A DNA stretch of 64,000 nt, from positions 1,659,966 through 1,723,965 of the forward strand of contig CP060531.1 of assembly GCA_016806715.1 (NCBI GenBank). The letters run 5' to 3'. Positions within the stretch are counted from its first letter, which is position 1. Each line of letters starts with the position of its first letter. Below, in pieces: positions 1 through 64,000 of this stretch. The position numbers and the translations under genes were made by a program. Under the pieces are notes generated by a model. The model ran no database searches. It saw nothing but the letters and a program-made list of their open reading frames with translations, and was not told the DNA's origin. The stretch comes from Thermoplasmatales archaeon (GTDB lineage: Archaea > Thermoplasmatota > Thermoplasmata > Thermoplasmatales > Thermoplasmataceae).

Positions 1-1122
1 AATCAGAGAAGTGTAAGACGGATGGAGGCTGTAAACCGCTAATCCAAATAATATCTCTACGAAAGCTGAAATTATGACCGTCAAGGCCATTGCCAATCCC
101 ACATAAGATACTTTCTGCAACTTTTTCCCCGTTATCCTTGTATATATCGGTATAGAACTCTCCGGAACCGTTTCCCTGTCTAGAACCTGTATTTCCTGAA
201 ACCCGAAGAATAAAATAAAAAGATATCCCGTGTTCATTATCATTGTAAAAACAGGGTCTCCATGTGGAATTGAAAAGAGCCCGGTGAAGTTAAGGCTGCC
301 CTTGACAAAGAGTGCTCCGCTCTGGATCAGCAGGATGGACACCATTACAACAACCATTACGATCTGGGCCATACCAATTCCGCGAAGGAATACGTTTTCA
401 AAAAATGCATTAACCAGGAACCAGAATACGAAGACTGCAACTACGAGATAAACAATTATGTCACTCGCAAATGCGGAAAAACCGAGCTCTCCAAGCAGTG
501 ATGGTATGATCTGGAAGGCAAAAAGTACAAAAAATATCGAAGAAAATGCTGCGAGAGCAGTATTTGCTATCCACATAGAAAATCTCGATATGAAGTATCT
601 TAGGCTCCGGGACCCGATTGCCTGCCTGGAAAATGCAGGTCCACCTACCGCCTCCATACCCTGTTTGCTGGAGTACGAATTCATGTCATGGTATACCTTG
701 GACATAAGAACTGATAATGCTGCCGCTATGAGCAACGATCCTACCGAGAGAATCGAGTATTCCATTATATTCTCTGGAATTATGACAAAGAGCGGGGAAC
801 CAATTGTTGAACCTATTCCTACAGCCAGGAGAGTAACAAATCCGTAAGTCGGCCTTGCCACTCCCTTTATTTCTGGTTTCTTGAACTTGACCCTGAGTGA
901 CTCGGGCAGAGAGATAATCAGGGCCGATCCGGAGACCATGCATCCAAGGAAAGCCACGACTGTGAAAACGAGCTCTATATTGAACGGATAACCCTCCAGG
1001 ATCAGGTTCACAATTGTGAGAAGGTATGATATGCCCATGAGAAGGAATATTACGCCTACACTGACAGCCCCGATCTTGAAACCAAGCACTATTCCCGTCC
1101 TGCTTACTTGTAATTTTCTCAT
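1..1122 (-). CDS. APC-superfamily amino acid/polyamine permease, 3' end cut off by window
   Basis: This minus-strand frame stays open from an ATG at 1122 to the window edge (374 codons), so the C-terminus is missing. The product is a polytopic membrane protein with at least nine hydrophobic segments. Its first helix is followed by a loop rich in Gly/Ser, then a cytoplasmic-looking stretch with the tract GGPAFSRQAIGSRS, as often seen in the helix 2-3 region of APC transporters. The overall look is an H+-coupled amino acid or amine importer; the substrate cannot be read from sequence. It starts 8 nt after the stop of the small membrane gene upstream, so the two are probably co-transcribed. The family call rests on hydrophobicity pattern and general resemblance, not on a diagnostic motif. 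Confidence 0.7.
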   Translation of the reverse strand, partial: MRKLQVSRTGIVLGFKIGAVSVGVIFLLMGISYLLTIVNLILEGYPFNIELVFTVVAFLGCMVSGSALIISLPESLRVKFKKPEIKGVARPTYGFVTLLAVGIGSTIGSPLFVIIPENIMEYSILSVGSLLIAAALSVLMSKVYHDMNSYSSKQGMEAVGGPAFSRQAIGSRSLRYFISRFSMWIANTALAAFSSIFFVLFAFQIIPSLLGELGFSAFASDIIVYLVVAVFVFWFLVNAFFENVFLRGIGMAQIVMVVVMVSILLIQSGALFVKGSLNFTGLFSIPHGDPVFTMIMNTGYLFILFFGFQEIQVLDRETVPESSIPIYTRITGKKLQKVSYVGLAMALTVIISAFVEILFGLAVYSLHPSYTSLI

Positions 1123-1130
1123 TGGTGCAC

Positions 1131-1601
1131 CTAGACCTTTAGGCCTGCTTCAGTGAGTTCTTCTGAAACTTTTCTAAGGATGTAGAACGCAGAGGCAAAC
1201 AAGATAACCGAGATACCATAGTTGACAATAAGAACGAGGGAACCGGAAAATCCCAGGTTGAACACATCAATGTCAAAAGCTGAAAAGTATCGAATAATAG
1301 AACCTGGTGAAAGGGAGCCGATAAGGGTCGGGAATATGATGCCGATTCCAGATACGGTCAACATTGAAGCCAGCGCAATTTCACCGATAGAAATAAGTAT
1401 TGCCCCAAAAATCTTGACTTCCCTGGACTGCTGTATTATCTTCCTGAAATCCTGCATGTCGCTATCGACAGATTGATTAATTTTCTTGTCTATTAGCACT
1501 GCTACTTCCGGGTCGGTTTTTGCAATAAGCATCACGGCCTTTACGTCAAGGGAAAGCTTATCAACTAACCCCTCTATTTTGTCAGAATCACCTCTTTGCA
1601 A
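1131..1601 (-). CDS. small membrane protein of unknown function
   Basis: About 156 residues. The N-terminal 60 residues are soluble and charged and look helical. They are followed by hydrophobic segments near residues 63-92 and 120-145, giving two to three membrane spans, and a short charged C-terminal tail. I do not recognise the family. The longest frame uses a TTG start at 1601; an AT-rich TATA-like element near 1640 would place transcription start close to this codon, so a leaderless TTG is plausible. GTG and ATG codons about 23 codons further in are alternatives. The gene sits directly before the permease and may be an accessory subunit or simply its operon partner. Confidence 0.6.
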   Translation of the reverse strand: MQRGDSDKIEGLVDKLSLDVKAVMLIAKTDPEVAVLIDKKINQSVDSDMQDFRKIIQQSREVKIFGAILISIGEIALASMLTVSGIGIIFPTLIGSLSPGSIIRYFSAFDIDVFNLGFSGSLVLIVNYGISVILFASAFYILRKVSEELTEAGLKV

Positions 1602-1755
1602 ATTTAACCCAACACAATGATTTTCAATCAGAAATAAATCTTTCCATACTTATACGCCGGGATACGATGTTAAAATGGCTGCTTTTGTCTGACATAAGCC
1701 ATTGGTATACGGTCAGGCGCAAACTATTATTATTGATCCATTAATACATCTATTC

Positions 1756-2916
1756 ATGATTTCCAGTAGTGCGAACCAGCCATCATCTAATTATGGGCAC
1801 ATTACTCAGGGTATTCTTTCTAACCTTTTCGATGCCATTGCATACTCGCGAAGATCTGCAGACAAGAGAGACGACTCCGAAAAAATACAGAAAGAAATGG
1901 CGGTCAAGTTATCAAGATCTGATGAACTCCTGCAGTCAATAACAAGAATAATCAAACAATTTTATGACGAGATTGGTCTCGACATTTTGAAGGACAACCT
2001 CGATTCTATCACGAGTTTCTCCACCGTATCGCTTGAACAGGTCAAGAGTAAGATGACAAAGTCATTCTCGACAAAAATAAGGGAACTCGAGGAAGAGATA
2101 GGATCAAACAAGACTCTTTCCGTTAAGGCACTTGAGGCCTTTGTTTCTGGAAATTATCTTCCAGTGAGGGAAAGCAGCATAATGCTTAAGAGCGTAGAGG
2201 GAGGTTATGACGCGAGAGCCAAGTACATCTCGGACGGCGACATTGAATATGATTTTTCCCTCGATGCAAAAAATATAGATATTTTCAGGGATACGCTGTT
2301 ATTTTCAACTCTGATCAAAGCTTACCGTATCCCGGTTGGTACGGCAGGGACGTGGATAAGCAAGGAACCTGCAATAGATTACGAGAAAGTAGACAGGTAT
2401 GCCATGGCTTCCGCTGAGTTGACAGGCGATAATCTAATCTGTAATTTTGGAGACGATTCAAAACAGTCTAATTTCAAGTTTATACTCTCAAAGGGTAATA
2501 ATTCGCCATCAATAAGTGTCTATTATTCTGATCCCGGAAAACAGGTTGACATAACTTCTCAACCCGCTCTTAATAAGAACCTTGATTCCGATGCGCTATC
2601 GGAAGTCCTCGCTATTCTAATGAAATCCATGAAGGCGCTTGAGTCACACAAACAAAGGCTGCTAAAACTTTCTGTTGGAGACGATGACATCCTGTCTAGC
2701 GTAAATTATTTAAAATTCATGAAGTCCATAATAAATATAGCCGGACCAGACTTCAAGGCCGTTTTCCAGAAAATACTGGAGAATGATTTCAGTGTTTTGC
2801 CGGACCTTGGCAAGTATGGAATTAATAAAGAATACATAGCCAGCAAACTGAAAAGCATAGGGGATTCGTCAAAGGAATTAATGGACTTTCTGGGTGAACC
2901 ACAACAGAACGCTTAG
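1756..2916 (+). CDS. unrecognised protein with coiled-coil N-terminal half
   Basis: The frame is open from 1702 (TTG), but the ATG at 1756 is the better start: the residues before it look like untranslated sequence and an AT-rich stretch around 1726-1737 could serve as TATA for a leaderless transcript. The product has 386 residues and no signal peptide or membrane span. Residues ~30-130 are rich in Lys, Glu, Ser and Leu with heptad-like spacing (coiled coil likely), the middle is mixed alpha/beta, and the C-terminal third is again helical. No catalytic or nucleotide-binding motif is visible and no family is recognised. It is a single gene with short AT-rich flanks. Codon usage matches its neighbours, so I treat it as real. 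Confidence 0.65.
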   Translation: MISSSANQPSSNYGHITQGILSNLFDAIAYSRRSADKRDDSEKIQKEMAVKLSRSDELLQSITRIIKQFYDEIGLDILKDNLDSITSFSTVSLEQVKSKMTKSFSTKIRELEEEIGSNKTLSVKALEAFVSGNYLPVRESSIMLKSVEGGYDARAKYISDGDIEYDFSLDAKNIDIFRDTLLFSTLIKAYRIPVGTAGTWISKEPAIDYEKVDRYAMASAELTGDNLICNFGDDSKQSNFKFILSKGNNSPSISVYYSDPGKQVDITSQPALNKNLDSDALSEVLAILMKSMKALESHKQRLLKLSVGDDDILSSVNYLKFMKSIINIAGPDFKAVFQKILENDFSVLPDLGKYGINKEYIASKLKSIGDSSKELMDFLGEPQQNA

Positions 2917-3022
2917 AATCGGCGCAACTAGTTTTTTTTGAGCAAACCATGCAATCCCAGCATCAAACTAAGAATGCCACAAAATGTACCTTCTCATGCT
3001 AAACACACATTCATTGCTCAAA

Positions 3023-4948
3023 TTATAAATTATGAAATTTGGAATTTCCATTTGAAAGAGCCATTTCATAATCCAGCATTGTTATTATGAATTGTGCATG
3101 ACTCCATATGAGCGGGGATGCAGATAGGGCAGTGCCATCATATGGGTTAACCTGTTCCGGAAGCATCCCTGAATCTTGTTTATGGTCCGTAACCCAGTTA
3201 ATCATCTTCAGAGCAGATTCAAGATCTCCGCTTAGCAAGAAAAATTCAGATGCCCAGAGCGTGGTAATTATCCAGGGATTACCGGGAATGGAAGAATCTT
3301 TTCTCACCCTCTGGTAAGTATCGTTCTCGTACCTGGCCAGCCCTCCTATGCCGTTTACCCACAATCTCTTCATGATAACGGACATGCTTGACACAATCCT
3401 CGGATCTCCGGCATCCTTCATATTGAAGAGGAAGAGGGACATTATGGAACTATCCGGCGTATAGTCAGGTTTTCCGTCTATTATGGATCTTGCATAGATT
3501 CCTTTTTCATCGGAGAAGAATTTTTCCTCAAAGACTGTTTTCATGCGATCTGCAACTCTTTCATAATTCATGGCCACATCCTCATCCCCGAGCGTCTTTG
3601 CACACCTGGCCGCGGCTTTCAGTGCAGAGTATGATGTGGCAATGGTGAATGTATGGATGCCGAATCGCTCTTCCCACAGGTCGAAGGATGGCTTTGGAAG
3701 GCCATCGGTCTCCAGGAATGATAGTATGAAATCAGCGCTCTTCTTAATAACAGGTTCGTAAAGCTGGGAAAGGTATTCAATATCGTTGTTCTTGATGTAA
3801 TGTTTCCATATAGCCCAGATTATGAGGGCGGTCTCGTCCTCCTGAATAGGCAGCACGCTATTCCCACCCATGATCCTTGGCAGCCAGCTGCTGGCCAGAT
3901 TACCTGCCATGGTATACTTATGGTAGTAGTATCCTTCGGGAGAAATCATGGTTCTGGAAAAGTTGAGGAATTTTCTCGCCGGTCCTGAATGGTTTGCTCT
4001 GATCAGCGCATAGGCGGAAATTGCGGCATCTCTTGGCCACACATAGTAATATCCGTCCTTATTTGTCTTGATGGTCTCACTATCACTTGAGGCAACTATT
4101 CCACCGTTCTCTCCCATGTGACTCCTGACAATAAGAAGCGATCGTATGTACAGCGAAGCGAGGCGATCATCAAGAGCAATCTTCTGCTTTCCACCCCAAA
4201 GTCTCCAGTAATTTGAAGTCCTTGTCTCAAAGCGCGCAAGTGTCGCGAAATTCACGTCACGGCAGCTTTTCATTATCCCTTCAAGAGAGGTTCCACAGGC
4301 TATATAATAATAAATAACAGAAGTTCCCCCGGGGGGAAGTTTTGCCGTATGCCTGAGAATGGAGTCAACCGACCCCATCGCAACAGGGTTACCTGAAAGG
4401 TTTATGTCTTCTGCGTCTTTCCAGCTCCCCTCCATTCCCATGAATTCCTTGACTCCGATGGCGAACTGGTCCATTCCCGCGTTATTAATATCACGAACGG
4501 AAGCAAAGAAATACCTTGCACCCTTATAGTGAAGGATTCCATTCACGTCGGGCATGTAGACCGCGGTGTCTCCAATGTCATTGCCAAAGATATAAAAATT
4601 CTGGTGAAAGTAATATTTCAGGTCAACCGGTTCATTTGTGTTGTTAACTGCAGTGATTTTCCTGACATAAATATCGTTGTATATGTCGACGAAGTTCTCT
4701 GTCTTGAACTTCACACCATTCAGTTCGAACTCCCATTTTCCAATCATGGTGTGATCAACATAGTCCGCTCCAATTATTTCAGCGTTATTGATCCACTTGA
4801 AAGTGTTATTAACAGAAACTCCAAATTTGAATGGATGCCCTCCATGATTCTCCCCCTGACTTTCTGAATAGTAAAAGTCTATCAGATTCATGTTTTTGTC
4901 GAAATTGACAAGTAACCTCCCATTTCCAAGCGGGAGAAATCTCACCAT
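3023..4948 (-). CDS. GH15 glucoamylase / glucodextranase-type glucan hydrolase
   Basis: 641 residues, the usual length for archaeal GH15 enzymes. The N-terminal ~230 residues are the beta-sandwich domain of prokaryotic GH15. The catalytic (alpha/alpha)6 barrel follows, with the tract YYYVWPRDAA near residue 300, DLWEERFG (catalytic acid region) near 425, and PEQVNPYDG near 600, which carries the second catalytic glutamate. No signal peptide, so the enzyme should be intracellular and release glucose from alpha-glucans; some archaeal GH15 enzymes cleave trehalose instead, and this cannot be excluded. It is divergent from treY, and a TATA element at 4970-4978 lies 26 nt before the ATG, so the mRNA is probably leaderless. 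Placement beside the trehalose/glycogen genes suggests it closes the cycle by mobilising stored glucan. Confidence 0.9.
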   Translation of the reverse strand: MVRFLPLGNGRLLVNFDKNMNLIDFYYSESQGENHGGHPFKFGVSVNNTFKWINNAEIIGADYVDHTMIGKWEFELNGVKFKTENFVDIYNDIYVRKITAVNNTNEPVDLKYYFHQNFYIFGNDIGDTAVYMPDVNGILHYKGARYFFASVRDINNAGMDQFAIGVKEFMGMEGSWKDAEDINLSGNPVAMGSVDSILRHTAKLPPGGTSVIYYYIACGTSLEGIMKSCRDVNFATLARFETRTSNYWRLWGGKQKIALDDRLASLYIRSLLIVRSHMGENGGIVASSDSETIKTNKDGYYYVWPRDAAISAYALIRANHSGPARKFLNFSRTMISPEGYYYHKYTMAGNLASSWLPRIMGGNSVLPIQEDETALIIWAIWKHYIKNNDIEYLSQLYEPVIKKSADFILSFLETDGLPKPSFDLWEERFGIHTFTIATSYSALKAAARCAKTLGDEDVAMNYERVADRMKTVFEEKFFSDEKGIYARSIIDGKPDYTPDSSIMSLFLFNMKDAGDPRIVSSMSVIMKRLWVNGIGGLARYENDTYQRVRKDSSIPGNPWIITTLWASEFFLLSGDLESALKMINWVTDHKQDSGMLPEQVNPYDGTALSASPLIWSHAQFIITMLDYEMALSNGNSKFHNL

Positions 4949-4969
4949 ATTCCTGCGAACGTGACCTGC

Positions 4970-4978
4970 TTAAATAAA
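4970..4978 (-). promoter_or_regulatory. TATA box for GH15 gene (leaderless)
   Basis: The minus strand reads TTTATTTAA, centred 26 nt before the ATG at 4948. This is the normal archaeal TATA-to-start spacing when transcription begins at the start codon. No Shine-Dalgarno sequence is present. Confidence 0.6.
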
Positions 4979-5033
4979 TTCTCTATGTACAAATTTGTGC
5001 ATAACTTCTCTTGTCATGAATCCGTCAAGCAAG

Positions 5034-5042
5034 ATTTATAAA
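5034..5042 (+). promoter_or_regulatory. TATA box for treY
   Basis: ATTTATAAA centred near 5038. It lies only 15 nt before the ATG at 5053 but 30 nt before the in-frame ATG at 5068, which argues that treY translation starts at 5068. With the TATA at 4970-4978 it forms a short divergent promoter region. Confidence 0.6.
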
Positions 5043-5067
5043 GAATCTAAAAATGAATAGAATCAGA

Positions 5068-7638
5068 ATGACTAACCCTATTTCCTCAACTTATCGTATA
5101 CAGTTATCTCCCTCATTCAGATTCTCCGATTTAGAGGATATACTGGACTACCTTGATGACCTGGGTATCACGCACATTTATGCATCTCCAATCTTCCAGC
5201 CAATTTCCGGAAGCAGGCATGGGTATGATACAGTATTCTACAGTGAAATAAACGGTGAGCTTGGCGGCGAAGATGCATTCTGCAATGTCTCCAGGAAAGC
5301 TCACGATCTCGGGATGGGTTGGATTCAGGATATCGTGCCAAACCACATGTCAGCAGATCCTGAGAATCATTACCTAAGGGACATTTTCATTAATGGCGGG
5401 GAATCCATGTATTCAGGCATGATAGACCTATTCTATCCGGGGAGCGAGGCAGGATCAAAGTTAAAACTCCCCTTGCTCAATGCTGATTATGAGGAATCGT
5501 TGAAGTCTGGAAGAATAAGACTTTCTTTTGACGATGACTTCTGCTTTTCCATTGAAGGCTTAAGGATTCCATTATCCATTAAATCAGCCGAAGAGCTTCT
5601 TATTAAAAAAAATGCCGGCGAAACCCCTCTTGGCCTCTGCGCAGAAGTTAATCGTAATCCTGAGAAGCTGCATAGACTGGTACAGCAGCAGAATTATTTG
5701 CCTATGTACTGGAGGACACTTTTGCCGGGAACAAATTACAGGCGGTTTTTCGCTGTAAATGCACTCATTGCCCTAAATACACAAATTCCCGAAATATTTG
5801 ATATTATTCACCAGAAAGTCTTCAATCTTATACATTCAGGATATATTGATGGCCTGAGAGTCGATCACATTGATGGGCTGTACGATCCAGGCCGTTATCT
5901 GGCAAAGCTTGGCGAGGCGTCAGGTACAGATTTGGTTTATGTGGAGAAGATTCTCGCGAGAGGTGAGGAAATCCCACGTTCATGGAACATTTCCGGAACA
6001 ACGGGTTATGATTTCAACTTTTACTGCAGTTATCTTTTTGCTAACAGGAAAAACAGGCAGGCAATCCTCACGCATTACCGGAAATTCACGGGAAATACAA
6101 GAAGTTACATGCACACAGTCGAGAAATCCAGGCGGAAATTTATAACTTTATACTTCCGCAACGAGGTGGAGTACCTGGCGCAGATTTTCCTCGAAACTTT
6201 GCAGTCAAAAATTTACGGTCAGGAAATTACAAGGGAAGGAATGCAAGAATGTATAAGGGAACTGCTGGTGCACATTCCCGTCTATAGGACTTACCTGTCT
6301 GGCACGCATATCGACGAGAGAGACATTTCAACACTTGAAACAGCCCTTTCCGATTCTGCAAGAACGATTGGCCTGACGCCGGACCTGTCGGCGATACGGA
6401 GGTTGCTCGAAGAAGTTGCAGTTGATGAGAAGGCAATGTTCTGTTTTGCAAGGTTGCAGCAATTTATGCCGGCAGTGATGGCAAAATCTTCCGAAGACAG
6501 TGCGTTCTTCATCTATAACGCTTTAATCTCGCTCAACGAGGTTGGTGGAGACCCCTCTGTTTACTCTGTCTCGAAGAGTGAGTTTCATCAATTCAACAGG
6601 AATAGGACGGGTAAGCTGAGGTATTCAATGAATGCACTTTCCACGCATGACACGAAGCTGGGTGAAGACCTCAGATCAAGAATATGTGCGATATCAAATA
6701 TGCCTGAAGAGTGGAAGGATTTCCTCAATCATTCGTCACTTAATAACTCAAAGTACCGGTCTATGGTGGATGGAAAGAAAGCCCCCTCGTCTAACGAGGA
6801 ATACCTGATATATCAGCTTCTTCTTGCTGACTCTCCGGAAAACTGGAACAACAGGAATTTTAGGGAGAGGATCCTCGCTCAGGTTCTGAAATCTGTCAGG
6901 GAGGGAGGAATAAACAGTGAATGGAACAGAATAAACGACCTTTATGAAGATGGAGTCAGGAAATTTCTCACTGGCATAATGGATGACGAGAAATTCAGGG
7001 AGATTTTTTCAAGAGTCTATCAAATGGCTTCAGCTGATGGGACCATAATTTCTGCATGCCAGAATGTCCTTAAACTGACGGCACCCGGAATTCCGGACAC
7101 TTATCGCGGTTCTGAATCCATGAACCTTAGATTTACCGATCCAGATAACCGGAGTGAAGTTGATTTTGATGAACTGAAGAGCAGGTTGTCCGCTATAAAG
7201 AATTCTATGGCTGTTAATGATCTCGGAACAATCCTGGAAAGTAGCGGGAAAGGAGACCTGAAGATTGCTATCCATTACAAGCTGCTAAACTTCAGGAGGA
7301 CTCATCAAAAATTGTTCATGGACGGAGATTATGTGGAGATTAAAGAGATCGGTAAGAATCCAGGAAGGTTGTTTACGTTCGCCCTGGTGGACAGCAAAGA
7401 GTGGTTTATTGTATCCGTCATCATCAACGCTAATGGGATTATGGCAGAAAATGGCATCTCTCCGGATGTGGTAAAGATGGCAGGTACAAGAATAGTCCTG
7501 CCGGAGGCAGCGCCAGATAAATTCCTGAATCTGTTCACACGGTCCAGGATAAGCAGCAATGGGTCAATTGACGTTGCGGAGGGCATGGGTATCCTTCCAT
7601 TCATGGTAATTTATTCCGGGGAAGCAGGAGTTTATTAA
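5068..7638 (+). CDS. treY: maltooligosyltrehalose synthase (GH13)
   Basis: Converts the reducing end of an alpha-1,4-glucan into a terminal trehalose unit (maltooligosyl trehalose), the first step of the TreY-TreZ route, in the cytoplasm. The protein begins with the STYRIQL tract typical of TreY. It carries the GH13 motifs GLRVDHIDGL (nucleophile Asp at about 266) and VYVEKIL (acid/base Glu at about 293), and late in the chain NALSTHDTKLGED. Its ~856 residues, with the large helical insertion typical of TreY, make it much longer than a plain amylase. The frame also has an ATG at 5053, but the TATA at 5034-5042 is too close to it. It stops at 7638 and treZ starts at the next base, so the pair is translationally linked. 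Confidence 0.95.
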   Translation: MTNPISSTYRIQLSPSFRFSDLEDILDYLDDLGITHIYASPIFQPISGSRHGYDTVFYSEINGELGGEDAFCNVSRKAHDLGMGWIQDIVPNHMSADPENHYLRDIFINGGESMYSGMIDLFYPGSEAGSKLKLPLLNADYEESLKSGRIRLSFDDDFCFSIEGLRIPLSIKSAEELLIKKNAGETPLGLCAEVNRNPEKLHRLVQQQNYLPMYWRTLLPGTNYRRFFAVNALIALNTQIPEIFDIIHQKVFNLIHSGYIDGLRVDHIDGLYDPGRYLAKLGEASGTDLVYVEKILARGEEIPRSWNISGTTGYDFNFYCSYLFANRKNRQAILTHYRKFTGNTRSYMHTVEKSRRKFITLYFRNEVEYLAQIFLETLQSKIYGQEITREGMQECIRELLVHIPVYRTYLSGTHIDERDISTLETALSDSARTIGLTPDLSAIRRLLEEVAVDEKAMFCFARLQQFMPAVMAKSSEDSAFFIYNALISLNEVGGDPSVYSVSKSEFHQFNRNRTGKLRYSMNALSTHDTKLGEDLRSRICAISNMPEEWKDFLNHSSLNNSKYRSMVDGKKAPSSNEEYLIYQLLLADSPENWNNRNFRERILAQVLKSVREGGINSEWNRINDLYEDGVRKFLTGIMDDEKFREIFSRVYQMASADGTIISACQNVLKLTAPGIPDTYRGSESMNLRFTDPDNRSEVDFDELKSRLSAIKNSMAVNDLGTILESSGKGDLKIAIHYKLLNFRRTHQKLFMDGDYVEIKEIGKNPGRLFTFALVDSKEWFIVSVIINANGIMAENGISPDVVKMAGTRIVLPEAAPDKFLNLFTRSRISSNGSIDVAEGMGILPFMVIYSGEAGVY

Positions 7639-9465
7639 ATGCTCGATAAGTTGCATCATGGCCCACTGTTTATAACGGACTCTGAAGTAGAGCTTAACCT
7701 GTGGGCTCCATTGGCTCCTGAAGTGTGGTTGATCCAGCCCGAGTCAGGGGAGAAAATTAGGATGCAAAAAGTTGGATCCGGTTTTCACCGGGTAAATATC
7801 AGTACCGCAAGGGATCTCCGGTATGTTTTTTCCTTAGGAAATGGCAAAATAGTTGCAGATCCCGCATCGCGATTCCAGCCGGAGGGGGTAAGCGGGCCTT
7901 CAATGCTTGTAAATCCCAATGAGTATCAATGGAGAAATGAAACATGGAAGACCTATGGGATGAAAGAAAGCATAATCCAGGAGATACACATCGGCGCATA
8001 TTCTACGAAGGGAAATTATTCAGGGGTCAAGGAAAGAATACCGCATATGCTTGATATCGGCATAAATACGGTCGAACTGATGCCATTGGCACAGTGTTAT
8101 GGATCAAGAAACTGGGGTTATGACGGTGTCTTTCCTTTTGCACCAAACTTTTCATATGGTAATACAGATGATCTGAAGAACCTTGTGGACACGCTTCACG
8201 CGAACAGTATATCTGTGATTCTTGACGTTGTTTACAATCACTTTGGTCCTATTGGTGGGGTATTTCACGAGCTTGGGCCATATTTCAGCAGCATTTACAG
8301 AAATCCCTGGGGAGAAGCCATAAATTACGACTCTGGCGGTTCGGATGCTGTACGATCATTCATACTGGAAAATGTGGATTACTGGATCAGGGAGTTCAGA
8401 TTTGACGGGTTACGGCTGGATTCCATTCACTCGATCTACGACTCTTCGCCGGTCCCGATCCTGAAGATGGTCACAAAACTTCGGGACAAACTCGAGGATG
8501 ATCTTGGGAGAAAGATAAAGCTGATTGCAGAGAGTGACAGGAATGATCCATTAACAGTGCTCTCAGCAAATAAATGTGGTATGGGTATGGATGCCCAATG
8601 GAACGATGACTTCCACCATGCAATACATGCGTACCTCACGGGCGAGAATTTGGGTTATTATATGGATTATGGGGCTTTTGATCAGATAGTGCATTCCTAC
8701 ACAAACGGCTTTGTTTATGATGGTGTCTATTCTATGTTTCTCAACAGGATGCGGGGATCGAGATTCAAAAGGGTTCCAGCAGATCGGCTAATCGTATATA
8801 CGCAGAACCATGATCAGGTCGGGAACCGTGCCTATGGTGATAGGCCTGTTCTTATAATGGGTGACGCCAAGGCCAGGCTCTTTGCTGCATCTGTTCTGCT
8901 CTCTCCCTTCACGCCTATGATCTTCATGGGTGAAGAAAATGGGGAACAAAACCCGTTCCTGTTCTTCGTTGACTCAGATGATGCAACCTTTACTGAAGTC
9001 ATCCGGCAAGGAAGAAGGGAGGAATTCTCAGCCTTTGGGTGGGATAATTCAATACCAAATCCATTCGACAAATCATCATTCATGGCTTCGGTGCTGGACT
9101 GGAATCTAATTAATCAGGACAGGGGAAGAAAGTTCAACGCTTTATATCGTGACCTTATTAAGATCCGGAAGCAGTGCATTACAGGGCAACTGCCCATAAT
9201 AGAACTGTGTGGAGATGATAGGAGGATCATCAGGCTGAAGTATGAGGATACCAGGCTCATTGTGTATCTTTCATTCTCTACAACAACTTATCAGTTGCCT
9301 GCAGTGAACCCTGAAGAACTACTTATTGACACCTCGGCCCCCAAGTACGGCGGCATAAATCACAGGAAAGAGAATTACAGTGTTAATATTACCATTGAAC
9401 CATATTCTGCCATTGCTATTTTGGCATCTGGAAATTCATCTGATCTCCCTTGCAACAGTGACTGA
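7639..9465 (+). CDS. treZ: malto-oligosyltrehalose trehalohydrolase (GH13)
   Basis: Releases free trehalose from maltooligosyl trehalose made by TreY. 608 residues: an N-terminal CBM48-like beta domain (about 1-95), then the (beta/alpha)8 barrel. Visible GH13 signatures are ELMPLAQ, LDVVYNHFGP, GLRLDSIHS (nucleophile Asp261), LIAESDRND (acid Glu298) and YTQNHDQVGNR. The segment MGEENGEQNPF is characteristic of TreZ. Start and treY stop are directly adjacent with no gap. The 3' end overlaps the convergent treX gene by 30 nt, so transcripts from the two strands would be complementary at their ends. Confidence 0.95.
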   Translation: MLDKLHHGPLFITDSEVELNLWAPLAPEVWLIQPESGEKIRMQKVGSGFHRVNISTARDLRYVFSLGNGKIVADPASRFQPEGVSGPSMLVNPNEYQWRNETWKTYGMKESIIQEIHIGAYSTKGNYSGVKERIPHMLDIGINTVELMPLAQCYGSRNWGYDGVFPFAPNFSYGNTDDLKNLVDTLHANSISVILDVVYNHFGPIGGVFHELGPYFSSIYRNPWGEAINYDSGGSDAVRSFILENVDYWIREFRFDGLRLDSIHSIYDSSPVPILKMVTKLRDKLEDDLGRKIKLIAESDRNDPLTVLSANKCGMGMDAQWNDDFHHAIHAYLTGENLGYYMDYGAFDQIVHSYTNGFVYDGVYSMFLNRMRGSRFKRVPADRLIVYTQNHDQVGNRAYGDRPVLIMGDAKARLFAASVLLSPFTPMIFMGEENGEQNPFLFFVDSDDATFTEVIRQGRREEFSAFGWDNSIPNPFDKSSFMASVLDWNLINQDRGRKFNALYRDLIKIRKQCITGQLPIIELCGDDRRIIRLKYEDTRLIVYLSFSTTTYQLPAVNPEELLIDTSAPKYGGINHRKENYSVNITIEPYSAIAILASGNSSDLPCNSD

Positions 9466-11580
9466 ACCACCCTCAATGGAGATTTTCTTTGAGCCAATGG
9501 GTATTGGAAAGCTGCCGTGGTGTTCAGGTATAGAATCAATCAATATCTCCTGGGATCTCCACTTCGCTGGAAGGGAGAACTCGATAACATTGCTTGTTGG
9601 ATTGTATATTATCATCAGGTCATCTGCGGCCTGCTTTGCAGAAGGGGTGTCAGTGAGATCCATTTCTGTATGGGCGAGAAGCACCCCTATTGCCCCCAGG
9701 GTAGGGTCTGCCCATTGATCATACCGCATTTCGCTTCCGTCTGCTTTAACCCACATGACATCCTTCTTATTTGTGCCTCTTATGACTGATCCGCTCTGGT
9801 ATTCCCTCCTCCGGAGAGTGCTGTATTTCATTCTGAGGGAAATTGCCATCCTGACAAATTCAATCATCTTCCGCCTGTTTTCATCAATGTTCCAGTTGTA
9901 CCAGCTGATCTCACTATCGTGACAATAGGCGTTGTTGTTTCCCAACTGTGTCCTCATTATCTCGTCGCCACCAAGAATCATCGGCACTCCCTGTGAGGTC
10001 ATCAATGTGAGAAAGAAACTTCTGATCCTCTTGTTTCTTGCCCTGAGTATTTCCGGGTCATCCGTGGGTCCCTCTACACCGAAATTCTCGCTTATGTTGT
10101 CATCAGTCCCGTCCTTCCCGTCTTCAAGGTTTGCGTCGTTGTGCTTGCCGTTGTAGGACACAAGATCCAGCATCGTAAAGCCATCGTGTGCGGTTATGTA
10201 GTTAATACTGGCATGAGGTCTTCTCCCGTTTCCTGCATAGAGATCCGGGGAACCGGAAAGCCTTGTTGCAAATTCACTCAAGTTGTTTCCATGATCTTTC
10301 CAGTAGTGTCTGGTGCAATCTCTGTATTTTCCATTCCATTCAGCCCATAGTACGGGAAATCTTCCGACCTGGTAGCCCCCGGGTCCGACGTCCCAGGGCT
10401 CTGCTATGAGCTTGACCCTTGACAGTATCGGGTCCTGGTGTATTATATCAAAAAATGCGGAGAGCCTGTCGACGTGGAACAGCTGCCTGGCGAGGGTCGC
10501 TGCAAGATCAAATCTGAAACCATCGATGTGCATCTCAGTCACCCAGTACCGAAGGCTATCCATGATAAGCTGCAATACCTGCGGATGCCCAGCATCAAGA
10601 CTGTTTCCAGTACCAGTGAAATCATCATAAAATCTTGGATTTTCCGGATTCAGTTTATAATAGGCTGCATTGTCAATACCCCTGAATGAGAGTGTCGGCC
10701 CAAGCTGATTTCCCTCGCCGGTGTGGTTATACACAACATCAAGAATTATTTCAATGTTGTTTTCGTGCAGGTTTTTGACAAGATTCTTGAACTCATTGAT
10801 CTGTTCTCCGGGATTTCTGTTGTAACTGTACCTTATATCGGGAGCAAAGTACCCTATTGTATTATAACCCCAGTAATTGGAAAGCCCCTTGTTCTGAAGA
10901 TAGTCAGAATCCACTTTCTGATGGACCGGCATAAGTTCCACTGCAGTCACTCCCATGTCGACCAGATACTGCAGAGAAGGCCGGGCCGACATTCCGGCAT
11001 AAGTTCCCCGCAGGTTCTCGGAGATAGAATCCATCAACTTTGTGTACCCCTTCACATGTGTTTCGTAAATTACTGTTCTGTTCCAGGGATGTTTTGGATT
11101 TTTCACTCCCTTCCAGTCGAAGTTGTCTGTGTATACAATTGACTTGGGAACAAATTTTGCATCATCACTGGCGTTGAATGAAAGGTCTTCAGCACCATCT
11201 CCCATCACGTATCCGAAAATATCCTTGCTCCAGTTTATGGGGCTGGATAAAGCCCTGGCATATGGATCAATGAGGAGCTTATTACGATTGAACCTGTGCC
11301 CCTTCTCCGGTGCAAATGGTCCATCCACCCTGTATCCATACATCGTCCCTGCCCCCAAACCGGAAACGTGGGTGTGCCAGACGTGGTTATCAACGTTCTT
11401 TAAGGAAATTATCTCTGATGGAGAAGCATCGTCAGGGTTCCTGTAGATTTCAAGATCAACTGAGGTAGCATTTTCAGAGAATAACGCAAAATTGGTCCCG
11501 TCATCACCGAGGGTTGCTCCCTGTGGGTATGGATTTCCCGTTCGAGCGTTGAGCATAGCGTTGGAATACGTATATTGCAT
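9436..11580 (-). CDS. treX: glycogen debranching enzyme, isoamylase type (GH13)
   Basis: Hydrolyses alpha-1,6 branches of glycogen, supplying linear maltodextrins for TreY. From the ATG at 11580 the protein has 714 residues: a CBM48-like N-domain with NPYPQGATLGDDGTNFALFS, then the GH13 barrel with VELMPVH, LDVVYNHTGEG, GFRFDLAATLAR (nucleophile Asp358), LIAEPWDVG (acid Glu394) and ITAHDGFT. The frame is open up to 11688, but a start there would reach 55 nt into the maltokinase gene and add 36 residues unlike TreX N-termini. It is the last gene of the glgB-glgE-treS-mak-treX operon. No clear Shine-Dalgarno is seen at either candidate start. Confidence 0.92.
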   Translation of the reverse strand: MQYTYSNAMLNARTGNPYPQGATLGDDGTNFALFSENATSVDLEIYRNPDDASPSEIISLKNVDNHVWHTHVSGLGAGTMYGYRVDGPFAPEKGHRFNRNKLLIDPYARALSSPINWSKDIFGYVMGDGAEDLSFNASDDAKFVPKSIVYTDNFDWKGVKNPKHPWNRTVIYETHVKGYTKLMDSISENLRGTYAGMSARPSLQYLVDMGVTAVELMPVHQKVDSDYLQNKGLSNYWGYNTIGYFAPDIRYSYNRNPGEQINEFKNLVKNLHENNIEIILDVVYNHTGEGNQLGPTLSFRGIDNAAYYKLNPENPRFYDDFTGTGNSLDAGHPQVLQLIMDSLRYWVTEMHIDGFRFDLAATLARQLFHVDRLSAFFDIIHQDPILSRVKLIAEPWDVGPGGYQVGRFPVLWAEWNGKYRDCTRHYWKDHGNNLSEFATRLSGSPDLYAGNGRRPHASINYITAHDGFTMLDLVSYNGKHNDANLEDGKDGTDDNISENFGVEGPTDDPEILRARNKRIRSFFLTLMTSQGVPMILGGDEIMRTQLGNNNAYCHDSEISWYNWNIDENRRKMIEFVRMAISLRMKYSTLRRREYQSGSVIRGTNKKDVMWVKADGSEMRYDQWADPTLGAIGVLLAHTEMDLTDTPSAKQAADDLMIIYNPTSNVIEFSLPAKWRSQEILIDSIPEHHGSFPIPIGSKKISIEGGSVTVAREIR

Positions 11581-11633
11581 AATATAGCTTTTGTGTGTAT
11601 GCTGCAACCACTCATTTCCTGAGACTGCATGAT

Positions 11634-13112
11634 TCACGTGATGCCGTGAAACATCCTTGTTATTGCTTTCATTGGAACCCACGCCCATGATGGCCTGTTA
11701 TTGAGTTCATATATCAGCTCATATGCTGCTTTTTCAACCACAAATAACCTTAGGAGGAGTTCGTGGAATTCCTCGTTGCTACCGAGCAGGGTGATACTAT
11801 CGCCCAGCGATTCCCGGTAAGAGCTGATAAAGGTTTTTTCGGACATGTTCCTTAACTCGTCGACGAATTTGCGTTCAACTCCACTGTTCAAGCCGCGGCA
11901 AACAAACTCCAGAAGATAATCGAGGGACCTCAGCATTCCAGCAACATCTTTCACCGGAGGATAAGGCATGATTCTTTCTTCGATGCTGCTCAAGGGCTCG
12001 CCCTCAAAATCTATGACATAGTAACTTCCCTCGGATACCAGCACCTGGCCCAGATGGTAGTCACCATGAACCCTGATCTTCTTTGCCTGGGAAACTCTGA
12101 TTCCAGTCAGGATTCGGTTGCTGATAGTTTCAAGACCTGAAGTATGTATGCCGCTGACGAAACTGGTTTTTAGGAGATGGTCAATTTCAATACTATTCGA
12201 TATCAACTCTCCTGCTGTCTCTAAATATTCCCTTATCCTGGAAATAACTCCGCTGATATCACTTTCCTCAATATCACGGGGCGCGAATGAGGGATCATTG
12301 ACATGGGAGAGCGCTCTGTGCATTCTTCCGGTAAGCCGCCCGAGGCCAGAAGCAGCATGAAGGAATTCGTTCTGAAAGTTCCCAGAATATTCATTATTAT
12401 GGGGCGTGTACCCAAGCAACCCGTCAAAGAGCCTGTTATAATAACTCCACGCGTCAATGGAACCATAAATGAACTCTGATGCATAGGCAACATATATTTT
12501 TCCAGCTTTCCCGGAATAAGTTACATACCCAAGCGGTTTTGGGGTTTCCTTAAATTCACGAAGTTCAGCAAGCCTGACCGGGACTTCAATGTCAGGGTTT
12601 TCACCTCTTTTCAGGTTCCTGTAGCTCTTGATGATAATGGAATTTCCCACTATCAGCGAGCTGTTGCTCTGTTCAGTACTGACAATACGCGACCCAGAGT
12701 TTTCTGGTTTTGTGAAATATGCGGTTTTGGTGAACAAAAGCGACGATGTGCCATCATATAATTTTGAACCGAGCGTGAAGTTATTCATCAGAGAATCGGC
12801 GTAGCTCCGGGACAGGAACGCATCCTTGAGGGCTAAAAAAGAACCATTTTCACTGAACGATCCTATGAACTCGCCCTCGGGAACACTGGATACCTCCACA
12901 GGAATATAATACAGTGCCTCCTGGCCTGTAACATATGAAATCCTGCACATGAGCGCAAGGATCGTGTTGCTGTCGTTAAGGGAAAAAGCTTCAAGGACAT
13001 TCAGTGCGTTTGCTTGCATTGATTTGTGGGAATACCACCTCTGTTTCTCGGCGTATTTCAGTATCAAATGACTGAAATGTTCCTCCATGAACTCCTTTGG
13101 TAGCTTAATCAT
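11634..13112 (-). CDS. mak: maltokinase (Pep2/Mak type)
   Basis: ATP-dependent phosphorylation of maltose to maltose-1-phosphate, linking TreS to GlgE. The fold is the aminoglycoside-phosphotransferase/kinase type. HGDYHLGQVL (about residues 349-358) is the catalytic-loop motif with Asp and His, and IDFEGEP (about 367-373) carries the metal-binding Asp; both match maltokinases closely. The extended N-terminal ~100 residues match the cystatin-like cap of Mak proteins. The ATG at 13112 overlaps the treS stop by 8 nt (ATGATTAA), typical of translational coupling; the frame also extends to 13130. In many bacteria this domain is fused to TreS, whereas here it is a separate 492-residue protein placed immediately after treS. 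Its position between treS and treX supports the assignment. Confidence 0.9.
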   Translation of the reverse strand: MIKLPKEFMEEHFSHLILKYAEKQRWYSHKSMQANALNVLEAFSLNDSNTILALMCRISYVTGQEALYYIPVEVSSVPEGEFIGSFSENGSFLALKDAFLSRSYADSLMNNFTLGSKLYDGTSSLLFTKTAYFTKPENSGSRIVSTEQSNSSLIVGNSIIIKSYRNLKRGENPDIEVPVRLAELREFKETPKPLGYVTYSGKAGKIYVAYASEFIYGSIDAWSYYNRLFDGLLGYTPHNNEYSGNFQNEFLHAASGLGRLTGRMHRALSHVNDPSFAPRDIEESDISGVISRIREYLETAGELISNSIEIDHLLKTSFVSGIHTSGLETISNRILTGIRVSQAKKIRVHGDYHLGQVLVSEGSYYVIDFEGEPLSSIEERIMPYPPVKDVAGMLRSLDYLLEFVCRGLNSGVERKFVDELRNMSEKTFISSYRESLGDSITLLGSNEEFHELLLRLFVVEKAAYELIYELNNRPSWAWVPMKAITRMFHGIT

Positions 13113-14772
13113 CAAAATCGTTCTCGTCAAGGCGATCAGGAACAGTCAGGTTAAGCCAGAAGAACCCTCTTGGCGGCAATGTGAAAAAGTATGGCAGGTC
13201 CCCTATCTGTGGAAACGGTGATTTTGTTATAGCCTCAAGAGGTTTAAGTCCCTTGAATTCAGGCAGGCTAAGCTCGACGTATGTCGGTCTCCTGGATAGG
13301 TTGAAAATGCACAGCATGCGCTGGTCCTTGTATTCTCTCACATATGTCAGGACCCTGCGGTTTTTCTGTTCAATGAACCTTACCTCCCCCCGTCCGAGAA
13401 GTTCAGAATAGTTTTTCCTGACCCTCAACATTTTCTTCATCCAGTTCAGCAGCGACGATCCGGATCTCAGCTCAGATTCCACGTTAACACTTTCATAGTG
13501 ATAGTTAGGGTTGGTTACCACCGGAGAATAAAGCTGTTCATTATCTGCGGTGGAGAATCCGGCATTCCTGTCATATGACCACTGCATCGGGGTTCTGACT
13601 CCGTTCCTGTCTCCAAGGTACACGTTATCACCCATCCCAATCTCATCCCCGTAGTATATGATGGGAGTACCCGGTAAGGAAAGCATCAACGCGTTTAAAA
13701 GCTCCAGGGTAGCCCTGTCGTTGTCCACAAGAGGGGCAAGCCTTCTCCTGATTCCCAGATTAAGCCTCATTTTTGGCAGCTTTGCGTATTCCTTATACAT
13801 AATGTCCCTCTCTTCATCAGTCACCATTTCAAGCGTCAGTTCGTCGTGGTTCCTCAGGAATATCGCCCAGTCACAGTCGTCCGGAGTCGGAAATGTCTGG
13901 TTTATAATGTTAATCAGGGGAAAACTGCTCTCTTTTGCCAGAGATATGAACATTCTGGGCATAAGTGGGAAGTTGAAAGCCATCTGGAACTCATCGCCGT
14001 TTCCAAAGTACTGCTTTGCGTCGCTGGGCCACTGGTTTGCCTCCGCCAGCAGTATAGTTCCTGGGAACTCGTCATCCATCATCTTCCTGATCTCCTTGAA
14101 ATAGGCATGGGTTTCCGGTAGATTCTCACAGCTTGTTCCCTCCCGCTCAAACAGGTAAGGGACAGCATCACACCTGAATCCGTCCAGTCCCATTTTCAGC
14201 CAGTATCTAATTACATTCTTCATCTCCTCCCGAACTTCCGGATTGTCATAGTTCAGGTCCGGCTGGTGCGAATAGAAACGATGCCAGTAGTACTGCTTTG
14301 TGTTTGGCTCCCAGGTCCAGTTTGAGGTCTCACTGTCCACGAAAATTATCCTGACACCGCTGTATTTAAGATCTGAATCACTCCAAACAAACCAGTCTCT
14401 CTTTGGTGAATCCCTGCTCTTTTTTGCATCCTGAAACCATTGAATCTGATCAGATACGTGATTGAGCACAAGGTCCGCAACAACCCTTATGTTGTATCCG
14501 TGGGCTTCAATGATAAAATTCTTGAAATCGTCCATAGTACCGTATTCAGGCTGTATGGAATAGTAGTCAGAGATGTCGTATCCATCATCCCTTAAGGGTG
14601 ACTTATAAAATGGCAGCAGCCAGATTGCATCCACTCCCAGATTATGCAGGTATGGCAATTTGAGGCGAAGTCCGTTAAAGTCTCCGGTGCCGTCGTTTGT
14701 TGAGTCGAAAAAAGATTTTACGGGAACTTCATAAAATACAGCGTCCCTGTACCATAATTTGTTACTGTCCAT
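13105..14772 (-). CDS. treS: trehalose synthase / maltose alpha-D-glucosyltransferase (GH13)
   Basis: Reversibly interconverts trehalose and maltose. 555 residues with the TreS N-terminus WYRDAVFYEVPVKSF, then GH13 motifs VADLVLNHVS, GLDGFRCDAVPYL (nucleophile Asp202), LLAEANQWP (acid Glu244) and FLRNHDE (Asp310), and a C-terminal beta domain ending in the acidic tail that overlaps mak. IYYGDEIGMGDN is also as in TreS. The ATG lies 5 nt after the glgE stop. Oligo-1,6-glucosidases are the nearest alternative, but the motif set, the length and the flanking glgE and maltokinase genes favour TreS. Confidence 0.93.
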   Translation of the reverse strand: MDSNKLWYRDAVFYEVPVKSFFDSTNDGTGDFNGLRLKLPYLHNLGVDAIWLLPFYKSPLRDDGYDISDYYSIQPEYGTMDDFKNFIIEAHGYNIRVVADLVLNHVSDQIQWFQDAKKSRDSPKRDWFVWSDSDLKYSGVRIIFVDSETSNWTWEPNTKQYYWHRFYSHQPDLNYDNPEVREEMKNVIRYWLKMGLDGFRCDAVPYLFEREGTSCENLPETHAYFKEIRKMMDDEFPGTILLAEANQWPSDAKQYFGNGDEFQMAFNFPLMPRMFISLAKESSFPLINIINQTFPTPDDCDWAIFLRNHDELTLEMVTDEERDIMYKEYAKLPKMRLNLGIRRRLAPLVDNDRATLELLNALMLSLPGTPIIYYGDEIGMGDNVYLGDRNGVRTPMQWSYDRNAGFSTADNEQLYSPVVTNPNYHYESVNVESELRSGSSLLNWMKKMLRVRKNYSELLGRGEVRFIEQKNRRVLTYVREYKDQRMLCIFNLSRRPTYVELSLPEFKGLKPLEAITKSPFPQIGDLPYFFTLPPRGFFWLNLTVPDRLDENDFDD

Positions 14773-14777
14773 TCTTT

Positions 14778-16712
14778 CTACCTCTCAATTCTGAGAATGT
14801 GTGCCATTCTCTGATCCGGTGTGAGCCTGACATAACCAGACATCCCCTGCCAGGAATATAATTCTCCTGTAAGCAAATCCCTGACATTGTATGTGTTTTC
14901 TCCACTGATTCCCAGCAATTCCACTGGAACTCTCAGATTGGCGGAATGTACCTCATTGGGGTTGATATTGACTGCGACGAGGATAGCGTTACTTTTGTCT
15001 GAGGATATACGACTGTAAAAAATTATGTTCGGGTTGTTGCTGGGATGGAATTGTAAGTTCCCGAATTCCTGCAATGAACTGTTGTTCATTCTAATATAAT
15101 TGAGCGTGGAAATCAGCTGCTTAATATTGCCCTCACTATCCCAGTCCCGGACCCTTATTTCATATTTCTCAGAATTTAGATACTCTTCGCTGTTTTCTAC
15201 AGCCTCATTTTCACAGAGCTCAAATCCGCTGTATATCCCCCATAGCGGTGAAAGTGTTGCAGCGAGTACAGCCCTGATCTTGAACGCTGCTCTTCCACCG
15301 GTCTGCAGGATCACCGGAAGTATATCCGGGGTATTGGTAAAGAGCATATACCTGAAATGATCAGAAACAGGTGGCGAGGACAGTTCAGTAAAATATTCCC
15401 TAATCTCGAAATCATAATTCCTCCAGGTGAAATAAGTATAGGACATCGAAAAACCGATCTTAGACAACTCATACATCACAGCCGGTTTTGTGAACGCCTC
15501 TGCCAGGAATATAACTCCAGGGTGTTCACTGTGCACTTCCCCGATTAACCATTCCCAGAATTCAAATGGTTTGGTATGTGGATTATCGACCCTGAATATG
15601 CTGACACCCTTGTCTATCCAGAATAAAACAACTCTCTTCAGTTCTGCCCAGAGATTCTCCCTGTCTACGGAGTAAAAATTGAGAGGAAATATGTCATAAT
15701 ACTTCTTGGGAGGATTCTCAGCATATCTAATGCTTCCGTCCGGGCGCCTGAAAAACCAGTCCGGGTGGCTTTTCACATAAGGATGATCCGGAGAGCACTG
15801 GAACGCAAGATCCATGGCTATTTCCATATTGTTTTTACTGGCCTCTTCTATGAGTTCTGAGAAATCCTCCATTGTACCCAGGTCACGGTTTATCGCGTCG
15901 TGTCCTCCATCACTGTTTCCTATAGCCCATGGGCTTCCCGGGTCTTCAGGAGCTGCAGTGCGGGACCCGTTCTTTCCCCTTCTCTGTGAATGTCCGATGG
16001 GATGAATGGGAGCAAGATAAAGTACGTCAAATCCCATCGCTGAAATATCAGGCAATCTTTTGATAACATCCCGGAAAGTTCCGGTGATGCCTGGCTTAGT
16101 TCCCTGAGATCTGGGGAAGAGTTCATACCAGCTAGAAAAACCTGCCCTTTTCCTTTCCACAACCAGCTTGAGAGTTTTATCATATCGCTTGAGGCCAAGT
16201 TTCTCCTGGTATTTCTGTACTACAGATTGCAGGTCAACTCTATTCAGAATCTCAATTACATCCTGCGCGGTCTCACCTGAAATTTTGGCTATTATATCCT
16301 TTACGAGCGATTTTTCCTTTCCGCTTGCCCTTCCCATTATTCCACTCAAAATGTCTACTACAACTGGCAGATCGCTTGATATGCTTTCTCCACTACGATA
16401 CCATGACTTGATATTGTCCAATAAGGTTGCATAAGTATCTATCCAGGATTCTATTGTATACTCATATGTGCCTGTATCCTCAACCTTGAAGCTTCCTGTC
16501 CAGTTGTCATTGTATCCGGGGATCATGTTAGTAGATTTCCATTGACGGGAGCCAATTTTCCTGTATTTTAAGCTAGACCCGATTTTATCTGAGCCATGTG
16601 TAAAAATATCTGCCTCTATCCTGACAGTGTCCCCTACCACCTTTTTAGCCGGGTACTTTCCACAATCAAGCTGCGGATGTACGTTTTCAATTGCAATTCT
16701 AGTGGACTTCAT
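14778..16712 (-). CDS. glgE: alpha-1,4-glucan:maltose-1-phosphate maltosyltransferase
   Basis: Transfers maltosyl units from maltose-1-phosphate to the non-reducing end of an alpha-glucan. 644 residues: N-terminal beta domain (about 1-100), a helical insert of the dimer-forming type (about 100-165), and a GH13_3 barrel. Diagnostic segments are RVDNPHTKPFEFWEWLI (nucleophile Asp376), FLAEAFTKPAVM (acid Glu405) and YAENPPKKYYDIFP; these match GlgE and no other GH13 subfamily known to me. It overlaps the glgB stop by 4 nt (ATGA) and is followed after 5 nt by treS. GlgE is best known from mycobacteria and streptomycetes; presence in an archaeal operon with TreS, maltokinase and GlgB suggests the complete pathway operates here. 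Confidence 0.94.
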   Translation of the reverse strand: MKSTRIAIENVHPQLDCGKYPAKKVVGDTVRIEADIFTHGSDKIGSSLKYRKIGSRQWKSTNMIPGYNDNWTGSFKVEDTGTYEYTIESWIDTYATLLDNIKSWYRSGESISSDLPVVVDILSGIMGRASGKEKSLVKDIIAKISGETAQDVIEILNRVDLQSVVQKYQEKLGLKRYDKTLKLVVERKRAGFSSWYELFPRSQGTKPGITGTFRDVIKRLPDISAMGFDVLYLAPIHPIGHSQRRGKNGSRTAAPEDPGSPWAIGNSDGGHDAINRDLGTMEDFSELIEEASKNNMEIAMDLAFQCSPDHPYVKSHPDWFFRRPDGSIRYAENPPKKYYDIFPLNFYSVDRENLWAELKRVVLFWIDKGVSIFRVDNPHTKPFEFWEWLIGEVHSEHPGVIFLAEAFTKPAVMYELSKIGFSMSYTYFTWRNYDFEIREYFTELSSPPVSDHFRYMLFTNTPDILPVILQTGGRAAFKIRAVLAATLSPLWGIYSGFELCENEAVENSEEYLNSEKYEIRVRDWDSEGNIKQLISTLNYIRMNNSSLQEFGNLQFHPSNNPNIIFYSRISSDKSNAILVAVNINPNEVHSANLRVPVELLGISGENTYNVRDLLTGELYSWQGMSGYVRLTPDQRMAHILRIER

Positions 16713-18910
16713 TCTTTTATCAACTCCTCAGATTCGAACAGGACTGCTCCTAGAGGAGGAAGGGTGATTTCGAGTGAGTTTTTCTTCCCATGCATGCCCT
16801 GGGGAGATGAAAGTTTTCCGCCATAGTTTCCAATGCCGCTTCCGCCATAATCTTTTGAGTCAGAATTAAAGATTTCCTTATAAAAGCCGGTCCTGTTTAC
16901 TCCGATCACGTAGTTATGCCTCGGGACCGGGGTGAAGTTGAAAGCAGCCACAATTTCCCTGGAATTTTCAACGGAATGCCTTATGAAGCAGATAACGGTG
17001 TTATTTGTATCATTGAAGTCTATCCATTCAAAACCCGCGCTGGTGCAATCCAATTCATGAAGCGCTTTCTTATCTCTATAAAGTCGGTTAAGATCGGAGA
17101 CCAGATCAGACAGCTGTCGGCGTCCATAATCGTTGTAACTTGTCCAGTTCAAGCCATCCATGGCGTTCCATTCGCTTTCCTGTGCGAATTCATTTCCCAT
17201 GAATATTAGCTTCTTACCCGGATACGTCATCATGTATGAGAAAAGCAAACGTGCATTTGCCATCTTCTGCCAATGGTCTCCAGGCATCTTCCCGTATATC
17301 GATCCTTTCCCATGCACGACCTCATCGTGGGAAATTGGCAATATGAAATTCTCACTGAATGCATACCAGACAGAGAACGTCAACTTGCCAATGTCGTACT
17401 TCCTGTAAACCGGATCCTTGGAGAAGAAATCAAGCGTATCGTGCATCCAACCCATGTTCCACTTATAATCAAAGCCTAATCCCCCCAATTCAGTGGGTCC
17501 AGTAACTCCACCCCACGCGGTTGACTCTTCGGCTATGAGCATGACTCCTGGAAAACGATCGTGCAATATCGTGGCCAGTTCCTTTATGAACGAGATCGCC
17601 TCAAGATTCTCCCTTCCTCCGTACTTGTTAGGAATCCATTCTCCCTGCTTCCTTGAATAATCTAGATATAACATTGAAGAAACCGCATCAATCCTTATTC
17701 CATCGGCGTGGTATTTATCCACCCAGAAAATGGCGCTTGAGATGAGGAAGTTGCGAACCTCATTCCTCCCGTAGTTGAAAATCCTCGTGCCCCAGTCAGG
17801 GTGTTTTCCTTTTCTTGGGTCTGCATGGTCATAAAGGTGTGTGCCATCGAACATGGAGAGGCCGTACTCATCGTCCGGAAAATGTGCAGGGACCCAGTCA
17901 AGAATTACTCCAATACCATTCCTGTGCAGCGTTTCAACGAAATATATGAAGTCTTCTGGCGTTCCGAATCTGGAAGTTGGAGCAAAATAGTTGACAACCT
18001 GGTATCCCCACGATTCATCAAGAGGATGCTCCATTATCGGCATTAACTCGACGTGGGTAAACCCGGTCTTTTTTATGTAAGTCACCAGATCGTCCGCAAT
18101 TTCCCTGTAGTTTTTGAATGAGCCGGATTCCGACTTCTTCCAGGACCCGAGATGCACCTCGTAAATAGAAATGGGCTTATTCCTTGATCCCGTTTCTGTT
18201 CTCCTGCTCACCCAGTCTTCATCACCCCGCACTGATTGGATATCCTTAACAATCGAGGCTGTCCTCGGACGCTTTTCTGTGAAGAAGGCATAGGGATCGG
18301 TCCGCAGGGTAATGGTTCCTGTTTCCTTGTTTCTCAGTGCATACTTGTAATATTCATTTACCGAGAGCCTTGGAATAAATATCTCCCAGACACCTGACAT
18401 TTTCACGTTTGACATTGGATTCATGCCCTCAGTCCAATGATTGAAGTTGCCTACAAGGGAGACCGATTCTGCATTGGGAGCCCACACAACGAACCTTACA
18501 CCGTTCACTCCGTCGCGTGAAACAGGATGAGCGCCAAGAGTAAGATAACTTTCGTAAAGTTCACCCTTTCCGTATAGGTAGAGATCGAAATCTGAAATTT
18601 GTGGAGAGAAATAATAAGGATCTTCCCGGGTATCCACATACCCGCTCTCATCCTCGTATGAGACAAGATACCTTTCAAAAACTAAATTATGGCTAATGAT
18701 AAGATGGTAAAAACCTCTGCTATCGGAGATCATCTCAAACCTTTTTCCCGAAGGCACTAAATCAATCCATGCCTTCCTTGCAAGCGGAAGGTAAGACCTG
18801 ATTACCGAACTGCCGTCATCAAGTTCATGCAGACCCAGATAGGAATGAGGATTAATTTCACGGTGTTCTTCAATTGCATTCACATAATCGGGATTAATCA
18901 GTAAATTCAC
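16709..18910 (-). CDS. glgB: 1,4-alpha-glucan branching enzyme (GH13)
   Basis: Introduces alpha-1,6 branches into glycogen. It has an N1-type beta domain (about 20-110), a CBM48 domain with VRFVVWAPNAESVSLVGNFNHW, and a GH13_9 barrel with YEVHLGSW, ELMPIMEHP, GIRIDAVSSMLYLDYSR (nucleophile), LIAEESTAW (acid) and LPISHDEVVHGK. These are typical GlgB signatures and the length (about 733 residues) is normal. The longest frame starts at ATG 18949, but that codon lies inside an AT-rich TATA-like element (18945-18960). The GTG at 18910, directly before residues NLLINPDYV, is therefore the likelier start. It is the first gene of the five-gene operon. Confidence 0.94.
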   Translation of the reverse strand: MNLLINPDYVNAIEEHREINPHSYLGLHELDDGSSVIRSYLPLARKAWIDLVPSGKRFEMISDSRGFYHLIISHNLVFERYLVSYEDESGYVDTREDPYYFSPQISDFDLYLYGKGELYESYLTLGAHPVSRDGVNGVRFVVWAPNAESVSLVGNFNHWTEGMNPMSNVKMSGVWEIFIPRLSVNEYYKYALRNKETGTITLRTDPYAFFTEKRPRTASIVKDIQSVRGDEDWVSRRTETGSRNKPISIYEVHLGSWKKSESGSFKNYREIADDLVTYIKKTGFTHVELMPIMEHPLDESWGYQVVNYFAPTSRFGTPEDFIYFVETLHRNGIGVILDWVPAHFPDDEYGLSMFDGTHLYDHADPRKGKHPDWGTRIFNYGRNEVRNFLISSAIFWVDKYHADGIRIDAVSSMLYLDYSRKQGEWIPNKYGGRENLEAISFIKELATILHDRFPGVMLIAEESTAWGGVTGPTELGGLGFDYKWNMGWMHDTLDFFSKDPVYRKYDIGKLTFSVWYAFSENFILPISHDEVVHGKGSIYGKMPGDHWQKMANARLLFSYMMTYPGKKLIFMGNEFAQESEWNAMDGLNWTSYNDYGRRQLSDLVSDLNRLYRDKKALHELDCTSAGFEWIDFNDTNNTVICFIRHSVENSREIVAAFNFTPVPRHNYVIGVNRTGFYKEIFNSDSKDYGGSGIGNYGGKLSSPQGMHGKKNSLEITLPPLGAVLFESEELIKE

Positions 18911-19427
18911 CCATCGAATACGACATAATTTAATATGGACTCTTTGCATAAAAATATTTATGATCCTCTGACCAGAAAGCTCTCAGGTTTACAGTTATTA
19001 AAAGATTCTATCTGTTGTCGTGCAATTATGCAGCAGGAGCCTGACACAGGTATCCGCTCTATATTTGCCGGAAAAGGCTGACAGTGATCAAAATTTTAGA
19101 GCAATATAACAGATCAGATAAAGACGAAAAACAACTATAATTCCCTTGATCTATTCATCCGGCTTTAACAAGGAGTTTCCGGTTTAACGTTTGCTGGCTG
19201 AATCACTACGAGTGCGAATTTCGAGAACGAAGGCACTTTCCCTATATGCTAAGCCGAATGCCTTAAACTAGGTACATCTGAAGGAATAAGCCATTTGACC
19301 TTATCTCATTCTACCTGCCAGCAGGCAGGATAAATACCGGAATATTCCAAGGAATGGTCTGGTTTTATTTCCTTTACTGTGAAAGGGGAATTTCCCACAT
19401 AAAATTATAAGATCCTGGGAATATGAA
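18911..19427. other. intergenic region upstream of glgB operon
   Basis: 517 nt without a convincing gene. The end near 18930-18960 is AT-rich and holds TATA-like elements for glgB. A 6-bp hairpin (CCTGCC / GGCAGG, loop AGCA) lies at 19314-19329, about 100 nt beyond the stop of the minus-strand gene at 19428. No tRNA, repeat array or conserved RNA structure was recognised. Confidence 0.5.
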
Positions 19428-20399
19428 TCAGCTTATCTGTACTTCGCGCTCCATCCAATCGAGTGATACTTTTTGTGTTCTATTCAGGAATTCTTCCCGA
19501 AGCGACTTCAATTCAGAAAGTGATAGAGATTCTGTCAAGAAGTATCTCCCATCAGTTTCATCAACAAGATTTTCCTCACGTAACAACCTGATCTTATCCT
19601 GGTCAAATAAGGGTTTTTTAAGTTCCCTGAGTTTTTTTGTCTCAATGTTGAATATAACTGTCTTAAGTATTCTTGCAAGTGTGAAAGCCCTGAATTCATG
19701 CGATGTACGCAGTTTCTCAAATTCAGAAGTGAGCAAGGCACTCAGGAGTTCCTCTGAATAGTGATCGGCGAAACCTTTGACATGCTGGATATAGAAGAAG
19801 TAAGGCATTACAGGGGTTTCACCATCAAATGATGAATAGGTATAGACCAACCTTTTCCCAAGCACATCCTGCAAGTAATTCAAGGGTTCAACGGACTTTA
19901 TCGGGTTATTGTTCTCAACGATTGACATCCATGCCTGTGGAATGAAATCATCTGGAAGATTCAGGGAATTCTTAATTCCAAAAATTGCATCTTCTTTTTT
20001 CACCCAGCTGGAACCATTCTCAGATAGAGCGCTTATCCTGAGGTACAGCAAAATGCTGAATATGTCCATTATGCGGGCTTTTGATCGGAAACTGACGGTA
20101 TCTGCAGAAGGAGCACTGGACGCAGGCAATTCAGCTCCCGTACGAAGTCTTATCCTTCTGTTGCTGTGTCCGAGGTCTTCAATTACTAATATATCGTGGT
20201 TTTTCGACACATAATCTGACAGTTCATGCTCATCTATTCCCGCAGTATTAAGGATAACCTGCTTCGTTTCCCATGGCGTAACGACATAATTCACTTTTTC
20301 ACTCGAATTAAAAACTCCAGCCGTAAATTCAGCATCTCTTATCTTTTCTGTATTTTTCAAGTATGTAGCAATTCGCATGAACGGTTCCGGATACTCCAT
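19428..20399 (-). CDS. unrecognised 323-residue protein
   Basis: The product is soluble, with mixed alpha/beta composition and no membrane span or signal peptide. The N-terminal ~90 residues contain a segment rich in beta-branched residues followed by SNRRIRLRTG. The remainder is mostly helical, with Leu/Lys/Glu-rich stretches from about residue 230 and repeated tracts LREENLVDE and LSELKSLREE that could form a winged-helix or coiled-coil C-terminus. No catalytic motif is visible and I cannot name a family. The ATG at 20399 is the first in the frame. It is a single-gene unit with intergenic regions on both sides. Confidence 0.6.
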   Translation of the reverse strand: MEYPEPFMRIATYLKNTEKIRDAEFTAGVFNSSEKVNYVVTPWETKQVILNTAGIDEHELSDYVSKNHDILVIEDLGHSNRRIRLRTGAELPASSAPSADTVSFRSKARIMDIFSILLYLRISALSENGSSWVKKEDAIFGIKNSLNLPDDFIPQAWMSIVENNNPIKSVEPLNYLQDVLGKRLVYTYSSFDGETPVMPYFFYIQHVKGFADHYSEELLSALLTSEFEKLRTSHEFRAFTLARILKTVIFNIETKKLRELKKPLFDQDKIRLLREENLVDETDGRYFLTESLSLSELKSLREEFLNRTQKVSLDWMEREVQIS

Positions 20400-20667
20400 G
20401 ACAGTACAGATGTTGCCATGCTTTATGTTATTATCTTAGCAGGGAAGTCAACTAATTTGCATGCATGGCGGGATACACAGAGGCATTGTTAATTTATATG
20501 ATTAAAGCATTTCCGATGCTTCAACATACTGTCCGCTTAATCCGAAGGAAAATTTGATCCTGATTGGGCGTGAATTTGGCTTGATACTTATGCAGAATCA
20601 TTCGCTAAGGTTATATACGCATATTACTTATGATTAGTTAGCACTGAGGTGCTGGCGATAGGGATTT

Positions 20668-21270
20668 ATGTCTGGTGACAGATTCAATTATTATCTGAAG
20701 TTGATACTCAACGCATCTCTTGATGAATATCATCTTATATCCGAACAGTTACAGAACGATCCGCTGGTTTCGACTCCAGAAACTGAGGAACTTGATAGAC
20801 TGATCAACAGATATATGGGTGTCTATAACAAATTTGACTTGAAAGTTGTCAACTCTGTCTCAGGAATCGAGGAATATCCACCACAAACCGCTTTGGATAA
20901 CTTCGGTGGTAGCTCGGAATTCGTGGGAAGCGAGACAATGTTCAACATTGAATGGAAGGTCTATATCCCGAAGGGCAATTTTACCAATTCACCAATTAAG
21001 AAATGGTATTATAATGAAAAGATTTCAATGATACTGAACGATGTTCTTTCCAGTGTTGTTCCGGGCCGCTTCAAAAATTATTTTGACGTTCCGCCGTGGG
21101 TTCTTGGTACAATATATGCTCCAGGCACAATATACATTCAACTCTACGATCTTGTAAGCTCTGCAATTTCAAAATCTATCATACCTAGCTGGGATCATCT
21201 TGTGGACAGAGGCTTGCCAAGAGAGCTCGTAGATGCACTGCGGACTGAAAAACCGGGATATATGTTCTGA
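20668..21270 (+). CDS. unrecognised 200-residue protein
   Basis: Soluble, slightly acidic and rich in aromatic residues. No motif is recognised; PPWVLGTIYAPGTIYIQLYDL in the second half is the most distinctive stretch and is hydrophobic but too short and Pro/Gly-broken for a membrane helix. A TATA-like element near 20610-20620 and a GAGGTG-like tract around 20647-20652 precede the ATG. It ends 41 nt before kdgA, with a separate promoter signal for kdgA in between, so co-transcription is uncertain. Confidence 0.6.
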   Translation: MSGDRFNYYLKLILNASLDEYHLISEQLQNDPLVSTPETEELDRLINRYMGVYNKFDLKVVNSVSGIEEYPPQTALDNFGGSSEFVGSETMFNIEWKVYIPKGNFTNSPIKKWYYNEKISMILNDVLSSVVPGRFKNYFDVPPWVLGTIYAPGTIYIQLYDLVSSAISKSIIPSWDHLVDRGLPRELVDALRTEKPGYMF

Positions 21271-21289
21271 TAAACTACCAAAAGTTATC

Positions 21290-21307
21290 TACGATGCCGG
21301 CATCGTA
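21290..21307. promoter_or_regulatory. 18-bp perfect palindrome at kdgA start, candidate operator
   Basis: TACGATGCCGGCATCGTA is identical on both strands and ends 4 nt before the kdgA ATG. A TATA-like ATATAT at about 21258-21264 would put transcription start near 21286-21290, so the palindrome would sit at about +1 to +18. That is a good position for a dimeric repressor; alternatively it forms a hairpin in the mRNA leader. The regulator is unknown. Confidence 0.55.
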
Positions 21308-21311
21308 ATTC

Positions 21312-22181
21312 ATGAAATACACTGGAATAATTACTCCGATGCTGACCCCGTTTTCAAAGGACGGATCAATTGATTACGGTGCTACAGAAACGCTTCTTGA
21401 ATACCTGAAGTCAATAAAGGTGCAGGGCATTTTCCCACTGGGTTCAACCGGAGTATTTAACTGGCTCGACATAGATGAAAGAAAAAAGTTCCTCGAGTTT
21501 GTAATCGAGCATTCCCATGGGCTCAAGGTATTTGCTGGTGTCGGAGCTTCAAACAGCTTCGAAAGTGTTAAACTTGCAAAGCATGCAAAAGACTCGGGCG
21601 CTGATGTTCTGGTCCTTATGCCTACATATTACATCAAGCCTGATCAGGATTACATTCTGAATCACATGAACCTTGTTTTTGGTTCTACAGACGCATCCTT
21701 CTTTATTTATAATATACCTCAATTTGTTGGGGAATTTATAGCCATCAAGACAGTGGAATCGCTGATGAATGCTAATCCGAACATAGTAGGAATAAAGGAA
21801 AGCTCAGGTGATATGCGCTATTTTTCCAGACTTGTCAATTTTTCAGGAAACGATTTTTCAGTCATCCAGGGGCAGGATGATCTTATCCTGCCATCTCTTG
21901 CAATCGGGGCAGATGGCGGAGTATGTGGGACAACCAACTTCTCCGATGCTGTATGCAACCTTTACAGCAGCTTCATTAGTAAGGACTATGCCAAATGCCA
22001 GAAAATCCAGGCAAACAGAATCAATCCAATGATGAGTGCGCTCGCTAAATCAACATTCCCTGAGGCTTATTATGCAGCATTTTATGCCAAAAACAAAATT
22101 ACTGGCGGCTATAGGGTGCCAATGCAGGAGCCACCGGGAGAGTTGGTAAATGAAGTATCTCATTATCTTCAGACCGGCTAA
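21312..22181 (+). CDS. kdgA: 2-keto-3-deoxygluconate aldolase (DHDPS superfamily)
   Basis: Class I aldolase of the DapA/NAL superfamily. PLGSTGVFNW (44-47 is the GSTG carboxylate-binding loop), FIYNIP with Tyr133, and VGIKESSGD with Schiff-base Lys162 are all present. 289 residues. Archaeal KDG/KDPG aldolases of the Entner-Doudoroff route have this size and GSTG, and a glucose 1-dehydrogenase is encoded at 52981-54072, which fits glucose breakdown via KDG. A dihydrodipicolinate synthase cannot be strictly excluded, but bacterial DapA normally has GTTGE at that loop and no lysine genes are nearby. The gene starts 4 nt after an 18-bp palindrome. Confidence 0.8.
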   Translation: MKYTGIITPMLTPFSKDGSIDYGATETLLEYLKSIKVQGIFPLGSTGVFNWLDIDERKKFLEFVIEHSHGLKVFAGVGASNSFESVKLAKHAKDSGADVLVLMPTYYIKPDQDYILNHMNLVFGSTDASFFIYNIPQFVGEFIAIKTVESLMNANPNIVGIKESSGDMRYFSRLVNFSGNDFSVIQGQDDLILPSLAIGADGGVCGTTNFSDAVCNLYSSFISKDYAKCQKIQANRINPMMSALAKSTFPEAYYAAFYAKNKITGGYRVPMQEPPGELVNEVSHYLQTG

Positions 22182-22337
22182 TTGACGTGGATATCAATTA
22201 ATCTCGGTACAATGAAGATGGGCTCTTCAGGTTAAGGCGAGTAGGGTTAAGTGAAGAATTGTAAAATGTAGCACCAATAACAAAAATATAAATATCGTCT
22301 TGAATTAGCTGTTAGCCTAAGTGAAGGAGGAATTAAA

Positions 22338-22706
22338 ATGCAAAAAGGAACATATGTGAAATTCGAAACTCCCGAGTCCCTGGAAAAAAGTGCCCTCGAT
22401 CTGGTGGAAAATTCATTCAGAAGCGGCAAGATTAAGAAAGGAACTAATGAAGTGATAAAGTCTATTGAGAGAGGAGAAAGCAAGATTGTAGTAATAGCTG
22501 AAGATGTCTCGCCCCCCGAGGTCGTATACTATCTGCCTATGCTCTGCGATGAGAGAAAGGTACCATATTGCTATGTTAAGAAAAGAACAGATCTGGGGTC
22601 TAAAGTAGGAATATCGTCAGCAGCTTCGATTTCCATTGTAGATTATGGAAAGTCTGAAGAAGTCTACAAAAAGATTGTTGGCGAAATCAGCAAACTGAAG
22701 AAGTGA
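22338..22706 (+). CDS. rpl7ae: ribosomal protein L7Ae
   Basis: A kink-turn RNA-binding protein of the 50S subunit, and in archaea also a component of C/D and H/ACA guide RNPs and RNase P. The 122 residues contain the family core [36 protein letters not shown] lies 7 nt before the ATG, and a TATA element AAAATATAAATA lies near 22276-22287, giving a short leader. It is the first gene of the conserved archaeal run L7Ae-S28e-L24e-NDK-aIF5B. Confidence 0.96.
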
Positions 22707-22707
22707 G

Positions 22708-22926
22708 GTGGTTTTTCTGGCAGATGAAGCAACTCCAGCTGAAGTTCTTGAACTGATGGGACGAACCGGGATGACCGGGGAAGCCACAACAGTGAAAGTA
22801 AGAGTCATGGCTGGAAGGGATCAGGGAAGAATTATCGCACGTAATGTAATGGGGCCAGTCAAGGTTGGCGACATTCTCATGTTGAGAGAAACGGCAAGAG
22901 AAGCTAAGAAATTGTCCATGAGGTGA
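22708..22926 (+). CDS. rps28e: ribosomal protein S28e (start codon unusual)
   Basis: A small-subunit protein with an OB-type fold; [40 protein letters not shown] is the family core. The first standard start is GTG at 22708, one base after the L7Ae stop, but that GTG is itself part of the best Shine-Dalgarno sequence (GAGGTGG, about 22705-22711). Spacing used by neighbouring genes (3-8 nt) would put the start at CTG 22717, giving a protein beginning (M)ADEATPAEV, closer to what I recall of S28e N-termini. I keep the GTG coordinate but regard CTG as a serious candidate. Confidence 0.93.
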
Positions 22927-22930
22927 ATTG

Positions 22931-23140
22931 ATGGTAAACAGAGTATGTACATTTTGTGGTTCTGTAATAGAGCCAGGCAGCGGAACGGTTATGGTAAGGA
23001 GAGATGGAGTCCCGATGAACTTCTGCAGCAGGAAGTGCAGGATTAACATGACCGAACTCAAGAGAGTGCCGAGGTATACTAAGTGGACCGCAGAATATCA
23101 TAAAATCAAGGATCTCAAAAAAAGATCGTCAAAGTCGTGA
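22931..23140 (+). CDS. rpl24e: ribosomal protein L24e
   Basis: A zinc-ribbon large-subunit protein. CTFCGSVIEPGSG with the later FCSRKC gives the CxxC...CxxxC zinc site. 69 residues from ATG 22931. GAGGTGA, which contains the S28e stop, lies 4 nt upstream, showing tight coupling. A TTG at 22928 is in frame but falls inside the spacer. Confidence 0.95.
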   Translation: MVNRVCTFCGSVIEPGSGTVMVRRDGVPMNFCSRKCRINMTELKRVPRYTKWTAEYHKIKDLKKRSSKS

Positions 23141-23149
23141 GTGAAAGGT

Positions 23150-23593
23150 ATGGAAAGAACTCTTATTCTCATAAAACCAGATGGAGTCAAGAGAAGACTA
23201 ATTGGCGAGATACTTGGCAGGATGGAGCGCAAGGGGCTCAAGCTTGTGGCCGCCAGGATGCTGGTTATGACAAATTCAATGGCGGAAAAACACTACGAAA
23301 TACACAAATCTAAACCATTTTACAAGGACCTTGTTAATTACATTACATCAGGACCCATTTTGGCAGTTATCCTCGAAGGCAACAATGTCATTCAGGTCGT
23401 TCGCCTTATGGCCGGAGTTACAGACGGTTCCAAGGCACAGCCTGGTACGATCCGTGGAGATTTCGCTACGGGGATAGAACGGAATATAATCCACGCTTCC
23501 GATTCCACTGAATCGTATAATCACGAATTTCCTATTTTTTTCAAGAAGGATGAAATACTGGATTTCACCTATGGTGATGAAAATATAGTGTAG
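23150..23593 (+). CDS. ndk: nucleoside diphosphate kinase
   Basis: Transfers the gamma phosphate between nucleoside triphosphates and diphosphates through a phospho-histidine. The 147 residues start MERTLILIKPDGVKR, with the active-site tract NIIHASDS containing the catalytic His, and RGDFA before it. An in-frame GTG at 23141 would add three residues, but ATG 23150 gives the standard N-terminus. Its place between L24e and aIF5B is the usual archaeal arrangement. Confidence 0.95.
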   Translation: MERTLILIKPDGVKRRLIGEILGRMERKGLKLVAARMLVMTNSMAEKHYEIHKSKPFYKDLVNYITSGPILAVILEGNNVIQVVRLMAGVTDGSKAQPGTIRGDFATGIERNIIHASDSTESYNHEFPIFFKKDEILDFTYGDENIV

Positions 23594-23602
23594 GGGGTGG
23601 TT

Positions 23603-25351
23603 ATGGATAACAAGACCATCAGGCAGCCGATTGTTTGCGTTCTTGGGCATGTAGACCATGGAAAGACTACGATTCTTGACGCCATCAGGGGAACAACACA
23701 GGCAAGCCGTGAAGCTGGCGGAATCACACAGCGGATCGGAGCAACACAGATCGATGTCTCTACCATCATACGCGGAACAAAGAACCTTTTGACCAACTCA
23801 AGTCTGAAGATTCCCGGACTGCTTTTCATAGATACGCCCGGGCATGTTGCATTCGCCAATATGCGTGCCAGAGGAGGAGCACTGGCTGATATAGCCATAC
23901 TCGTCGTAGATGTGAATGAGGGTCTGATGCCGCAGACAATTGAATCCATGAATATACTTAAAAAGTACAGAACCCCCTTTGTCATTGTGGCAAACAAGAT
24001 CGATCTGGTCCCGCTTGTCACTGATGTCTCAAACAGTAGTTTTTCTCAGTTTATCAAGAAACAGAGAGATGAATACAGGGACGAACTGGACAAGAGAATT
24101 TATGATCTTGTGAATGCAATTTATGTGCAGGGATTCTCATCTGACAGGTATGATCGTGTTACGGATTTCTCCAAGACAATAGCAATAATACCTGCAAGCG
24201 CCAAGCTTAGGATTGGAATACAGGACGTACTTGTTATGCTTGCTGGTTTATCACAACGTTATCTGGAAAAGGAGATATCTGTGGTGAGTGGTGAGGCAAG
24301 AGGAACTATAATCGAAGTCAAGATTGAAAGTTCTGTCGGCACAACACTTGATACAATACTCTATCAAGGTAACCTTAAAACAGGGGATCTGATAGCCATT
24401 AACACCAAGGAAGGACCGAAACTAACTCGTGTCAAGGCACTTCTTGTAAACAAGACCGGCGATCAGAAAGGACTGAAGGAGAAAAAAACAGTCTCAGCAG
24501 CTGCAGGGGTCCGTATACTCATAAGTGACAAAGTCGAGGTTATAGCCGGATCCCCTTTAATTGAGGTCACCGGCTCCCCCGAATCCGCATTCATGGAAAT
24601 AGAGAAGGAGTCAAAGACAAATATTGAACTCTCTATTCACGGGATATCGGTTAAAGCGGAAGCACTGGGGTCTCTGGAAGCTATATCATATGAGCTTTCA
24701 CAGCGTAATATACCAATCAGGAATGCCACGATTGGAGACATAACCAGGCGTGATGTTACAGATGTGGCTACACTGAACGACCCAATGGAGCGTCTGATCA
24801 TTGGGTTCAACGTCAATGTCACGGATGATGCCCGTGATTCAGTTCTGTCAACTGATATTGGGATCCTAATTGGGAACATAATTTATTCGCTTATGGATCA
24901 GGCTGAGAAGTGGCTTAAAGATAGGGAAACACAGATACGGGAAGCCAGAAAACAGGAAAAATCCTTGCCGGCCAAGTTCACGATTATGCCGGAAAACATT
25001 TTCAGGGCAACTAAACCCGTTATTGTCGGGGTACACATTGAAGGGGGAAGTATAAAAGTTGGGGATAGGCTCATCAAGTCAGATGGGCGATACGGGGGTT
25101 CAATAAAGAGCATCAGGGATGGAGAGACGAGCAAGAAGTACGCGGATGCCCCATCTGAAGTCGCCGTTGCCATAGAAGGAGTCACACTTAACAGGCAGAT
25201 CTTTCCAGGAGAATCTCTCTATGTTGATATACCGGAATCAGTTGTAAAGGAATTAAGGGAAAGCAATTCTGATGCTGCGACGATGAGTATATTGGATGAA
25301 ACTATAAAGATCAAGAGAAAGGAGAACATTTTTTGGGGAACCCGGGCATAG
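23603..25351 (+). CDS. infB: translation initiation factor aIF5B (IF-2 homologue)
   Basis: A GTPase promoting ribosomal subunit joining and initiator tRNA binding. G1 GHVDHGKTT, G3 DTPGH, G4 NKID and the DAIRGT...GGITQRIGATQ switch region are present; domains II-IV follow, ending with the C-terminal domain from about residue 460. About 582 residues, the archaeal length (no long bacterial N-terminal extension and no intein). A G-rich Shine-Dalgarno, GGGGGTGG, overlaps the ndk stop just before ATG 23603; GTG 23597 is an alternative. It is the last gene of the ribosomal run. Confidence 0.95.
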   Translation: MDNKTIRQPIVCVLGHVDHGKTTILDAIRGTTQASREAGGITQRIGATQIDVSTIIRGTKNLLTNSSLKIPGLLFIDTPGHVAFANMRARGGALADIAILVVDVNEGLMPQTIESMNILKKYRTPFVIVANKIDLVPLVTDVSNSSFSQFIKKQRDEYRDELDKRIYDLVNAIYVQGFSSDRYDRVTDFSKTIAIIPASAKLRIGIQDVLVMLAGLSQRYLEKEISVVSGEARGTIIEVKIESSVGTTLDTILYQGNLKTGDLIAINTKEGPKLTRVKALLVNKTGDQKGLKEKKTVSAAAGVRILISDKVEVIAGSPLIEVTGSPESAFMEIEKESKTNIELSIHGISVKAEALGSLEAISYELSQRNIPIRNATIGDITRRDVTDVATLNDPMERLIIGFNVNVTDDARDSVLSTDIGILIGNIIYSLMDQAEKWLKDRETQIREARKQEKSLPAKFTIMPENIFRATKPVIVGVHIEGGSIKVGDRLIKSDGRYGGSIKSIRDGETSKKYADAPSEVAVAIEGVTLNRQIFPGESLYVDIPESVVKELRESNSDAATMSILDETIKIKRKENIFWGTRA

Positions 25352-25360
25352 TACCGCATA

Positions 25361-26302
25361 CTAGGAAATTGCTGATTTCCCCTTTTCTTGAAATATTATC
25401 AATACAAGTGTGCCAAGTGCGAGCAGGCCAATCATTAGATAATATGTAAGGAGCGCAGGTCTCATAGCAACCGTCGTCACCGTCATTGAAAGGCCGAGAA
25501 CGAGTGTAACCTTGTAGATCGTACTTCCATATACGACTCCAGCCCCAATATCTCCTTTCTTCTTCCTGAGGGCTGAGCTGAATATGAAAATTTCCGGTAT
25601 TGATCCGACTAATCCTGCAAATATAAAGCCTGAAGCAAAGAGAGATAGGTGAAGGTAGCCTGAAAGAATGTTGACAACCCTAACCAGTTCATAGGAGGAC
25701 AGGAAGAGAAGAATAATACCAAGCGCAAGAAACAACCACGAAAATGTGAAGATACTTGGTTTCTGTGGCAGAATTGTCTCATTGTGTGATCTTATTTTAA
25801 ACAGATAAAGCACAAATACTGCTAGCAATGCAATACCAACATAAAATGATGGGACTTCAACAAATGCAAGAAGTGAAAATGCGATGTATATAGTGATTAG
25901 AATAAACGTCTCCGTGGAAAATTTTCCAGTAACTTTTCGCAGAACAAAAGGCGCAAGTATTACGAACATCAGAAACGTGAATATATTTGAGCCCTGTATA
26001 TTTCCAACGCTTATTTCACCGAATTTCTCGACGGCCGCTGTTAAAGATAAAAAGAGTTCATCTATTGAAGCTCCAATCGATAAAATCAATGTTCCAACGT
26101 ACTTTTCTGAAATCTTGAACTTTGATCCCGCAGAAATTGATTGCTCAACGAAGTAGTCAGAACCGATTTCCAAACCGAGAACTGATAATACAATTCCAAA
26201 TATGGGGATCAATATTGATGCATTAACTGTTTCTAAAAAAATTGAAAGAAGCAGGCCGGATAAAATAATTACGGCAAAGGGATTTTTGGGTATGGGCCTC
26301 AA
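25361..26302 (-). CDS. cation/Ca2+ exchanger (CaCA family)
   Basis: 313 residues with about ten membrane spans and two internal alpha repeats. The first is LSIGASIDELFLSLTAA...GNIQGSNIFTFL; the second is GSIPEIFIFSSALRKKKGDIGAGVVYGSTIYKV. These correspond to the G-[ST]-[SI]-x-[PD]-E repeats of YrbG/NCX-type exchangers; the first has Asp where Pro is usual. It is a probable Na+/Ca2+ or H+/Ca2+ antiporter in the cytoplasmic membrane. The start is a TTG at 26302, 2 nt after the speH stop, with GTGAT just before it, so it appears to be the second gene of a two-gene unit. Confidence 0.8.
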   Translation of the reverse strand: MRPIPKNPFAVIILSGLLLSIFLETVNASILIPIFGIVLSVLGLEIGSDYFVEQSISAGSKFKISEKYVGTLILSIGASIDELFLSLTAAVEKFGEISVGNIQGSNIFTFLMFVILAPFVLRKVTGKFSTETFILITIYIAFSLLAFVEVPSFYVGIALLAVFVLYLFKIRSHNETILPQKPSIFTFSWLFLALGIILLFLSSYELVRVVNILSGYLHLSLFASGFIFAGLVGSIPEIFIFSSALRKKKGDIGAGVVYGSTIYKVTLVLGLSMTVTTVAMRPALLTYYLMIGLLALGTLVLIIFQEKGKSAIS

Positions 26303-26306
26303 GCAA

Positions 26307-26705
26307 TCACGATATTGCGATCTGTTGAGGCCTGATTACCTTTACATTCTCCTCTACTTTAACGCCCCTGTTAAGTTTCTTATAGTCAACAGATTCTGGT
26401 CTTAGGAGGCTCACAATGTAATTGAACGCTATATCGGCACTTTCCGGGTCGCCACAGGTGTAGATATCCAGCGTAACCAGTCCGTGTTCCGGCCAGGTGT
26501 GGAACGAAAGATGCGATTCTGCCAGGAGAACTACTCCGCTTGCCCCCTTGGGTTGAAACTGATAATAATCCGAAGAAATTTCGGTAAGTCTACCATGCTT
26601 TATTGCTCCCTCAAATACCGGGTAAAGCCTGTTCGCGTCTGAGATAAGTTCCTCATCGACACCGTAAAGATCTGCAATAATTTGAACACCTACGGCCACT
26701 TTCAT
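26307..26705 (-). CDS. speH: S-adenosylmethionine decarboxylase proenzyme (SpeH type)
   Basis: A pyruvoyl-dependent enzyme making decarboxylated SAM for polyamine synthesis (or arginine decarboxylation in some archaeal relatives). AESHLSFHTWPEHG contains the self-cleavage site Glu63-Ser64, with Ser64 becoming the pyruvoyl group, and the proton-donor His68; YTCG carries the catalytic Cys. 132 residues from ATG 26705. A GGAGG lies 3 nt before this ATG; a GTG six codons upstream (26723) is in frame but less like the family. A very AT-rich region upstream (26730-26880) supplies the promoter. Confidence 0.92.
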   Translation of the reverse strand: MKVAVGVQIIADLYGVDEELISDANRLYPVFEGAIKHGRLTEISSDYYQFQPKGASGVVLLAESHLSFHTWPEHGLVTLDIYTCGDPESADIAFNYIVSLLRPESVDYKKLNRGVKVEENVKVIRPQQIAIS

Positions 26706-26888
26706 CTTCCTCCATTTTTCCACCTCAAATAATACAGATGTCCATAATTAATATGTTGTATTTAAATATTTATTGGGTTCTTGTTTTTTTATTAATATAT
26801 GCTGTGTTAAATAAATTCGGGCAGACCTAGCAAAGCAAATAAATATAATTATAAATATTTATATATTTTTATAGAAATTAGTTCAAAC

Positions 26889-27671
26889 TTAATCGAGATG
26901 CATAACTTTCAGCCTTATTTCCGGGTATTTTGTTTCGAGAGATGCCATGTCAGAAAGCAAGAAATGGAATCTCCTCCGGGATACGAGAATTGTGGCAGAT
27001 TCACCTCGTGAAGCAGCTTCGAATGCAGAATAAAGTGATGCATATTCAAACGCTGGAACGATAGCTGCACTTCGCGCCACAACCATGGCCGTTTCACCTA
27101 TTACACCGAACTTTCCTCCATGGCCCGAACCAATATCGCTTTTAAGGAACTTCCTAATGGTGTCAATACTCGTTATATCTTCAGCATTTGGTATGACAAC
27201 AATGCTGATTATTCCAATGTTTACATCGATAAGCCCAGTGACCATGCTCACTGCCAGGATACTCCCGGAAGTTGAATTAATCTGTGCAATTCCAGTTGCT
27301 CCTGTCGATCCACTGTCGGTTGCCCTGAAAGCATGTAGATAACCGTCCCGCATGCATAAAGAAACCCTCTCCCCCTTCTTGATATCTCCATCACTTACCG
27401 CTTCCCACGACAGGGCGGAATCGAGTTCCGAAATATGCTCGTGGACAAAATTCCTGACGTCGTTGAGCCCGCTGTAAAGAAATTCATACCCTTCCTTTGT
27501 CAGCGCATTCTTTTCATCTATCAACCCTTCACTTCTGAGAATCTTCAGGTGATATATGGCTCCCTGGAGTGTTATACCAATATCTTTTCCGATTTCAGAT
27601 GGCTTCGTCTTGCCCCTGAAAATATTGGCAAGTATCATAAGCTGGCTGATCTTTGATTGCTCCAAGGACAT
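26889..27671 (-). CDS. winged-helix transcriptional regulator with effector-type C-domain
   Basis: The N-terminal ~70 residues form a winged helix: KPSEIGKDIGITLQGAIYHLKILRSEGLID is an ArsR/MarR-like helix-turn-helix. The C-terminal ~190 residues are alpha/beta with several hydrophobic strands (GIISIVVIPNAEDI, ILAVSMVTG) and a glycine-rich tract GSGHGGKFG. This could be a ligand-binding domain, though I cannot name it. No membrane anchor is obvious. A TATA-like element near 27700 suggests a leaderless ATG start at 27671. It follows the SufR-like gene by 35 nt on the same strand. Confidence 0.75.
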   Translation of the reverse strand: MSLEQSKISQLMILANIFRGKTKPSEIGKDIGITLQGAIYHLKILRSEGLIDEKNALTKEGYEFLYSGLNDVRNFVHEHISELDSALSWEAVSDGDIKKGERVSLCMRDGYLHAFRATDSGSTGATGIAQINSTSGSILAVSMVTGLIDVNIGIISIVVIPNAEDITSIDTIRKFLKSDIGSGHGGKFGVIGETAMVVARSAAIVPAFEYASLYSAFEAASRGESATILVSRRRFHFLLSDMASLETKYPEIRLKVMHLD

Positions 27672-27705
27672 GAATGAGATTGGATATGTTTATGAAAATA
27701 AATAG

Positions 27706-28377
27706 CTATTTATTACCTGTAAGATTTTGCCCTTTCAGCCAATTATCAATTAAAAATCTGCATACGTTGTCTCCCGAAACCACTCTGTGTGTGGCAGTTA
27801 CATCACTGTCCAGCAGTTTCCTGAACAGGTCAGTCTCAACGGAACATGCCTCGCCGTAACGCTCTGATATAGCAAGAATGGGGCAGTTGTATTCCATCAG
27901 CTCAAATTTGTTTCCCCTCAGGTTCTTGTATTCAGCCATATAGCCATCGGAGTTCCTGAGTTCAACCAGTCTTTCAACCTTCTTCTCATCATCCAGTCCC
28001 GAGATTGCTTCAGAATATGGGCCATAAATCCTGGAAGACCTTAATCTCAGTATACGGTCCACATGTTCCCTGCCAAAGTTTTCCTCTATATAATTAAAAG
28101 CCTCCACCGCAAGTTCCTTATGCCCTCTTGAAAATGACTCAATTCCCTTTTCAGTTAGCCTGAAGAAACAACTGGGTCTACCTCTCCCGGAGTTTCTGTA
28201 CCGCCTGTCAACAAGGCCGCTTGACTCAAGCTTGACAATTTGCTTCAGCACTGCCACCTTTGAAATGTTCATAGTATCAGCAAGGCTTTTAAGCGAAATT
28301 TCCTTGTTTTTCTTAAGAATAACGATCAAATCTTCACTTAGAAGGGTATCAGGCAAGGTTTGTTTATCATAATCCAT
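27706..28377 (-). CDS. SufR-like winged-helix regulator with Fe-S type cysteine cluster
   Basis: 223 residues. The N-terminal winged helix (about 14-75) includes LKSLADTMNISKVAVLKQIVKLESSGLV and the RGRP signature at about 65-68, as in the SufR/DeoR-like family. The C-terminal domain has Cys165 and Cys178 separated by exactly 12 residues, then His197 and Cys206. SufR proteins bind a [4Fe-4S] cluster with a first spacing of C-x12-C, so an iron-sulfur or redox sensor is likely. No suf genes are in this window. A TATA-like element centred about 26 nt upstream indicates a leaderless start. Confidence 0.8.
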   Translation of the reverse strand: MDYDKQTLPDTLLSEDLIVILKKNKEISLKSLADTMNISKVAVLKQIVKLESSGLVDRRYRNSGRGRPSCFFRLTEKGIESFSRGHKELAVEAFNYIEENFGREHVDRILRLRSSRIYGPYSEAISGLDDEKKVERLVELRNSDGYMAEYKNLRGNKFELMEYNCPILAISERYGEACSVETDLFRKLLDSDVTATHRVVSGDNVCRFLIDNWLKGQNLTGNK

Positions 28378-28430
28378 GGATTGTAATGTGAGGATTAGTT
28401 ATTAAATTTTATGTAATTTAAGTTAACATA

Positions 28431-29045
28431 TTAGCATCCCTCGAATGCTTCAACCAGTTCTCTCACAGCCTCGCTTGCATCAGGGCTGTCATACACCCAT
28501 GAGATAACGCAGATTCCGTCAAGCCCAAATGGACATAGCTTCCTTGCATTGGCAGGATTAATACCACCTATGGCAAAAACAGGTACATGTATGTAATTTT
28601 TTATGTTATTTAAGACTTTAATGTCATACAATCCCGCATCCTTCTTCGAGGTAGTTTTGAAAAAAGGACCAAAAGAGACGTAGTCTGCACCGGATGATTG
28701 GGCCTCCAAAGCAATTTCCAGGCTTCCGTATGTGGAATACCCTATTATCTTGCCAGGAAGTCTTTTTCTCGCTTCTGTAAGCGGAATATCCTCTTTCCCG
28801 ATATGGAGGCCGTCTGCATTGGTCGAGAGCGCAAGCTCGATATCGTCATCAATAATGAATAACCGGTTGTATCTGTATGCCAACCGGGACAGCCTCTTTG
28901 CCACCTCAATCTTTTCCTTCATGGGGCTGGATTTGTCCCTGAACTGAAGCATGGATACTCCGGAAGAAAGAGCTTCCTCAGTCACGCTGAAGAATCTCTC
29001 CCCTCTTGATTCGGGTGTAATAAGGTAAATCCCCTGCAGTGTCAT
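28431..29045 (-). CDS. thiE: thiamine-phosphate synthase
   Basis: Couples HMP-pyrophosphate and thiazole phosphate to thiamine monophosphate. A TIM-barrel of 204 residues with LQFRDK, IIDDDIELALSTNADGLHIGKEDIP (pyrophosphate and Mg binding), YSTYGSLEIALEAQSSGADYVSFGPFF and FAIGGINPANA. It overlaps the stop of the upstream gene by 4 nt (ATGA). This is the bacterial-type single-domain ThiE; many archaea use a ThiN domain fused to ThiD instead, which is not seen here. Confidence 0.94.
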   Translation of the reverse strand: MTLQGIYLITPESRGERFFSVTEEALSSGVSMLQFRDKSSPMKEKIEVAKRLSRLAYRYNRLFIIDDDIELALSTNADGLHIGKEDIPLTEARKRLPGKIIGYSTYGSLEIALEAQSSGADYVSFGPFFKTTSKKDAGLYDIKVLNNIKNYIHVPVFAIGGINPANARKLCPFGLDGICVISWVYDSPDASEAVRELVEAFEGC

Positions 29046-30097
29046 TTAAGTTTCCTGTTTAGCGCCTGCTCTATTGCCTTCCAGAAGTCATCCTTACCCG
29101 GTGGGCCCAATTCTACTAGTCCCGCATTTCCATCCATTCGAATACCTTCAGACTTATCGACAATCTTTCCCGCAATCACTGCCGGCACATTCTTAGACCT
29201 GAGAACTTCGAGCAGGTCTTCTGCCCTTTTCTCTTTAACCGTTATTACCAGTGTCCCCTCGCTAATACTTGTAAGGGGATTCATGCCGAACAATTCACAT
29301 ATCTCCCTCACCTCATCAAAAACAGGAATTTTGTTCTCATGAACAATAAGTCCATTTCCGGAAGCGTAAGCTATCTCGAATAACGCCCCAAGTATGCCCC
29401 CCTCTGTGGCGTCGTGCATTGAGGTTACCCCGTCCGGACCAGTGCCAAACCTGGAGCATATAATGGAATCCTCAACCGTTGACATACTGTAGAATAGGTT
29501 TTTTCCCTTTTGCAGGACGGTACTTCCCAGGTTTTTTTCGATGTATTCTGGGAACAGCTGCGAGAATATGGATGCAGCTTCAAGTGCCACGGTTTTTGTT
29601 ATTATGATCGAATCGCCCGGCCTGGCCATTTCGGTTGTAATGTATCCGTCAAGCGGGCCGGTTGCCATCATGGTCGCACCGCCGACCATTGGGTAGCTGA
29701 CCCCCTGATATCTAGCTGTGTGGCCTGTTACTATTGAGACTCCATAGCGAAGAGCCTCCCGGTTGAAAGCATCCCAGAAGGCGTCGAATTCATCATCAGT
29801 TATCTGCGGAGGCAGGTTAAGATCAACCGTCATGTATTGTGGAAGGAGGCCGGATGTGCACAGGTCGGAGGCGAGGATATGGAATGCAAACCATGCAGCC
29901 TTATCCCATCCATACTCCGGAACAACATATATCGGATCGGTGGTGAGCACCATGACCATATTGTCGGAGAGTTTCACCACCCCTACATCGACTCCATTCC
30001 TCGGTGGAACAAGCACCAGGGGTGAAGTGGCACCTATCCTGCTCAATATCTTCTGCTCAAAAAATTCCTTGGAAACCTTCCCGAATTTATCACTCAT
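29042..30097 (-). CDS. AIR-synthase/HypE-ThiL superfamily protein in thiamine operon
   Basis: 351 residues with the PurM/SelD/ThiL/HypE fold: an N-terminal ATP-binding half with PPRNGVDVGVVKLSD and LTTDPIY (metal/ATP Asp), then DLCTSGLLPQYMTVDLNLP, and a C-terminal half with GPDGVTSMHDATEGGILGALFEIA and ISEGTLVITV. The closest resemblance is to HypE, but the protein ends NRKLK and lacks the C-terminal PRIC cysteine that HypE needs to carry the carbamoyl/cyano group. Translation is coupled to thiD (8-nt overlap) and thiE (4-nt overlap). I therefore infer a thiamine-monophosphate kinase-like (ThiL) role rather than hydrogenase maturation; this is inference from context. Confidence 0.8.
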   Translation of the reverse strand: MSDKFGKVSKEFFEQKILSRIGATSPLVLVPPRNGVDVGVVKLSDNMVMVLTTDPIYVVPEYGWDKAAWFAFHILASDLCTSGLLPQYMTVDLNLPPQITDDEFDAFWDAFNREALRYGVSIVTGHTARYQGVSYPMVGGATMMATGPLDGYITTEMARPGDSIIITKTVALEAASIFSQLFPEYIEKNLGSTVLQKGKNLFYSMSTVEDSIICSRFGTGPDGVTSMHDATEGGILGALFEIAYASGNGLIVHENKIPVFDEVREICELFGMNPLTSISEGTLVITVKEKRAEDLLEVLRSKNVPAVIAGKIVDKSEGIRMDGNAGLVELGPPGKDDFWKAIEQALNRKLK

Positions 30098-30890
30098 CTT
30101 TATCCCTCCAGAAATGATTCAGCGATCCGTATCCTTTCCCCATTGTAAAGGAGTTCTCTATTGCCCCCTGCAGGTAAGCTCTTGCAAGTTCAACGGCTTT
30201 TAAAAGCGGCTTTCCAAGAGCCAAGTACGAACATATGGCAGCGGACAGAGTATCACCGGTTCCATGGCTGTTGATAGTTTTCACTCTTCTTTCCGGGTAA
30301 ACGTAGACTTTTCCATTTATGCTCAGGAAATCTTCAACAGTGTCACCTTCCAGGTGACCTCCCTTGATCAATACTCCCAAACCATACTCTTCTGACAGCC
30401 TCAATGACGCTGTTTGTGCCTCTTCACTATTGCCTATTTTTCTTCCTGACAGCCTTTCCGCCTCCGGGATGTTCGGTGTGACTAAACCTGCAACCGGAAA
30501 AAGCAAATTTATCATGGCATCGACTGCATCGTCCTTAAGAAGAACTGCACCGGTCTTGGATATCATGACAGGGTCTATTATTATGCCGGAAACAGAATGA
30601 TCCCGCAATCCAGAAGATACAGCCGAAATTGTGTTACTGCTGTAAAGCATTCCTGTTTTTACCGAATCAGCACCCATGTCAGAAAGTATGGCATCAATCT
30701 GTTTTATTATGAAGTCTGGCGGAACCTCAAATATCCCGGATACCTGCGTGCTGTTCTGAGCGGTCAGGGCAACTATCACTGAGGTACCGAACACCGAAAG
30801 AGAGGTCATTGTCTTGAGGTCAGCTTGAATTCCAGCTCCACCACCGGAGTCCGACCCAGCTACAGACATCGCCCTTGGAACCCTGTTCAT
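30090..30890 (-). CDS. thiD: hydroxymethylpyrimidine (phosphate) kinase
   Basis: Phosphorylates HMP and HMP-phosphate. Ribokinase-like, 266 residues: AGSDSGGGAGIQADLK (substrate loop), ALTAQNSTQV, GMLYS, DPVMISKTGAVLL, TPNIPEAE and the anion-hole motif NSHGTGDTLSAAI near residue 215. There is no ThiN or ThiE fusion. It is the first gene of thiD-(ThiL-like)-thiE. A TATA element at 30910-30919 (minus strand) lies about 25 nt before the ATG; no leader long enough for a TPP riboswitch exists. Confidence 0.94.
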   Translation of the reverse strand: MNRVPRAMSVAGSDSGGGAGIQADLKTMTSLSVFGTSVIVALTAQNSTQVSGIFEVPPDFIIKQIDAILSDMGADSVKTGMLYSSNTISAVSSGLRDHSVSGIIIDPVMISKTGAVLLKDDAVDAMINLLFPVAGLVTPNIPEAERLSGRKIGNSEEAQTASLRLSEEYGLGVLIKGGHLEGDTVEDFLSINGKVYVYPERRVKTINSHGTGDTLSAAICSYLALGKPLLKAVELARAYLQGAIENSFTMGKGYGSLNHFWRDKDE

Positions 30891-30894
30891 GTTT

Positions 30895-30919
30895 TTATAT
30901 TGTTAAGTTGTTAATATAA
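30895..30919. promoter_or_regulatory. inverted repeat over the thiD TATA box
   Basis: Arms TTATATT (30895-30901) and AATATAA (30913-30919) are separated by 11 nt containing a half-repeated TTAAC tract. The right arm is the likely TATA box of thiD and the left arm sits 4-10 nt before the start codon. A protein binding this element would block transcription, so it is a candidate operator. AT-rich symmetry can also arise by chance. Confidence 0.4.
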
Positions 30920-31020
30920 GATCACTGGGACCTTACTCTGTTCCATAATAAAGCTTCACAAAATGAGTTGCCATACAGAATGATGCGAAATTTCTTATTA
31001 ACAAGCCAGCGAGTCATATA

Positions 31021-31270
31021 CATGAAGCAGATCGTAAAATTAGCTAAAAAACGTGTGAATTATACCAAACGAAAATGGGGCTTGATAAAAATATGGCGGG
31101 ACGCGGAGACCTTTAATTTTACCCTTAAAATTAAGGTTATTTTGCCTTCCATTGTAAGGCAGAGACTTCGCTCTATCATACGAATATTGAAGCACTCGGC
31201 GTATGAATATATCGGTTCAGGGGCAAAGTTCAAGGAGGAATGCAGTAATGCATCGCAATCCCGGAACTGA
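31021..31270 (+). CDS. possible small basic protein (doubtful)
   Basis: An open frame of 82 codons from ATG 31021, with a TATA-like TTCTTATTAACAA about 26 nt upstream (the spacing of leaderless genes here). The product is very basic (KLAKKRVNYTKRKW, RQRLRSIIRILK) and matches no family I know. Three strong hairpins lie inside the frame, so a structured RNA is an alternative reading of the same transcript. The longer TTG-initiated frame from 30968 is less likely. Confidence 0.3.
31109..31205. ncRNA. candidate structured RNA: three consecutive hairpins
   Basis: The first hairpin, 31109-31137, is a 12-bp stem (ACCTT.AATTTTA / TAAAATTAAGGT) with one bulged T and a CCCT loop. The second is TGCCTT/AAGGCA at 31143-31161. 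The third is CATACG/CGTATG at 31177-31205 with an internal loop. Three stems within 97 nt in a 413-nt gap between thiD and lipB is more structure than expected. Strand and function are unknown; it is not a tRNA, 5S or SRP RNA as far as I can see. Confidence 0.35.
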
Positions 31271-31276
31271 TAATAT

Positions 31277-31288
31277 ATTTTAATAAAT
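31277..31288 (+). promoter_or_regulatory. TATA box for lipB (leaderless GTG start)
   Basis: TTTTAATAAATC centred about 23 nt before the GTG start at 31304. No Shine-Dalgarno is present, so the lipB mRNA probably starts at its GTG. Confidence 0.5.
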
Positions 31289-31303
31289 CTCGCATTAAGT
31301 CTT

Positions 31304-31990
31304 GTGGATGTAATATTGAATCTGGGTGTCCAGGATTACAAAAGCATCCTGGAATTCCAGCGTACTCTGGTCGACCTCAGAAACCAGGATAGAATTGGCG
31401 ATACCATAATCTTTGTCGAACACCCTGACACTTATACTGCTGGAATACACCGGGATGAGGGAGCAATGCTTGATCGCACAATTCCAGTGGTGTACGTCGA
31501 ACGAGGCGGGGCATACACTTTCCACGGCCCTGGACAGGTTGTTATCTACCTTATAATAAACATGAAGGAGAGGAAAATCAACATACGGGATCTGATAATT
31601 CTAGTCCAGAATTCTGTTATATCCGTATTATCCGAGTACGGGATCATGGCTGATGGAAGACTGAATAAGGAAACCGGGGTATGGGTAAACAACAGGAAGA
31701 TTTGTTCAATAGGCTTTGCAATCCGGGAATTTTCATCTTACCATGGCATTGCACTCAATGTTTCCACAGACCTGGGAAAATTCTACAGCATCATGCCATG
31801 CGGATTTAATGCTGATATCATGACCAGCGTCAGGAAGGAAACTGGTTTAGATATTGAAGCAGAAGAAGTCAGAATCAAGCTAGAGCATTCGCTCGCAGAA
31901 GCATTACAAATAAAGGGATTTAAGAAATATTCAAAAATAAATGAATTCCTTCAGGAATTCAATGTGCAATTGTCTGGGACTGTTCCCTGA
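31304..31990 (+). CDS. lipB: lipoyl(octanoyl) transferase
   Basis: Transfers octanoyl from an acyl carrier to lipoyl domains. 228 residues with ERGGAYTFHGPGQVVIY (substrate pocket), RKICSIGFAIREFSSYHGIALNV (catalytic Lys in the first part, His in the second) and MPCGF (catalytic Cys). These are the LipB signatures, distinct from LplA. The start is GTG at 31304 with TATA 23 nt upstream. The last 32 nt overlap the convergent aldehyde dehydrogenase gene. No lipoyl-dependent dehydrogenase is encoded in this window. Confidence 0.92.
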   Translation: MDVILNLGVQDYKSILEFQRTLVDLRNQDRIGDTIIFVEHPDTYTAGIHRDEGAMLDRTIPVVYVERGGAYTFHGPGQVVIYLIINMKERKINIRDLIILVQNSVISVLSEYGIMADGRLNKETGVWVNNRKICSIGFAIREFSSYHGIALNVSTDLGKFYSIMPCGFNADIMTSVRKETGLDIEAEEVRIKLEHSLAEALQIKGFKKYSKINEFLQEFNVQLSGTVP

Positions 31991-33506
31991 GGAATTGCTG
32001 GAGATAGTAGAACGAACCTGTGCCCTTGCCGCTTACTCCACTCATTTTCCATCCAACGAACGGCTGGGAGCCAACCATTGCACCAGTAGATCCTCCACTG
32101 GTCCTGTTGGCATATAAAACGCCGACATCAGCTGATGCAAAATATTTCTCAATTTCCGAAAGGTCTTCTGAGAAAAGCCCGCCTGTAAGCCCATAGTCCG
32201 ACGAATTTACTTTCTGGATGGCTTCATCAATGCTCTTCACCTTGGATATTGCCAGTATTGGCAGGAAAAGTTCGTCCTTCAAAACGAATGAGTCATCCTT
32301 GAGATCAGCTACTACTGTAGGTTCGACATAGTAGCCATCTCCATCCATAGCTTTCCCTCCAAGGAGAATCTTTCCTTCTTTGGATATTTTCGGGATTAAT
32401 GACCTGTATTTTTCAAAAGCACCGGCATTCACAACTGGCGTGACAAAGGTGTCCTTCTTTCTGGGATCTCCAACCTGCATCTTCTTTACTCTTTCCACCA
32501 GCATAGGTACAAACTTGTCGTATACTGATTCGTGAACATAGACCAGCGAGCAGGCGCTGCATTTCTGTCCGGAGTATCCGAACGCCGCTCTTGCGGTTCC
32601 CTCAACTGCTTTAGAAAGATCCGCCTTGGATGACACGATTATAGCATCCTTGCCGCCCATTTCTGTTACTACTACCCTTGGATGTTTTTCAGTTGCTTTT
32701 CTGTACAGAGACATCCCGACTTCTCTTGAACCGGTGAAGACGAATCCAGACACAAGTTCACTTTCGCTGAGTTTCTGCCCCACTATACTCCCGGAACCGG
32801 CCAGGTAGGCAAGTACGTTCTCCGGAACGCCTGCTTCGTGAAGTATTTTTATACCGAGATACGAAGATAACGGTATGTCACTCGAAGGCTTCAGAACAAC
32901 CGAGTTTCCAACGACCAGTGGGCCAACGGTCATGCCAATGGTTATGGAGTAGAAATTGAACGGTGGAATGACAGCGAAAACACCGTACGGTTTCATTATG
33001 CTCTGGCTCTCCTCGTTCTTGTAACCTTTCCCGGTAAACTTTGCAAAACCCTCATTTTCAAGTAGATTCAGTGAATAAAACCTCATGAAGTCTATAGCTT
33101 CGTCCACGTCACCCATTGCTTCATACCGGTTCTTTCCATTCTCGTATGCAAGCAGTGCCGCAAGCAGGAATTTTCTTTTGCTCATGATGTCTGCAGCGTT
33201 AAGAAGGATTCTGGAGCGTTCAACGTATCCGAAGTTATACCAGTTCCTGTATGATGAGTGCAGTATCTTCAGGGTCTTTTCTACAGTTTCCGGTGAAGAC
33301 ATCTGAAATGTGGCAATCTCTTTACCATCTATGGGAGAGATGTCCTTGATTTTCTGTTTCTCTCTCACTTCTCCATTAGCCAGATTAGGATATTCTTTTG
33401 AAAAATAGCTTTCGGCCTGTTTTAATGCATTTTCGTACAGACTGTCGAATTCCTTTTCCTTACCCGAGTCCCTCATTTTAATAAAAGTGTTTTCATTATC
33501 AAACAT
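31959..33506 (-). CDS. aldehyde dehydrogenase, 1-pyrroline-5-carboxylate dehydrogenase type
   Basis: 515 residues of the ALDH superfamily. Visible are the NAD-binding tract VFTGSREVG, the general-base Glu in TEMGGKDA, the nucleophile Cys in YSGQKCSACS and PVLAISK-like ELFLPILA. The C-terminus NRTSGGSTGAMVGSQPFVGWKMSG...GSFYYLQQF resembles P5C dehydrogenase (RocA/PruA), which oxidises glutamate semialdehyde to glutamate in proline/arginine breakdown. A partner proline dehydrogenase is not in the window, so the substrate stays inferred. Upstream are a GGAG tract and a CCTAATAGG palindrome (33574-33582). Confidence 0.88.
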   Translation of the reverse strand: MFDNENTFIKMRDSGKEKEFDSLYENALKQAESYFSKEYPNLANGEVREKQKIKDISPIDGKEIATFQMSSPETVEKTLKILHSSYRNWYNFGYVERSRILLNAADIMSKRKFLLAALLAYENGKNRYEAMGDVDEAIDFMRFYSLNLLENEGFAKFTGKGYKNEESQSIMKPYGVFAVIPPFNFYSITIGMTVGPLVVGNSVVLKPSSDIPLSSYLGIKILHEAGVPENVLAYLAGSGSIVGQKLSESELVSGFVFTGSREVGMSLYRKATEKHPRVVVTEMGGKDAIIVSSKADLSKAVEGTARAAFGYSGQKCSACSLVYVHESVYDKFVPMLVERVKKMQVGDPRKKDTFVTPVVNAGAFEKYRSLIPKISKEGKILLGGKAMDGDGYYVEPTVVADLKDDSFVLKDELFLPILAISKVKSIDEAIQKVNSSDYGLTGGLFSEDLSEIEKYFASADVGVLYANRTSGGSTGAMVGSQPFVGWKMSGVSGKGTGSFYYLQQFLREQSQTIAH

Positions 33507-33573
33507 ATCATCACTGACTCCTTTCCGTCTTTCGGTATATGGTAATACCTTTTTCGCTTAAAAATTCAAGCAT

Positions 33574-33582
33574 CCTAATAGG
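33574..33582. promoter_or_regulatory. CCTAATAGG palindrome upstream of aldehyde dehydrogenase
   Basis: An odd-centred palindrome (CCTA-A-TAGG) about 70 nt before the dehydrogenase ATG, just upstream of an AT-rich TATA-like stretch (33550-33566). The same core with longer arms occurs at 49749-49773 and, with a 2-nt centre, at 57929-57946. Confidence 0.3.
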
Positions 33583-33765
33583 TATTGAGGCAAAAATCAT
33601 TAAGGAATCATAGCCAACAGGTTAGGATTTCCTTTAATGGCACAGACTGGACACTTTTGAAGTGTTCACATATCTGATTCTAAAACTCCCCGGATTCTAT
33701 CAGGGCAATAATAACCTGCTTGAATCCGGTATACCACATAACGCGCTATTATGCTGCAGGTCAAT

Positions 33766-35472
33766 TTATCTGGAAATAAGTTTCTTGAAATTGTTGAAGT
33801 CCAGGGTATTAATGACCTGTTTGCCCTCAAGCCAGCCTCTTCTGGCAATGGCTGTAGCAAATCTTATGTTAGTAAGGCCAGAAATATTGTGTGCATCGCT
33901 TCCCAGGCTGAACATTATACCGGAATCTTTTGCCCTCCTCACTATATCTGCAGGCAGGTCAGATCGGTATGGATCGCCGTTTATTTCAAGGAACACGCCG
34001 TTTATTGCGCATTCTTCAATTATTCTGTCAAGATTCAGCTTGTATGGTTCCCGCTTGCCGATGATCCTTCCCGTCGGGTGTGCAATACCATTTACCAGGC
34101 CAGACTTTATCGCTTTCAATACCCTGCTTGTGTTTTCACTCTCATCGTTTGATATGTATTGATGAAGGGATGCAAGCACAAAGTCCATCTCTTCTAGTAT
34201 CTGTCTGCCCAGATCCAGCGTACCATCCTTGAGTATTTCCAGCTCTACTCCCTTAAGCGCGTGAAAAGCGAGTCTCGAAGAGGCTTCTTCTATACGCTGA
34301 TTCATCTCCCTGAATCGTGCATCATCAAGTCCGTTTGCAACTTTAAGTCCCTCGCTGTGGTTTGTTATCACCATGTACTCAAGACCATTTTCCTTGCCTC
34401 GTGTTATCATCTCATCCAGAGTATTCAATCCGTCACTATCTTTTGTATGCACATGCAAATCTCCCCTGATCTGTTCATACCCGACTATTCCGGGCAGGTC
34501 GCCCTTGATGGCAGCTTCAATTTCACCTGTGTTTTCCCTTAATTCCGGTTCAATGTAATCCATACCGAGCTTTCGGTAGATTTCTGACTCAGTTTTTCCA
34601 GCTACTTGAACATGGTCTCTGTAGAGGCCATACTCATTCAGCTTCATGCCAGAAGATATTGCTATATTCCTGATGTTTATATTGTGTTCCTTGCTGCCGG
34701 TGAAATACTGGAGTGCAGCGCCAAATGAACCCTCATCTATGAATCTGAGGTCGCAAGTGATTCCCAGCTTCAAGTTGACAGTGATCTTCGAGTCACCCCT
34801 GACAACAATTCCCGAAACATAATCGGAGCTCGTGAACGCATTCCCTGCCCTTGTCCAGTCCCTTGCAGTGGCAAGAATGTCCACATCACCTATTGTCTCC
34901 TTCATCCTCCTCGTGGACCCGGCAATGACTACTTTATCAAAAAGGCCTGACCTGTCCAGGAAATTCTTGATCTCCATGATATCTCCATATGCTTTTCCGA
35001 GCGGTATTCTTGTTGGCCCCGCTGACATTAGCACATTCAGTGCACTTGAGATATTTTTCTCTGTCTTCACTCCAAAACCCGGCAGTCCTGCTATTCTATG
35101 TGAGTTAATTGCTTCAGCTAAGCCTGGAATATCTGTAATTCCGAGGTTTGTGTAGAGCGCAGCTATTTTTTTCGGCCCCATTCCCTGCAATTTTCTCAGG
35201 TTCTTGAAATCAATCGGATATTTCTTCTTGAGATTATCATAGGCTTCGATCCTGCCATCCTCAATGTACTGCCTTATCTTCTTTTCAATGGCGTTTCCTA
35301 CACCGTCGATCTTTCTGAGTTCATTTCTCCTGCTTATTTCCCTTATATCTTCTCCCAGCCCGGAGATAGAAGCTGATACCTTCCGGTAGGCCAGTGATTC
35401 CCACTTCTGTCCCTCTATCTCCTCCATGTCTGCCAGTTCAGAGAAAATTTCTGCAAGTTCTTCGTTGAACAC
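33766..35472 (-). CDS. polX: DNA polymerase/3'-5' exonuclease PolX
   Basis: A family X polymerase for short-gap repair with a C-terminal PHP exonuclease domain. 568 residues: two HhH motifs (IDGVGNAIEKKI and LQGMGPKKIAALY), the nucleotidyltransferase motif GSTRRMKETIGDVDILAT with the DxD metal ligands near residue 200, then the PHP domain with DLHVHTKDSDG, NHSEG and SLGSDAHN metal sites. The length and order match bacterial and archaeal PolX. The start is a GTG at 35472 with a TATA-like AGTAATTAATGC about 25 nt upstream. Confidence 0.94.
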   Translation of the reverse strand: MFNEELAEIFSELADMEEIEGQKWESLAYRKVSASISGLGEDIREISRRNELRKIDGVGNAIEKKIRQYIEDGRIEAYDNLKKKYPIDFKNLRKLQGMGPKKIAALYTNLGITDIPGLAEAINSHRIAGLPGFGVKTEKNISSALNVLMSAGPTRIPLGKAYGDIMEIKNFLDRSGLFDKVVIAGSTRRMKETIGDVDILATARDWTRAGNAFTSSDYVSGIVVRGDSKITVNLKLGITCDLRFIDEGSFGAALQYFTGSKEHNINIRNIAISSGMKLNEYGLYRDHVQVAGKTESEIYRKLGMDYIEPELRENTGEIEAAIKGDLPGIVGYEQIRGDLHVHTKDSDGLNTLDEMITRGKENGLEYMVITNHSEGLKVANGLDDARFREMNQRIEEASSRLAFHALKGVELEILKDGTLDLGRQILEEMDFVLASLHQYISNDESENTSRVLKAIKSGLVNGIAHPTGRIIGKREPYKLNLDRIIEECAINGVFLEINGDPYRSDLPADIVRRAKDSGIMFSLGSDAHNISGLTNIRFATAIARRGWLEGKQVINTLDFNNFKKLISR

Positions 35473-35624
35473 TGTTAAACATGCAGAGAAGCATTAATTA
35501 CTTTTACAAAAGGGGTCAAAGATGAATACAAAAATGATTAATTTGGAAATATCCTCGACAACCTTACTATACAGTGGCCATAGAGAAGCACACTTGGGCT
35601 CATCGGGATATCTATGCCAGGAAG

Positions 35625-36365
35625 TTATTTCCTGGAGAGCCTGAGAGTATTCATTCCCTTGTCAACGACTATTGACTGCCCATTGATACCGTATGCCATT
35701 TCGCTAAGAAGGAAAACAGACACATAGGCTACTTCAGTCGCTTCCATATCCGTTGTGTCTGAAATCTTGGCAAAATTAAATGGGAATGTCTTCCTGAACC
35801 TGTCTTCTCTGGAAACTGCTCCTGGAAGTACCGCGTTGACCCGTATATTGTATGGTTTTAGCATCTCCGCAGATTTACGTGTCATTTCTTCTATTGATTT
35901 CTTTGCAACAGTATAGGCGATACTCGACCCGGTAAAAATGGCCGGGGACGCACCTATATTCACGATTGATCCGCCCTTTTTCCTCATGGATTCCGAGAAC
36001 AACCTGATCACATTATACTGAGCGCCAACATTGCTGGTGAACATTTCCATCAGATCCGACTGTGGAGGAAAGTCCTTGCTGGTCTCCTCATATTTTCCTG
36101 GAGAGTTATAGACGACGTCGATACCCCCATAAAAATCAATTATCTTGTCTCTGATTTCCTTTATCGAATCCTCATTTGTGGCGTCTCCCTTGAATATCTT
36201 GATAGTGGAGGATTCCACAAGCCCAAAACTGCTTCCCGATCTGGATACCATAGCGATCTTTGCACCAAAATTTATCAGGAGTCTTGCCACAGCATTGCCC
36301 TGTCCAGGGCCGGCGCCCATGACAACTGCAACCTTACCAGCTAGTGACTCACGTATAACATCCAT
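35625..36365 (-). CDS. short-chain dehydrogenase/reductase
   Basis: NAD(P)-dependent Rossmann oxidoreductase. The cofactor loop is GAGPGQGNAVA (a variant of GxxxGxG), with VVYNSPG in place of NNAG, Ser in NIGAS and the catalytic pair in YTVAKK. 246 residues from ATG 36365. The frame extends to a TTG at 36419, but a TATA box at 36389-36396 lies 27 nt before ATG 36365, so the shorter leaderless start is preferred. The substrate is unknown. Divergent from the membrane protein gene at 36458. Confidence 0.88.
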   Translation of the reverse strand: MDVIRESLAGKVAVVMGAGPGQGNAVARLLINFGAKIAMVSRSGSSFGLVESSTIKIFKGDATNEDSIKEIRDKIIDFYGGIDVVYNSPGKYEETSKDFPPQSDLMEMFTSNVGAQYNVIRLFSESMRKKGGSIVNIGASPAIFTGSSIAYTVAKKSIEEMTRKSAEMLKPYNIRVNAVLPGAVSREDRFRKTFPFNFAKISDTTDMEATEVAYVSVFLLSEMAYGINGQSIVVDKGMNTLRLSRK

Positions 36366-36388
36366 GTTTCGGTAGAATATGTCTTGCG

Positions 36389-36396
36389 ATATAAAC
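36389..36396 (-). promoter_or_regulatory. TATA box for SDR gene
   Basis: The minus strand reads TTTATATC, centred 27 nt before ATG 36365; used here to choose that start over the upstream TTG. Confidence 0.55.
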
Positions 36397-36428
36397 TCTC
36401 GTCGCTTTTTCGACCACAATCTAAAAGA

Positions 36429-36438
36429 TTTTTATATT
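36429..36438 (+). promoter_or_regulatory. TATA box for the membrane protein at 36458
   Basis: TTTTTATATT centred 24 nt before ATG 36458 but ending 2 nt before ATG 36440. This places the transcription start near 36458 and makes the first ATG very unlikely. Confidence 0.55.
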
Positions 36439-36457
36439 CATGATCGATTTGCAGCAA

Positions 36458-36991
36458 ATGATATCGTTTGCGACCGCAAACAGCACTACATCATCATCAG
36501 GAAATGTTGAATCTTCGCTTTTCGTGATTGCGATCCTTGTATTGTTTGTAATAAGAAGGGTTTATCGCGGTATAAACGGGAGACAATTTCGTACTTCACG
36601 AGTTTTCATGATCCCTGCCATCTATACTCTGCTTTTGCTTTTTTCTTTCTTCTCAATCGATGTAAATTATCTGTATGATGCCTCGCTCCTTCTGCTGATC
36701 ATTCCCGGAATAGTTTTAGGTAATCGATTTGGCAATACCGTTAAATTTTTCGAAAAGGACAAGCAGATATTTTACAAGCGCTCACAGTTTATCATGGTTT
36801 TCTGGTTGGCGTCGCTTATTGTCAGGGAATCTCTTGTGCTGCTCTTCCCAACCGTTGTTGTGATCCTTCTTGGCGTCGATGCTCTTCTATCACTTACTAC
36901 TGGGCTCATAATCGGGGAGAGTATCCAGGTCCACCATGCATACAGAAAATATGTAGAGAATAATCACACTGACACAGAAACCAGTGAGTAA
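36458..36991 (+). CDS. five-helix membrane protein, CcdC/DUF1453-like
   Basis: 177 residues with hydrophobic segments at about 20-38, 53-70, 75-92, 120-137 and 140-160. A cytoplasmic loop carries FEKDKQIFYKRSQFIMVFW, reminiscent of the CcdC/DUF1453 family. The N-terminus is a Ser/Thr-rich 18-residue tail. The molecular role is unknown. The ATG at 36458 is chosen from the TATA box position; ATG 36440 would lie only 6 nt after the TATA centre. The C-terminal tail is hydrophilic. Confidence 0.65.
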   Translation: MISFATANSTTSSSGNVESSLFVIAILVLFVIRRVYRGINGRQFRTSRVFMIPAIYTLLLLFSFFSIDVNYLYDASLLLLIIPGIVLGNRFGNTVKFFEKDKQIFYKRSQFIMVFWLASLIVRESLVLLFPTVVVILLGVDALLSLTTGLIIGESIQVHHAYRKYVENNHTDTETSE

Positions 36992-37004
36992 CTTGAAGAT
37001 ATAT

Positions 37005-37901
37005 TCAGTTACTGCCGGTGCCCACAATTGATAAGTACTTTTCCTCAATTCCGCTGGACTCTTCAACGTCCCGTATTTTTGCTCCCCTGCTGACGAGGTC
37101 CCGGATAAGCACGTTGTTTGGTGTATCCCTTTCCACGCTGAAAATCGCTGTTTTACCCTCGTCCTCAATTAATGAATCTTTGCCGGTGAAGTCCATAGAT
37201 ACAGGCTCGTAAAAGCGAATACGCAGGCTTTTCTTGACATCATCTAAATCAGAATCATAAACAATTGAACCTTCATCAATTATGATGACCCGGTCACATA
37301 GCTCCTTGACTTCTGAAATGAGGTGAGTACTCAGGAGTATGATGCTTCTTCTTTCCTCTCTTATTTTGTTGAGTGTTCTCCTTATATCAGCCATTCCTCT
37401 TGGATCGAGGCCAAATGTCGGTTCATCCAGTATGATTACATCGGGGTTGTTGATCAGGGCAACGGCAAGTGCAAGTCGTTGCTTCATTCCCCTTGAGTAT
37501 GTTCCAGTCTTCCTGTTCAGGAAGTTTTTGACCTCAGTTATATTGCTGACCCTGTCTATTTCAGAAGTGCAAAATTCCTTGGTGCCACCCTTGATGCGGC
37601 ACACAAACATCATAGTTTCATACGCGGTTAGGTATGTATAGAACTCTGGTTGCTCAATTATGCTGCCAACCGTCCTAAGGGCAATAGAAGGGTCAGCTGA
37701 GACATTTGTTCCGTTGATCAGGACTTCGCCGGTGGATGGCTTGATTATGTTAGTGATAAGTTTCATCAGTGTTGTCTTCCCTGCACCGTTTGGGCCAAGT
37801 AAACCAATGCAACCGTTGGAATTCAGGGAAAGATTCACATTCTTCAGTGCTGCTATACTTCCGTAGTTCTTTGAAATACCTTTAATGTCAATCGAAGTCA
37901 T
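37005..37901 (-). CDS. ABC transporter ATP-binding protein
   Basis: Energises the permease encoded upstream. Walker A is GPNGAGKTT, the signature is YSRGMKQRLALA, Walker B is DVIILDEPTFGLDP and the switch His is in LLSTHLISEV. 298 residues, with the C-terminal ~80-residue extension typical of multidrug/ABC-2 type exporters. The start overlaps the permease stop (TAATG), preceded by GAGGTGA. The transported substrate is unknown; drug or lipid export is usual for the family. Confidence 0.92.
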   Translation of the reverse strand: MTSIDIKGISKNYGSIAALKNVNLSLNSNGCIGLLGPNGAGKTTLMKLITNIIKPSTGEVLINGTNVSADPSIALRTVGSIIEQPEFYTYLTAYETMMFVCRIKGGTKEFCTSEIDRVSNITEVKNFLNRKTGTYSRGMKQRLALAVALINNPDVIILDEPTFGLDPRGMADIRRTLNKIREERRSIILLSTHLISEVKELCDRVIIIDEGSIVYDSDLDDVKKSLRIRFYEPVSMDFTGKDSLIEDEGKTAIFSVERDTPNNVLIRDLVSRGAKIRDVEESSGIEEKYLSIVGTGSN

Positions 37902-38743
37902 TATTTCACCTCTTTTCTGTCAAAGAGTATAAGAGAACCTGCAATTGAAACAACGGTGTAAAGGATCATTACAAGTGCTGCGATTTCCGTTGGTCCGGTT
38001 CCCGCACCATTCAGGGAAATTGAAGTGCTTCCGGGTACTGTGGTGTTGAGATTTATGAAAACCCTTTCGATTATGGAAGCTGCATCGCTAAGAAGGAAGA
38101 AAGCATTGTAATTATAGAGGAAGTCGAGTATTATGTACAGTGCATTAAAAATAAGGTAATAAAGCAGGAAAACAGTGATATATGCATACATGTTCTTATT
38201 GAATATAGAGCTGATCAGGAAAGTGAACGCTGTTATTGAAATTATGAATAAGAGGAGAAGGAGATATGAGTAAAGAAAAACAATACCGGGGAAAGACCCG
38301 AAAAGAATCACATAGCTTAAAATCTCAAATACTATGTAAATGCTGACAATAATATATGACACGATAACGGCAGCAGTAAACTTGCCTATAAGTAGAGTAG
38401 ATCTCCTGATTGGAAGCGGGAATATATGGTAAGCTGTCTTATTTTCTATTTCACTTGAAACAGCCGGAGAACCAAAGAAAACAGCGGAAAAGACCGGGAG
38501 ATATGAGAGTACAAAAGCCCAGAGGTACAGGACCGCGCTCTCCTTTAGAGAAGAAGGAAGTGAGTTAAAAGATGTCCCGGCAAAGGATATGTGAAGGTTT
38601 CCTATGTATTTTAGTGTAAAATACGTCATAAGTGCAGAAATCAGAAGAGAAATGACAAACATCAGGTAAAAGCTTCTTGATCTGTAGTAATTACGAAAAT
38701 ACTGCCACATTACAATACTAAAGTTTCTTGTAACCTGAACCAT
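37901..38743 (-). CDS. ABC-2 type transporter permease
   Basis: 280 residues with six membrane spans: about 18-40, 72-95, 112-138, 145-175, 185-208 and 255-273. ENKTAYHIFPLPIRRSTLLIGKF, a conserved coupling region of ABC-2 permeases, is present. It is followed by the cognate ATPase with overlapping stop and start. A single ATPase and permease pair suggests that a dimer of each forms the exporter. Confidence 0.85.
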   Translation of the reverse strand: MVQVTRNFSIVMWQYFRNYYRSRSFYLMFVISLLISALMTYFTLKYIGNLHISFAGTSFNSLPSSLKESAVLYLWAFVLSYLPVFSAVFFGSPAVSSEIENKTAYHIFPLPIRRSTLLIGKFTAAVIVSYIIVSIYIVFEILSYVILFGSFPGIVFLYSYLLLLLFIISITAFTFLISSIFNKNMYAYITVFLLYYLIFNALYIILDFLYNYNAFFLLSDAASIIERVFINLNTTVPGSTSISLNGAGTGPTEIAALVMILYTVVSIAGSLILFDRKEVK

Positions 38744-39107
38744 AATACATCACTTATTCACGCACCGTGAGTCTTCACGTAAAACTTGATTGCTGTATGC
38801 TTATTAATCATGACTGTACAGTTCTCTGGGAAGGTCTCCTTTTGTTGGGCGTAGAGTTCACCATATGAAGGAAAATGACTCTAACCTCAATGGCATTCAG
38901 TCATGATTACCTGCAGAGTTCATAAACTCCATTTCGATATCGTGCTCAATCATTATCACAAAGGAATTTTTTTAGAAGAAAGTGTATCTTATGATAAAGA
39001 GGGATCAGTATTAGCAATTTATGCCCAAAGCACTCATAAAGAGCATTAAATTTTATTTTTGGGAAAAGGGGTCAAACAATCCAACTTGAAAAGAGTGGAA
39101 TCACATT
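38744..39107. other. intergenic region, no gene seen
   Basis: 364 nt, AT-rich towards 39000-39060. I found no ORF with a supporting start signal, no tRNA and no repeat. It marks the transition from core genes to the accessory stretch at 39-50 kb. Confidence 0.4.
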
Positions 39108-39248
39108 TCAGAAGAATTCGTACCGGTTGACCATGTCCCTCCATTCCTCCGGCTTTATACTAAACTCTCTACATATTTCAGGAACTTCAACACCCTGCTT
39201 CAAAAGTTTTCTTATCCTTTTGACATCCCTTCTCTTAAGTTCTGCCAT
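39108..39248 (-). CDS. 46-residue helix-turn-helix-like micro-protein
   Basis: A short frame with an ATG at 39248, an AGGTGA Shine-Dalgarno 9 nt upstream and a TGA stop. The sequence is basic at the N-terminus (AELKRRDVKRIRKLLKQG), followed by VEVPEICREFSIKPEEW. That pattern resembles the helix-turn-helix of resolvase or transposase DNA-binding domains. It could be an excised DNA-binding module, a small regulator or a transposase relic. It lies between an intergenic region and the unrecognised gene at 39331 on the same strand. Confidence 0.5.
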   Translation of the reverse strand: MAELKRRDVKRIRKLLKQGVEVPEICREFSIKPEEWRDMVNRYEFF

Positions 39249-39330
39249 GGAATTACTTCACCTGAGTTACCAGTGCTATTCCATATCTAATCTTTTCTAT
39301 TTGCGTCCAGGTTGCAGTGAGTCATAAGCT

Positions 39331-40347
39331 TCAGTCGACGATGTTGACAAGCTTTCCCGCGTTTGACATGTTTATCTTCCACTCTGGAAACGTCTTCAGG
39401 GTTTCGGAGATCACCGATAGGAAATTCTGCATTTCCCCTTCAGGCACAACAAAATCCATGGACATCCTTTTACCATCATAACCCTGTACCTTTGAAAACA
39501 TAGGGATAAAAGCCTCTGCGGTCTTCTTCCTGAAAAATTCCAGGACGTCATTTTTTGCTGGTCCTTCATAGAGGTTTTCTCCACCTGAAATTTTATCAAT
39601 ACTACCGTTCAATTGATCTAATGGTGAGTTAACGGCATAGAGTCCTCGAACCAGGTCATCGGAAGTGAATTTGATCTCCCTGATCCATTTGCCAGAAAGA
39701 GGAGGTTCCTCTGCTTTTTTAGAGGACTCAGGAGGCTCACTCTCCAGGGAAAAATAAAACAAGGGAATTCTTTCGTCTATCTTCTTTAAGGTCGAGATCA
39801 ATCCTCCTCCTTTACCAATGTATTCGAGGCTGATCTTGCTCGTTTTCTTTAAAATTGACACAACCTCGTTAGACACTTCTTCCAGAAAATTCCTGTGAAA
39901 TCTCACCCTTGTATATAGGGTGCCATTGTCAAGTGAAATCTCATCCAGAATGACTGATGGTATTTTCAGGAATGATCTAAGGTAGCTGAGTTCATTGATT
40001 ACAGAATCCGAAAGTTCAACGATCCATGTGGATCCCAGATTTTTCGCTCCTATGGAGTCCAGGTAGATCTTCACGTTCCTGTTTTGAGTAAGTTCATTAT
40101 CGAGGAAGAATAAGATGCTGATCTTATTAGCGTCAACAAAGGCAGTGCATGGGACTTTCAGACCCAATTTCTGGCTAAGGTCCAGCAACCCATATTCATC
40201 TCTGAATGCTACGACGCACTGCATGTCTAGAAGTTGATCGACATCTCTGATTAGCATAGGCGTAGTATAGTCTGCACCAGTAAATCTGTTCCACCGGTGG
40301 GAATGAATTTTCTTCGGCATAGTACAAGGGAATCTAACTATTGACAT
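39331..40347 (-). CDS. unrecognised 338-residue protein of accessory region
   Basis: Soluble alpha/beta protein without membrane spans. The N-terminus HSHRWNRFTGADY contains a His/Arg/Trp-rich tract; the centre has alternating strands and helices, and the stretch around 215-225 is Ser/Glu/Pro-rich, probably a linker between two domains (about 1-210 and 228-338). No family or catalytic motif is recognised. Its location next to IS remnants and an integrase remnant suggests it may belong to an integrated element. Confidence 0.5.
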   Translation of the reverse strand: MSIVRFPCTMPKKIHSHRWNRFTGADYTTPMLIRDVDQLLDMQCVVAFRDEYGLLDLSQKLGLKVPCTAFVDANKISILFFLDNELTQNRNVKIYLDSIGAKNLGSTWIVELSDSVINELSYLRSFLKIPSVILDEISLDNGTLYTRVRFHRNFLEEVSNEVVSILKKTSKISLEYIGKGGGLISTLKKIDERIPLFYFSLESEPPESSKKAEEPPLSGKWIREIKFTSDDLVRGLYAVNSPLDQLNGSIDKISGGENLYEGPAKNDVLEFFRKKTAEAFIPMFSKVQGYDGKRMSMDFVVPEGEMQNFLSVISETLKTFPEWKINMSNAGKLVNIVD

Positions 40348-40592
40348 GCACTGTTAGATACCTTGATATTCTGCGGAGTTGACACAATGATTGTGCAGAG
40401 AGAATGGATGCAAAATGAGGATTTTCCTGTATTTGAAATGATTCTTGCTTTCAGCATCTCATCGTAATTCAGGGATTATTGAACATTAGACTGGAATGCA
40501 TTTGTTGACGGTGATCTGCAACAAAAAAGGCGAAATTAATTCATGTTTGCATTAAGGAATTAAAATTTTATATAAATCACTTATTTTGCTAT

Positions 40593-41171
40593 GTGGAAGA
40601 AGACGGTCAGAATGGTTATCATAGCATAATCAAGAGAATAGAGGAAATGAATAGATACCGTGGACTTCTCGAGCTTCAGGAAGAAATCTCAAAGATGCAT
40701 GGTAGGTATCCGTTCTCAGTATACGCAAACATCAAGGGGCGGTTATCGGAAAAACTGAGGGTATTCGAGGATCCTGATTGTGCTGAGGTTGGCCTCAAGA
40801 TACTATTTATGAATGGATCTAGGATCAACGTCGAGGAAGCAGACTGCTTAAACGCAAGAGATCGCGGGATGAAGTTACCAAACTATCTCTTCATAAAATA
40901 CCCAAATGCAGTGGATTTCGAGATTCCATCTATCGCAAAGGGACCGATGAGGCATGTTGAAGTCTCTCATGATGAAGGCGAAACAAAGAAAACCAAGGAT
41001 TTCTACATAGCTGTGGATGTTTTCAAGTCAAGGGTGGAATACATGATTAGACTTGTAGACAGGATGGAAGCACTGTATGCAGGAATGATTCCTGCCATAG
41101 TGGATATAATAAGGGAAATCGGTAAAAGTCTGAGGGAGCTCTACAGGCGGCTTGTTGCTATAAGGGCATAA
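40593..41171 (+). CDS. unrecognised 192-residue protein, leaderless GTG start
   Basis: Helical N-terminus (about 10-65), a middle beta-rich part with LPNYLFIKYPNAVDFEIPS, and a long amphipathic C-terminal helix (about 140-190) that may mediate oligomerisation. No known motif. TATA box TTTATATAAA (40567-40576) lies 22 nt before the GTG, indicating a leaderless transcript. Placement in the accessory segment suggests a mobile-element cargo gene, but that is only context. Confidence 0.5.
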   Translation: MEEDGQNGYHSIIKRIEEMNRYRGLLELQEEISKMHGRYPFSVYANIKGRLSEKLRVFEDPDCAEVGLKILFMNGSRINVEEADCLNARDRGMKLPNYLFIKYPNAVDFEIPSIAKGPMRHVEVSHDEGETKKTKDFYIAVDVFKSRVEYMIRLVDRMEALYAGMIPAIVDIIREIGKSLRELYRRLVAIRA

Positions 41172-41372
41172 ACCGGAGGAGCGGCCACAAAATCGGGTCC
41201 ACGAAACAATCTTTACCAAAATTATTACATCAACTTATAAACCGGCGGAAGTCGGGTCGAAAGGTTTAATCTTTGTTACACTCCAGAGTTCTTTGGCAGG
41301 AACATATCTGGCGTATTCAGCTCATTAAGGAGTACATAACACTTCATAATGGTTTACAGTAAATTCTGAACT

Positions 41373-41876
41373 GTGTATGAGAAACCGGGGATACAGGTCC
41401 TAGAAAGAACGAGAGGATATGTGAGGACAGACGGTGGAAAGGTTGTGAGGGGATTCAAGTACACAAACGGGAGAAACGGCACCTTGAATCTCTTTGCTGC
41501 ACCGAACATAATGACCAGCATGGTAAATTCAAAGACAACTAAGACAAAGAAGAGACCGGACATTCTCAGGGTCGATGAGATACATGTCGTACTTGAAAAA
41601 TACTGCACACATAAGAGACGTGATGAATGGCTGTCGGCACATCCCAATGCGAAATTCCATTATACACCAACATCAGCAAATTGGCTGAACATGGTAGAGA
41701 TATTCTTTTCCATACTTTCAAGAGAAACATTAAAGGGATCAAGTTTCAGAATCACAGATGCACTTTCATAGGCAATAGCTGCATTTGTGAATGAACATAA
41801 CAAAAAGGCAAAACCATTCGTCTGGAGGAAGAGAGATGTAAAGGGTTCTCAACTTAGGAATACTATCGTGAATTAA
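41373..41876 (+). pseudogene. IS630-family transposase remnant
   Basis: The C-terminal part of a DDE transposase of the IS630 type: EKPGIQVLERTRGYV, HVVLEKYCTHKRRDEW and TPTSANWLNMVEIFFSIL carry the last two acidic residues of the DDE triad. Against the family pattern there is an internal deletion between KKRPDILR and VDEIHVVL. A TAG stop at 41769-41771 interrupts the frame, after which it stays open with AIAAFVNEHNKKAKPFVWRK to a TAA at 41876. The N-terminal half is absent, so it is inactive. Confidence 0.8.
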
Positions 41877-41899
41877 CCAATTAAGCACTAGTCAATTCT

Positions 41900-42439
41900 T
41901 CAGGAGAATTTGACATTAAGTGATATCACTTTCTTCTGACCTGGAATATGATAAGGCCCTAACATAGACTCTCCCAATAGTGATATTTTGACTACGCCTG
42001 AACTTGCATTATTCTCCATTATCAATGCATTGAACTGTATAATTATGGTGTATGATCCGTTGGAATTGACGATTTCGAAATGGTGAGTTGTTATGTTTTC
42101 ACCAGATGAAGGGATGTAAACAGCATTAACAATATTCAATGCGCTCCCACTGAAAATTCCTGAAAGATTTTGCCCTGTTTTAATGATATTAACAACAATT
42201 GAGTAATCATAACCATTTGCAACGTGATTATTTGGTCCGTTGATCCACGCAAAATAAGTGGAGTTTGTGCCAAGCGATGAAATCACAAATGAAGCATTCT
42301 CACCAAAGGGATCATAATTCTCTTTGGAGGTTGATATGACAGATGTACGCAGATTTACGGGTTCTGTAGCAATTTCGTAAGAGCTAAGCAATAGAATTAC
42401 TATGATTATTAGTACTCCCACTAAAACTGGCTTTTTCAT
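41900..42439 (-). CDS. secreted or membrane-anchored protein, unknown
   Basis: 179 residues. A Lys-Lys start is followed by a strongly hydrophobic helix (about residues 5-24), then an Asn/Ser/Thr/Gly-rich beta-type ectodomain with several NxS/T sequons. This looks like a surface protein with an N-terminal anchor or signal peptide; there is no lipobox cysteine. No family is recognised. Given the secretion-ATPase/TadC cluster 1.3 kb away, a pilin-like or surface role is conceivable but unsupported. Confidence 0.55.
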   Translation of the reverse strand: MKKPVLVGVLIIIVILLLSSYEIATEPVNLRTSVISTSKENYDPFGENASFVISSLGTNSTYFAWINGPNNHVANGYDYSIVVNIIKTGQNLSGIFSGSALNIVNAVYIPSSGENITTHHFEIVNSNGSYTIIIQFNALIMENNASSGVVKISLLGESMLGPYHIPGQKKVISLNVKFS

Positions 42440-42544
42440 ATTGAAACGTCCGTCATTTTTTACTCATTTAAATCTGTTTATTAGAATTTTGTCATCTTAT
42501 TAACTTACTTTCCGCACTTTTCAAAAGCATTTTTTTTCGAATAA

Positions 42545-42838
42545 TTAAGCCGGCCGGAATCTATTCTCCTCAATGTGCAGGAGGGAGAGTATTTTCCGTT
42601 GTGTATTCGATATATCTGTGCTAACATGCTTTACCTCCATGCCATCCACAAGGATGTGGTTGAGCAGTATGTTGTCGAACTTCGAAAGTATCCTGTATGC
42701 CGTGGTAGATGAACATTCCCTCTCCTCGAAGTACACAGGAATGCTTGAAATCCCCTGATCCTTCATGCTGATCCTCACATCCCTCTCTATCAGTGCCTGA
42801 ATGATCATGGCAACGAAAAAGAGGTAGAGGAATGCCTA
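42545..42838 (-). pseudogene. C-terminal remnant of an IS4/IS1634-like transposase
   Basis: About 98 residues ending at a TAA/TGA-type stop near 42545. The N-terminal stretch AFLYLFFVAMIIQALIERD resembles the hydrophobic segment that follows the EKAF..LK motif in DDE_Tnp_1 transposases, and the rest is the tail. An in-frame stop lies just upstream, so nothing before it is coding. It resembles, but is not identical to, the transposase at 48410-49745, so it derives from a different element of the same family. It abuts the integrase remnant. Confidence 0.6.
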
Positions 42839-42889
42839 TGTGCGTACAACATTCTTGAAAAGCAGGATCAAGAGCATTGAGCCGGTTAG

Positions 42890-43549
42890 AGAAAGGACAG
42901 GATCGAATACCTTCACGAGACCAAGAACAAATCGTTCCGCAAGAAAGCTTTTGATGCTGAGCAGGTTGAACTCCTGGTCAGCAGGACAAACGGGCAGACG
43001 CTTGAGGATAAGAGAAACCACGCAATGATACTGCTTGCGCAGAACACCGGCTTGCGAAGGGCAGAAATCTGCAGCCTGAAAGTCTCCGACGTCCACCGCT
43101 ACCATATTACGGTGATATCAGGGAAGGGAGAGAAAGACCGGGACGTCTACATAGACGAGAAAACACGGGAAACCGTTCTCGCTTATGCAGCGATCAGGAA
43201 CTGCCAGTCGTCGCCTTACCTGTTCACAACTAAGAAGGGTCGGATCACGCCGGAATACATGGGATCCATCGCCCTTGACATCAAGAACAGGACTGGAATA
43301 CAGGAGTTCGGCTGGCACAAGTGCCGCCATACATACGCGAAAAACATGATCAGGAATGACGTGGATCTCGAAACCCTGCGGCAAATGCTCGGTCACGAAG
43401 ACCTTGACACGACGGGCATCTACGCAGAGCTTGATACAGGAGAGGCAATAGAGCGTGTCATGAACAAGAACGTGAAGTTCTACCAAGAGAGAGGAAGGTT
43501 CAAATCCTCCAAACCCTGGACCGATGTCAATGGACTGGCGGGGATTTGA
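42890..43549 (+). pseudogene. tyrosine recombinase (integrase) remnant overlapping tRNA-Ala
   Basis: The catalytic domain of an XerC/D-like or phage/plasmid integrase: TGLRRAEICSLKV (Arg I), HKCRH (His-x-x-Arg), GHEDLDTTGIYAEL (His and nucleophile Tyr). The core-binding N-domain is lost; an in-frame TAG at 42887-42889 precedes the first recognisable residues. An internal ATG at 43025 could give a 174-residue catalytic-domain protein. The last 19 nt of the gene are the antisense of the 3' end of tRNA-Ala, as in elements that integrate into tRNA genes. Confidence 0.8.
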
Positions 43550-43602
43550 ACCCCGGGCCTCTTCCATGCCAAGGAAGCGATCTACCTCTGATCTACCAGC
43601 CC
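43531..43602 (-). tRNA. tRNA-Ala (anticodon GGC)
   Basis: 72 nt forming a complete cloverleaf: acceptor GGGCTGG / CCAGTCC with the G3-U70 pair that identifies alanine tRNAs, D-stem GATC/GATC, anticodon stem CTTCC/GGAAG with loop TTGGCAT (anticodon GGC), and T-stem CGGGG/CCCCG with loop TTCAAAT. Discriminator A; CCA is not encoded. There is no intron. Its 3' end is shared with an integrase remnant, marking it as an integration site. Confidence 0.95.
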
Positions 43603-43763
43603 AGAAAAGCAAGACACCCATTAATAGGAGGTTTTTAAAATTTTGTCATGAATTTCATTTCTAAATGATGTTTATCAACATTCCACGTAAATCAGATAGG
43701 GACATACATTAAATATTTATATGAGGGAAGAGACTATTTGGTGCAACCATGTGAGGGCATAGT

Positions 43764-45272
43764 GTGGAAAAAAATAGTTTTGAACACGTAAACGGGAATG
43801 CTGAAAGCATAACTGTGGAAGATCATTATGAACTCATTCCGCAAACAGTATCGATAGATATAGTCAGGAATGGGGACGGCAATCTCATTTATCGTATCAC
43901 AGAACCTGAAATTTCCCAGGAGTACCGTGAATTCACATCTAAACTTTATAATGAAATGAGATCAGTCCTGCTAAGCAGGCCGAAGTTAATCGGAGGAAAG
44001 CTGACTACATCAGAAATCTTCGAGTATTATCTGAAAAATTATGAACCCGGACTGGACAGAGAGATAAGTGATAAAGTTCTCTATTATTTCAAGCGTGATA
44101 ATGATGGATATGGGGTAATCAATCCAATTGTCATGGATGAGAACATTGAGGATATATCATGTGATGGTGTAAACATTCCAATTTTTGTATACCACCGGAA
44201 GCACGGCACACTACGCACGGAGATAAATTTTACAGATACTGAGCAACTCAACTCATTTGTTATCAAACTGGCAAGCGTATGTGATCAGGAGGTTTCCATC
44301 AATGATCCGATACTGGATGGTACATCTCCAGAAGGTCATAGAATACAGGCTGTGTATGGCACGGAAATATCTCCAAGAGGATCGGCATTCACAGTAAGGC
44401 TCTTTAGAAAGAACCCATTTACGGTGATAGATCTCGTTAAAAATGGCTCCATAAGCGAAGAAATGGCAGTATATCTCTGGTACATGGTGGAGGGCGGATC
44501 ATCTGGAATTGCTGTTGGCCCTCCAGCAGTAGGAAAAACTTCACTTCTCAACGCTATGCTCATGTTTATACCGGAGAACTCAAAGGTGTTCAGCATAGAG
44601 GAGACACGAGAGCTGAATTTTGTTCACGAGAACTGGATTGCCACAATTGTAAGAGAAGGTCGCTTGGATCTTGGACCGGATGAGGAAAACCTGTCAAAGA
44701 TAGACACGTTTGACCTGGTCAGAATGGCGATGAGGCAGAGGCCTACTTACATTGTAGTCGGTGAGGTAAGAGGTAGTGAAACATATTCACTTTTCCAGGC
44801 CATGTCTACTGGCCATACTGTTTACTCAACGCTGCATGCGGACACAATGGACACACTCATAAACCGCCTTGAAAGTGAGCCGATTAACGTCCCGCGTGTC
44901 CTTGCCGTTTATCTTAATGTTGTAATAATAATCAAATTTGTTAGGATCAATAACAGGCTCGTAAGGAGAGTCACGGAGATTGATGAAATAGAAGGCATGG
45001 AAGAAGTTGGTCACGGGTTGATTTATAACCAGGTTTTTAAATATGACCCCGTGCATAACACCCATGTATACAACGGCCAGAGCAACGTTATATCTAAATT
45101 CATTAGACTGCGGAAATATTCCGATAATGAATTCGAGAAAGATTTCAAGCGAAGGATAGATCTGATAAGAAAACTGGCAAAGTCAGGAGATTCCGACATT
45201 TCGAGCGTGAACGAGGCAATTCATGAGTTCGGCAGACAGGCCAGGGTAAAGAGGGGGGCGGATTCCATTTGA
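43764..45272 (+). CDS. type IV pilus/Tad-type secretion ATPase (GspE/VirB11 family)
   Basis: Hexameric ATPase that would drive assembly of an archaeal pilus or secretion system. 502 residues: N-domain about 1-220, Walker A GPPAVGKTS (252-260, a variant of GPTGSGKT), Asp box FSIEETREL, Walker B-like PTYIVVGEVRG (328-337) and His box STGHTVYSTLHAD. The GTG start follows GTGAGGG about 6 nt upstream, and a TATA element lies near 43713-43722. It is followed by two TadC-like genes and a second ATPase, the first junction using an overlapping TTGA. No pilin or prepilin peptidase is next to it. Confidence 0.88.
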   Translation: MEKNSFEHVNGNAESITVEDHYELIPQTVSIDIVRNGDGNLIYRITEPEISQEYREFTSKLYNEMRSVLLSRPKLIGGKLTTSEIFEYYLKNYEPGLDREISDKVLYYFKRDNDGYGVINPIVMDENIEDISCDGVNIPIFVYHRKHGTLRTEINFTDTEQLNSFVIKLASVCDQEVSINDPILDGTSPEGHRIQAVYGTEISPRGSAFTVRLFRKNPFTVIDLVKNGSISEEMAVYLWYMVEGGSSGIAVGPPAVGKTSLLNAMLMFIPENSKVFSIEETRELNFVHENWIATIVREGRLDLGPDEENLSKIDTFDLVRMAMRQRPTYIVVGEVRGSETYSLFQAMSTGHTVYSTLHADTMDTLINRLESEPINVPRVLAVYLNVVIIIKFVRINNRLVRRVTEIDEIEGMEEVGHGLIYNQVFKYDPVHNTHVYNGQSNVISKFIRLRKYSDNEFEKDFKRRIDLIRKLAKSGDSDISSVNEAIHEFGRQARVKRGADSI

Positions 45273-46225
45273 AGCCAGGAATATTGGGCAGGATCAGCAC
45301 TTACGGAAAGGGAATATTAGGGGAAACGGCGAAAAACAAGAATACAGGTCTTCCAGCAGGTCAGACAAACATTTTCCTGTCTACGTCGCTCCGGATATTC
45401 GGAGGAATATACCGGAAATACCCGGCGTTCCGGAGCCTGGAAGTGGAATTGAAGAAGTCAAAACTGGCAATGACCCGAGTTCAGTATCTATCACTTTATT
45501 CGCTTTATTCCATTTTCTTTATAATTGCTGAATCAATCGTTGCAGTTCTTGCTTACATTCTTACGGGATTCTACCCGGCATTGATATTCATTTCGGCTCT
45601 CCTCGTGTTTGTGTTGTGGTGCTTAAGTCTGCTGTATTACCCCACGTCTATATCACATTCCAGAAAGAAGGACATTGATGCAAAACTGCCAATGGCAATA
45701 GGATATATCTCTTCCATGGCATCCGCCGATATCCCTATTGACAGGATTCTATCGGATCTGGGCAAGCTTGACCTGTATGGGGAAATATCAAAGGAGGCAA
45801 ATTCGATAACAGTGATGACTGACTTATTTGGAATGGATATACTTGAGGCCATTAAGGAAGCATCCAGGTTCAGCCCATCAAGAAAATTCTCTGAGTTTTT
45901 ATCCGGAATAGGCACAACAGTGAATTCCGGGGGGAATCTCAGGAATTACCTCATCGGGAAAGCGAGACAGTACAATTCTGAACTCACCATTGGTATAAAG
46001 AGAAACGTGGAATCCATAGGAGTACTTGCTGAGAGTTTCATAACCGTAGGGGTTGCATTTCCGCTGATGTTGATGATAATTGTAGGCGTTATTGCAGTCC
46101 TCGCACCATCTCCGCCTCTGAACCTGGTTCTGTTCCTTATATTCATAGTTGCTTTTATAATACCCGTAATAACTGCAGTGTTCACTATATTCATCAGGAG
46201 TACGCTCAGGGAGGTTGAATTTTGA
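45269..46225 (+). CDS. TadC/FlaJ-like membrane assembly protein (T2SSF domain)
   Basis: The membrane platform partner of the ATPase. 318 residues: a soluble N-terminus of ~70 residues, two spans at about 73-120, a cytoplasmic T2SSF-type helical domain (about 128-245; DAKLPMAIGYISSMASADIPIDRILSDL is the typical beginning), and two spans at the C-terminus (about 252-305). TTG start overlaps the ATPase stop by 4 nt (TTGA), implying translational coupling. Confidence 0.82.
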   Translation: MKPGILGRISTYGKGILGETAKNKNTGLPAGQTNIFLSTSLRIFGGIYRKYPAFRSLEVELKKSKLAMTRVQYLSLYSLYSIFFIIAESIVAVLAYILTGFYPALIFISALLVFVLWCLSLLYYPTSISHSRKKDIDAKLPMAIGYISSMASADIPIDRILSDLGKLDLYGEISKEANSITVMTDLFGMDILEAIKEASRFSPSRKFSEFLSGIGTTVNSGGNLRNYLIGKARQYNSELTIGIKRNVESIGVLAESFITVGVAFPLMLMIIVGVIAVLAPSPPLNLVLFLIFIVAFIIPVITAVFTIFIRSTLREVEF

Positions 46226-47055
46226 AGAACAGCCGGGAATTGATCGTTTACGGTTCATTCGGTTTTGTTGTAATTCTTCTCATTGTGGGTGTAATACTTA
46301 GGATTCACTACTTCGACATCCTGATAAACCCGATTGCAGCTATTGCAATTCTGCTGATCGGGGCGCTGACTCCATATGGATTCTATAAGTATGTGCAGAG
46401 GCAGACGATTACGGAAATGGAGCGGAGACTACCTGATCTACTGAGGGACATTGCAGAGTATTCAAATTTTGGATTGCCGGTATCACAGGCTCTGGCTCGA
46501 GCAGGTAACAATGACTATGGACATCTTTCGCAACTCGTAAAAGCCATTTCACTAAAGATAGAAGCGGGAACTCCGGTAGAAGAGGCTGTTCTATCATCTG
46601 AGAATACGGTAGATTCCAAGGTTATCAAGAGGGCATTCACGGTACTCAGGAAGGCAACAGAATCCGGGAATAATGTGTCAGAAGTACTCAGGTTGATCTC
46701 AGAGTTCACTGGTGAGATAGAAGTCATAAGAGAAAGCAGGATCTCTGAGATGAAGAACTTTGTTCTTGTCATGTATGTGGCTTTTGCAGTATTCTTTTTT
46801 GTGGTGCTGGCAATTGATTTGGCATTTATTCCAAAGGTCGGCGAGGCCAATTTCTCCCCTCTTGGATTCGATTCCCAGACAGTCAGCGCTTCACTTATAA
46901 AGAGGATATTCAGCGGAGGCATCATTGTTCAAGGAGGAAGCACCGGGCTAATGTCCGGAATCCTCAAGGATGGAACTTTCGGCACCGGAGCTTTCTTCAC
47001 AGGAATAACGCTTCTTGTCACTGTTATAGCTCTTGGAATTTTCGGGGTGCTTTGA
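46222..47055 (+). CDS. second TadC/FlaJ-like membrane assembly protein
   Basis: 277 residues: two N-terminal spans (about 8-28 and 32-52), a T2SSF domain with ERRLPDLLRDIAEYSNFGLPVSQALARA and a repeat-like second helix bundle, then a membrane span (about 173-195) and a C-terminal span (about 256-277). Its start is a TTG overlapping the previous stop by TTGA, and the next gene begins with TTG immediately after its stop. Paired TadC-type subunits recall TadB-TadC of Tad pili, which form a heteromeric platform. Confidence 0.82.
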   Translation: MKNSRELIVYGSFGFVVILLIVGVILRIHYFDILINPIAAIAILLIGALTPYGFYKYVQRQTITEMERRLPDLLRDIAEYSNFGLPVSQALARAGNNDYGHLSQLVKAISLKIEAGTPVEEAVLSSENTVDSKVIKRAFTVLRKATESGNNVSEVLRLISEFTGEIEVIRESRISEMKNFVLVMYVAFAVFFFVVLAIDLAFIPKVGEANFSPLGFDSQTVSASLIKRIFSGGIIVQGGSTGLMSGILKDGTFGTGAFFTGITLLVTVIALGIFGVL

Positions 47056-48561
47056 TTGGACATCACTAATCCTGACCTTGTTAAAATTGAGAGAGGAGAC
47101 GATGACCTGTCATTTCGTGAGATCGAACCCGGAAAAGTGTATTCCAGGATCCTGATAGACCGGGATTCAGGTAGAATTGTATACGAACTCATTGAACCAC
47201 AAATGGAGCAGAGGCTTCAAACGGTGTACAGTAAATATGTAAAGCAGTACATGAATAGTGGAAACCGATCAGTGATCAATATAAGCCTGGAATCAGGCAG
47301 TGAAAACGGGAAAAAACCTTTGCCAACGGACATATATCTGGATCAACGCGACGCTGATGTTGTCAGATATTATGTGGAAAGGGACGTTTCAAGATATGGC
47401 AGAATAACAGGTTTGCTTCTTGACCCGGATGTTGAGGATATTTCATGCGAAGGTGCAATGAAAAAAATATACGTTTTCACGAAGGAATATGGGTACATTG
47501 CTACGAACGTAATTTTCAATGATGACAATGATCTTAATTTCTTTATCAGGAAGATAGTCCAGGATTCAGGGAAGAATATATCAATCGCAGACCCTATTGT
47601 TGACAGCACGTTATCTGATGGATCAAGAATACAGGCTTCCATTGGAAACTACGTCACGGCTTCGGGGCCTGCGTTTTCAATACGAAAATTCAGGAAAGAG
47701 CCATTCACGCCACTTGACCTTATACGGCTCGGTACCGCATCTGCTGAAATTTTTGCTTATCTCTGGCTCTGCATAGAATATGGAAGCAATATAATGGTGA
47801 CTGGAGGAACTGCATCCGGCAAGACAGTCATGCTAAACTCAATCCTACTCTTCATACCGCAGAACCTGAAGATCATAACAATTGAGGATACCCGTGAATT
47901 AAGACTCCCTCACGAAAACTGGCTTTCACTTGTATCCAGGGAGGGGATCGGTAAAAACTACCCAGTTACAGGTAAAAGAACCGGCGAAATAGACATGTTT
48001 GATCTCTTAACCGCCTCACTCAGGCACAGACCAAATTACATCGTGATAGGTGAAGTGAGGGGGAGAGAGGCTTTCACCATATTCCAGGCCATGTCTACCG
48101 GAAGGTATGGGTTGGCAACATTTCATGCAGAAGATATCAGCACACTTATACACCGCCTTGAGTCAAAGCCTATAAACATCCCAAGAAGCCTCATCGGGTC
48201 TCTTGACGCAGCAATCGTTATGGGCAACTTCGTTTTCAAGGGTGAAACGAAGAGGCGTGTCAAGGCAGTTTCGGAGATTATGGACGTTGACAGCCACCAT
48301 GGGGAAATGACAGTCAACAACGTGTACTCCATAAACACAGACGACACGTTCAAGTCCTCGGAATTCAGCTATTTACTGGCGAAAATAGGTAACAGGTATG
48401 GGATAGAAGTTGGGGTCATGGACAGCCTCACGATGAGTGAGAGGAAAAGGATGAACACAAGGCCCCTTATGGTGGAAGGTTTCCTCTCCCTGAGAGGAAA
48501 TATGTCCAGATCTGATTTCAGGATCTCAAAGGCTTTCTCCACACGATCCTTGTCCCGATAG
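47056..48561 (+). CDS. second secretion ATPase (GspE/VirB11 family), C-terminus replaced by IS sequence
   Basis: A paralogue of the ATPase at 43764: Walker A GGTASGKTV (about 250-258), ITIEDTREL, PNYIVIGEVRG (about 327-336) and the His box STGRYGLATFHAED. TTG start directly after the preceding stop. Up to about residue 453 (near 48410) the protein follows the family. The remaining ~47 residues are the reverse complement of a transposase gene, because on the minus strand this DNA encodes YRDKDRVEKAFEILKSDLD and the following hydrophobic tract. The normal C-terminal helices are therefore missing; activity is doubtful although all nucleotide-binding motifs remain. Confidence 0.82.
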   Translation: MDITNPDLVKIERGDDDLSFREIEPGKVYSRILIDRDSGRIVYELIEPQMEQRLQTVYSKYVKQYMNSGNRSVINISLESGSENGKKPLPTDIYLDQRDADVVRYYVERDVSRYGRITGLLLDPDVEDISCEGAMKKIYVFTKEYGYIATNVIFNDDNDLNFFIRKIVQDSGKNISIADPIVDSTLSDGSRIQASIGNYVTASGPAFSIRKFRKEPFTPLDLIRLGTASAEIFAYLWLCIEYGSNIMVTGGTASGKTVMLNSILLFIPQNLKIITIEDTRELRLPHENWLSLVSREGIGKNYPVTGKRTGEIDMFDLLTASLRHRPNYIVIGEVRGREAFTIFQAMSTGRYGLATFHAEDISTLIHRLESKPINIPRSLIGSLDAAIVMGNFVFKGETKRRVKAVSEIMDVDSHHGEMTVNNVYSINTDDTFKSSEFSYLLAKIGNRYGIEVGVMDSLTMSERKRMNTRPLMVEGFLSLRGNMSRSDFRISKAFSTRSLSR

Positions 48562-49745
48562 AGATCAAGGCACTCAATTGGACCGTATTTCCCCTGTAGA
48601 CCAGCATGAAACGGCCCATGCGGTTCTCCCTCTGTGATATGGCATTGTTCCTTGCCTGTGCATGGTACTTCCCGTCCTTCACCGTGGTTCTTATGTATCT
48701 GTAATATTCTCCCGCCATGGACCGGACCTGTGCGATCTGGGCAGGTTTCTTCTCCTTCGGCTTCGTTTTCTCAATGGTATCCATGACCTCCCTGATGTGT
48801 CTGTGGAAATTGGTTCTTTCCCGTGCTTCCAGATCAAGGTCATGGTAGAGGTACCCCTCCAGGCCAAGACCGTCAATGGTAAAATCCACATGCATCGCGA
48901 ATATGGGCCTGCCGCTGTAGAGGATTGTGTTATCTGCGGAATCCAGCCTCCTCATGCCGGCGGAGAATACATGCTTTACCTCCTTTCTTGAGTACGTTGC
49001 AGAGATTATGTATTCATGTTCGTGGAGTACCTTAAGATTGTCAAGGGAGAAGAAGCCGCGGTCAAGGATGATCACAACTCCGGTGACGAGATTCCTGATC
49101 CTTTCCACTGTTACCCTTAGGGTGGAAACATCCACAATACTCCCCGGGTATATCTCGAACAGTATGGGCAGGGATCTTCTCCTCTCCATTACAAGGGATA
49201 GATTGATCTGGGGAAGATCGCCATGATCCTTTGCATGACCATACTCGAACATGCTGTTTCCGGAATACGATGCAATGGTCGTTATATCGTACAGGAGAGA
49301 GGATTCCGCCTTCATGCGTGATGAGAAGGCGGAGAAGAACCTGTCCGGTATATTGCTGTTACCTATGTCCTCCAGCAGGCGGATATGCGCTGCGAAGATG
49401 GATCACATGGGTATTCCTGGCCAGGTAGGTTCCCTCATACATGTGTGCACTAATCCATGGGAGTGACTTATTGCCGGGCAGCGGCAAGTACCAGGATAGT
49501 GTTCCTGTCCTCCTTCCCGAACATTGATCAAGGATCTTCTCAATGCCCATCTCCTGATGATTCGCAGCACGGGTATGAAGGGCCGTAGACGAAGATGTTC
49601 TGGGCAGGTGCATCCGGCTTTTCAATGCCCTTTTCCTTCTGCACGCCAAGTACTGCTGTATACCTGATTTCTTTTTCTCCCTGTCCCAGTATGGCGTCAT
49701 CTCGTAGAATATTCCTGCATTGATCGTCTTTTTCTTGTGTAACTG
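48410..49745 (-). pseudogene. decayed IS4/IS1634-like transposase, inserted in ATPase gene
   Basis: DDE_Tnp_1-type transposase with several frameshifts. Recognisable blocks from its N-terminus are YWDREKKKSG, then in another frame VLGVQKEKGIEKPDAPAQNIFVYGPSY, then MGIEKILDQ, then MFGKEDRNTILVLAA, then HIRLLEDIGNSNIPDRFFSA. The long frame to 48518 has YEYGHAKDHGD-like catalytic Asp tracts (MFEYGHAKDHGDLPQ, IILDRGFFS). After a further shift comes YRDKDRVEKAFEILK with the DDE glutamate. The C-terminal tail (~90 residues) is absent. The 3' part is antisense to the second ATPase gene. Non-functional. Confidence 0.85.
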
Positions 49746-49748
49746 TTC

Positions 49749-49773
49749 AATATATACCTAATAGGTATATATT
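49749..49773. promoter_or_regulatory. 25-bp near-perfect palindrome with TATA boxes facing both ways
   Basis: Arms AATATATACCTA (49749-49760) and TAGGTATATATT (49762-49773) are exact inverse complements around a single A. Each arm contains a TATA-like ATATATA. It lies at the upstream end of the decayed transposase, so it may be that element's promoter or terminal structure, and it faces the ATPase remnant on the other side. The TACCTA-TAGGTA core recurs elsewhere in the window. Confidence 0.5.
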
Positions 49774-49777
49774 ATTT

Positions 49778-50004
49778 ATGTTTCGGTTCAGAAGAGTGAG
49801 CATTACCAGTGGTTTCACAAAGATTCTGATGGATCATGTACTAAAAAGGGGGTTCAGGTGGAAAGGGACGTCAGAATTAGGAAAAATATACTGGAGGAGA
49901 TGATTCGCAGGAATATGACAACCTATGGTGAATTCACCAATCTGATCTTCTCATTTTATCACGACAGGGACGCGGTCATAGAGAGTTTCAAGGCTGATAG
50001 ATAA
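49778..50004 (+). pseudogene. C-terminal remnant of a further secretion ATPase, frameshifted
   Basis: Frame 1 from ATG 49778 gives ITSGFTKILMDHVLKRG. After a one-base shift in the A5G5 run at about 49843-49852, a second frame gives KGVQVERDVRIRKNILEEM, then MTTYGEFTNLIFSFYHD and an end at TAA 50004. This matches the helical C-terminus of archaeal TadA/FlaI-type ATPases (E-x-R..IL..M....I..Y.EF...I..YY.D). The first part aligns without gaps over 18 residues with SEFSYLLAKIGNRYGIEV of the second ATPase, so it is from a paralogue, not simply the displaced end of that gene. The second frame alone, from GTG 49858 behind a GGGGGT tract, could encode a 48-residue peptide. Confidence 0.55.
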
Positions 50005-51291
50005 TCAGATTCTAGGCCCTTCACTGGTGAGACGCTTTACTATAAATGGCGTATAAATTGTCTGAAGCACTATTGATATTATTACTACAAAGGAAACACC
50101 GACATATATGGGCTGCCCATACTTTATCAAAATTGGGATACCTTCCTGGACTCCAAGCACGTATGGGATAGTGGACAGGACGACGGAAACCACTCCCCTG
50201 GGACCGACCAGAGACATAAACAGCTTCACCCGGTTGTTAATGGGATGCTTTGAAAATTTGCGGTTGATCACTGAAAGTGATGAGAATACTGCAATAGGTC
50301 TCGATATAAAAATTACCCCAAGAGCCAGTGCTATTCCCATTGGCAGGAAATCAATCAGATTGGACCTGGTGAGTATGCTCCCAAGTAGAAGAAAAATTAT
50401 AGATTGAAACAAAAATGACAGGTTTTCCTGAAAACCTTCCTCCCTGCTCCAGAAGATACTCTTGTCATTAAAGTTACCAACGATCGCACCTGTGGCTATT
50501 ATCGCAGGGAAGGGAGTTATTCCGGAAGCCTCCATTATAGTGAACTCGAGTATGACTATACCCAACAACAGCCCTACAATAAGGCTCTCAAAGTTCAGGT
50601 ATTTGTTGAGGTATATTACGCTGAATCCGATTGCAATACCGATCAGCGCTGGAACTGTTATCTGCATCAATAAAAATGTAACTGATCCAAGATAGATGCC
50701 TATATGGCTTGAAATTGCAGAGAAGAGCTGCACATCGCCGGAGGCTGGAGCAACAAAGGCGAGGCCAATCGTGAAGAGAATTATGCCTAGCGGATCGTTG
50801 AAAAGGCTCTCCCCAACAAGAGTGCCTGAAATGTTTTCATTTACGCTGATCCTTCTGAATATTGGTATCAGGCTTGCGGGGTCTGTTGGCGAAATTATGG
50901 CTCCAAATAGAAACCCGATGATGAGTGGTGCCCCGGTGAGGAGGGAGAATAGAAGTGCGGCTATGATTGCCGTTATGGTAATGCCCAGAGTATCAAGGAT
51001 AGCTATGGGAAGGAACTGTCTCCTTAGGACCCTCAAGTCTATGTGATGGCTCTCCGAATAAAGGATAATGACGATGCCCAGCAAACCGATGCCCACCGTT
51101 CCGAACTCTGACATCAGGTATATTGAGAAACTGTTGCTTATAATCCCCAACAAGGGTCCGAACATTATTCCCAGAACTATAAGGATCGGTATGTAGGCAA
51201 TCGTCAGTTTCCGGGAGATCGGTATAGCGAAAGCTGCCAGAATGAAAACGAAACTAATCTGATAATACTCATAGGCAAATTGTGACACCAT
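50005..51291 (-). CDS. CPA1-type Na+(K+)/H+ antiporter (NhaP-like)
   Basis: 428 residues, about twelve membrane spans. FGAIISPTDPASLIPIF (transport core with the TDP motif) and GTLVGESLFNDPLGIILF (the ND motif of electroneutral CPA1 antiporters) are present, then GPRGVVSVVL near residue 365. Ions are exchanged across the cytoplasmic membrane for pH and Na+ homeostasis; the cation is not predictable. There is no cytoplasmic regulatory C-domain. Its stop abuts the ATPase remnant on the opposite strand. Confidence 0.9.
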   Translation of the reverse strand: MVSQFAYEYYQISFVFILAAFAIPISRKLTIAYIPILIVLGIMFGPLLGIISNSFSIYLMSEFGTVGIGLLGIVIILYSESHHIDLRVLRRQFLPIAILDTLGITITAIIAALLFSLLTGAPLIIGFLFGAIISPTDPASLIPIFRRISVNENISGTLVGESLFNDPLGIILFTIGLAFVAPASGDVQLFSAISSHIGIYLGSVTFLLMQITVPALIGIAIGFSVIYLNKYLNFESLIVGLLLGIVILEFTIMEASGITPFPAIIATGAIVGNFNDKSIFWSREEGFQENLSFLFQSIIFLLLGSILTRSNLIDFLPMGIALALGVIFISRPIAVFSSLSVINRKFSKHPINNRVKLFMSLVGPRGVVSVVLSTIPYVLGVQEGIPILIKYGQPIYVGVSFVVIISIVLQTIYTPFIVKRLTSEGPRI

Positions 51292-51307
51292 TCACTTTAT
51301 CTTCCTT

Positions 51308-52036
51308 TTACAGCAAGGATTCCGGTTTCCTCCTCTTATGTTCTGACGATTGTATGAGTTCATTCACCCTTTTCTCGACGTCATTGGAAGGGCTTCCTCT
51401 GGAATTTATTAGTCTGTCCAGTGCCTTATCTATGTCCGGGTATTTCAATCCTAGTTCGCTCTCGTCTGTCTGTCCAGCCCAGAGACCCGCACTGGGTGGC
51501 TTGGTGACAATGCTGTCAGGTACGCCAAGGGAACTGGCCATGTCCCAGACTTCGGTTTTCGACAGGTGTAAGATTGGTTCAATATCGCAACCGCCATCGC
51601 CGAATTTCGTGAAGTAACCTGTATAATATTCACTCCGGTTCGTGGTTCCAACTACCAGGCCGTTGCTGACGTTTGCAAAATAATACAGGGTGATCATCCT
51701 GATCCTGGATTTGACATTGCCAATTATCCTTGTATCACTCATTTTGAGTGTTCTGGAAAAGGCGGATAATATTTCATGAATATCAATAATGTCTATTGGA
51801 ACGCCGGTTGATATCGAAAGGTCCCTGACATCATCTGCCTCTTTTTCAGCAGGATTCCCGTCCGGCAGGAACAAAGCCCTTATTCTTTTCCGTTCTATTG
51901 ATATTGAGAGGAGCTTCAATACCAGTGCACTATCAACTCCTCCGCTAATACCTATAATTGCTTGTTTTCCGGATAAGTGCGTGTTCAGAAAAGTTCTAAT
52001 TCTCGCGACCGGTTCGGAAAATTGTGCAGAGTTCAC
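51308..52036 (-). CDS. nadE: NAD+ synthetase
   Basis: Amidates nicotinic acid adenine dinucleotide to NAD+. 242 residues, ammonia-dependent form without a glutaminase domain. The PP-loop IIGISGGVDSAL, LFLPDGNPAEKE, VVGTTNRSEYYTGYFTKFGDGGCDIEPI and KPPSAGLWAGQTDESELG are the expected motifs. GTG start at 52036 with TATA AACTTAAATAAAT at about 52056-52068, 27 nt upstream, so leaderless. It is followed by the antiporter gene after 17 nt on the same strand. Confidence 0.95.
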   Translation of the reverse strand: MNSAQFSEPVARIRTFLNTHLSGKQAIIGISGGVDSALVLKLLSISIERKRIRALFLPDGNPAEKEADDVRDLSISTGVPIDIIDIHEILSAFSRTLKMSDTRIIGNVKSRIRMITLYYFANVSNGLVVGTTNRSEYYTGYFTKFGDGGCDIEPILHLSKTEVWDMASSLGVPDSIVTKPPSAGLWAGQTDESELGLKYPDIDKALDRLINSRGSPSNDVEKRVNELIQSSEHKRRKPESLL

Positions 52037-52121
52037 AGACAGACTTATCCCTGAAACTTAAATAAATATTTTCGATTATATATCTAAGCAGGCTTGAATG
52101 CATGTTAAGGTATAACTGTTT

Positions 52122-52976
52122 TTACTTTTTGTTGAATGAATTCTGATACTCTGTCGCCTTAACAGTATTTTCCATGATCTGAGTTGCTGTTATTGGCCCA
52201 ACCCCACCAGGAACCGGGGTTATTGCTCTTACATACCCGAAAAGTTCCTCATAGTTTGCATCTCCTCTTATGCCACCATCAACAGGATTTATACCGACAT
52301 CCACCACGATACTGTCCTCTGTCACGTAACTTCTGTCTATAAAATTCGGGGTTCCAACTGCTGTAACAAGAACCTGGCTGTTCCGGGATATACTCCTGAT
52401 GTCACCTGTTTTTGAATGACACACAGTAACGGTGAAGTCCCGGTTCAGGAGCATCAATGCAAGTGGTTTACCGACGATCGGGGAACGATTTATTATGGTC
52501 GCTGTTGTTCCACCGGGTAGATGCAGTTCAGTCAATATTTTCGTGACTGCCGCAGCTGTAGCGGGAGTGAGGAATTCATTTTTCAGGGCTATCATTCCCT
52601 GGTTCGTTGGTGTCATGCCATCAACGTCTTTATAGAACGGAATACTTTCAACTGCCTTGAAGAAATCAAGATGTTTCGGTAGTGGGTTCTCGATCATTAC
52701 TCCATTGACATCACTCATTCCGGAAATGTTTGCAATTTCTTCGTTTAAGGCTTCATAGGTGATATTCTCATCCAGTATCTTATGTGACACCTTAATGCCG
52801 ATCTTTGCCCCTCTACGTATTTTTGCCCTTACGTAGGTCTCGATTGCCTCATTCCTGCCAACCTGAATCAGGAAAAGATGGGGCTCAACTCCATGCGATT
52901 TGAGCGCTTCTACCCTGCCCTTCAACGCCTTGATTATACTTTCCGCTATTGGTGTTCCATTTAGGATTACGGTCAT
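52122..52976 (-). CDS. folD: methylenetetrahydrofolate dehydrogenase/cyclohydrolase
   Basis: Interconverts 5,10-methylene-, methenyl- and formyl-tetrahydrofolate. 284 residues with YVRAKIRRG (active-site Tyr and Lys; the usual spacing Y-x-x-x-K is kept), MIENPLPKH (variant of VQLPLP), KDVDGMTPTNQG, INRSPIVGKPLALML and TPVPGGVGPITATQIMENT. The N-loop change from Q-L-P to E-N-P is mild. ATG is 4 nt after the stop of the glucose dehydrogenase gene, so the two are co-transcribed. Confidence 0.94.
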   Translation of the reverse strand: MTVILNGTPIAESIIKALKGRVEALKSHGVEPHLFLIQVGRNEAIETYVRAKIRRGAKIGIKVSHKILDENITYEALNEEIANISGMSDVNGVMIENPLPKHLDFFKAVESIPFYKDVDGMTPTNQGMIALKNEFLTPATAAAVTKILTELHLPGGTTATIINRSPIVGKPLALMLLNRDFTVTVCHSKTGDIRSISRNSQVLVTAVGTPNFIDRSYVTEDSIVVDVGINPVDGGIRGDANYEELFGYVRAITPVPGGVGPITATQIMENTVKATEYQNSFNKK

Positions 52977-52980
52977 TATT

Positions 52981-54072
52981 TCACCATTTTATTACGGTCT
53001 TTATCTCACCGGCTGGCTTCTTGCTGAAAATGTCCAGATCATCTGGGCTGAACGTGCCGGTTATGAGTCCAGGGAGTGTATCTCCGTATATGTATTTCCA
53101 TTTCCTCAGATATTCAAGCGCCTTGATGTAGTGTATCTTTGCAGCATCCACGGAACCCGCAACTGTTATATTCCGCTCGATGAAGAAATCAATATCGTTT
53201 CCATTCAGTTGAGCAGGAGGAGCCTTTCCATTGGTTCCGAACAGTATAAGGATACCATTGTAATTCAGAGTTTTTAGAAACCTGAATATGGTTCCGGGGT
53301 CTCCACTGGTATCGATCAACAAATCGTTACCCGGTTTCGTGATCTTTTCAATTTCCTTTGTGTAGTCTATAAATGTAATTCCAAATTTCCCGCAAATTTC
53401 CATCTTCTTGCTCTCAATCGGATGGCGGTTAGTCATTATTACGTCAAAACCGTATTCCTTTGCCATCATCGAGTAAAGGAACGCTTCTGCTCCGCTCCCT
53501 ATAACGAGGCATCTTTTTCCCTCAAAGGTTGAATACTGGTTTGCGAATATAGCTCTCTTCGATACGATAGTGAAAACCTCGAATCCCTTTACGACATTTT
53601 TCAACGGTTCAGTCAGGACCGCAACATCACGCATCCCCTCATCCGGGACTTTTACAATATAGTCAAGGGAGTCGTAGAAATATTCCCTCATGAAACCATC
53701 CATCCCGGTTATGCCCGCTTCATGCTTCTTCCCGTCAGAACAGTTGTCCTGCCTGCCTATTTTACAATTTACGCAGTCACCAGGTCTTCTTACCACCGGG
53801 ACAACAAGGTCACCTACCTTGAATTCTTTGCTCTCTGTATAAATTTCTTCTATAACACAAAGAGATTCATGCCCTATTATGAGCCTGTCAGAATTCTCAG
53901 GATTAAATGCGAAGGAGAGTCCACCTGAAGTTATTCCCCTATCAGTTCCACACAGTCCGTTATATAGCACCCTCAGCTTCACATTGTGCTCAGGCAGCTT
54001 CACCACGGGAAGCCGGTCGATCTTCACTCCTCCCTTCGGTGCATTCGTGTAAATTGATCTCGCATACTCCAT
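52981..54072 (-). CDS. gdh: glucose 1-dehydrogenase (zinc MDR family)
   Basis: Oxidises glucose (often also galactose) to the lactone with NAD(P)+, the first step of the non-phosphorylated Entner-Doudoroff route. 363 residues, matching Thermoplasma-type enzymes. GLCGTDRGI holds the catalytic zinc Cys, GHESLCVIEEI the zinc His/Glu, and GDCVNCKIGRQDNC the structural zinc cysteines. The Rossmann half has VIGSGAEAFLYSMMAKEYG and NRHPIESKK. With kdgA at 21312 it supports this sugar pathway. Its promoter region is next to the IS607 right end. Confidence 0.93.
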   Translation of the reverse strand: MEYARSIYTNAPKGGVKIDRLPVVKLPEHNVKLRVLYNGLCGTDRGITSGGLSFAFNPENSDRLIIGHESLCVIEEIYTESKEFKVGDLVVPVVRRPGDCVNCKIGRQDNCSDGKKHEAGITGMDGFMREYFYDSLDYIVKVPDEGMRDVAVLTEPLKNVVKGFEVFTIVSKRAIFANQYSTFEGKRCLVIGSGAEAFLYSMMAKEYGFDVIMTNRHPIESKKMEICGKFGITFIDYTKEIEKITKPGNDLLIDTSGDPGTIFRFLKTLNYNGILILFGTNGKAPPAQLNGNDIDFFIERNITVAGSVDAAKIHYIKALEYLRKWKYIYGDTLPGLITGTFSPDDLDIFSKKPAGEIKTVIKW

Positions 54073-54119
54073 TATTTGCTATTTCAAAATAGTATTAAAA
54101 GATGGCACTTCTTCAGGTC

Positions 54120-54165
54120 ATATCAAGTTCAGGTTACGGTTTCCGTTAACCATGTTAACTTCGAC
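54120..54165 (-). ncRNA. predicted 3' part of TnpB guide (omega) RNA / IS607 right end
   Basis: On the minus strand, just past and overlapping the tnpB stop, two alternative hairpins share bases: GTTAAC-ATG-GTTAAC (54145-54159) and GGTTAACGG-AAA-CCGTAACC (54132-54151, one bulge). TnpB omega-RNAs of IS605/IS607 elements run through the tnpB 3' end into the element's right end, with the guide taken from flanking DNA. If that holds here, the guide would read downstream from about 54131. The 5' limit of the RNA is not determined. Confidence 0.45.
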
Positions 54166-55405
54166 CTTTGGAAGTTATCATCTGACTGATGCTTAAACTT
54201 CGTGGGTATAACCCTATACCCTCTATCCCGTTGGCGAACGCTTCGGGGACTGCTTTCTTCATTATGTTATATGATGCCTGGAGATCAGCATGGATCAGCT
54301 TTCCGTTTGCGGATCGGAATGTGCCTCTTTTGATCCTCTTTCCCAAGTATGCGTCATGGTGTTCTATGCTTTCGCTGTCAAGGAATGAACATTTGCTTGT
54401 GTGATCCTCGTTCTGTATCATGACCTTGATTCCAGCCTCTTCAGCTTTGTATTTTATCTGCGTTATGATCATGTTGAATGGCAGCTGGACAAAGTTCTGG
54501 TTGTTTCTCTTTCCCATGTTCGATGAATCTTTCCATCCGCTGTTGTGCCCAATGACTATTGTATCAATATTGTGGCTTCTGGCATACTCCACAATGGATT
54601 TCGAAACCTTGTGCATGATATCCTTGACCTTCCTGTTTCTCTTCATGAAGAGTTTCTGTATCTTCTCTGTAGTCTTTCGTTCATTTCCCTGGAGATCGTT
54701 TATGCTCCTGTACCTTGCCAGTTCCCTGTTAAAATACTGGTTGATCGATTTGAGCAATCCTGCCTTTACAGCAATCCCTCTTTCAGGGATGCTGTTACCC
54801 ATAGTTACAAGATTCCTCACGCCGATGTCCATGCCCATGACCCTTTTTGGTTTCATGCCTGATATGTCCGCTATCTCCTTCTCGTACACTATTTCCATCA
54901 TGTATCCTGTGCCCTGCGGCACTATCCTTACTTCTTTCAGCTTTACTTCATTTTCACTCAGCCTTGTTTTAACCCCCATTCCCACCACTTTAGGGAATTT
55001 CAATTTCCCATTCTCTATGCTGCACTGCTGGTTGGTGAAAATCAAGAGGAATTCACCATCTTTAGCCTTGTATCCCGGCAATCCGGGCCTTCCCATGAAT
55101 TTATCAGGATGCTTCTTCCATGCCTTTATTGCTCTGAAGAACGAGTCCCATGCCTGTTTGGTCTTCCTTATGGTCCACTGTGCTGTCTGTGCGGGAAGTT
55201 TCCGGTAATTGTTGTATTCATCTTTATCAGATGGTTTCTGGAACAGCTTAACCAGTTCATTGTAACCGGGCTGTCTTTCACCGTTAGCGAACTGCTGTCT
55301 CAGTATATAGTTGACCTGGTTGTATAGATTCTTGGAGAGATGGCACATATGGGAGATGGTTTCGTTTTCCCTTAAGAATATCTGTTCCGTTCTCCTAACC
55401 TTCAT
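54155..55405 (-). CDS. tnpB: TnpB RNA-guided nuclease of IS607 element
   Basis: A RuvC-fold TnpB protein, ancestor-type of Cas12. 416 residues from ATG 55405, which overlaps the recombinase stop by 11 nt. The RuvC triad is Asp193 in GMDIGVRN, Glu333 in MIQNEDHTSKC and Asp374 in IHADLQASYN; all are present. N-terminal helical region with NLYNQVNYI and a basic TIRKTKQAWDSFF are as in the family. The zinc-ribbon region has a single Cys (SKCSFLD) instead of the CxxC..CxxC set, and carries the GKRIKRGTF tract instead, a variant I recall from other archaeal TnpB proteins. Confidence 0.92.
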   Translation of the reverse strand: MKVRRTEQIFLRENETISHMCHLSKNLYNQVNYILRQQFANGERQPGYNELVKLFQKPSDKDEYNNYRKLPAQTAQWTIRKTKQAWDSFFRAIKAWKKHPDKFMGRPGLPGYKAKDGEFLLIFTNQQCSIENGKLKFPKVVGMGVKTRLSENEVKLKEVRIVPQGTGYMMEIVYEKEIADISGMKPKRVMGMDIGVRNLVTMGNSIPERGIAVKAGLLKSINQYFNRELARYRSINDLQGNERKTTEKIQKLFMKRNRKVKDIMHKVSKSIVEYARSHNIDTIVIGHNSGWKDSSNMGKRNNQNFVQLPFNMIITQIKYKAEEAGIKVMIQNEDHTSKCSFLDSESIEHHDAYLGKRIKRGTFRSANGKLIHADLQASYNIMKKAVPEAFANGIEGIGLYPRSLSISQMITSKGRS

Positions 55406-55982
55406 ACCCGACCTCAATGGAGTGATTCCGGCGTTTTGAATACATCTTCATGGAGTAACAGTGCAGCATGTTAGTAATATCCTCAAAGAACTCCATGGAA
55501 TCAAGTTCTGTACTGCCTACTTCAGATATCACCACTATTTCTGTTCTGTATTTCCTGAACAGGTAACTGAATAATTCAAAACCAACCCTGCTTAGCCTGT
55601 CCTTATAGGTTACTATCACTTTTTCAACTTTGTTGTTTATGATCTCATCTAACATCTCAAAGAATCCTTTCCTTTTCTCAAAGGATACGCCGGATGCAAT
55701 ATCCGAGTATATTGCACTTATCGTATATCCGTTCATGAAACACCACTGTTTCAGTTGTTGAATCTGGTTCTGCAGATCGTTCTTCTGCTTGGATGTGGAT
55801 ACACGTGCATACAGCACAGTTTTTCTCTTGACATCCTTGTTCAGTATTTTGTAAACGTCTTCCTCATTGTAGTTGTATCGTTTGTTCGGCATCACAGTAT
55901 ACCTGATCCTGCCATTCTTTGAGTAGACATGAAGAGTCTTCCTGGAAATTTGCAATAAATTCAAAACTTCTTCTGCTTTCAT
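55395..55982 (-). CDS. tnpA: IS607-type serine recombinase/transposase
   Basis: 195 residues from ATG 55982. The N-terminal MerR-like helix-turn-helix (KAEEVLNLLQISRKTLHVYSKNG) precedes the catalytic serine recombinase domain with YARVSTSKQKNDLQNQ (nucleophile Ser in ARVS), SDIASGVSFEKRKGF and YKDRLSRVGFELF. The HTH-before-catalysis order is diagnostic of IS607. The frame extends to ATG 56003, but a TATA-like AAATATAC near 56012 favours 55982. Confidence 0.94.
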   Translation of the reverse strand: MKAEEVLNLLQISRKTLHVYSKNGRIRYTVMPNKRYNYNEEDVYKILNKDVKRKTVLYARVSTSKQKNDLQNQIQQLKQWCFMNGYTISAIYSDIASGVSFEKRKGFFEMLDEIINNKVEKVIVTYKDRLSRVGFELFSYLFRKYRTEIVVISEVGSTELDSMEFFEDITNMLHCYSMKMYSKRRNHSIEVGYEG

Positions 55983-56031
55983 GGTTAATATAATATATAC
56001 CATAAGTATATTTAGTTATACTTTTGCTTAA

Positions 56032-56610
56032 CTATATCTGATGGCCAAGACGTATTTTTTTCGTGTTCAGGTAGAATTCATCATAAGGAGTAGGTTCACT
56101 GATTATTGGTATCCTGTCTGTTATTTTTATATTGTATTTCTGAAGGAAGTCCATTTTAAGAGGGTTGTTTGTCATGAGGCGAATGGACTTTATGTCGAAG
56201 TATTTTATCACTTCAACGGCAAAAGTATAGTCTCTCTTGTCGGCTGGCAATCCCAGCATTAAATTTGCTTCCACTGTATCGTATCCCTGATCCTGGAGGC
56301 TGTATGCCCGTATCTTGTCAAGTAGCCCTATTCCTCTCCCCTCCTGTCTGAGATATATCAGCATGCCGGAATCCTGCTTCCCGAGATATTCAAGGGATTT
56401 CAGCAATTGATCCCTGCAGTCACATCTTTTCGATCCCATTACGTCTCCGGTAAGGCACTCTGAATGGATTCGCACAGGTACATCTTCTTTTGATTTCACG
56501 TCCCCTCTCACGAGCACTGCATTTTCAAGGTTCTCATCATCAGAGAACACGTATATCTCAAATAAACCGAAAATTGTTGGTAACTTAGCGTTGGAATAAA
56601 GTTCTAGCAT
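56032..56610 (-). CDS. ribA: GTP cyclohydrolase II (bacterial RibA type)
   Basis: First step of riboflavin synthesis, opening GTP to a diaminopyrimidine. 192 residues: [19 protein letters not shown] with the three zinc cysteines, [11 protein letters not shown] with the catalytic loop, and MTNNPLKM near residue 148. Most archaea use the unrelated ArfA (GTP cyclohydrolase III), so a bacterial origin is likely. Leaderless start probable: TATA-like CAATTTATTC about 23 nt before ATG 56610. No FMN riboswitch space is available. Confidence 0.94.
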
Positions 56611-56677
56611 ATATTTCCCTGAATAAATTGATTCATGCTATTAAAATATTTATAACTATTATTTTCATAAATAGTCA

Positions 56678-57931
56678 TTAAATAGTCTGCTCATTTGAAA
56701 ACTGGGACAAAGAGTTCTCAACGGGTTCGCAAAGTGCGTATCCCTGCTTTACCTTAAATATATACACTGGTTTCTCTCCAGCTGAATTTTTCTCCAGCTC
56801 ATTTTTCATTGCATAACTTTCTTCAGGCTGTAGTGCAAATCTAGGATATATCTTTCCGGCACCAATACTCCTGAGGGATTCTGCAAGATCCAGCTTGCCT
56901 GCAACCATAAGTTTCCTGTACACCTTTCCAGGAAATTGTCCTTGTGGAATTGAGGAAGAGGTAAGCAGTATTCTCCTGCCATCCTCGCCAAGAATCCTGA
57001 ACTCTCCTAGGCTCTTTACTTCGTTGACAAGTCCGGCATATATGAGGGACGGATCCGGAAGCTCAATCAGTTCAAGCGGAGTGTCTGTAACCTCAAACTC
57101 CGGCCTCTTATAGCTGCCCTCAACCCTAACTTCACCAGGGAGCATTACTGCCGAACTATCTGCATGTTTCAGTTCTCCGCAGTACAGAGTAAGCCTGTTC
57201 AGGGAACCATTCACGGAGATATACTCAGTTTCTGCATCTATGTCAAGTCTTGTTCTCCTGGTCTGGGGAGGGATGTCAAATACAAATTTTCCTGTGATGC
57301 TTGAATACTTCCGGATAATGGCTTCTGGCGAAGGGACAAGATCATGCAGTTCCCTCTCCGTCGCTCCGGATTCTCTGAGCGGATCCGAAAAGATTACGGC
57401 ATCGTCGAGTCTCTCTTCTCCAATCTCGTCAGGATTCCACTCTGAGTTAATTAATTCAAGGTTATGAGCTTCATACACTTTTGCGTTGATTTTGGATTCA
57501 AGGAACCTGATTCGGTTTCTTTCCACTCCCGTTACGCTGTTAGTCTTCGAAAAGAAAATAGCTTGCATACCTCCTCCGGATCCAATGTCAAATACTGTGT
57601 TTCCTGTAATCCTTCTGGCACGGTATTCAGAAACCAGTTCAGGAGTAGAATATCTTGCTGTATATTGGTCAAGCCACAGGCGGTTGTTTCTTGAAAATTT
57701 TCCCCTGGTCTGTATCCTGGATTTCGCTATTTCAATCAGGAATGAAATCTCCTTTCCAAAACGTTTTCCGAGTTTGTTCACTATGGTCCTGCTGTCATAT
57801 CCCCGATCCATAAGCTCCACTATTTCGTCTATCTTCTTGTCAGCGCTTTCCCTGTAACCATTATCATTCAGGGATCTGAATAATGTATTCTCCTCTACCT
57901 TATTTGATACCAACTTTGGGTAATCCGTCAT
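56678..57931 (-). CDS. class I SAM-dependent methyltransferase of unknown target
   Basis: 417 residues. The N-terminal ~95 residues are helical and charged. A Rossmann methyltransferase core begins near residue 100 with VFDIGSGGGMQAIFF (SAM loop) and SVTGVERNRIRF (acidic loop), with VIFSDPLRESG in the position of the catalytic motif IV. The C-terminal ~120 residues carry EVRVEGSYKRPEF and AGKIYPRFALQPEESY and may be a THUMP-like or RNA-binding domain, as in some predicted RNA methyltransferases; this is tentative. The ATG overlaps the left half of an 18-bp palindrome, in a divergent promoter shared with purC. Confidence 0.75.
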   Translation of the reverse strand: MTDYPKLVSNKVEENTLFRSLNDNGYRESADKKIDEIVELMDRGYDSRTIVNKLGKRFGKEISFLIEIAKSRIQTRGKFSRNNRLWLDQYTARYSTPELVSEYRARRITGNTVFDIGSGGGMQAIFFSKTNSVTGVERNRIRFLESKINAKVYEAHNLELINSEWNPDEIGEERLDDAVIFSDPLRESGATERELHDLVPSPEAIIRKYSSITGKFVFDIPPQTRRTRLDIDAETEYISVNGSLNRLTLYCGELKHADSSAVMLPGEVRVEGSYKRPEFEVTDTPLELIELPDPSLIYAGLVNEVKSLGEFRILGEDGRRILLTSSSIPQGQFPGKVYRKLMVAGKLDLAESLRSIGAGKIYPRFALQPEESYAMKNELEKNSAGEKPVYIFKVKQGYALCEPVENSLSQFSNEQTI

Positions 57932-57946
57932 ACCTATTTAGGTATG
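57929..57946. promoter_or_regulatory. 18-bp inverted repeat in the purC / methyltransferase divergent promoter
   Basis: CATACCTA-TT-TAGGTATG has 8-bp exact arms. It overlaps the methyltransferase start codon and lies 45 nt before purC. The ACCTA/TAGGT arms are shared with the palindrome at 49749-49773, and CCTAATAGG at 33574-33582 has the same core. A candidate operator; a chance AT-rich symmetry is possible. Confidence 0.4.
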
Positions 57947-57990
57947 TGGAGCAGAGAAGAATTAATAAAACAACTCACGGTAAGGTGAAT

Positions 57991-58881
57991 ATGAAGCTTG
58001 TAAGGGTCGGGAAGGTCAAGGAAGTATATGACGAAGGAGATACGCTTCTCTTCAAGTTTACCGACAAGATTTCCGTGTTTGACAAGATCATACCGTCGAC
58101 AATACCGTCCAAAGGAGAATCATTGTGCAGGACAGCAGAATTCTGGTTCAAAATTACATCGGAATCGGCACGTGTCAAGACGCATCTTATTGAGCGGGTA
58201 TCGCCCACTGAGATGCGGGTCAGGAAATTCACGGTCCGGGAAGGGAATGGCAGCATATTTTCCATCAATTATCTGATTCCTCTTGAATTCGTGGCAAGGT
58301 ATTATGTAGCAGGGAGCCTCTTTGACCGGGTTAAGGAGGGGAAAGTTTCACTGGAAGACCTTGGAGTTGCCAGCTTTCCCAAATATGGTCAAAAACTCGA
58401 TGACCCGTTCCTTGAGGTAACCACAAAGTTTGAGAAATTTGACAGGCCATTACAAATCAACGAAGCTCTTGAAATTGGTGGGCTGCGCAAGCAGGAGCTT
58501 GATGAAATTTATGATGCAATACTGAGGATAGATCGCAGGATAGAGAAGCAGGTCGCCCCAAACGGTCTTATTCATGCTGATGGAAAGAAAGAGTTTGCCA
58601 TGGGGGAGAGCCGGGAACCCATTGTGGTTGATACATTCGGAACTGCAGACGAAGACCGTTTCTGGGACAGGCAGCAGTATGATGATGGTAAAATTGTGGA
58701 GCTAAGCAAGGAGTCTGTACGTCAGTACTATCGTTCTACAGGATACCATGACAAACTATATGAAGCAAGGGAAAAAGGGACAACAGAGCCGGATATATCA
58801 CCATTACCTGTGGAACTGGTTGACAGGACGAGCAAACTCTACCGTGACCTGTTCGAGCGTATAACCGGACAGAAATGGTAA
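57991..58881 (+). CDS. purC: phosphoribosylaminoimidazole-succinocarboxamide synthase
   Basis: SAICAR synthetase of purine synthesis. 296 residues from ATG 57991, which follows AAGGTGA by 3 nt; the frame is open from 57883 but the upstream residues do not belong to the family. GKVKEVYDEGDTLLFKFTDKISVFD, FSINYLIPLEFVARYYVAGS, LIHADGKKEFAMGE and VVDTFGTADEDRFW are PurC motifs. It is the longer archaeal/eukaryotic-like form with an extended C-terminal part (KLYRDLFERITG). Confidence 0.94.
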   Translation: MKLVRVGKVKEVYDEGDTLLFKFTDKISVFDKIIPSTIPSKGESLCRTAEFWFKITSESARVKTHLIERVSPTEMRVRKFTVREGNGSIFSINYLIPLEFVARYYVAGSLFDRVKEGKVSLEDLGVASFPKYGQKLDDPFLEVTTKFEKFDRPLQINEALEIGGLRKQELDEIYDAILRIDRRIEKQVAPNGLIHADGKKEFAMGESREPIVVDTFGTADEDRFWDRQQYDDGKIVELSKESVRQYYRSTGYHDKLYEAREKGTTEPDISPLPVELVDRTSKLYRDLFERITGQKW

Positions 58882-58908
58882 TTTCTTTATACCTAACTGT
58901 CTAAATAT

Positions 58909-59304
58909 CTATTGGACTCCAAGCTCTATCTGGTTTTCCACATAATGCCAGAGCTGGTGTTCAATCTCATAAGCCCACAGTGCCTCCGGTACCTCTACAA
59001 AGGCTGCAAGTTCAGAGATAAAGAACGTTTCCAGTGCGGCTACGCCGAGATTCTTCAGCCATGAACCAACTCCCATCTTAATCTTGAAATTACTCTGGTC
59101 GCCTTCAATTACAATAGTAAACGCCCGGTCCATTGCAAGAACGGTTCTGAAAACACCACCCTTCTTGGCCTGTATTAATATTCCATCCGGATGTTTCCCT
59201 GACTGTGTCTTGAAATGCTCCTCATTGAAAAATTCAACAATGTGCTGACCAAGCTTATCGAGGTCAATATTTTTCCCGTTGTACTCTCTCGTCGCCATTT
59301 TCAT
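58909..59304 (-). CDS. unrecognised small protein with hydrophobic helix
   Basis: 131 residues. The first ~80 are alpha/beta, with a DNA- or lipid-binding-like pattern (VFRTVLAMDRAFTIVIEGDQSNFKIKMG); the C-terminal part contains an amphipathic hydrophobic stretch WLKNLGVAALETFFISELAAFVEV, which may be membrane-associated. No family is recognised. ATG 59304 is supported by a TATA-like TTTTATATG centred about 24 nt upstream; ATG 59298 is an alternative. Confidence 0.6.
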   Translation of the reverse strand: MKMATREYNGKNIDLDKLGQHIVEFFNEEHFKTQSGKHPDGILIQAKKGGVFRTVLAMDRAFTIVIEGDQSNFKIKMGVGSWLKNLGVAALETFFISELAAFVEVPEALWAYEIEHQLWHYVENQIELGVQ

Positions 59305-59412
59305 GAAATACTTTAATAATGCATCATATAAAAGTAATTCCCGACCATGATTATTAGAAATCTGGATTTCCAGAAACCTTATATTCCAGAAATCGATATA
59401 TTATAGATAGAA

Positions 59413-59901
59413 ATGGCAGATCAAAAGAAGGTAAATAAGGACGAAAAGGAAGAAAAGACGCAGGAAGGCGAGAATACTCAGAATATTTCCGTAAAGGGGA
59501 TAAAGAAGGATGTTTATGACAAGGTCTCTCAGATAGCAAGAATAACAGGCAAAACTCTGGGAGAAGTGACCAATGAAGCTTACAAGTCGCTCATAGGCGC
59601 GTTCGACGGGGCAGGTCATATTTCCCGGAACTTCAGGGAAGGGCTATCAGGCACAATGTCAAGATACGTGGAAAATATCAAGACCCTTGATATTACAAAA
59701 AAGGATCTGGAGGATATCAGTCACAAGACGGTATTCAAGAATATAGATACCCTTGTTCTTGTGGATGTTGACGACGAAACCTTTGACAGGTATATAGATG
59801 CGATCATAAACGTGAAGAGCCTCAGCATCCCTGCTTCTCTGAGGAAATCCAAGGTGCTGCTCAAATGCAGTTATGTAGATACCATTTCCCAGGGGAAATA
59901 A
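59413..59901 (+). CDS. protein with ribbon-helix-helix-like domain, unknown role
   Basis: 162 residues. A very charged N-terminus (about 1-25, Lys/Glu/Asp) is followed by ISVKGIKKDVYDKVSQIARITGKTLGEVTNEAYKSL, which has the strand-helix-helix pattern of CopG/MetJ-type DNA-binding domains. The C-terminal half (about 95-155) has leucine-rich-like tracts (IDTLVLVDVD, NVKSLSIPASL). It might be a DNA-binding regulator with a small effector domain. A TATA-like GATATATTATAG lies shortly upstream. The function remains open. Confidence 0.6.
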   Translation: MADQKKVNKDEKEEKTQEGENTQNISVKGIKKDVYDKVSQIARITGKTLGEVTNEAYKSLIGAFDGAGHISRNFREGLSGTMSRYVENIKTLDITKKDLEDISHKTVFKNIDTLVLVDVDDETFDRYIDAIINVKSLSIPASLRKSKVLLKCSYVDTISQGK

Positions 59902-59905
59902 ACCC

Positions 59906-60871
59906 CTATTTTTTTCTCATTACTGTGAAATACCTGGTCAGGGTTTTGTGTTGCGGAACTGGGATGACGGATATCAGTTCGAACAGTTCCTTTGAAAGAT
60001 CGAGAAGGCTTGAGTTGCCCACAATCACGGCACAGTATCCCTCATCTTTCAGAAGATTGTGAAATGCGGAAAAAGATTCTGAGTACAATTTCCCGATTTC
60101 ATCGCCATGTAGCGACGAATTCCTTCCATATGGCATGTCGGTAACAATACCCGCAACCTTCTCGTTCAGTTTCAGTTCAGAAATGCTGCTTCTCATTATC
60201 TTCGCATCAGAAAATCCAAAATATTTCAGGTTAAGTCTCGCTCCCATTACCATTGCAAGCGAAGCATCGCTACCGATTATTTTTCTTCCCATCAAGGCAG
60301 CCTCAATCAATATTCCTCCGGTTCCGCAGAAAGGATCGAGAACCGTGTCCCCCTCCCTGGTCATTGACACGTTCACCAGGTACCTTCCGAATCTTGGATG
60401 AAGAGAAACCGGGGAAAAGAAGGGGCGCATTGGAGCCCTTCTCTGTTCAAGTTCCTTTCTGTCTCGCTCATACCGGAGTAAGCCAAGATACCATCGATCT
60501 GCCCTGATTACCCTTATAACAAAGTCAAACTTCGTGAATGAAACTCTCCCCTTCGACTCGAGGATTGATCCAATTCCCGATTCTGTATAGTCATGGTCTT
60601 TTCCGGAGTATTGTTTCAGGCGGACGTAATAATTTCCGTCGGGAATAAGTGAACTATCAAACTCCTCCGGTCTGTCTGTTACTTGCAGAATCTCGGTAAT
60701 TGTATTTACAAACTGGGACTGGGACGCACTATTCCAGTCTCCCTCTATAAAGAATAGGTTCCCAGCCTGCCCTTTTATATTGAATCTCCCAAAATTATCA
60801 CTGAGTGCCTTTATCTCATTCCTGACCAGTTCCAAGTTCAGGGAACTGCATTCAAGGATATATCTGGGCAT
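59906..60871 (-). CDS. THUMP-type tRNA (guanine-N2) methyltransferase (Trm-G10-like)
   Basis: 321 residues: an N-terminal THUMP-like RNA-binding domain (about 1-140), then a Rossmann methyltransferase with DPFCGTGGILIEA (SAM motif I; typical of Trm11/TrmG10), IGSDASLAMVMGARLNL, and TDMPYGRNSS as the (D/N)PPY catalytic motif with Met replacing the first Pro. The likely target is G10 of tRNA. The gene starts 23 nt after the rpo11 stop on the same strand. Confidence 0.88.
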   Translation of the reverse strand: MPRYILECSSLNLELVRNEIKALSDNFGRFNIKGQAGNLFFIEGDWNSASQSQFVNTITEILQVTDRPEEFDSSLIPDGNYYVRLKQYSGKDHDYTESGIGSILESKGRVSFTKFDFVIRVIRADRWYLGLLRYERDRKELEQRRAPMRPFFSPVSLHPRFGRYLVNVSMTREGDTVLDPFCGTGGILIEAALMGRKIIGSDASLAMVMGARLNLKYFGFSDAKIMRSSISELKLNEKVAGIVTDMPYGRNSSLHGDEIGKLYSESFSAFHNLLKDEGYCAVIVGNSSLLDLSKELFELISVIPVPQHKTLTRYFTVMRKK

Positions 60872-60894
60872 TGCCGTTAAAGCTCTTCCGTGTT

Positions 60895-61182
60895 TTAGTT
60901 CTTCTTTGTTTCTTTGGCAAGATCCAATGCCAAATTTTCATAAATCTTGCTGAGTTTCTTTATCGATCTCTTCACGGCGGCCTGTGGTTTCCCGGTTTTA
61001 ACTTTCACATATATCTGGGGATTATCTATAACGGGATGTTTGATATAGTAATGTGATTCAGACACCTGGTCATCATGGAGTATTTCCTCAACAATTGGCC
61101 TCAGAAGCGCATTATCATAGTTCAGCATCTCAAGTGTCATGGAATCTTTATCTTTTTCCATGACTCTGAATTTTGAATCCAT
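60895..61182 (-). CDS. rpo11: RNA polymerase subunit Rpo11 (RpoL)
   Basis: 95 residues of the RPB11/RPAC2/AC19 family, which dimerises with Rpo3. MTLEMLNYDNALLRPIVEEIL, then SESHYYIKHPVIDNPQIYVKVKTG match the L subunit alpha-like fold. The start ATG at 61182 is preceded by AT-rich DNA (TTATAAATG-like). It is co-directional with the tRNA methyltransferase downstream. Confidence 0.92.
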   Translation of the reverse strand: MDSKFRVMEKDKDSMTLEMLNYDNALLRPIVEEILHDDQVSESHYYIKHPVIDNPQIYVKVKTGKPQAAVKRSIKKLSKIYENLALDLAKETKKN

Positions 61183-61651
61183 AACCCTTCATTTATAAGG
61201 CATATATTATTCTTGTTTATTGTATACGACATAAGGCTCCGAACGTCGTGAATAAGTTTTTGTCAATTGAAGTGCAAAGGTCAGCGCAGCTGCTATTTTG
61301 CTTGAAGGTTCCGTGAGCATTTCCGGTTTAAGAACCTGTAAGACTGCAAACGTAACATGGCTTAGTCAGTGAAATGGTATCTTCTTTCACCATTCTATTT
61401 TCACGAGGTTTCATCGTGAATGGAAATTAGAATCTGGAATAGAGGAGAATGCACCGAACATATGACTGCAAAAACCGGGGTCACTCTGCTCAACTTATGA
61501 TGGGGTATCTGTTCAGCAACTCTAATTCTACTATACGAGGGGGTAGGGTACAATAAAGCTGTGGTGGTATCCGCTCCATAATTCCGCTCTGTCTGGGGGA
61601 CCTGAAAGTATAAATATAGGTAATATTTGTAGTCAGCGGGGAGGTGTCTAT
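61183..61651. other. intergenic region, nothing firm
   Basis: 469 nt between rpo11 and the micro-gene at 61652. A TATA-like AGTATAAATATAGG at about 61607-61620 and GGGGAGGTG at about 61638-61646 belong to the micro-gene. The rest contains short non-conserved frames, including a minus-strand frame 61401-61658 that has no supporting start signal and overlaps that promoter. No tRNA or repeat seen. Confidence 0.4.
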
Positions 61652-61723
61652 ATGTCATTTGTTACAAAAAGAAGGGACTTCGACGATGATGATGACGAAG
61701 ATGACTTCGACGATGATGATTAA
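61652..61723 (+). CDS. 23-residue acidic micro-protein
   Basis: The product starts MSFVTKRRDF and continues almost entirely with Asp and one Glu (12 Asp in the last 15 residues, with one Phe). The strong ribosome binding site GGGGAGGTG is 5 nt before the ATG, and a TATA element sits about 35 nt upstream of it. Such signals are good evidence that it is expressed. The sequence resembles acidic tails that mimic nucleic acid or bind basic proteins. I do not recognise the family. Confidence 0.6.
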   Translation: MSFVTKRRDFDDDDDEDDFDDDD

Positions 61724-61880
61724 TTAACCCTAATTTTCTTTGAAATATTTTCATTTCGATTCTGCCCTATTAGCTTGAGAAAAATAATACTTAAGAAAGG
61801 CGGTTTGGAGCTTTACCTCTAATGGTAAATCAGATTTCCGGAATAGTCAATGGAATTTAGTTGTGAGAGAGCATCACGGG

Positions 61881-64000
61881 ATGAATGGTTTGGAAACTTT
61901 CAGTTTACTTGATAGCAGGATAGTCGCCATGCTGGCGGAAAGGGGTATCGAAACTCCAACTATGCCGCAGGCAATGGCAATGCGGTCTATAATCGATGGC
62001 AAAGACGTCCTGCTATTATCGCCAACCGGAAGCGGCAAGACAGAGGCTGCCATCCTGCCGTTAATGCACATCTTATTGAGGGATAGCCCTCCGCCGGTAT
62101 CTGTGCTCTACATTACGCCACTAAGGGCACTTAATCGTGACATGCTGCAGCGGCTGATAGATTACGGAAGGAAGATAGGAATATCAGTGCAGGTAAGGCA
62201 CAGTGATATCGGACCTGCTGAGAAGAGGGAGATCCTGAAAAATCCGGCTGGAATACTCATAACGACGCCGGAGTCCCTGCAGATAATGCTCAACGGAAAG
62301 AATCTCAGAGAAATTATTAAAAACGTCAGGTACGTCGTCGCGGATGAACTTCACGAGCTTGCGCAGAATGAGAGGGGTTCGCAATTTTCACTGGCAATGG
62401 AAAGACTGAGGCATCTTACCGGAGGATTCCAGGCTGTTGGACTTTCGGCGACTGTCGGAAATGCAGAAGAACTCTCCCTGATGCTGAACGGTTCCGGCAA
62501 GGTAGAGATCATCAAGGCAGAAGTAGAGAAAAAGATGGATGCAACGGCAGTGATCCCTGAAAGTTCTGATAAATCAGCATCAGAAATAATGGGTTGTGAT
62601 GAACAGTATGCAGGGGCAATATTGTATGTATGGAATCTTATAGACAAAAACCCTGGAACCATTGTATTCGTGAATACGAGGAGCATAGCGGAGGATATAT
62701 CATTCAGGATTAGACTCATGATCAAGGACCCTCCCATAATGGTGCATCACGGCTCTCTTTCCAGAGATACGCGCGAGGCAGCCGAACGGGATTTTAAGAG
62801 CGGTAAGATAAAAGCGATAATCTCTACTTCATCACTTGAGCTTGGGATAGATATCGGGCTTGCAAAACTTGTGATACAGTTCAATTCCCCCAGGCAAATC
62901 AATAAGTTGCTCCAACGTGTAGGTAGGTCCGGGCACAGCCTTGAGAAGGTGTCAAGAGGCATAGTTGTCTGTACTGATGTGATAGAACTGGAGGAGGCCC
63001 TTGCAATCATCGACCAGGCGAATGCTGGCGTGCTGGAGGACATATTGATCATGAAAAATTCGCTGGCAACCATCGCAAACCAGATCATATCAGAAATACA
63101 CTTCTCCAAGGAATTAAGCGCTGATGCACTGTTTTCCCAGATCACGGCTGCATACCCATTTCGCACGCTCAGTCATGATGACTTTACCGCTCTCCTTGAA
63201 TTCCTTGCCAGAACGAGGAAAATATGGAATGATCCTCAGGTTATCCGCCGGAGAGCAGGTACACTTAGTTATTATCTCGAGAATATTTCCATGATACCGA
63301 GTGAAAAAAATTACAGGGTTATTGATATAGGTTCCAGGAAATTTATCGGAACCCTTGACGAACGATATGTTGTCAACGAGATAGAGCCCGGCAGCTACTT
63401 CGTGATCAAGGGTTCCACCTGGCGGACTGTCAGGATAGATGAGGACAGGATTTTTGTCGAGGCCTTCCCGACTGTGGCAATCGCCCCGAAATGGTCCGGT
63501 GAAGATATACCGGTACTACCGGACGTGATGGACAATATTTCAGAAATGCGTAAGAATAACCGAATTCCTGAAAATACAGACAGTTTTTCCAGGGCACTGA
63601 TGAAGGAATGGTATTCAGGGCAACTGGCATTGAAGGAACGAGTAATTATTGAGACAAAGAATGGCGAGGTGATCGTGCAGATAATATCGGGGACAAGAGC
63701 AAATTTTGCTCTTGCGGAAATTCTTACCAGTTTTATGGTATCAGTAACAGGGCAGAGCGTGGAGATGGACTATTCCCCATATCACATTTATATGAGATGC
63801 TCCCGCCAGATAATGGCTGCAGATGTGGAAAAAATTATTCGCGGCATAGATCCAGGAAGGTTAGAGGATTATATCAGGGCCGTGGCAAGGAGATCGCGTT
63901 TCTTCAACCTTGTATTCCTGTATGAAGCAAAAAAATTCGGTGTAATCAGCAAGGACGCAGATATTAGCAGAATCAGGTTTGAGAAGATTGTGGACTCCTA
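61881..64000 (+). CDS. Lhr-type superfamily 2 helicase, 3' end cut off by window
   Basis: A DNA/RNA helicase of the Lhr-core kind. Visible motifs: SPTGSGKTEAA (I), TPLRALNRD (Ia), TTPESLQ (Ib), VADELHEL (II, DELH), LSATVGN (III), VFVNTRSIAED (IV), STSSLELGIDIG (V) and LLQRVGRSGH (VI). After the RecA domains come the winged-helix and the start of the Lhr-specific beta-sheet domain. At least 706 codons are in the window. ATG 61881 is chosen; GTG 61863 is in frame and lies next to TTG, so the true start is uncertain. A 12-codon frame with its own ATG (61822-61860) precedes it in the leader. Confidence 0.92.
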   Translation, partial: MNGLETFSLLDSRIVAMLAERGIETPTMPQAMAMRSIIDGKDVLLLSPTGSGKTEAAILPLMHILLRDSPPPVSVLYITPLRALNRDMLQRLIDYGRKIGISVQVRHSDIGPAEKREILKNPAGILITTPESLQIMLNGKNLREIIKNVRYVVADELHELAQNERGSQFSLAMERLRHLTGGFQAVGLSATVGNAEELSLMLNGSGKVEIIKAEVEKKMDATAVIPESSDKSASEIMGCDEQYAGAILYVWNLIDKNPGTIVFVNTRSIAEDISFRIRLMIKDPPIMVHHGSLSRDTREAAERDFKSGKIKAIISTSSLELGIDIGLAKLVIQFNSPRQINKLLQRVGRSGHSLEKVSRGIVVCTDVIELEEALAIIDQANAGVLEDILIMKNSLATIANQIISEIHFSKELSADALFSQITAAYPFRTLSHDDFTALLEFLARTRKIWNDPQVIRRRAGTLSYYLENISMIPSEKNYRVIDIGSRKFIGTLDERYVVNEIEPGSYFVIKGSTWRTVRIDEDRIFVEAFPTVAIAPKWSGEDIPVLPDVMDNISEMRKNNRIPENTDSFSRALMKEWYSGQLALKERVIIETKNGEVIVQIISGTRANFALAEILTSFMVSVTGQSVEMDYSPYHIYMRCSRQIMAADVEKIIRGIDPGRLEDYIRAVARRSRFFNLVFLYEAKKFGVISKDADISRIRFEKIVDS

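Follow-up and report, generated by a model that had tools for sequence, protein, structure and literature searches.

An integrase remnant overlapping a tRNA-Ala(GGC) gene in a Thermoplasmatales archaeon: probable scar of an integrative element with its attachment core inside the integrase gene

What left an integrase fragment that ends inside a tRNA gene, and do the genes beside it belong to a mobile element? The fragment lies in a stretch of 64,000 nucleotides (hereafter the window) of a Thermoplasmatales archaeon whose genome consists of one contig of 1.96 Mb and whose family includes Ferroplasma. The window contains an intact tRNA-Ala(GGC) gene on the minus strand (43530-43603, ARAGORN), the attachment gene (attB), and, on the plus strand, a frame of 219 codons (42890-43549) encoding the catalytic domain of a tyrosine recombinase of the phage integrase family (PF00589, E 1e-25), in which alignment identifies the full set of catalytic residues (Arg, Lys, HxxR, His and Tyr; R-K-HxxR-H-Y). 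As the initial annotation had noticed, this integrase ORF, stop codon included, covers 19 nt of the tRNA gene on the opposite strand, counted from the discriminator base at 43531 (20 nt from the gene end given by ARAGORN). Its TGA stop codon (43547-43549, plus strand) belongs to the antisense strand of the tRNA T-loop. The att core, TGGACTGGCGGGGATT (43531-43546, plus strand), forms both the terminal 16 nt of the tRNA gene and the final codons of the integrase ORF. The limits of this core were set by the direct repeats of four relatives (G019, G031, G012 and G028) and the attR of a fifth one (G056), and in relatives the core ends immediately 5' of the integrase TGA. The overlap of 19-20 nt is found again in several other genera and is therefore not due to chance.

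The integrase gene of the window is not complete. It is 70% identical to the intact integrase of G019 (296 aa), with which it can be aligned only from residue ~80; the first ~79 residues are missing and a search for the N-terminal (core-binding) domain upstream of position 42890 gave no match, in agreement with the loss of this domain deduced earlier. The truncated 5' side abuts an IS remnant, also anticipated by the initial annotation, which corresponds to the C-terminal part of an IS1634-family transposase (42545-42835, minus strand), although the match to the last ~72 residues of NF033559 (positions 411-482 of 483, E 2.7e-5) is weak and under the curated cut-off. The simplest reading would be that one deletion took away the 5' portion of the integrase gene together with that of the IS1634 gene. 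Further left are the C-terminal remnant of an IS630-family transposase (41373-41771, plus strand; PF13358, E 1e-9; NF033545, E 5e-16) and an ORF of 179 aa (41900-42439, minus strand) that belongs to no family and has distant relatives in three other genomes only; it is possibly a leftover of the element or a later arrival.

We looked for the best matches to the remnant among 60 related genomes. These matches are also located at tRNA-Ala(GGC); where the frame is intact, the integrase gene extends 19-20 nt into the tRNA gene, and full-length genes encoding integrases of 293-297 aa are present in the integrated elements of G019, G031 and G054. Among 41 readable tRNA-Ala(GGC) sites, 15 exhibit an integrase trace beside the core at E <= 0.01 and 26 do not; G003 was moved to the first group by a separate match to a 36-aa tail, giving 16 sites with a trace and 25 without. 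The pairing between the integrase and the tRNA gene is thus mobile, and the sites free of integrase, which the initial annotation had suggested looking for, do exist in relatives, as also indicated by the comparison of G015 with G031. In G003, directly left of tRNA-Ala, a tail of ~36 integrase-like codons is in frame with an adenine methyltransferase-like fragment (identified by eye only). Another unusual frame is present in G010 (L056, 395-1315), where the integrase frame at tRNA-Ala crosses the entire antisense of the tRNA gene; this tRNA gene contains additional G residues in the acceptor/T-arm region, possibly corresponding to a sequencing error.

This distribution bears on the idea that no integration scar is involved and that the chromosome has domesticated the integrase gene and retained it beside the tRNA. 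The 219 open codons and the conservation of all catalytic residues are in line with domestication, but the start and the N-terminal domain have been lost, the arrangement is missing in most relatives and the genome owns a separate XerA-like recombinase gene (at 1192077), all of which makes domestication very improbable.

The existence of an integrated element is more directly visible from a second copy of the 16-nt core, exact or with one mismatch, on the integrase side of the tRNA gene, 24.1 kb away in G019, 13.4 kb in G031 and 6.28 kb in both G012 and G028, the latter two corresponding to Ferroplasma. G012 and G028 reach 97% identity precisely at this distal core. Furthermore, G031 holds 15.4 kb that are absent from its congener G015, with alignable flanks on both sides, and G015 retains an alignable integrase tail of ~56 bp. 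Additional integrase sequences are located outside of the distal cores, i.e., a second fragment of the integrase in G028 and remnants of another integrase subfamily in G012 and G031, so that elements have been stacked repeatedly at this tRNA gene. Outside the 41 sites, contigs of four MAGs (G001, G002, G020 and G048) start exactly at the att core, and in G020 the end and the start of a contig overlap by 127 nt at the core, suggesting that the assembly met two alternative left neighbours in a population in which some sites are occupied and others empty.

In the genome of the window itself, no second copy of the 16-nt core was detected with 0-1 mismatch, and patterns of 21 nt (up to three mismatches) and 16 nt (up to two mismatches) only retrieved other tRNA-Ala genes and unrelated matches with two mismatches. 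The second copy of the tRNA 3' end predicted by the initial annotation is therefore absent from the genome for which it was predicted and present as a direct repeat in G019, G031, G012 and G028, with one half of the repeat in G056. The att duplications in these relatives and the 25 bare sites speak against the situation named beforehand as contrary to a scar, i.e., no att duplication anywhere and the same arrangement in all relatives.

An att core within the integrase ORF and a partial protein are also what would be expected from an SSV-type (type I, suicidal) integrase split upon integration, the other fragment being located at the far end of the element. Several observations make this extremely improbable: the att core is at the extreme 3' end of the gene, past the catalytic tyrosine; G019, G031 and G054 keep a whole integrase gene when the element is integrated; the N-terminal loss in the window meets the IS1634 fragment and not an att site; and the domain present is PF00589, whereas suicidal families contain PF16795. 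Neither a 5' att nor a split into Int(N) and Int(C) is observed. The feature in the window very probably corresponds instead to the tRNA-proximal end of a decayed integrative element, one of a Thermoplasmatales family directed at the tRNA-Ala(GGC) 3' end, in agreement with the scar with an embedded att site proposed initially.

How this element would have integrated and decayed can be tentatively reconstructed. The free circle would bear attP within the last codons of the integrase gene, and would recombine with the terminal 16 nt of the tRNA gene, so that the tRNA gene is intact at the integrase end and the opposite end bears only a core copy; the integrase of the integrated form would then be shortened at the TGA provided by the antisense of the T-loop. 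Later, the element body and the distal att would have been deleted, together with ~79 codons from the start of the integrase gene, leaving IS1634 and IS630 fragments in the gap. The order of these decay events is our reconstruction. With the element body, the distal att and the 5' codons of the integrase gene deleted, the remnant should be dead. Three observations fit a scar less well: the frame is still open for 219 codons, which could reflect recent decay or some retained use; no distal att copy was detected in this genome; and the element body has gone, and with it any sign of its former size and nature.

Which of the neighbouring genes came with the element? The initial annotation had proposed either the region from 39 to 43.5 kb or the pilus cluster on the other side as decayed or captured cargo, and both flanks turn out to be syntenic in genomes without the element. 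On the left, the chromosomal flank (36440-41171) encodes a 183-aa ORF, an ABC ATPase, a permease, a protein of the Ta1207 family and a 192-aa protein. All genes of this segment are syntenic in G003 and the DNA alignment to G002:C8 extends to position ~41170 of the window; the 39-43.5 kb proposal was consequently rejected, since genes up to 41171 are syntenic in these two congeners. On the right, the T2SSE/pilus-type cluster (43764-59304) is the ancestral neighbour of the tRNA gene, being syntenic at the same tRNA in many genera whether the integrase is present or absent, and was rejected as cargo because it adjoins the tRNA in genomes without integrase. On this comparison, neither the pilus cluster nor the ABC/Ta1207 genes are cargo. 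Synteny with the congeners G002 and G003 leaves a variable zone at 41172-43549 only, to which the putative scar is confined. Because both flanks are syntenic and the genome lacks a second core, this scar would amount to ~2.4 kb, its cargo having been lost unless the 179-aa ORF remains of it.

The genes between 36.4 and 41.2 kb could still be the cargo of an older element inserted at the same tRNA and common to the genus. They adjoin the tRNA gene in the g1 genomes and are not found at the equivalent position in G019, in which the gene that terminates at position ~36419 of the window marks the point where the shared flank is joined. Nevertheless, there is no att copy on their far side, none of them is a mobile-element gene and they occur in G000 (the genome of the window), G002 and G003 with a chromosomal level of divergence, so that we consider an older element rather unlikely.

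Within the right flank, the segment 43764-48561 encodes two T2SSE-type ATPases (502 and 501 aa), with ORFs of 318 and 277 aa between them, apparently corresponding to a duplicated pilus-type motor module conserved at this tRNA across the order. A truncated DDE_Tnp_1 transposase (48518-49315, E 1.8e-5) is also present in this pilus neighbourhood, overlapping the 3' end of the ORF of the second T2SSE ATPase.

As a scar, the feature is ordinary; the more interesting part is the wider design of the integrase. We rebuilt attP by joining the core on the integrase side to the sequence located past the distal core. The integrase of the integrated form terminates with ...GLAGI followed by the TGA antisense to the T-loop. 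In the rebuilt circles, the integrase frame extends past the core by 16 codons in G019 and G012, 10 in G028 and 23 in G031, and its new stop overlaps the start of an ORF of 54-56 aa common to these four elements (in G028, the stop is located 2 nt before that start). The 54-aa ORF located beside a distal core, used as a probe without reference to the core, picked up the contig G056:C59, in which an exact core, the fifth one, is present just before the small ORF; the ORF of G056 has a frame problem. No such distal small ORF was found in the genome of the window, the small downstream proteins gave no confident family match and the 54-56-aa proteins lack a CxxC motif.

The same design is present in elements located at tRNA-Gly in G038 and tRNA-Pro in G010, with ATGA stop/start overlaps, and a tRNA-Glu scar in the genome of the window also exhibits integrase read-through, its next ORF being less clear. 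The C-terminus of the integrase differs between the circle and the integrated form in the rebuilt Ala, Gly, Pro and Glu junctions. Since the integrase frame reads through the core in the circle, integration exchanges the tail of the integrase and leaves the small gene at the opposite end of the element, and we infer that it may alter the behaviour of the integrase or the expression of the next gene. It is conceivable that this constitutes an integration switch within the integrase gene. The circle would carry the integrase gene and the small gene as one overlapping operon running through attP; integration would replace the last 10-23 residues of the integrase by a stop derived from the tRNA gene and cut the small gene off from the integrase promoter, such that the small protein or the integrase tail would act only in the circle. 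If so, one of them could be, for example, a directionality or copy-control factor of the circular state. We offer this circle-only operon tentatively, as a testable idea.

The intact elements encode HTH proteins as well as membrane and secreted proteins; two of the three also have serine recombinases, and the two larger elements encode P-loop ATPase-like proteins. A P-loop protein of 394 aa from the G031:C74 element matches phrog_22963 (E 5e-34), whose function is unknown. Scans of viral contigs, for which the integrase sequence, an alignment of it and the HTH protein were used, found no relatives, nor did searches of phage records for the ATPase (tblastn) or the HTH protein, and all matches of the integrase to plasmid and phage records are below 60% identity (about 27-36% among the matches listed). 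The G031:C74 element may correspond to an undescribed archaeal virus or plasmid.

The arrangement is not restricted to tRNA-Ala. Integrase ORFs entering the 3' end of a tRNA gene were identified at Ala, Gly, Pro, Cys, Asp and Lys genes and, in decayed form, at two tRNA-Glu genes of the genome of the window, i.e., at seven tRNA identities in Thermoplasmatales, and are distributed among four integrase clades, well supported in the tree (the Ala clade of the window, Ala/Cys/Asp, Asp, and Pro/Gly/Lys). In one further clade, the integrase ORF stops 42-76 nt before the tRNA gene, and an integrase of this clade, from G055, does not exhibit the read-through design. The sample consists of genes matching in the search of the 60 relatives, so these frequencies are biased. 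For eight other tRNA-linked integrases, no distal att was detected within about 20 kb (less at contig or stretch ends).

Of the two tRNA-Glu loci, the one at tRNA-Glu(CUC) (L193, G000:C1:235000-252500, 12909-16771) carries a C-terminal integrase remnant that extends into the 3' end of the tRNA gene, whereas a second integrase copy, 3.2 kb away, ends in a 15-nt att copy; this is another scar, with tandem integrases. At tRNA-Glu(UUC) (L194, G000:C1:605000-621800, 15667-16118), an integrase remnant is present at the 3' end, its frame being broken before the tRNA gene, and a second att was not detected over the 16 kb examined.

A recurrent att core at the 3' end of the integrase gene, found at many tRNA genes of an order whose mobile elements seem little described, provides a rule that helps to locate element ends and decayed scars in Thermoplasmatales genomes. 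The passages found in two recent papers on islands of acidophiles or Ferroplasma are silent on att sites at tRNA-Ala. In some bacterial elements, attP is located near the 3' end of the integrase gene or overlaps it, and we therefore present the design as a variant only. It resembles the integration-dependent immunity of mycobacteriophages, in which attP is located within the 3' portion of a gene and, after integration, a stop at attL shortens the product, in some cases at tRNA 3' ends (PMC8092301), but the gene concerned encodes a repressor there and an archaeal integrase here, and no degradation tag is seen. In pleolipoviruses, a CDS located between the integrase gene and a CxxC gene spans attP and is complete only in the circle, and a small downstream gene is likewise parted from the integrase gene upon integration (PMC7911831); there, however, a separate CDS spans attP, whereas here it is the integrase ORF itself, and the tests made revealed no relationship between the downstream proteins. 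Archaeal integrases are classified as split (type I) or intact (type II) (Badel et al., 2021; PMC8371274), and the searched text of this work contains no mention of Ferroplasma or of a core within the integrase gene. As in type II integrases (pNOB8/XerA-like), we observe a PF00589 domain, a tRNA 3'-end target, a nearly intact integrase gene in the integrated form and a short core, other archaeal att sites measuring 8-60 bp (PMC8371274); unlike in type II, the core is inside the integrase ORF, and the last codons and the stop of the integrated gene come from the tRNA gene. As in SSV-type integrases, att is located within a gene that is altered by integration; in these, however, the att site is in the 5' part and splits gene and enzyme in two, Int(N) and Int(C) (PMC8371274), whereas the exchange described here leaves the catalytic domain whole and affects only the C-terminal tail. 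The design would thus stand between the two classical archaeal integrase types, split and intact.

Follow-up and report, generated by a model that had tools for sequence, protein, structure and literature searches.

Acidic C-terminal tips are found on ssDNA-binding proteins such as bacterial SSB and gp2.5 of phage T7. Tips of the SSB type form part of a larger protein and bind helicases or other DNA enzymes, and histone chaperones carry acidic-aromatic motifs. The eukaryotic DSS1/Sem1 is itself a very small acidic protein, of ~70 residues, that works in trans with nucleic-acid-binding proteins. Short genes of low complexity are easily missed by gene finders. MgtL regulates mgtA by intrinsic ribosome destabilisation (PMC11282234).

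The window, i.e. the whole stretch of 64,000 nucleotides analysed here, originates from a Thermoplasmatales archaeon and harbors a microgene whose product is an Asp-rich peptide (Table 1). Every element named in the original prediction is found in the sequence: a TATA element, a Shine-Dalgarno (SD) sequence 5 nt before an ATG, an ORF of 23 codons, and a position between rpo11 (NF002241) and an Lhr helicase (PF19306, PF08494). The TATA box, TATAAATA, lies at 61609-61616, 43 nt upstream of the start codon; the spacer between GGGGAGGTG and the ATG at 61652 is TCTAT, and the TAA stop is at 61721-61723. From the TATA spacing, a leader of ~15 nt is predicted for the microgene. The tail had been described as nearly pure aspartate and, indeed, residues 9-23 are exclusively D, E or F; the last residue of this copy is an Asp.

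Table 1. Features of the microgene and of its two neighbours in the window
Feature	Coordinates	Strand	Description and evidence
rpoL/rpo11	60895..61182	-	NF002241, 147 bits; divergent neighbour of the microgene
Purine stretch + TATA box (GAAAG TATAAATA)	61604..61616	+	sequence; TATA-like box similarly spaced in relatives
Shine-Dalgarno GGGGAGGTG	61638..61646	+	sequence; GGAGGTG ranks first in conservation among the upstream blocks of 71 aligned relatives
Microprotein gene	61652..61723	+	23 codons + TAA; product MSFVTKRRDFDDDDDEDDFDDDD; sequence, conservation, reversed-profile control, codon test
lhr-type helicase gene	61881..63998	+	PF19306 WH_Lhr, PF08494, PF00270; extends past the window end

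The lhr gene is a neighbour of the microgene, and a joint function of the two is only putative. As for rpo11, it adjoins the microgene in 4/4 genomes of the window's genus and not in loci L006-L011. Between rpo11 and the TATA box, ~420 nt (61183-61600) hold no obvious gene, a stretch longer than its counterpart in the sister locus L002. An imperfect hairpin located there (61380-61448) was dropped as a candidate: its z-score is -1.69 and 15/200 shuffles fold equally well.

The expression signals had been ranked among the strongest of the window. The anti-SD match of the microgene, 7 nt long, ties with the best among 58 non-overlapping window ORFs of at least 100 aa whose starts were allowed to float, and GGAGGTG occurs a single time in the window, both strands counted. 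On the other side, the GGAGGTG-spacer-RTG arrangement alone is within chance (1 observed vs 1.63 expected in the window), and TATAAATA is found 7 times. No T-run of at least 5 is present within 80 nt after the stop of the window copy. At the peptide level, no other acidic run of at least 7 residues exists in the six frames of the window and, at each of three thresholds, no second short ORF ends in an acidic tail. It is conservation, and not these single-sequence signals, that excludes a chance ORF.

Used alone, the 23-residue query matched 11/77 genomes of the window's family (f1), its own genome included; in the other ten, lhr follows the match immediately, and a TATA-like box and GGAGGT precede it. 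The search was widened with profiles (A3, A4, A5) rebuilt from the growing set, and more divergent members were obtained by reading the lhr upstream regions of unmatched genomes. Profile searches and position checks together place a relative of the microgene in 68/77 genomes of f1, representing all 19 genera, and in 15/15 genomes of a second family (f5), that is 83/92 for both. The tally starts from the 76 of 117 genomes matched by the true profile at E up to 10, subtracts G061, matched at a chance place, and adds G057-G061, G070, G073 and G074, identified by position. At the same threshold, a reversed-sequence profile of identical composition matches 1/117 genomes. The scores of G047 (E 2.3) and G048 (E 1.6) are weak, yet their copies are located before lhr; G001, G021, G024, G027, G055, G105, G106 and G111 are counted on the profile match alone, in frames of 23-36 aa, their context not having been fetched. 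The frame, the leader and the promoter recur across the family, close relatives included, and the prediction that the microprotein gene is real and its signals strong is therefore strongly supported.

In the profile search each positive genome has one microgene place, with two exceptions. Both places of G063 (C3, C6) sit ahead of their own lhr locus, and both places of G109 (C51, C8) precede a rimI-like ORF; these double places may stem from strain mixtures in the assemblies. Seven of the nine f1 genomes devoid of microgene also have no lhr match at 1e-100, and the absence in those seven may be due to assembly gaps. In the remaining two, G022 (99% complete) and G075, lhr is present and the microgene was not found, hence the microprotein is not strictly universal. 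Four other families of the same order (f2, f3, f4, f6) yielded 0/25 genomes by profile, a negative that applies to this sequence, since a more diverged peptide could escape detection. Likewise, no acidic short ORF appears in the 190 kb of sequence surrounding lhr and the cytidylyltransferase-like gene at 53 loci, comprising 24 of the 25 negative genomes (G091 left out) and six f5 lhr loci. A wider search (400 genomes of the class, E up to 1; 389 of the phylum, E up to 0.1) returned seven genomes outside the order, taken as chance as their matches are located in frames of 72-1181 aa. Among the 80 loci listed for named genomes, three were scanned (L015-L091 being excluded): L012 and L013 carry the microgene, and L014 has none in its 484 bases upstream of the match. 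Neither carrier is independent, as L012 is, judged by length, the same record as the contig of G043 and the microgene region of L013 is identical to that of G062.

A search for the same ORF before lhr in other Thermoplasmatales had been suggested as a check. It is directly upstream of lhr in 44 of the 68 positive f1 genomes; the other contexts indicate that proximity to lhr is dispensable. The remaining 24 divide into 15 in which it precedes a CoA-disulfide-reductase-like gene (once with an ORF between), 4 in which it is elsewhere (genus g7), and 5 whose context was not fetched. Nine genomes of g2, g4 and g13 with context read have the microgene before the reductase-like gene. In 5/5 genomes of g15 the order is microgene, CoA-disulfide-reductase-like gene, lhr; the nearest family of the g15 reductase-like copy is TIGR03385, at 410 bits, below its cut-off of 579. 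In g12 (G053) the order reads microgene, an ORF without NCBIfam match, reductase-like gene, lhr. These arrangements suggest that microgene, reductase, lhr was the ancestral order in f1. The relocated g7 copies precede a moaC-like ORF (G034), an exonuclease-like ORF (G036) or an ABC-transporter-like ORF (G035), names given by reading alone, without family search; in G037, the next ORF of at least 70 aa is convergent and faces the microgene.

In f5, the microgene precedes a GNAT ORF and a cytidylyltransferase-like ORF in 12/12 genomes with context fetched. One copy of each was tested, the others being judged by eye: the GNAT ORF reaches 77 bits with the rimI model (cut-off 86), and the second ORF 65 bits with a cytidylyltransferase domain. 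Out of six f5 genomes searched, G101, G104, G112 and G115 have lhr 15-17 kb downstream on the same strand. To note, at the f5 loci L203-L213 the rimI-like ORF could extend upstream, in a different frame, across the Asp codons of the microgene, and the rimI-like enzyme in f5 may thus be annotated with a false Met/Thr-rich N-terminus. With relatives also located before CoA-disulfide-reductase-like genes, rimI-like genes or elsewhere, a leader specific to lhr is rejected, and the case for an Lhr-specific cofactor by guilt of association is weakened.

The anatomy of the family was established from 72 distinct gene copies encoding 62 distinct proteins, with 71 aligned upstream regions. Twelve further loci, for which the start-plus-SD rule failed, were set apart and still counted as carriers; among them, G068 is cut by a contig end, and the SD of G034, G037 and G045 is weak, absent or oddly spaced. 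Upstream, GGAGGTG occupies -12 to -6 and is preceded by a purine patch and an A/T box at about -47 to -36. A T-run of at least 5 follows within 60 nt after the stop in 36/72 copies, and within the next 60 nt in 11/72. The peptides are 19-25 residues long where read, with a net charge of -7 to -15 and an Asp:Glu count of 684:91 over the 62 proteins. Their commonest form is M-x-x-F-I/V-K-R-R-D-Y-Asp run-x-Asp run-(F). The C-terminal residue is Phe in 34, Leu in 4 and Val in 1 of the 62; an inner aromatic residue (from residue 9 to the second last) is present in 43/62 and absent from 19/62, and the first 9 residues contain neither K nor R in 6/62.

The start codons of the 72 copies are ATG (41), TTG (19), GTG (6) and ACG (6). 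An apparent ACG start occupies the usual place after the SD at L120, L121, L124 and L215 (genomes G010, G011, G015 and G016 of genus g3), and these four copies have no in-frame ATG, GTG or TTG from the upstream stop to the ACG. On sequence grounds, the g3 starts point to non-AUG initiation or dose control. ACG is also seen at the aligned place in L205 (G103) and L101 (G046), and GCG in L114 (G045); in these three, an alternative in-frame GTG overlaps the SD.

Codon changes were counted in 34 nearest-neighbour comparisons within groups, using pairs of equal length and omitting the start codon: 122 are synonymous and 48 non-synonymous. The synonymous share is 72%, vs 19% under random mutation of the same sequences, with a maximum of 29% in 300 runs. 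As synonymous changes dominate, the amino acids are under purifying selection, which points to selection on the protein rather than on an RNA. Positions 61652-61723 are thus almost certainly, as far as sequence comparison can tell, a real protein-coding gene belonging to a conserved microprotein family.

The comparisons give good support to a free-standing, Asp-rich microprotein that would act in trans. Trans action is suggested by a position that is not tied to one downstream gene; this free position and the normally single copy favour a trans-acting peptide. Mimicry of nucleic acid and binding of metal or of a basic protein had been put forward as possible roles. Its most likely role, proposed tentatively and with a probability somewhat short of even, would be to bind a basic protein as an acidic ligand or to mimic nucleic acid towards it, because the Asp run, often with an aromatic residue and a terminal Phe, resembles the tips of ssDNA-binding proteins and the motifs of histone chaperones. 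The microprotein would be a two-block disordered peptide, with a short head that is hydrophobic and basic (typically M-x-x-F-I/V-K-R-R) and an Asp-rich tail of 12-15 residues in which an inner aromatic and a terminal Phe are both frequent. This tail would most likely dock on basic, nucleic-acid-binding surfaces of a partner protein and there compete with, or substitute for, DNA or RNA, in the way that the tips of ssDNA-binding proteins do within a larger protein. The partner could be Lhr, an SSB, or HTa, a chromatin protein. Some features fit this proposal less well: the basic head is missing in some members (6/62), the terminal Phe is not universal, and 19/62 have no inner aromatic. Moreover, HTa is found in 114/117 genomes, families lacking the microprotein included, so that co-occurrence is not diagnostic. 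The idea that Lhr of the negative families has an acidic tail of its own, replaced elsewhere by the microprotein, is unsupported; in L253-L282, no 14-residue window of the longest ORFs, some of which are truncated where the contig or locus stops, has more than 7 acidic residues. Use of TTG, GTG and, apparently in four g3 genomes, ACG as a start may tune the dose of the microprotein. Taken as a whole, the statement that a near-universal, free-standing acidic-tip microprotein of ~23 residues in two families works on a core DNA/RNA machine by mimicking nucleic acid in trans, with a non-AUG start in many species, is doubtful in our judgement.

Other explanations of the same gene were weighed against this acidic ligand. 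The peptide might be a cis-acting leader, translation of the Asp run destabilising or stalling the ribosome and thereby regulating the next gene (lhr or the reductase) in the way of MgtL. Acidic nascent stretches do destabilise ribosomes, an effect exploited by MgtL (PMC11282234); the place before lhr or a CoA-disulfide-reductase-like gene is common, and in g3 and g2 no more than tens of nt separate the microgene stop from the following start. However, the downstream gene varies between families and inside g7, and in G037, where the next ORF is convergent, nothing near is led. A T-run follows the stop within 60 nt in half of the copies, there is normally one copy per genome, and the acidic run is C-terminal, whereas MgtL has it at the start. 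A cis-acting leader accounts for the frequent proximity of lhr or the reductase but not for g7 or f5, and we regard it as improbable. An equally low probability is given to a chaperone or antagonist of HTa, whose DNA-binding face the Asp-aromatic tail would cap in the manner of the acidic-aromatic motifs found in histone chaperones. HTa is reported to be the histone analogue in T. acidophilum (PMC6877293). The positive families do have HTa/HU (PF00216), and 43/62 tails have an aromatic residue inside the acidic run; PF00216 is, however, equally frequent in families without the microprotein. Its copies are mostly one per genome in f1 and f5, and often two in f2 and f3.

A small cytosolic metal buffer, in which the Asp run would chelate Mg, Ca or Fe, is more unlikely still. 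The strong bias for Asp over Glu would suit it, and acidophiles inhabit metal-rich water, but buffering needs neither the conserved head nor the aromatic positions, and a 23-mer would probably have to be very abundant. Finally, the conserved element might not be a protein gene at all. It could be a product of chance, or it could encode a small RNA, perhaps of the C/D-box type in view of the likeness of GATGATGA to box C. Seven snoRNA/sRNA families do give Rfam matches, yet these are sub-threshold (E 1.3-6.8, 12-17 bits) and far below the gathering values of 38-80 bits. The dominance of synonymous changes, the retention of frame, SD and start, and the reversed-profile control make either option extremely improbable; a chance ORF in particular is rejected by the profile distribution, the unique acidic tail, the reversed-profile control and the codon test.

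Three members of the family gave no match in Pfam or NCBIfam, and one chance-level match (E 3.2) in PHROGs. No match was obtained among PDB sequences with one member (E up to 10) or with a 49-row profile (E up to 1), nor among phages with one member; homology therefore points to no partner. No description of the microgene was found in the literature at the level of titles and beginnings of abstracts, mostly outside subscription journals. A tail made mostly of Asp, with hardly any Glu, in a sequence kept by selection offers a clear and inexpensive test case for the abilities of an acidic tail that has no folded domain attached. If it is indeed a trans-acting nucleic-acid mimic, it would be, to our knowledge, among the smallest such regulators.

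Like the MgtL-type leaders (PMC11282234), the microgene is a very small ORF that encodes acidic residues and lies ahead of a larger gene. It differs in that the acidic motif of MgtL is at the start whereas the run is C-terminal here, and in that it is not fixed in cis before one regulated gene: lhr, CoA-disulfide-reductase-like and rimI-like genes and four g7 contexts were observed. DSS1/Sem1 is likewise very small and acidic, but with ~70 residues and a eukaryotic distribution it stands apart from an archaeal microprotein of 19-25 residues; no PDB or Pfam match speaks for homology, the microprotein being too short for a strong negative. In form, the microprotein resembles the tips of SSB and T7 gp2.5, which share the extended Asp-rich run and, often, the C-terminal Phe (34/62 members end in F). 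In contrast to these tips, the microprotein is free-standing, its terminal Phe is not universal, and it has no OB-fold ssDNA-binding domain, being 19-25 residues long and without a Pfam match for three members. As far as searched, the microprotein is thus a new family and, in kind, a variant of the known acidic tip, without its body.
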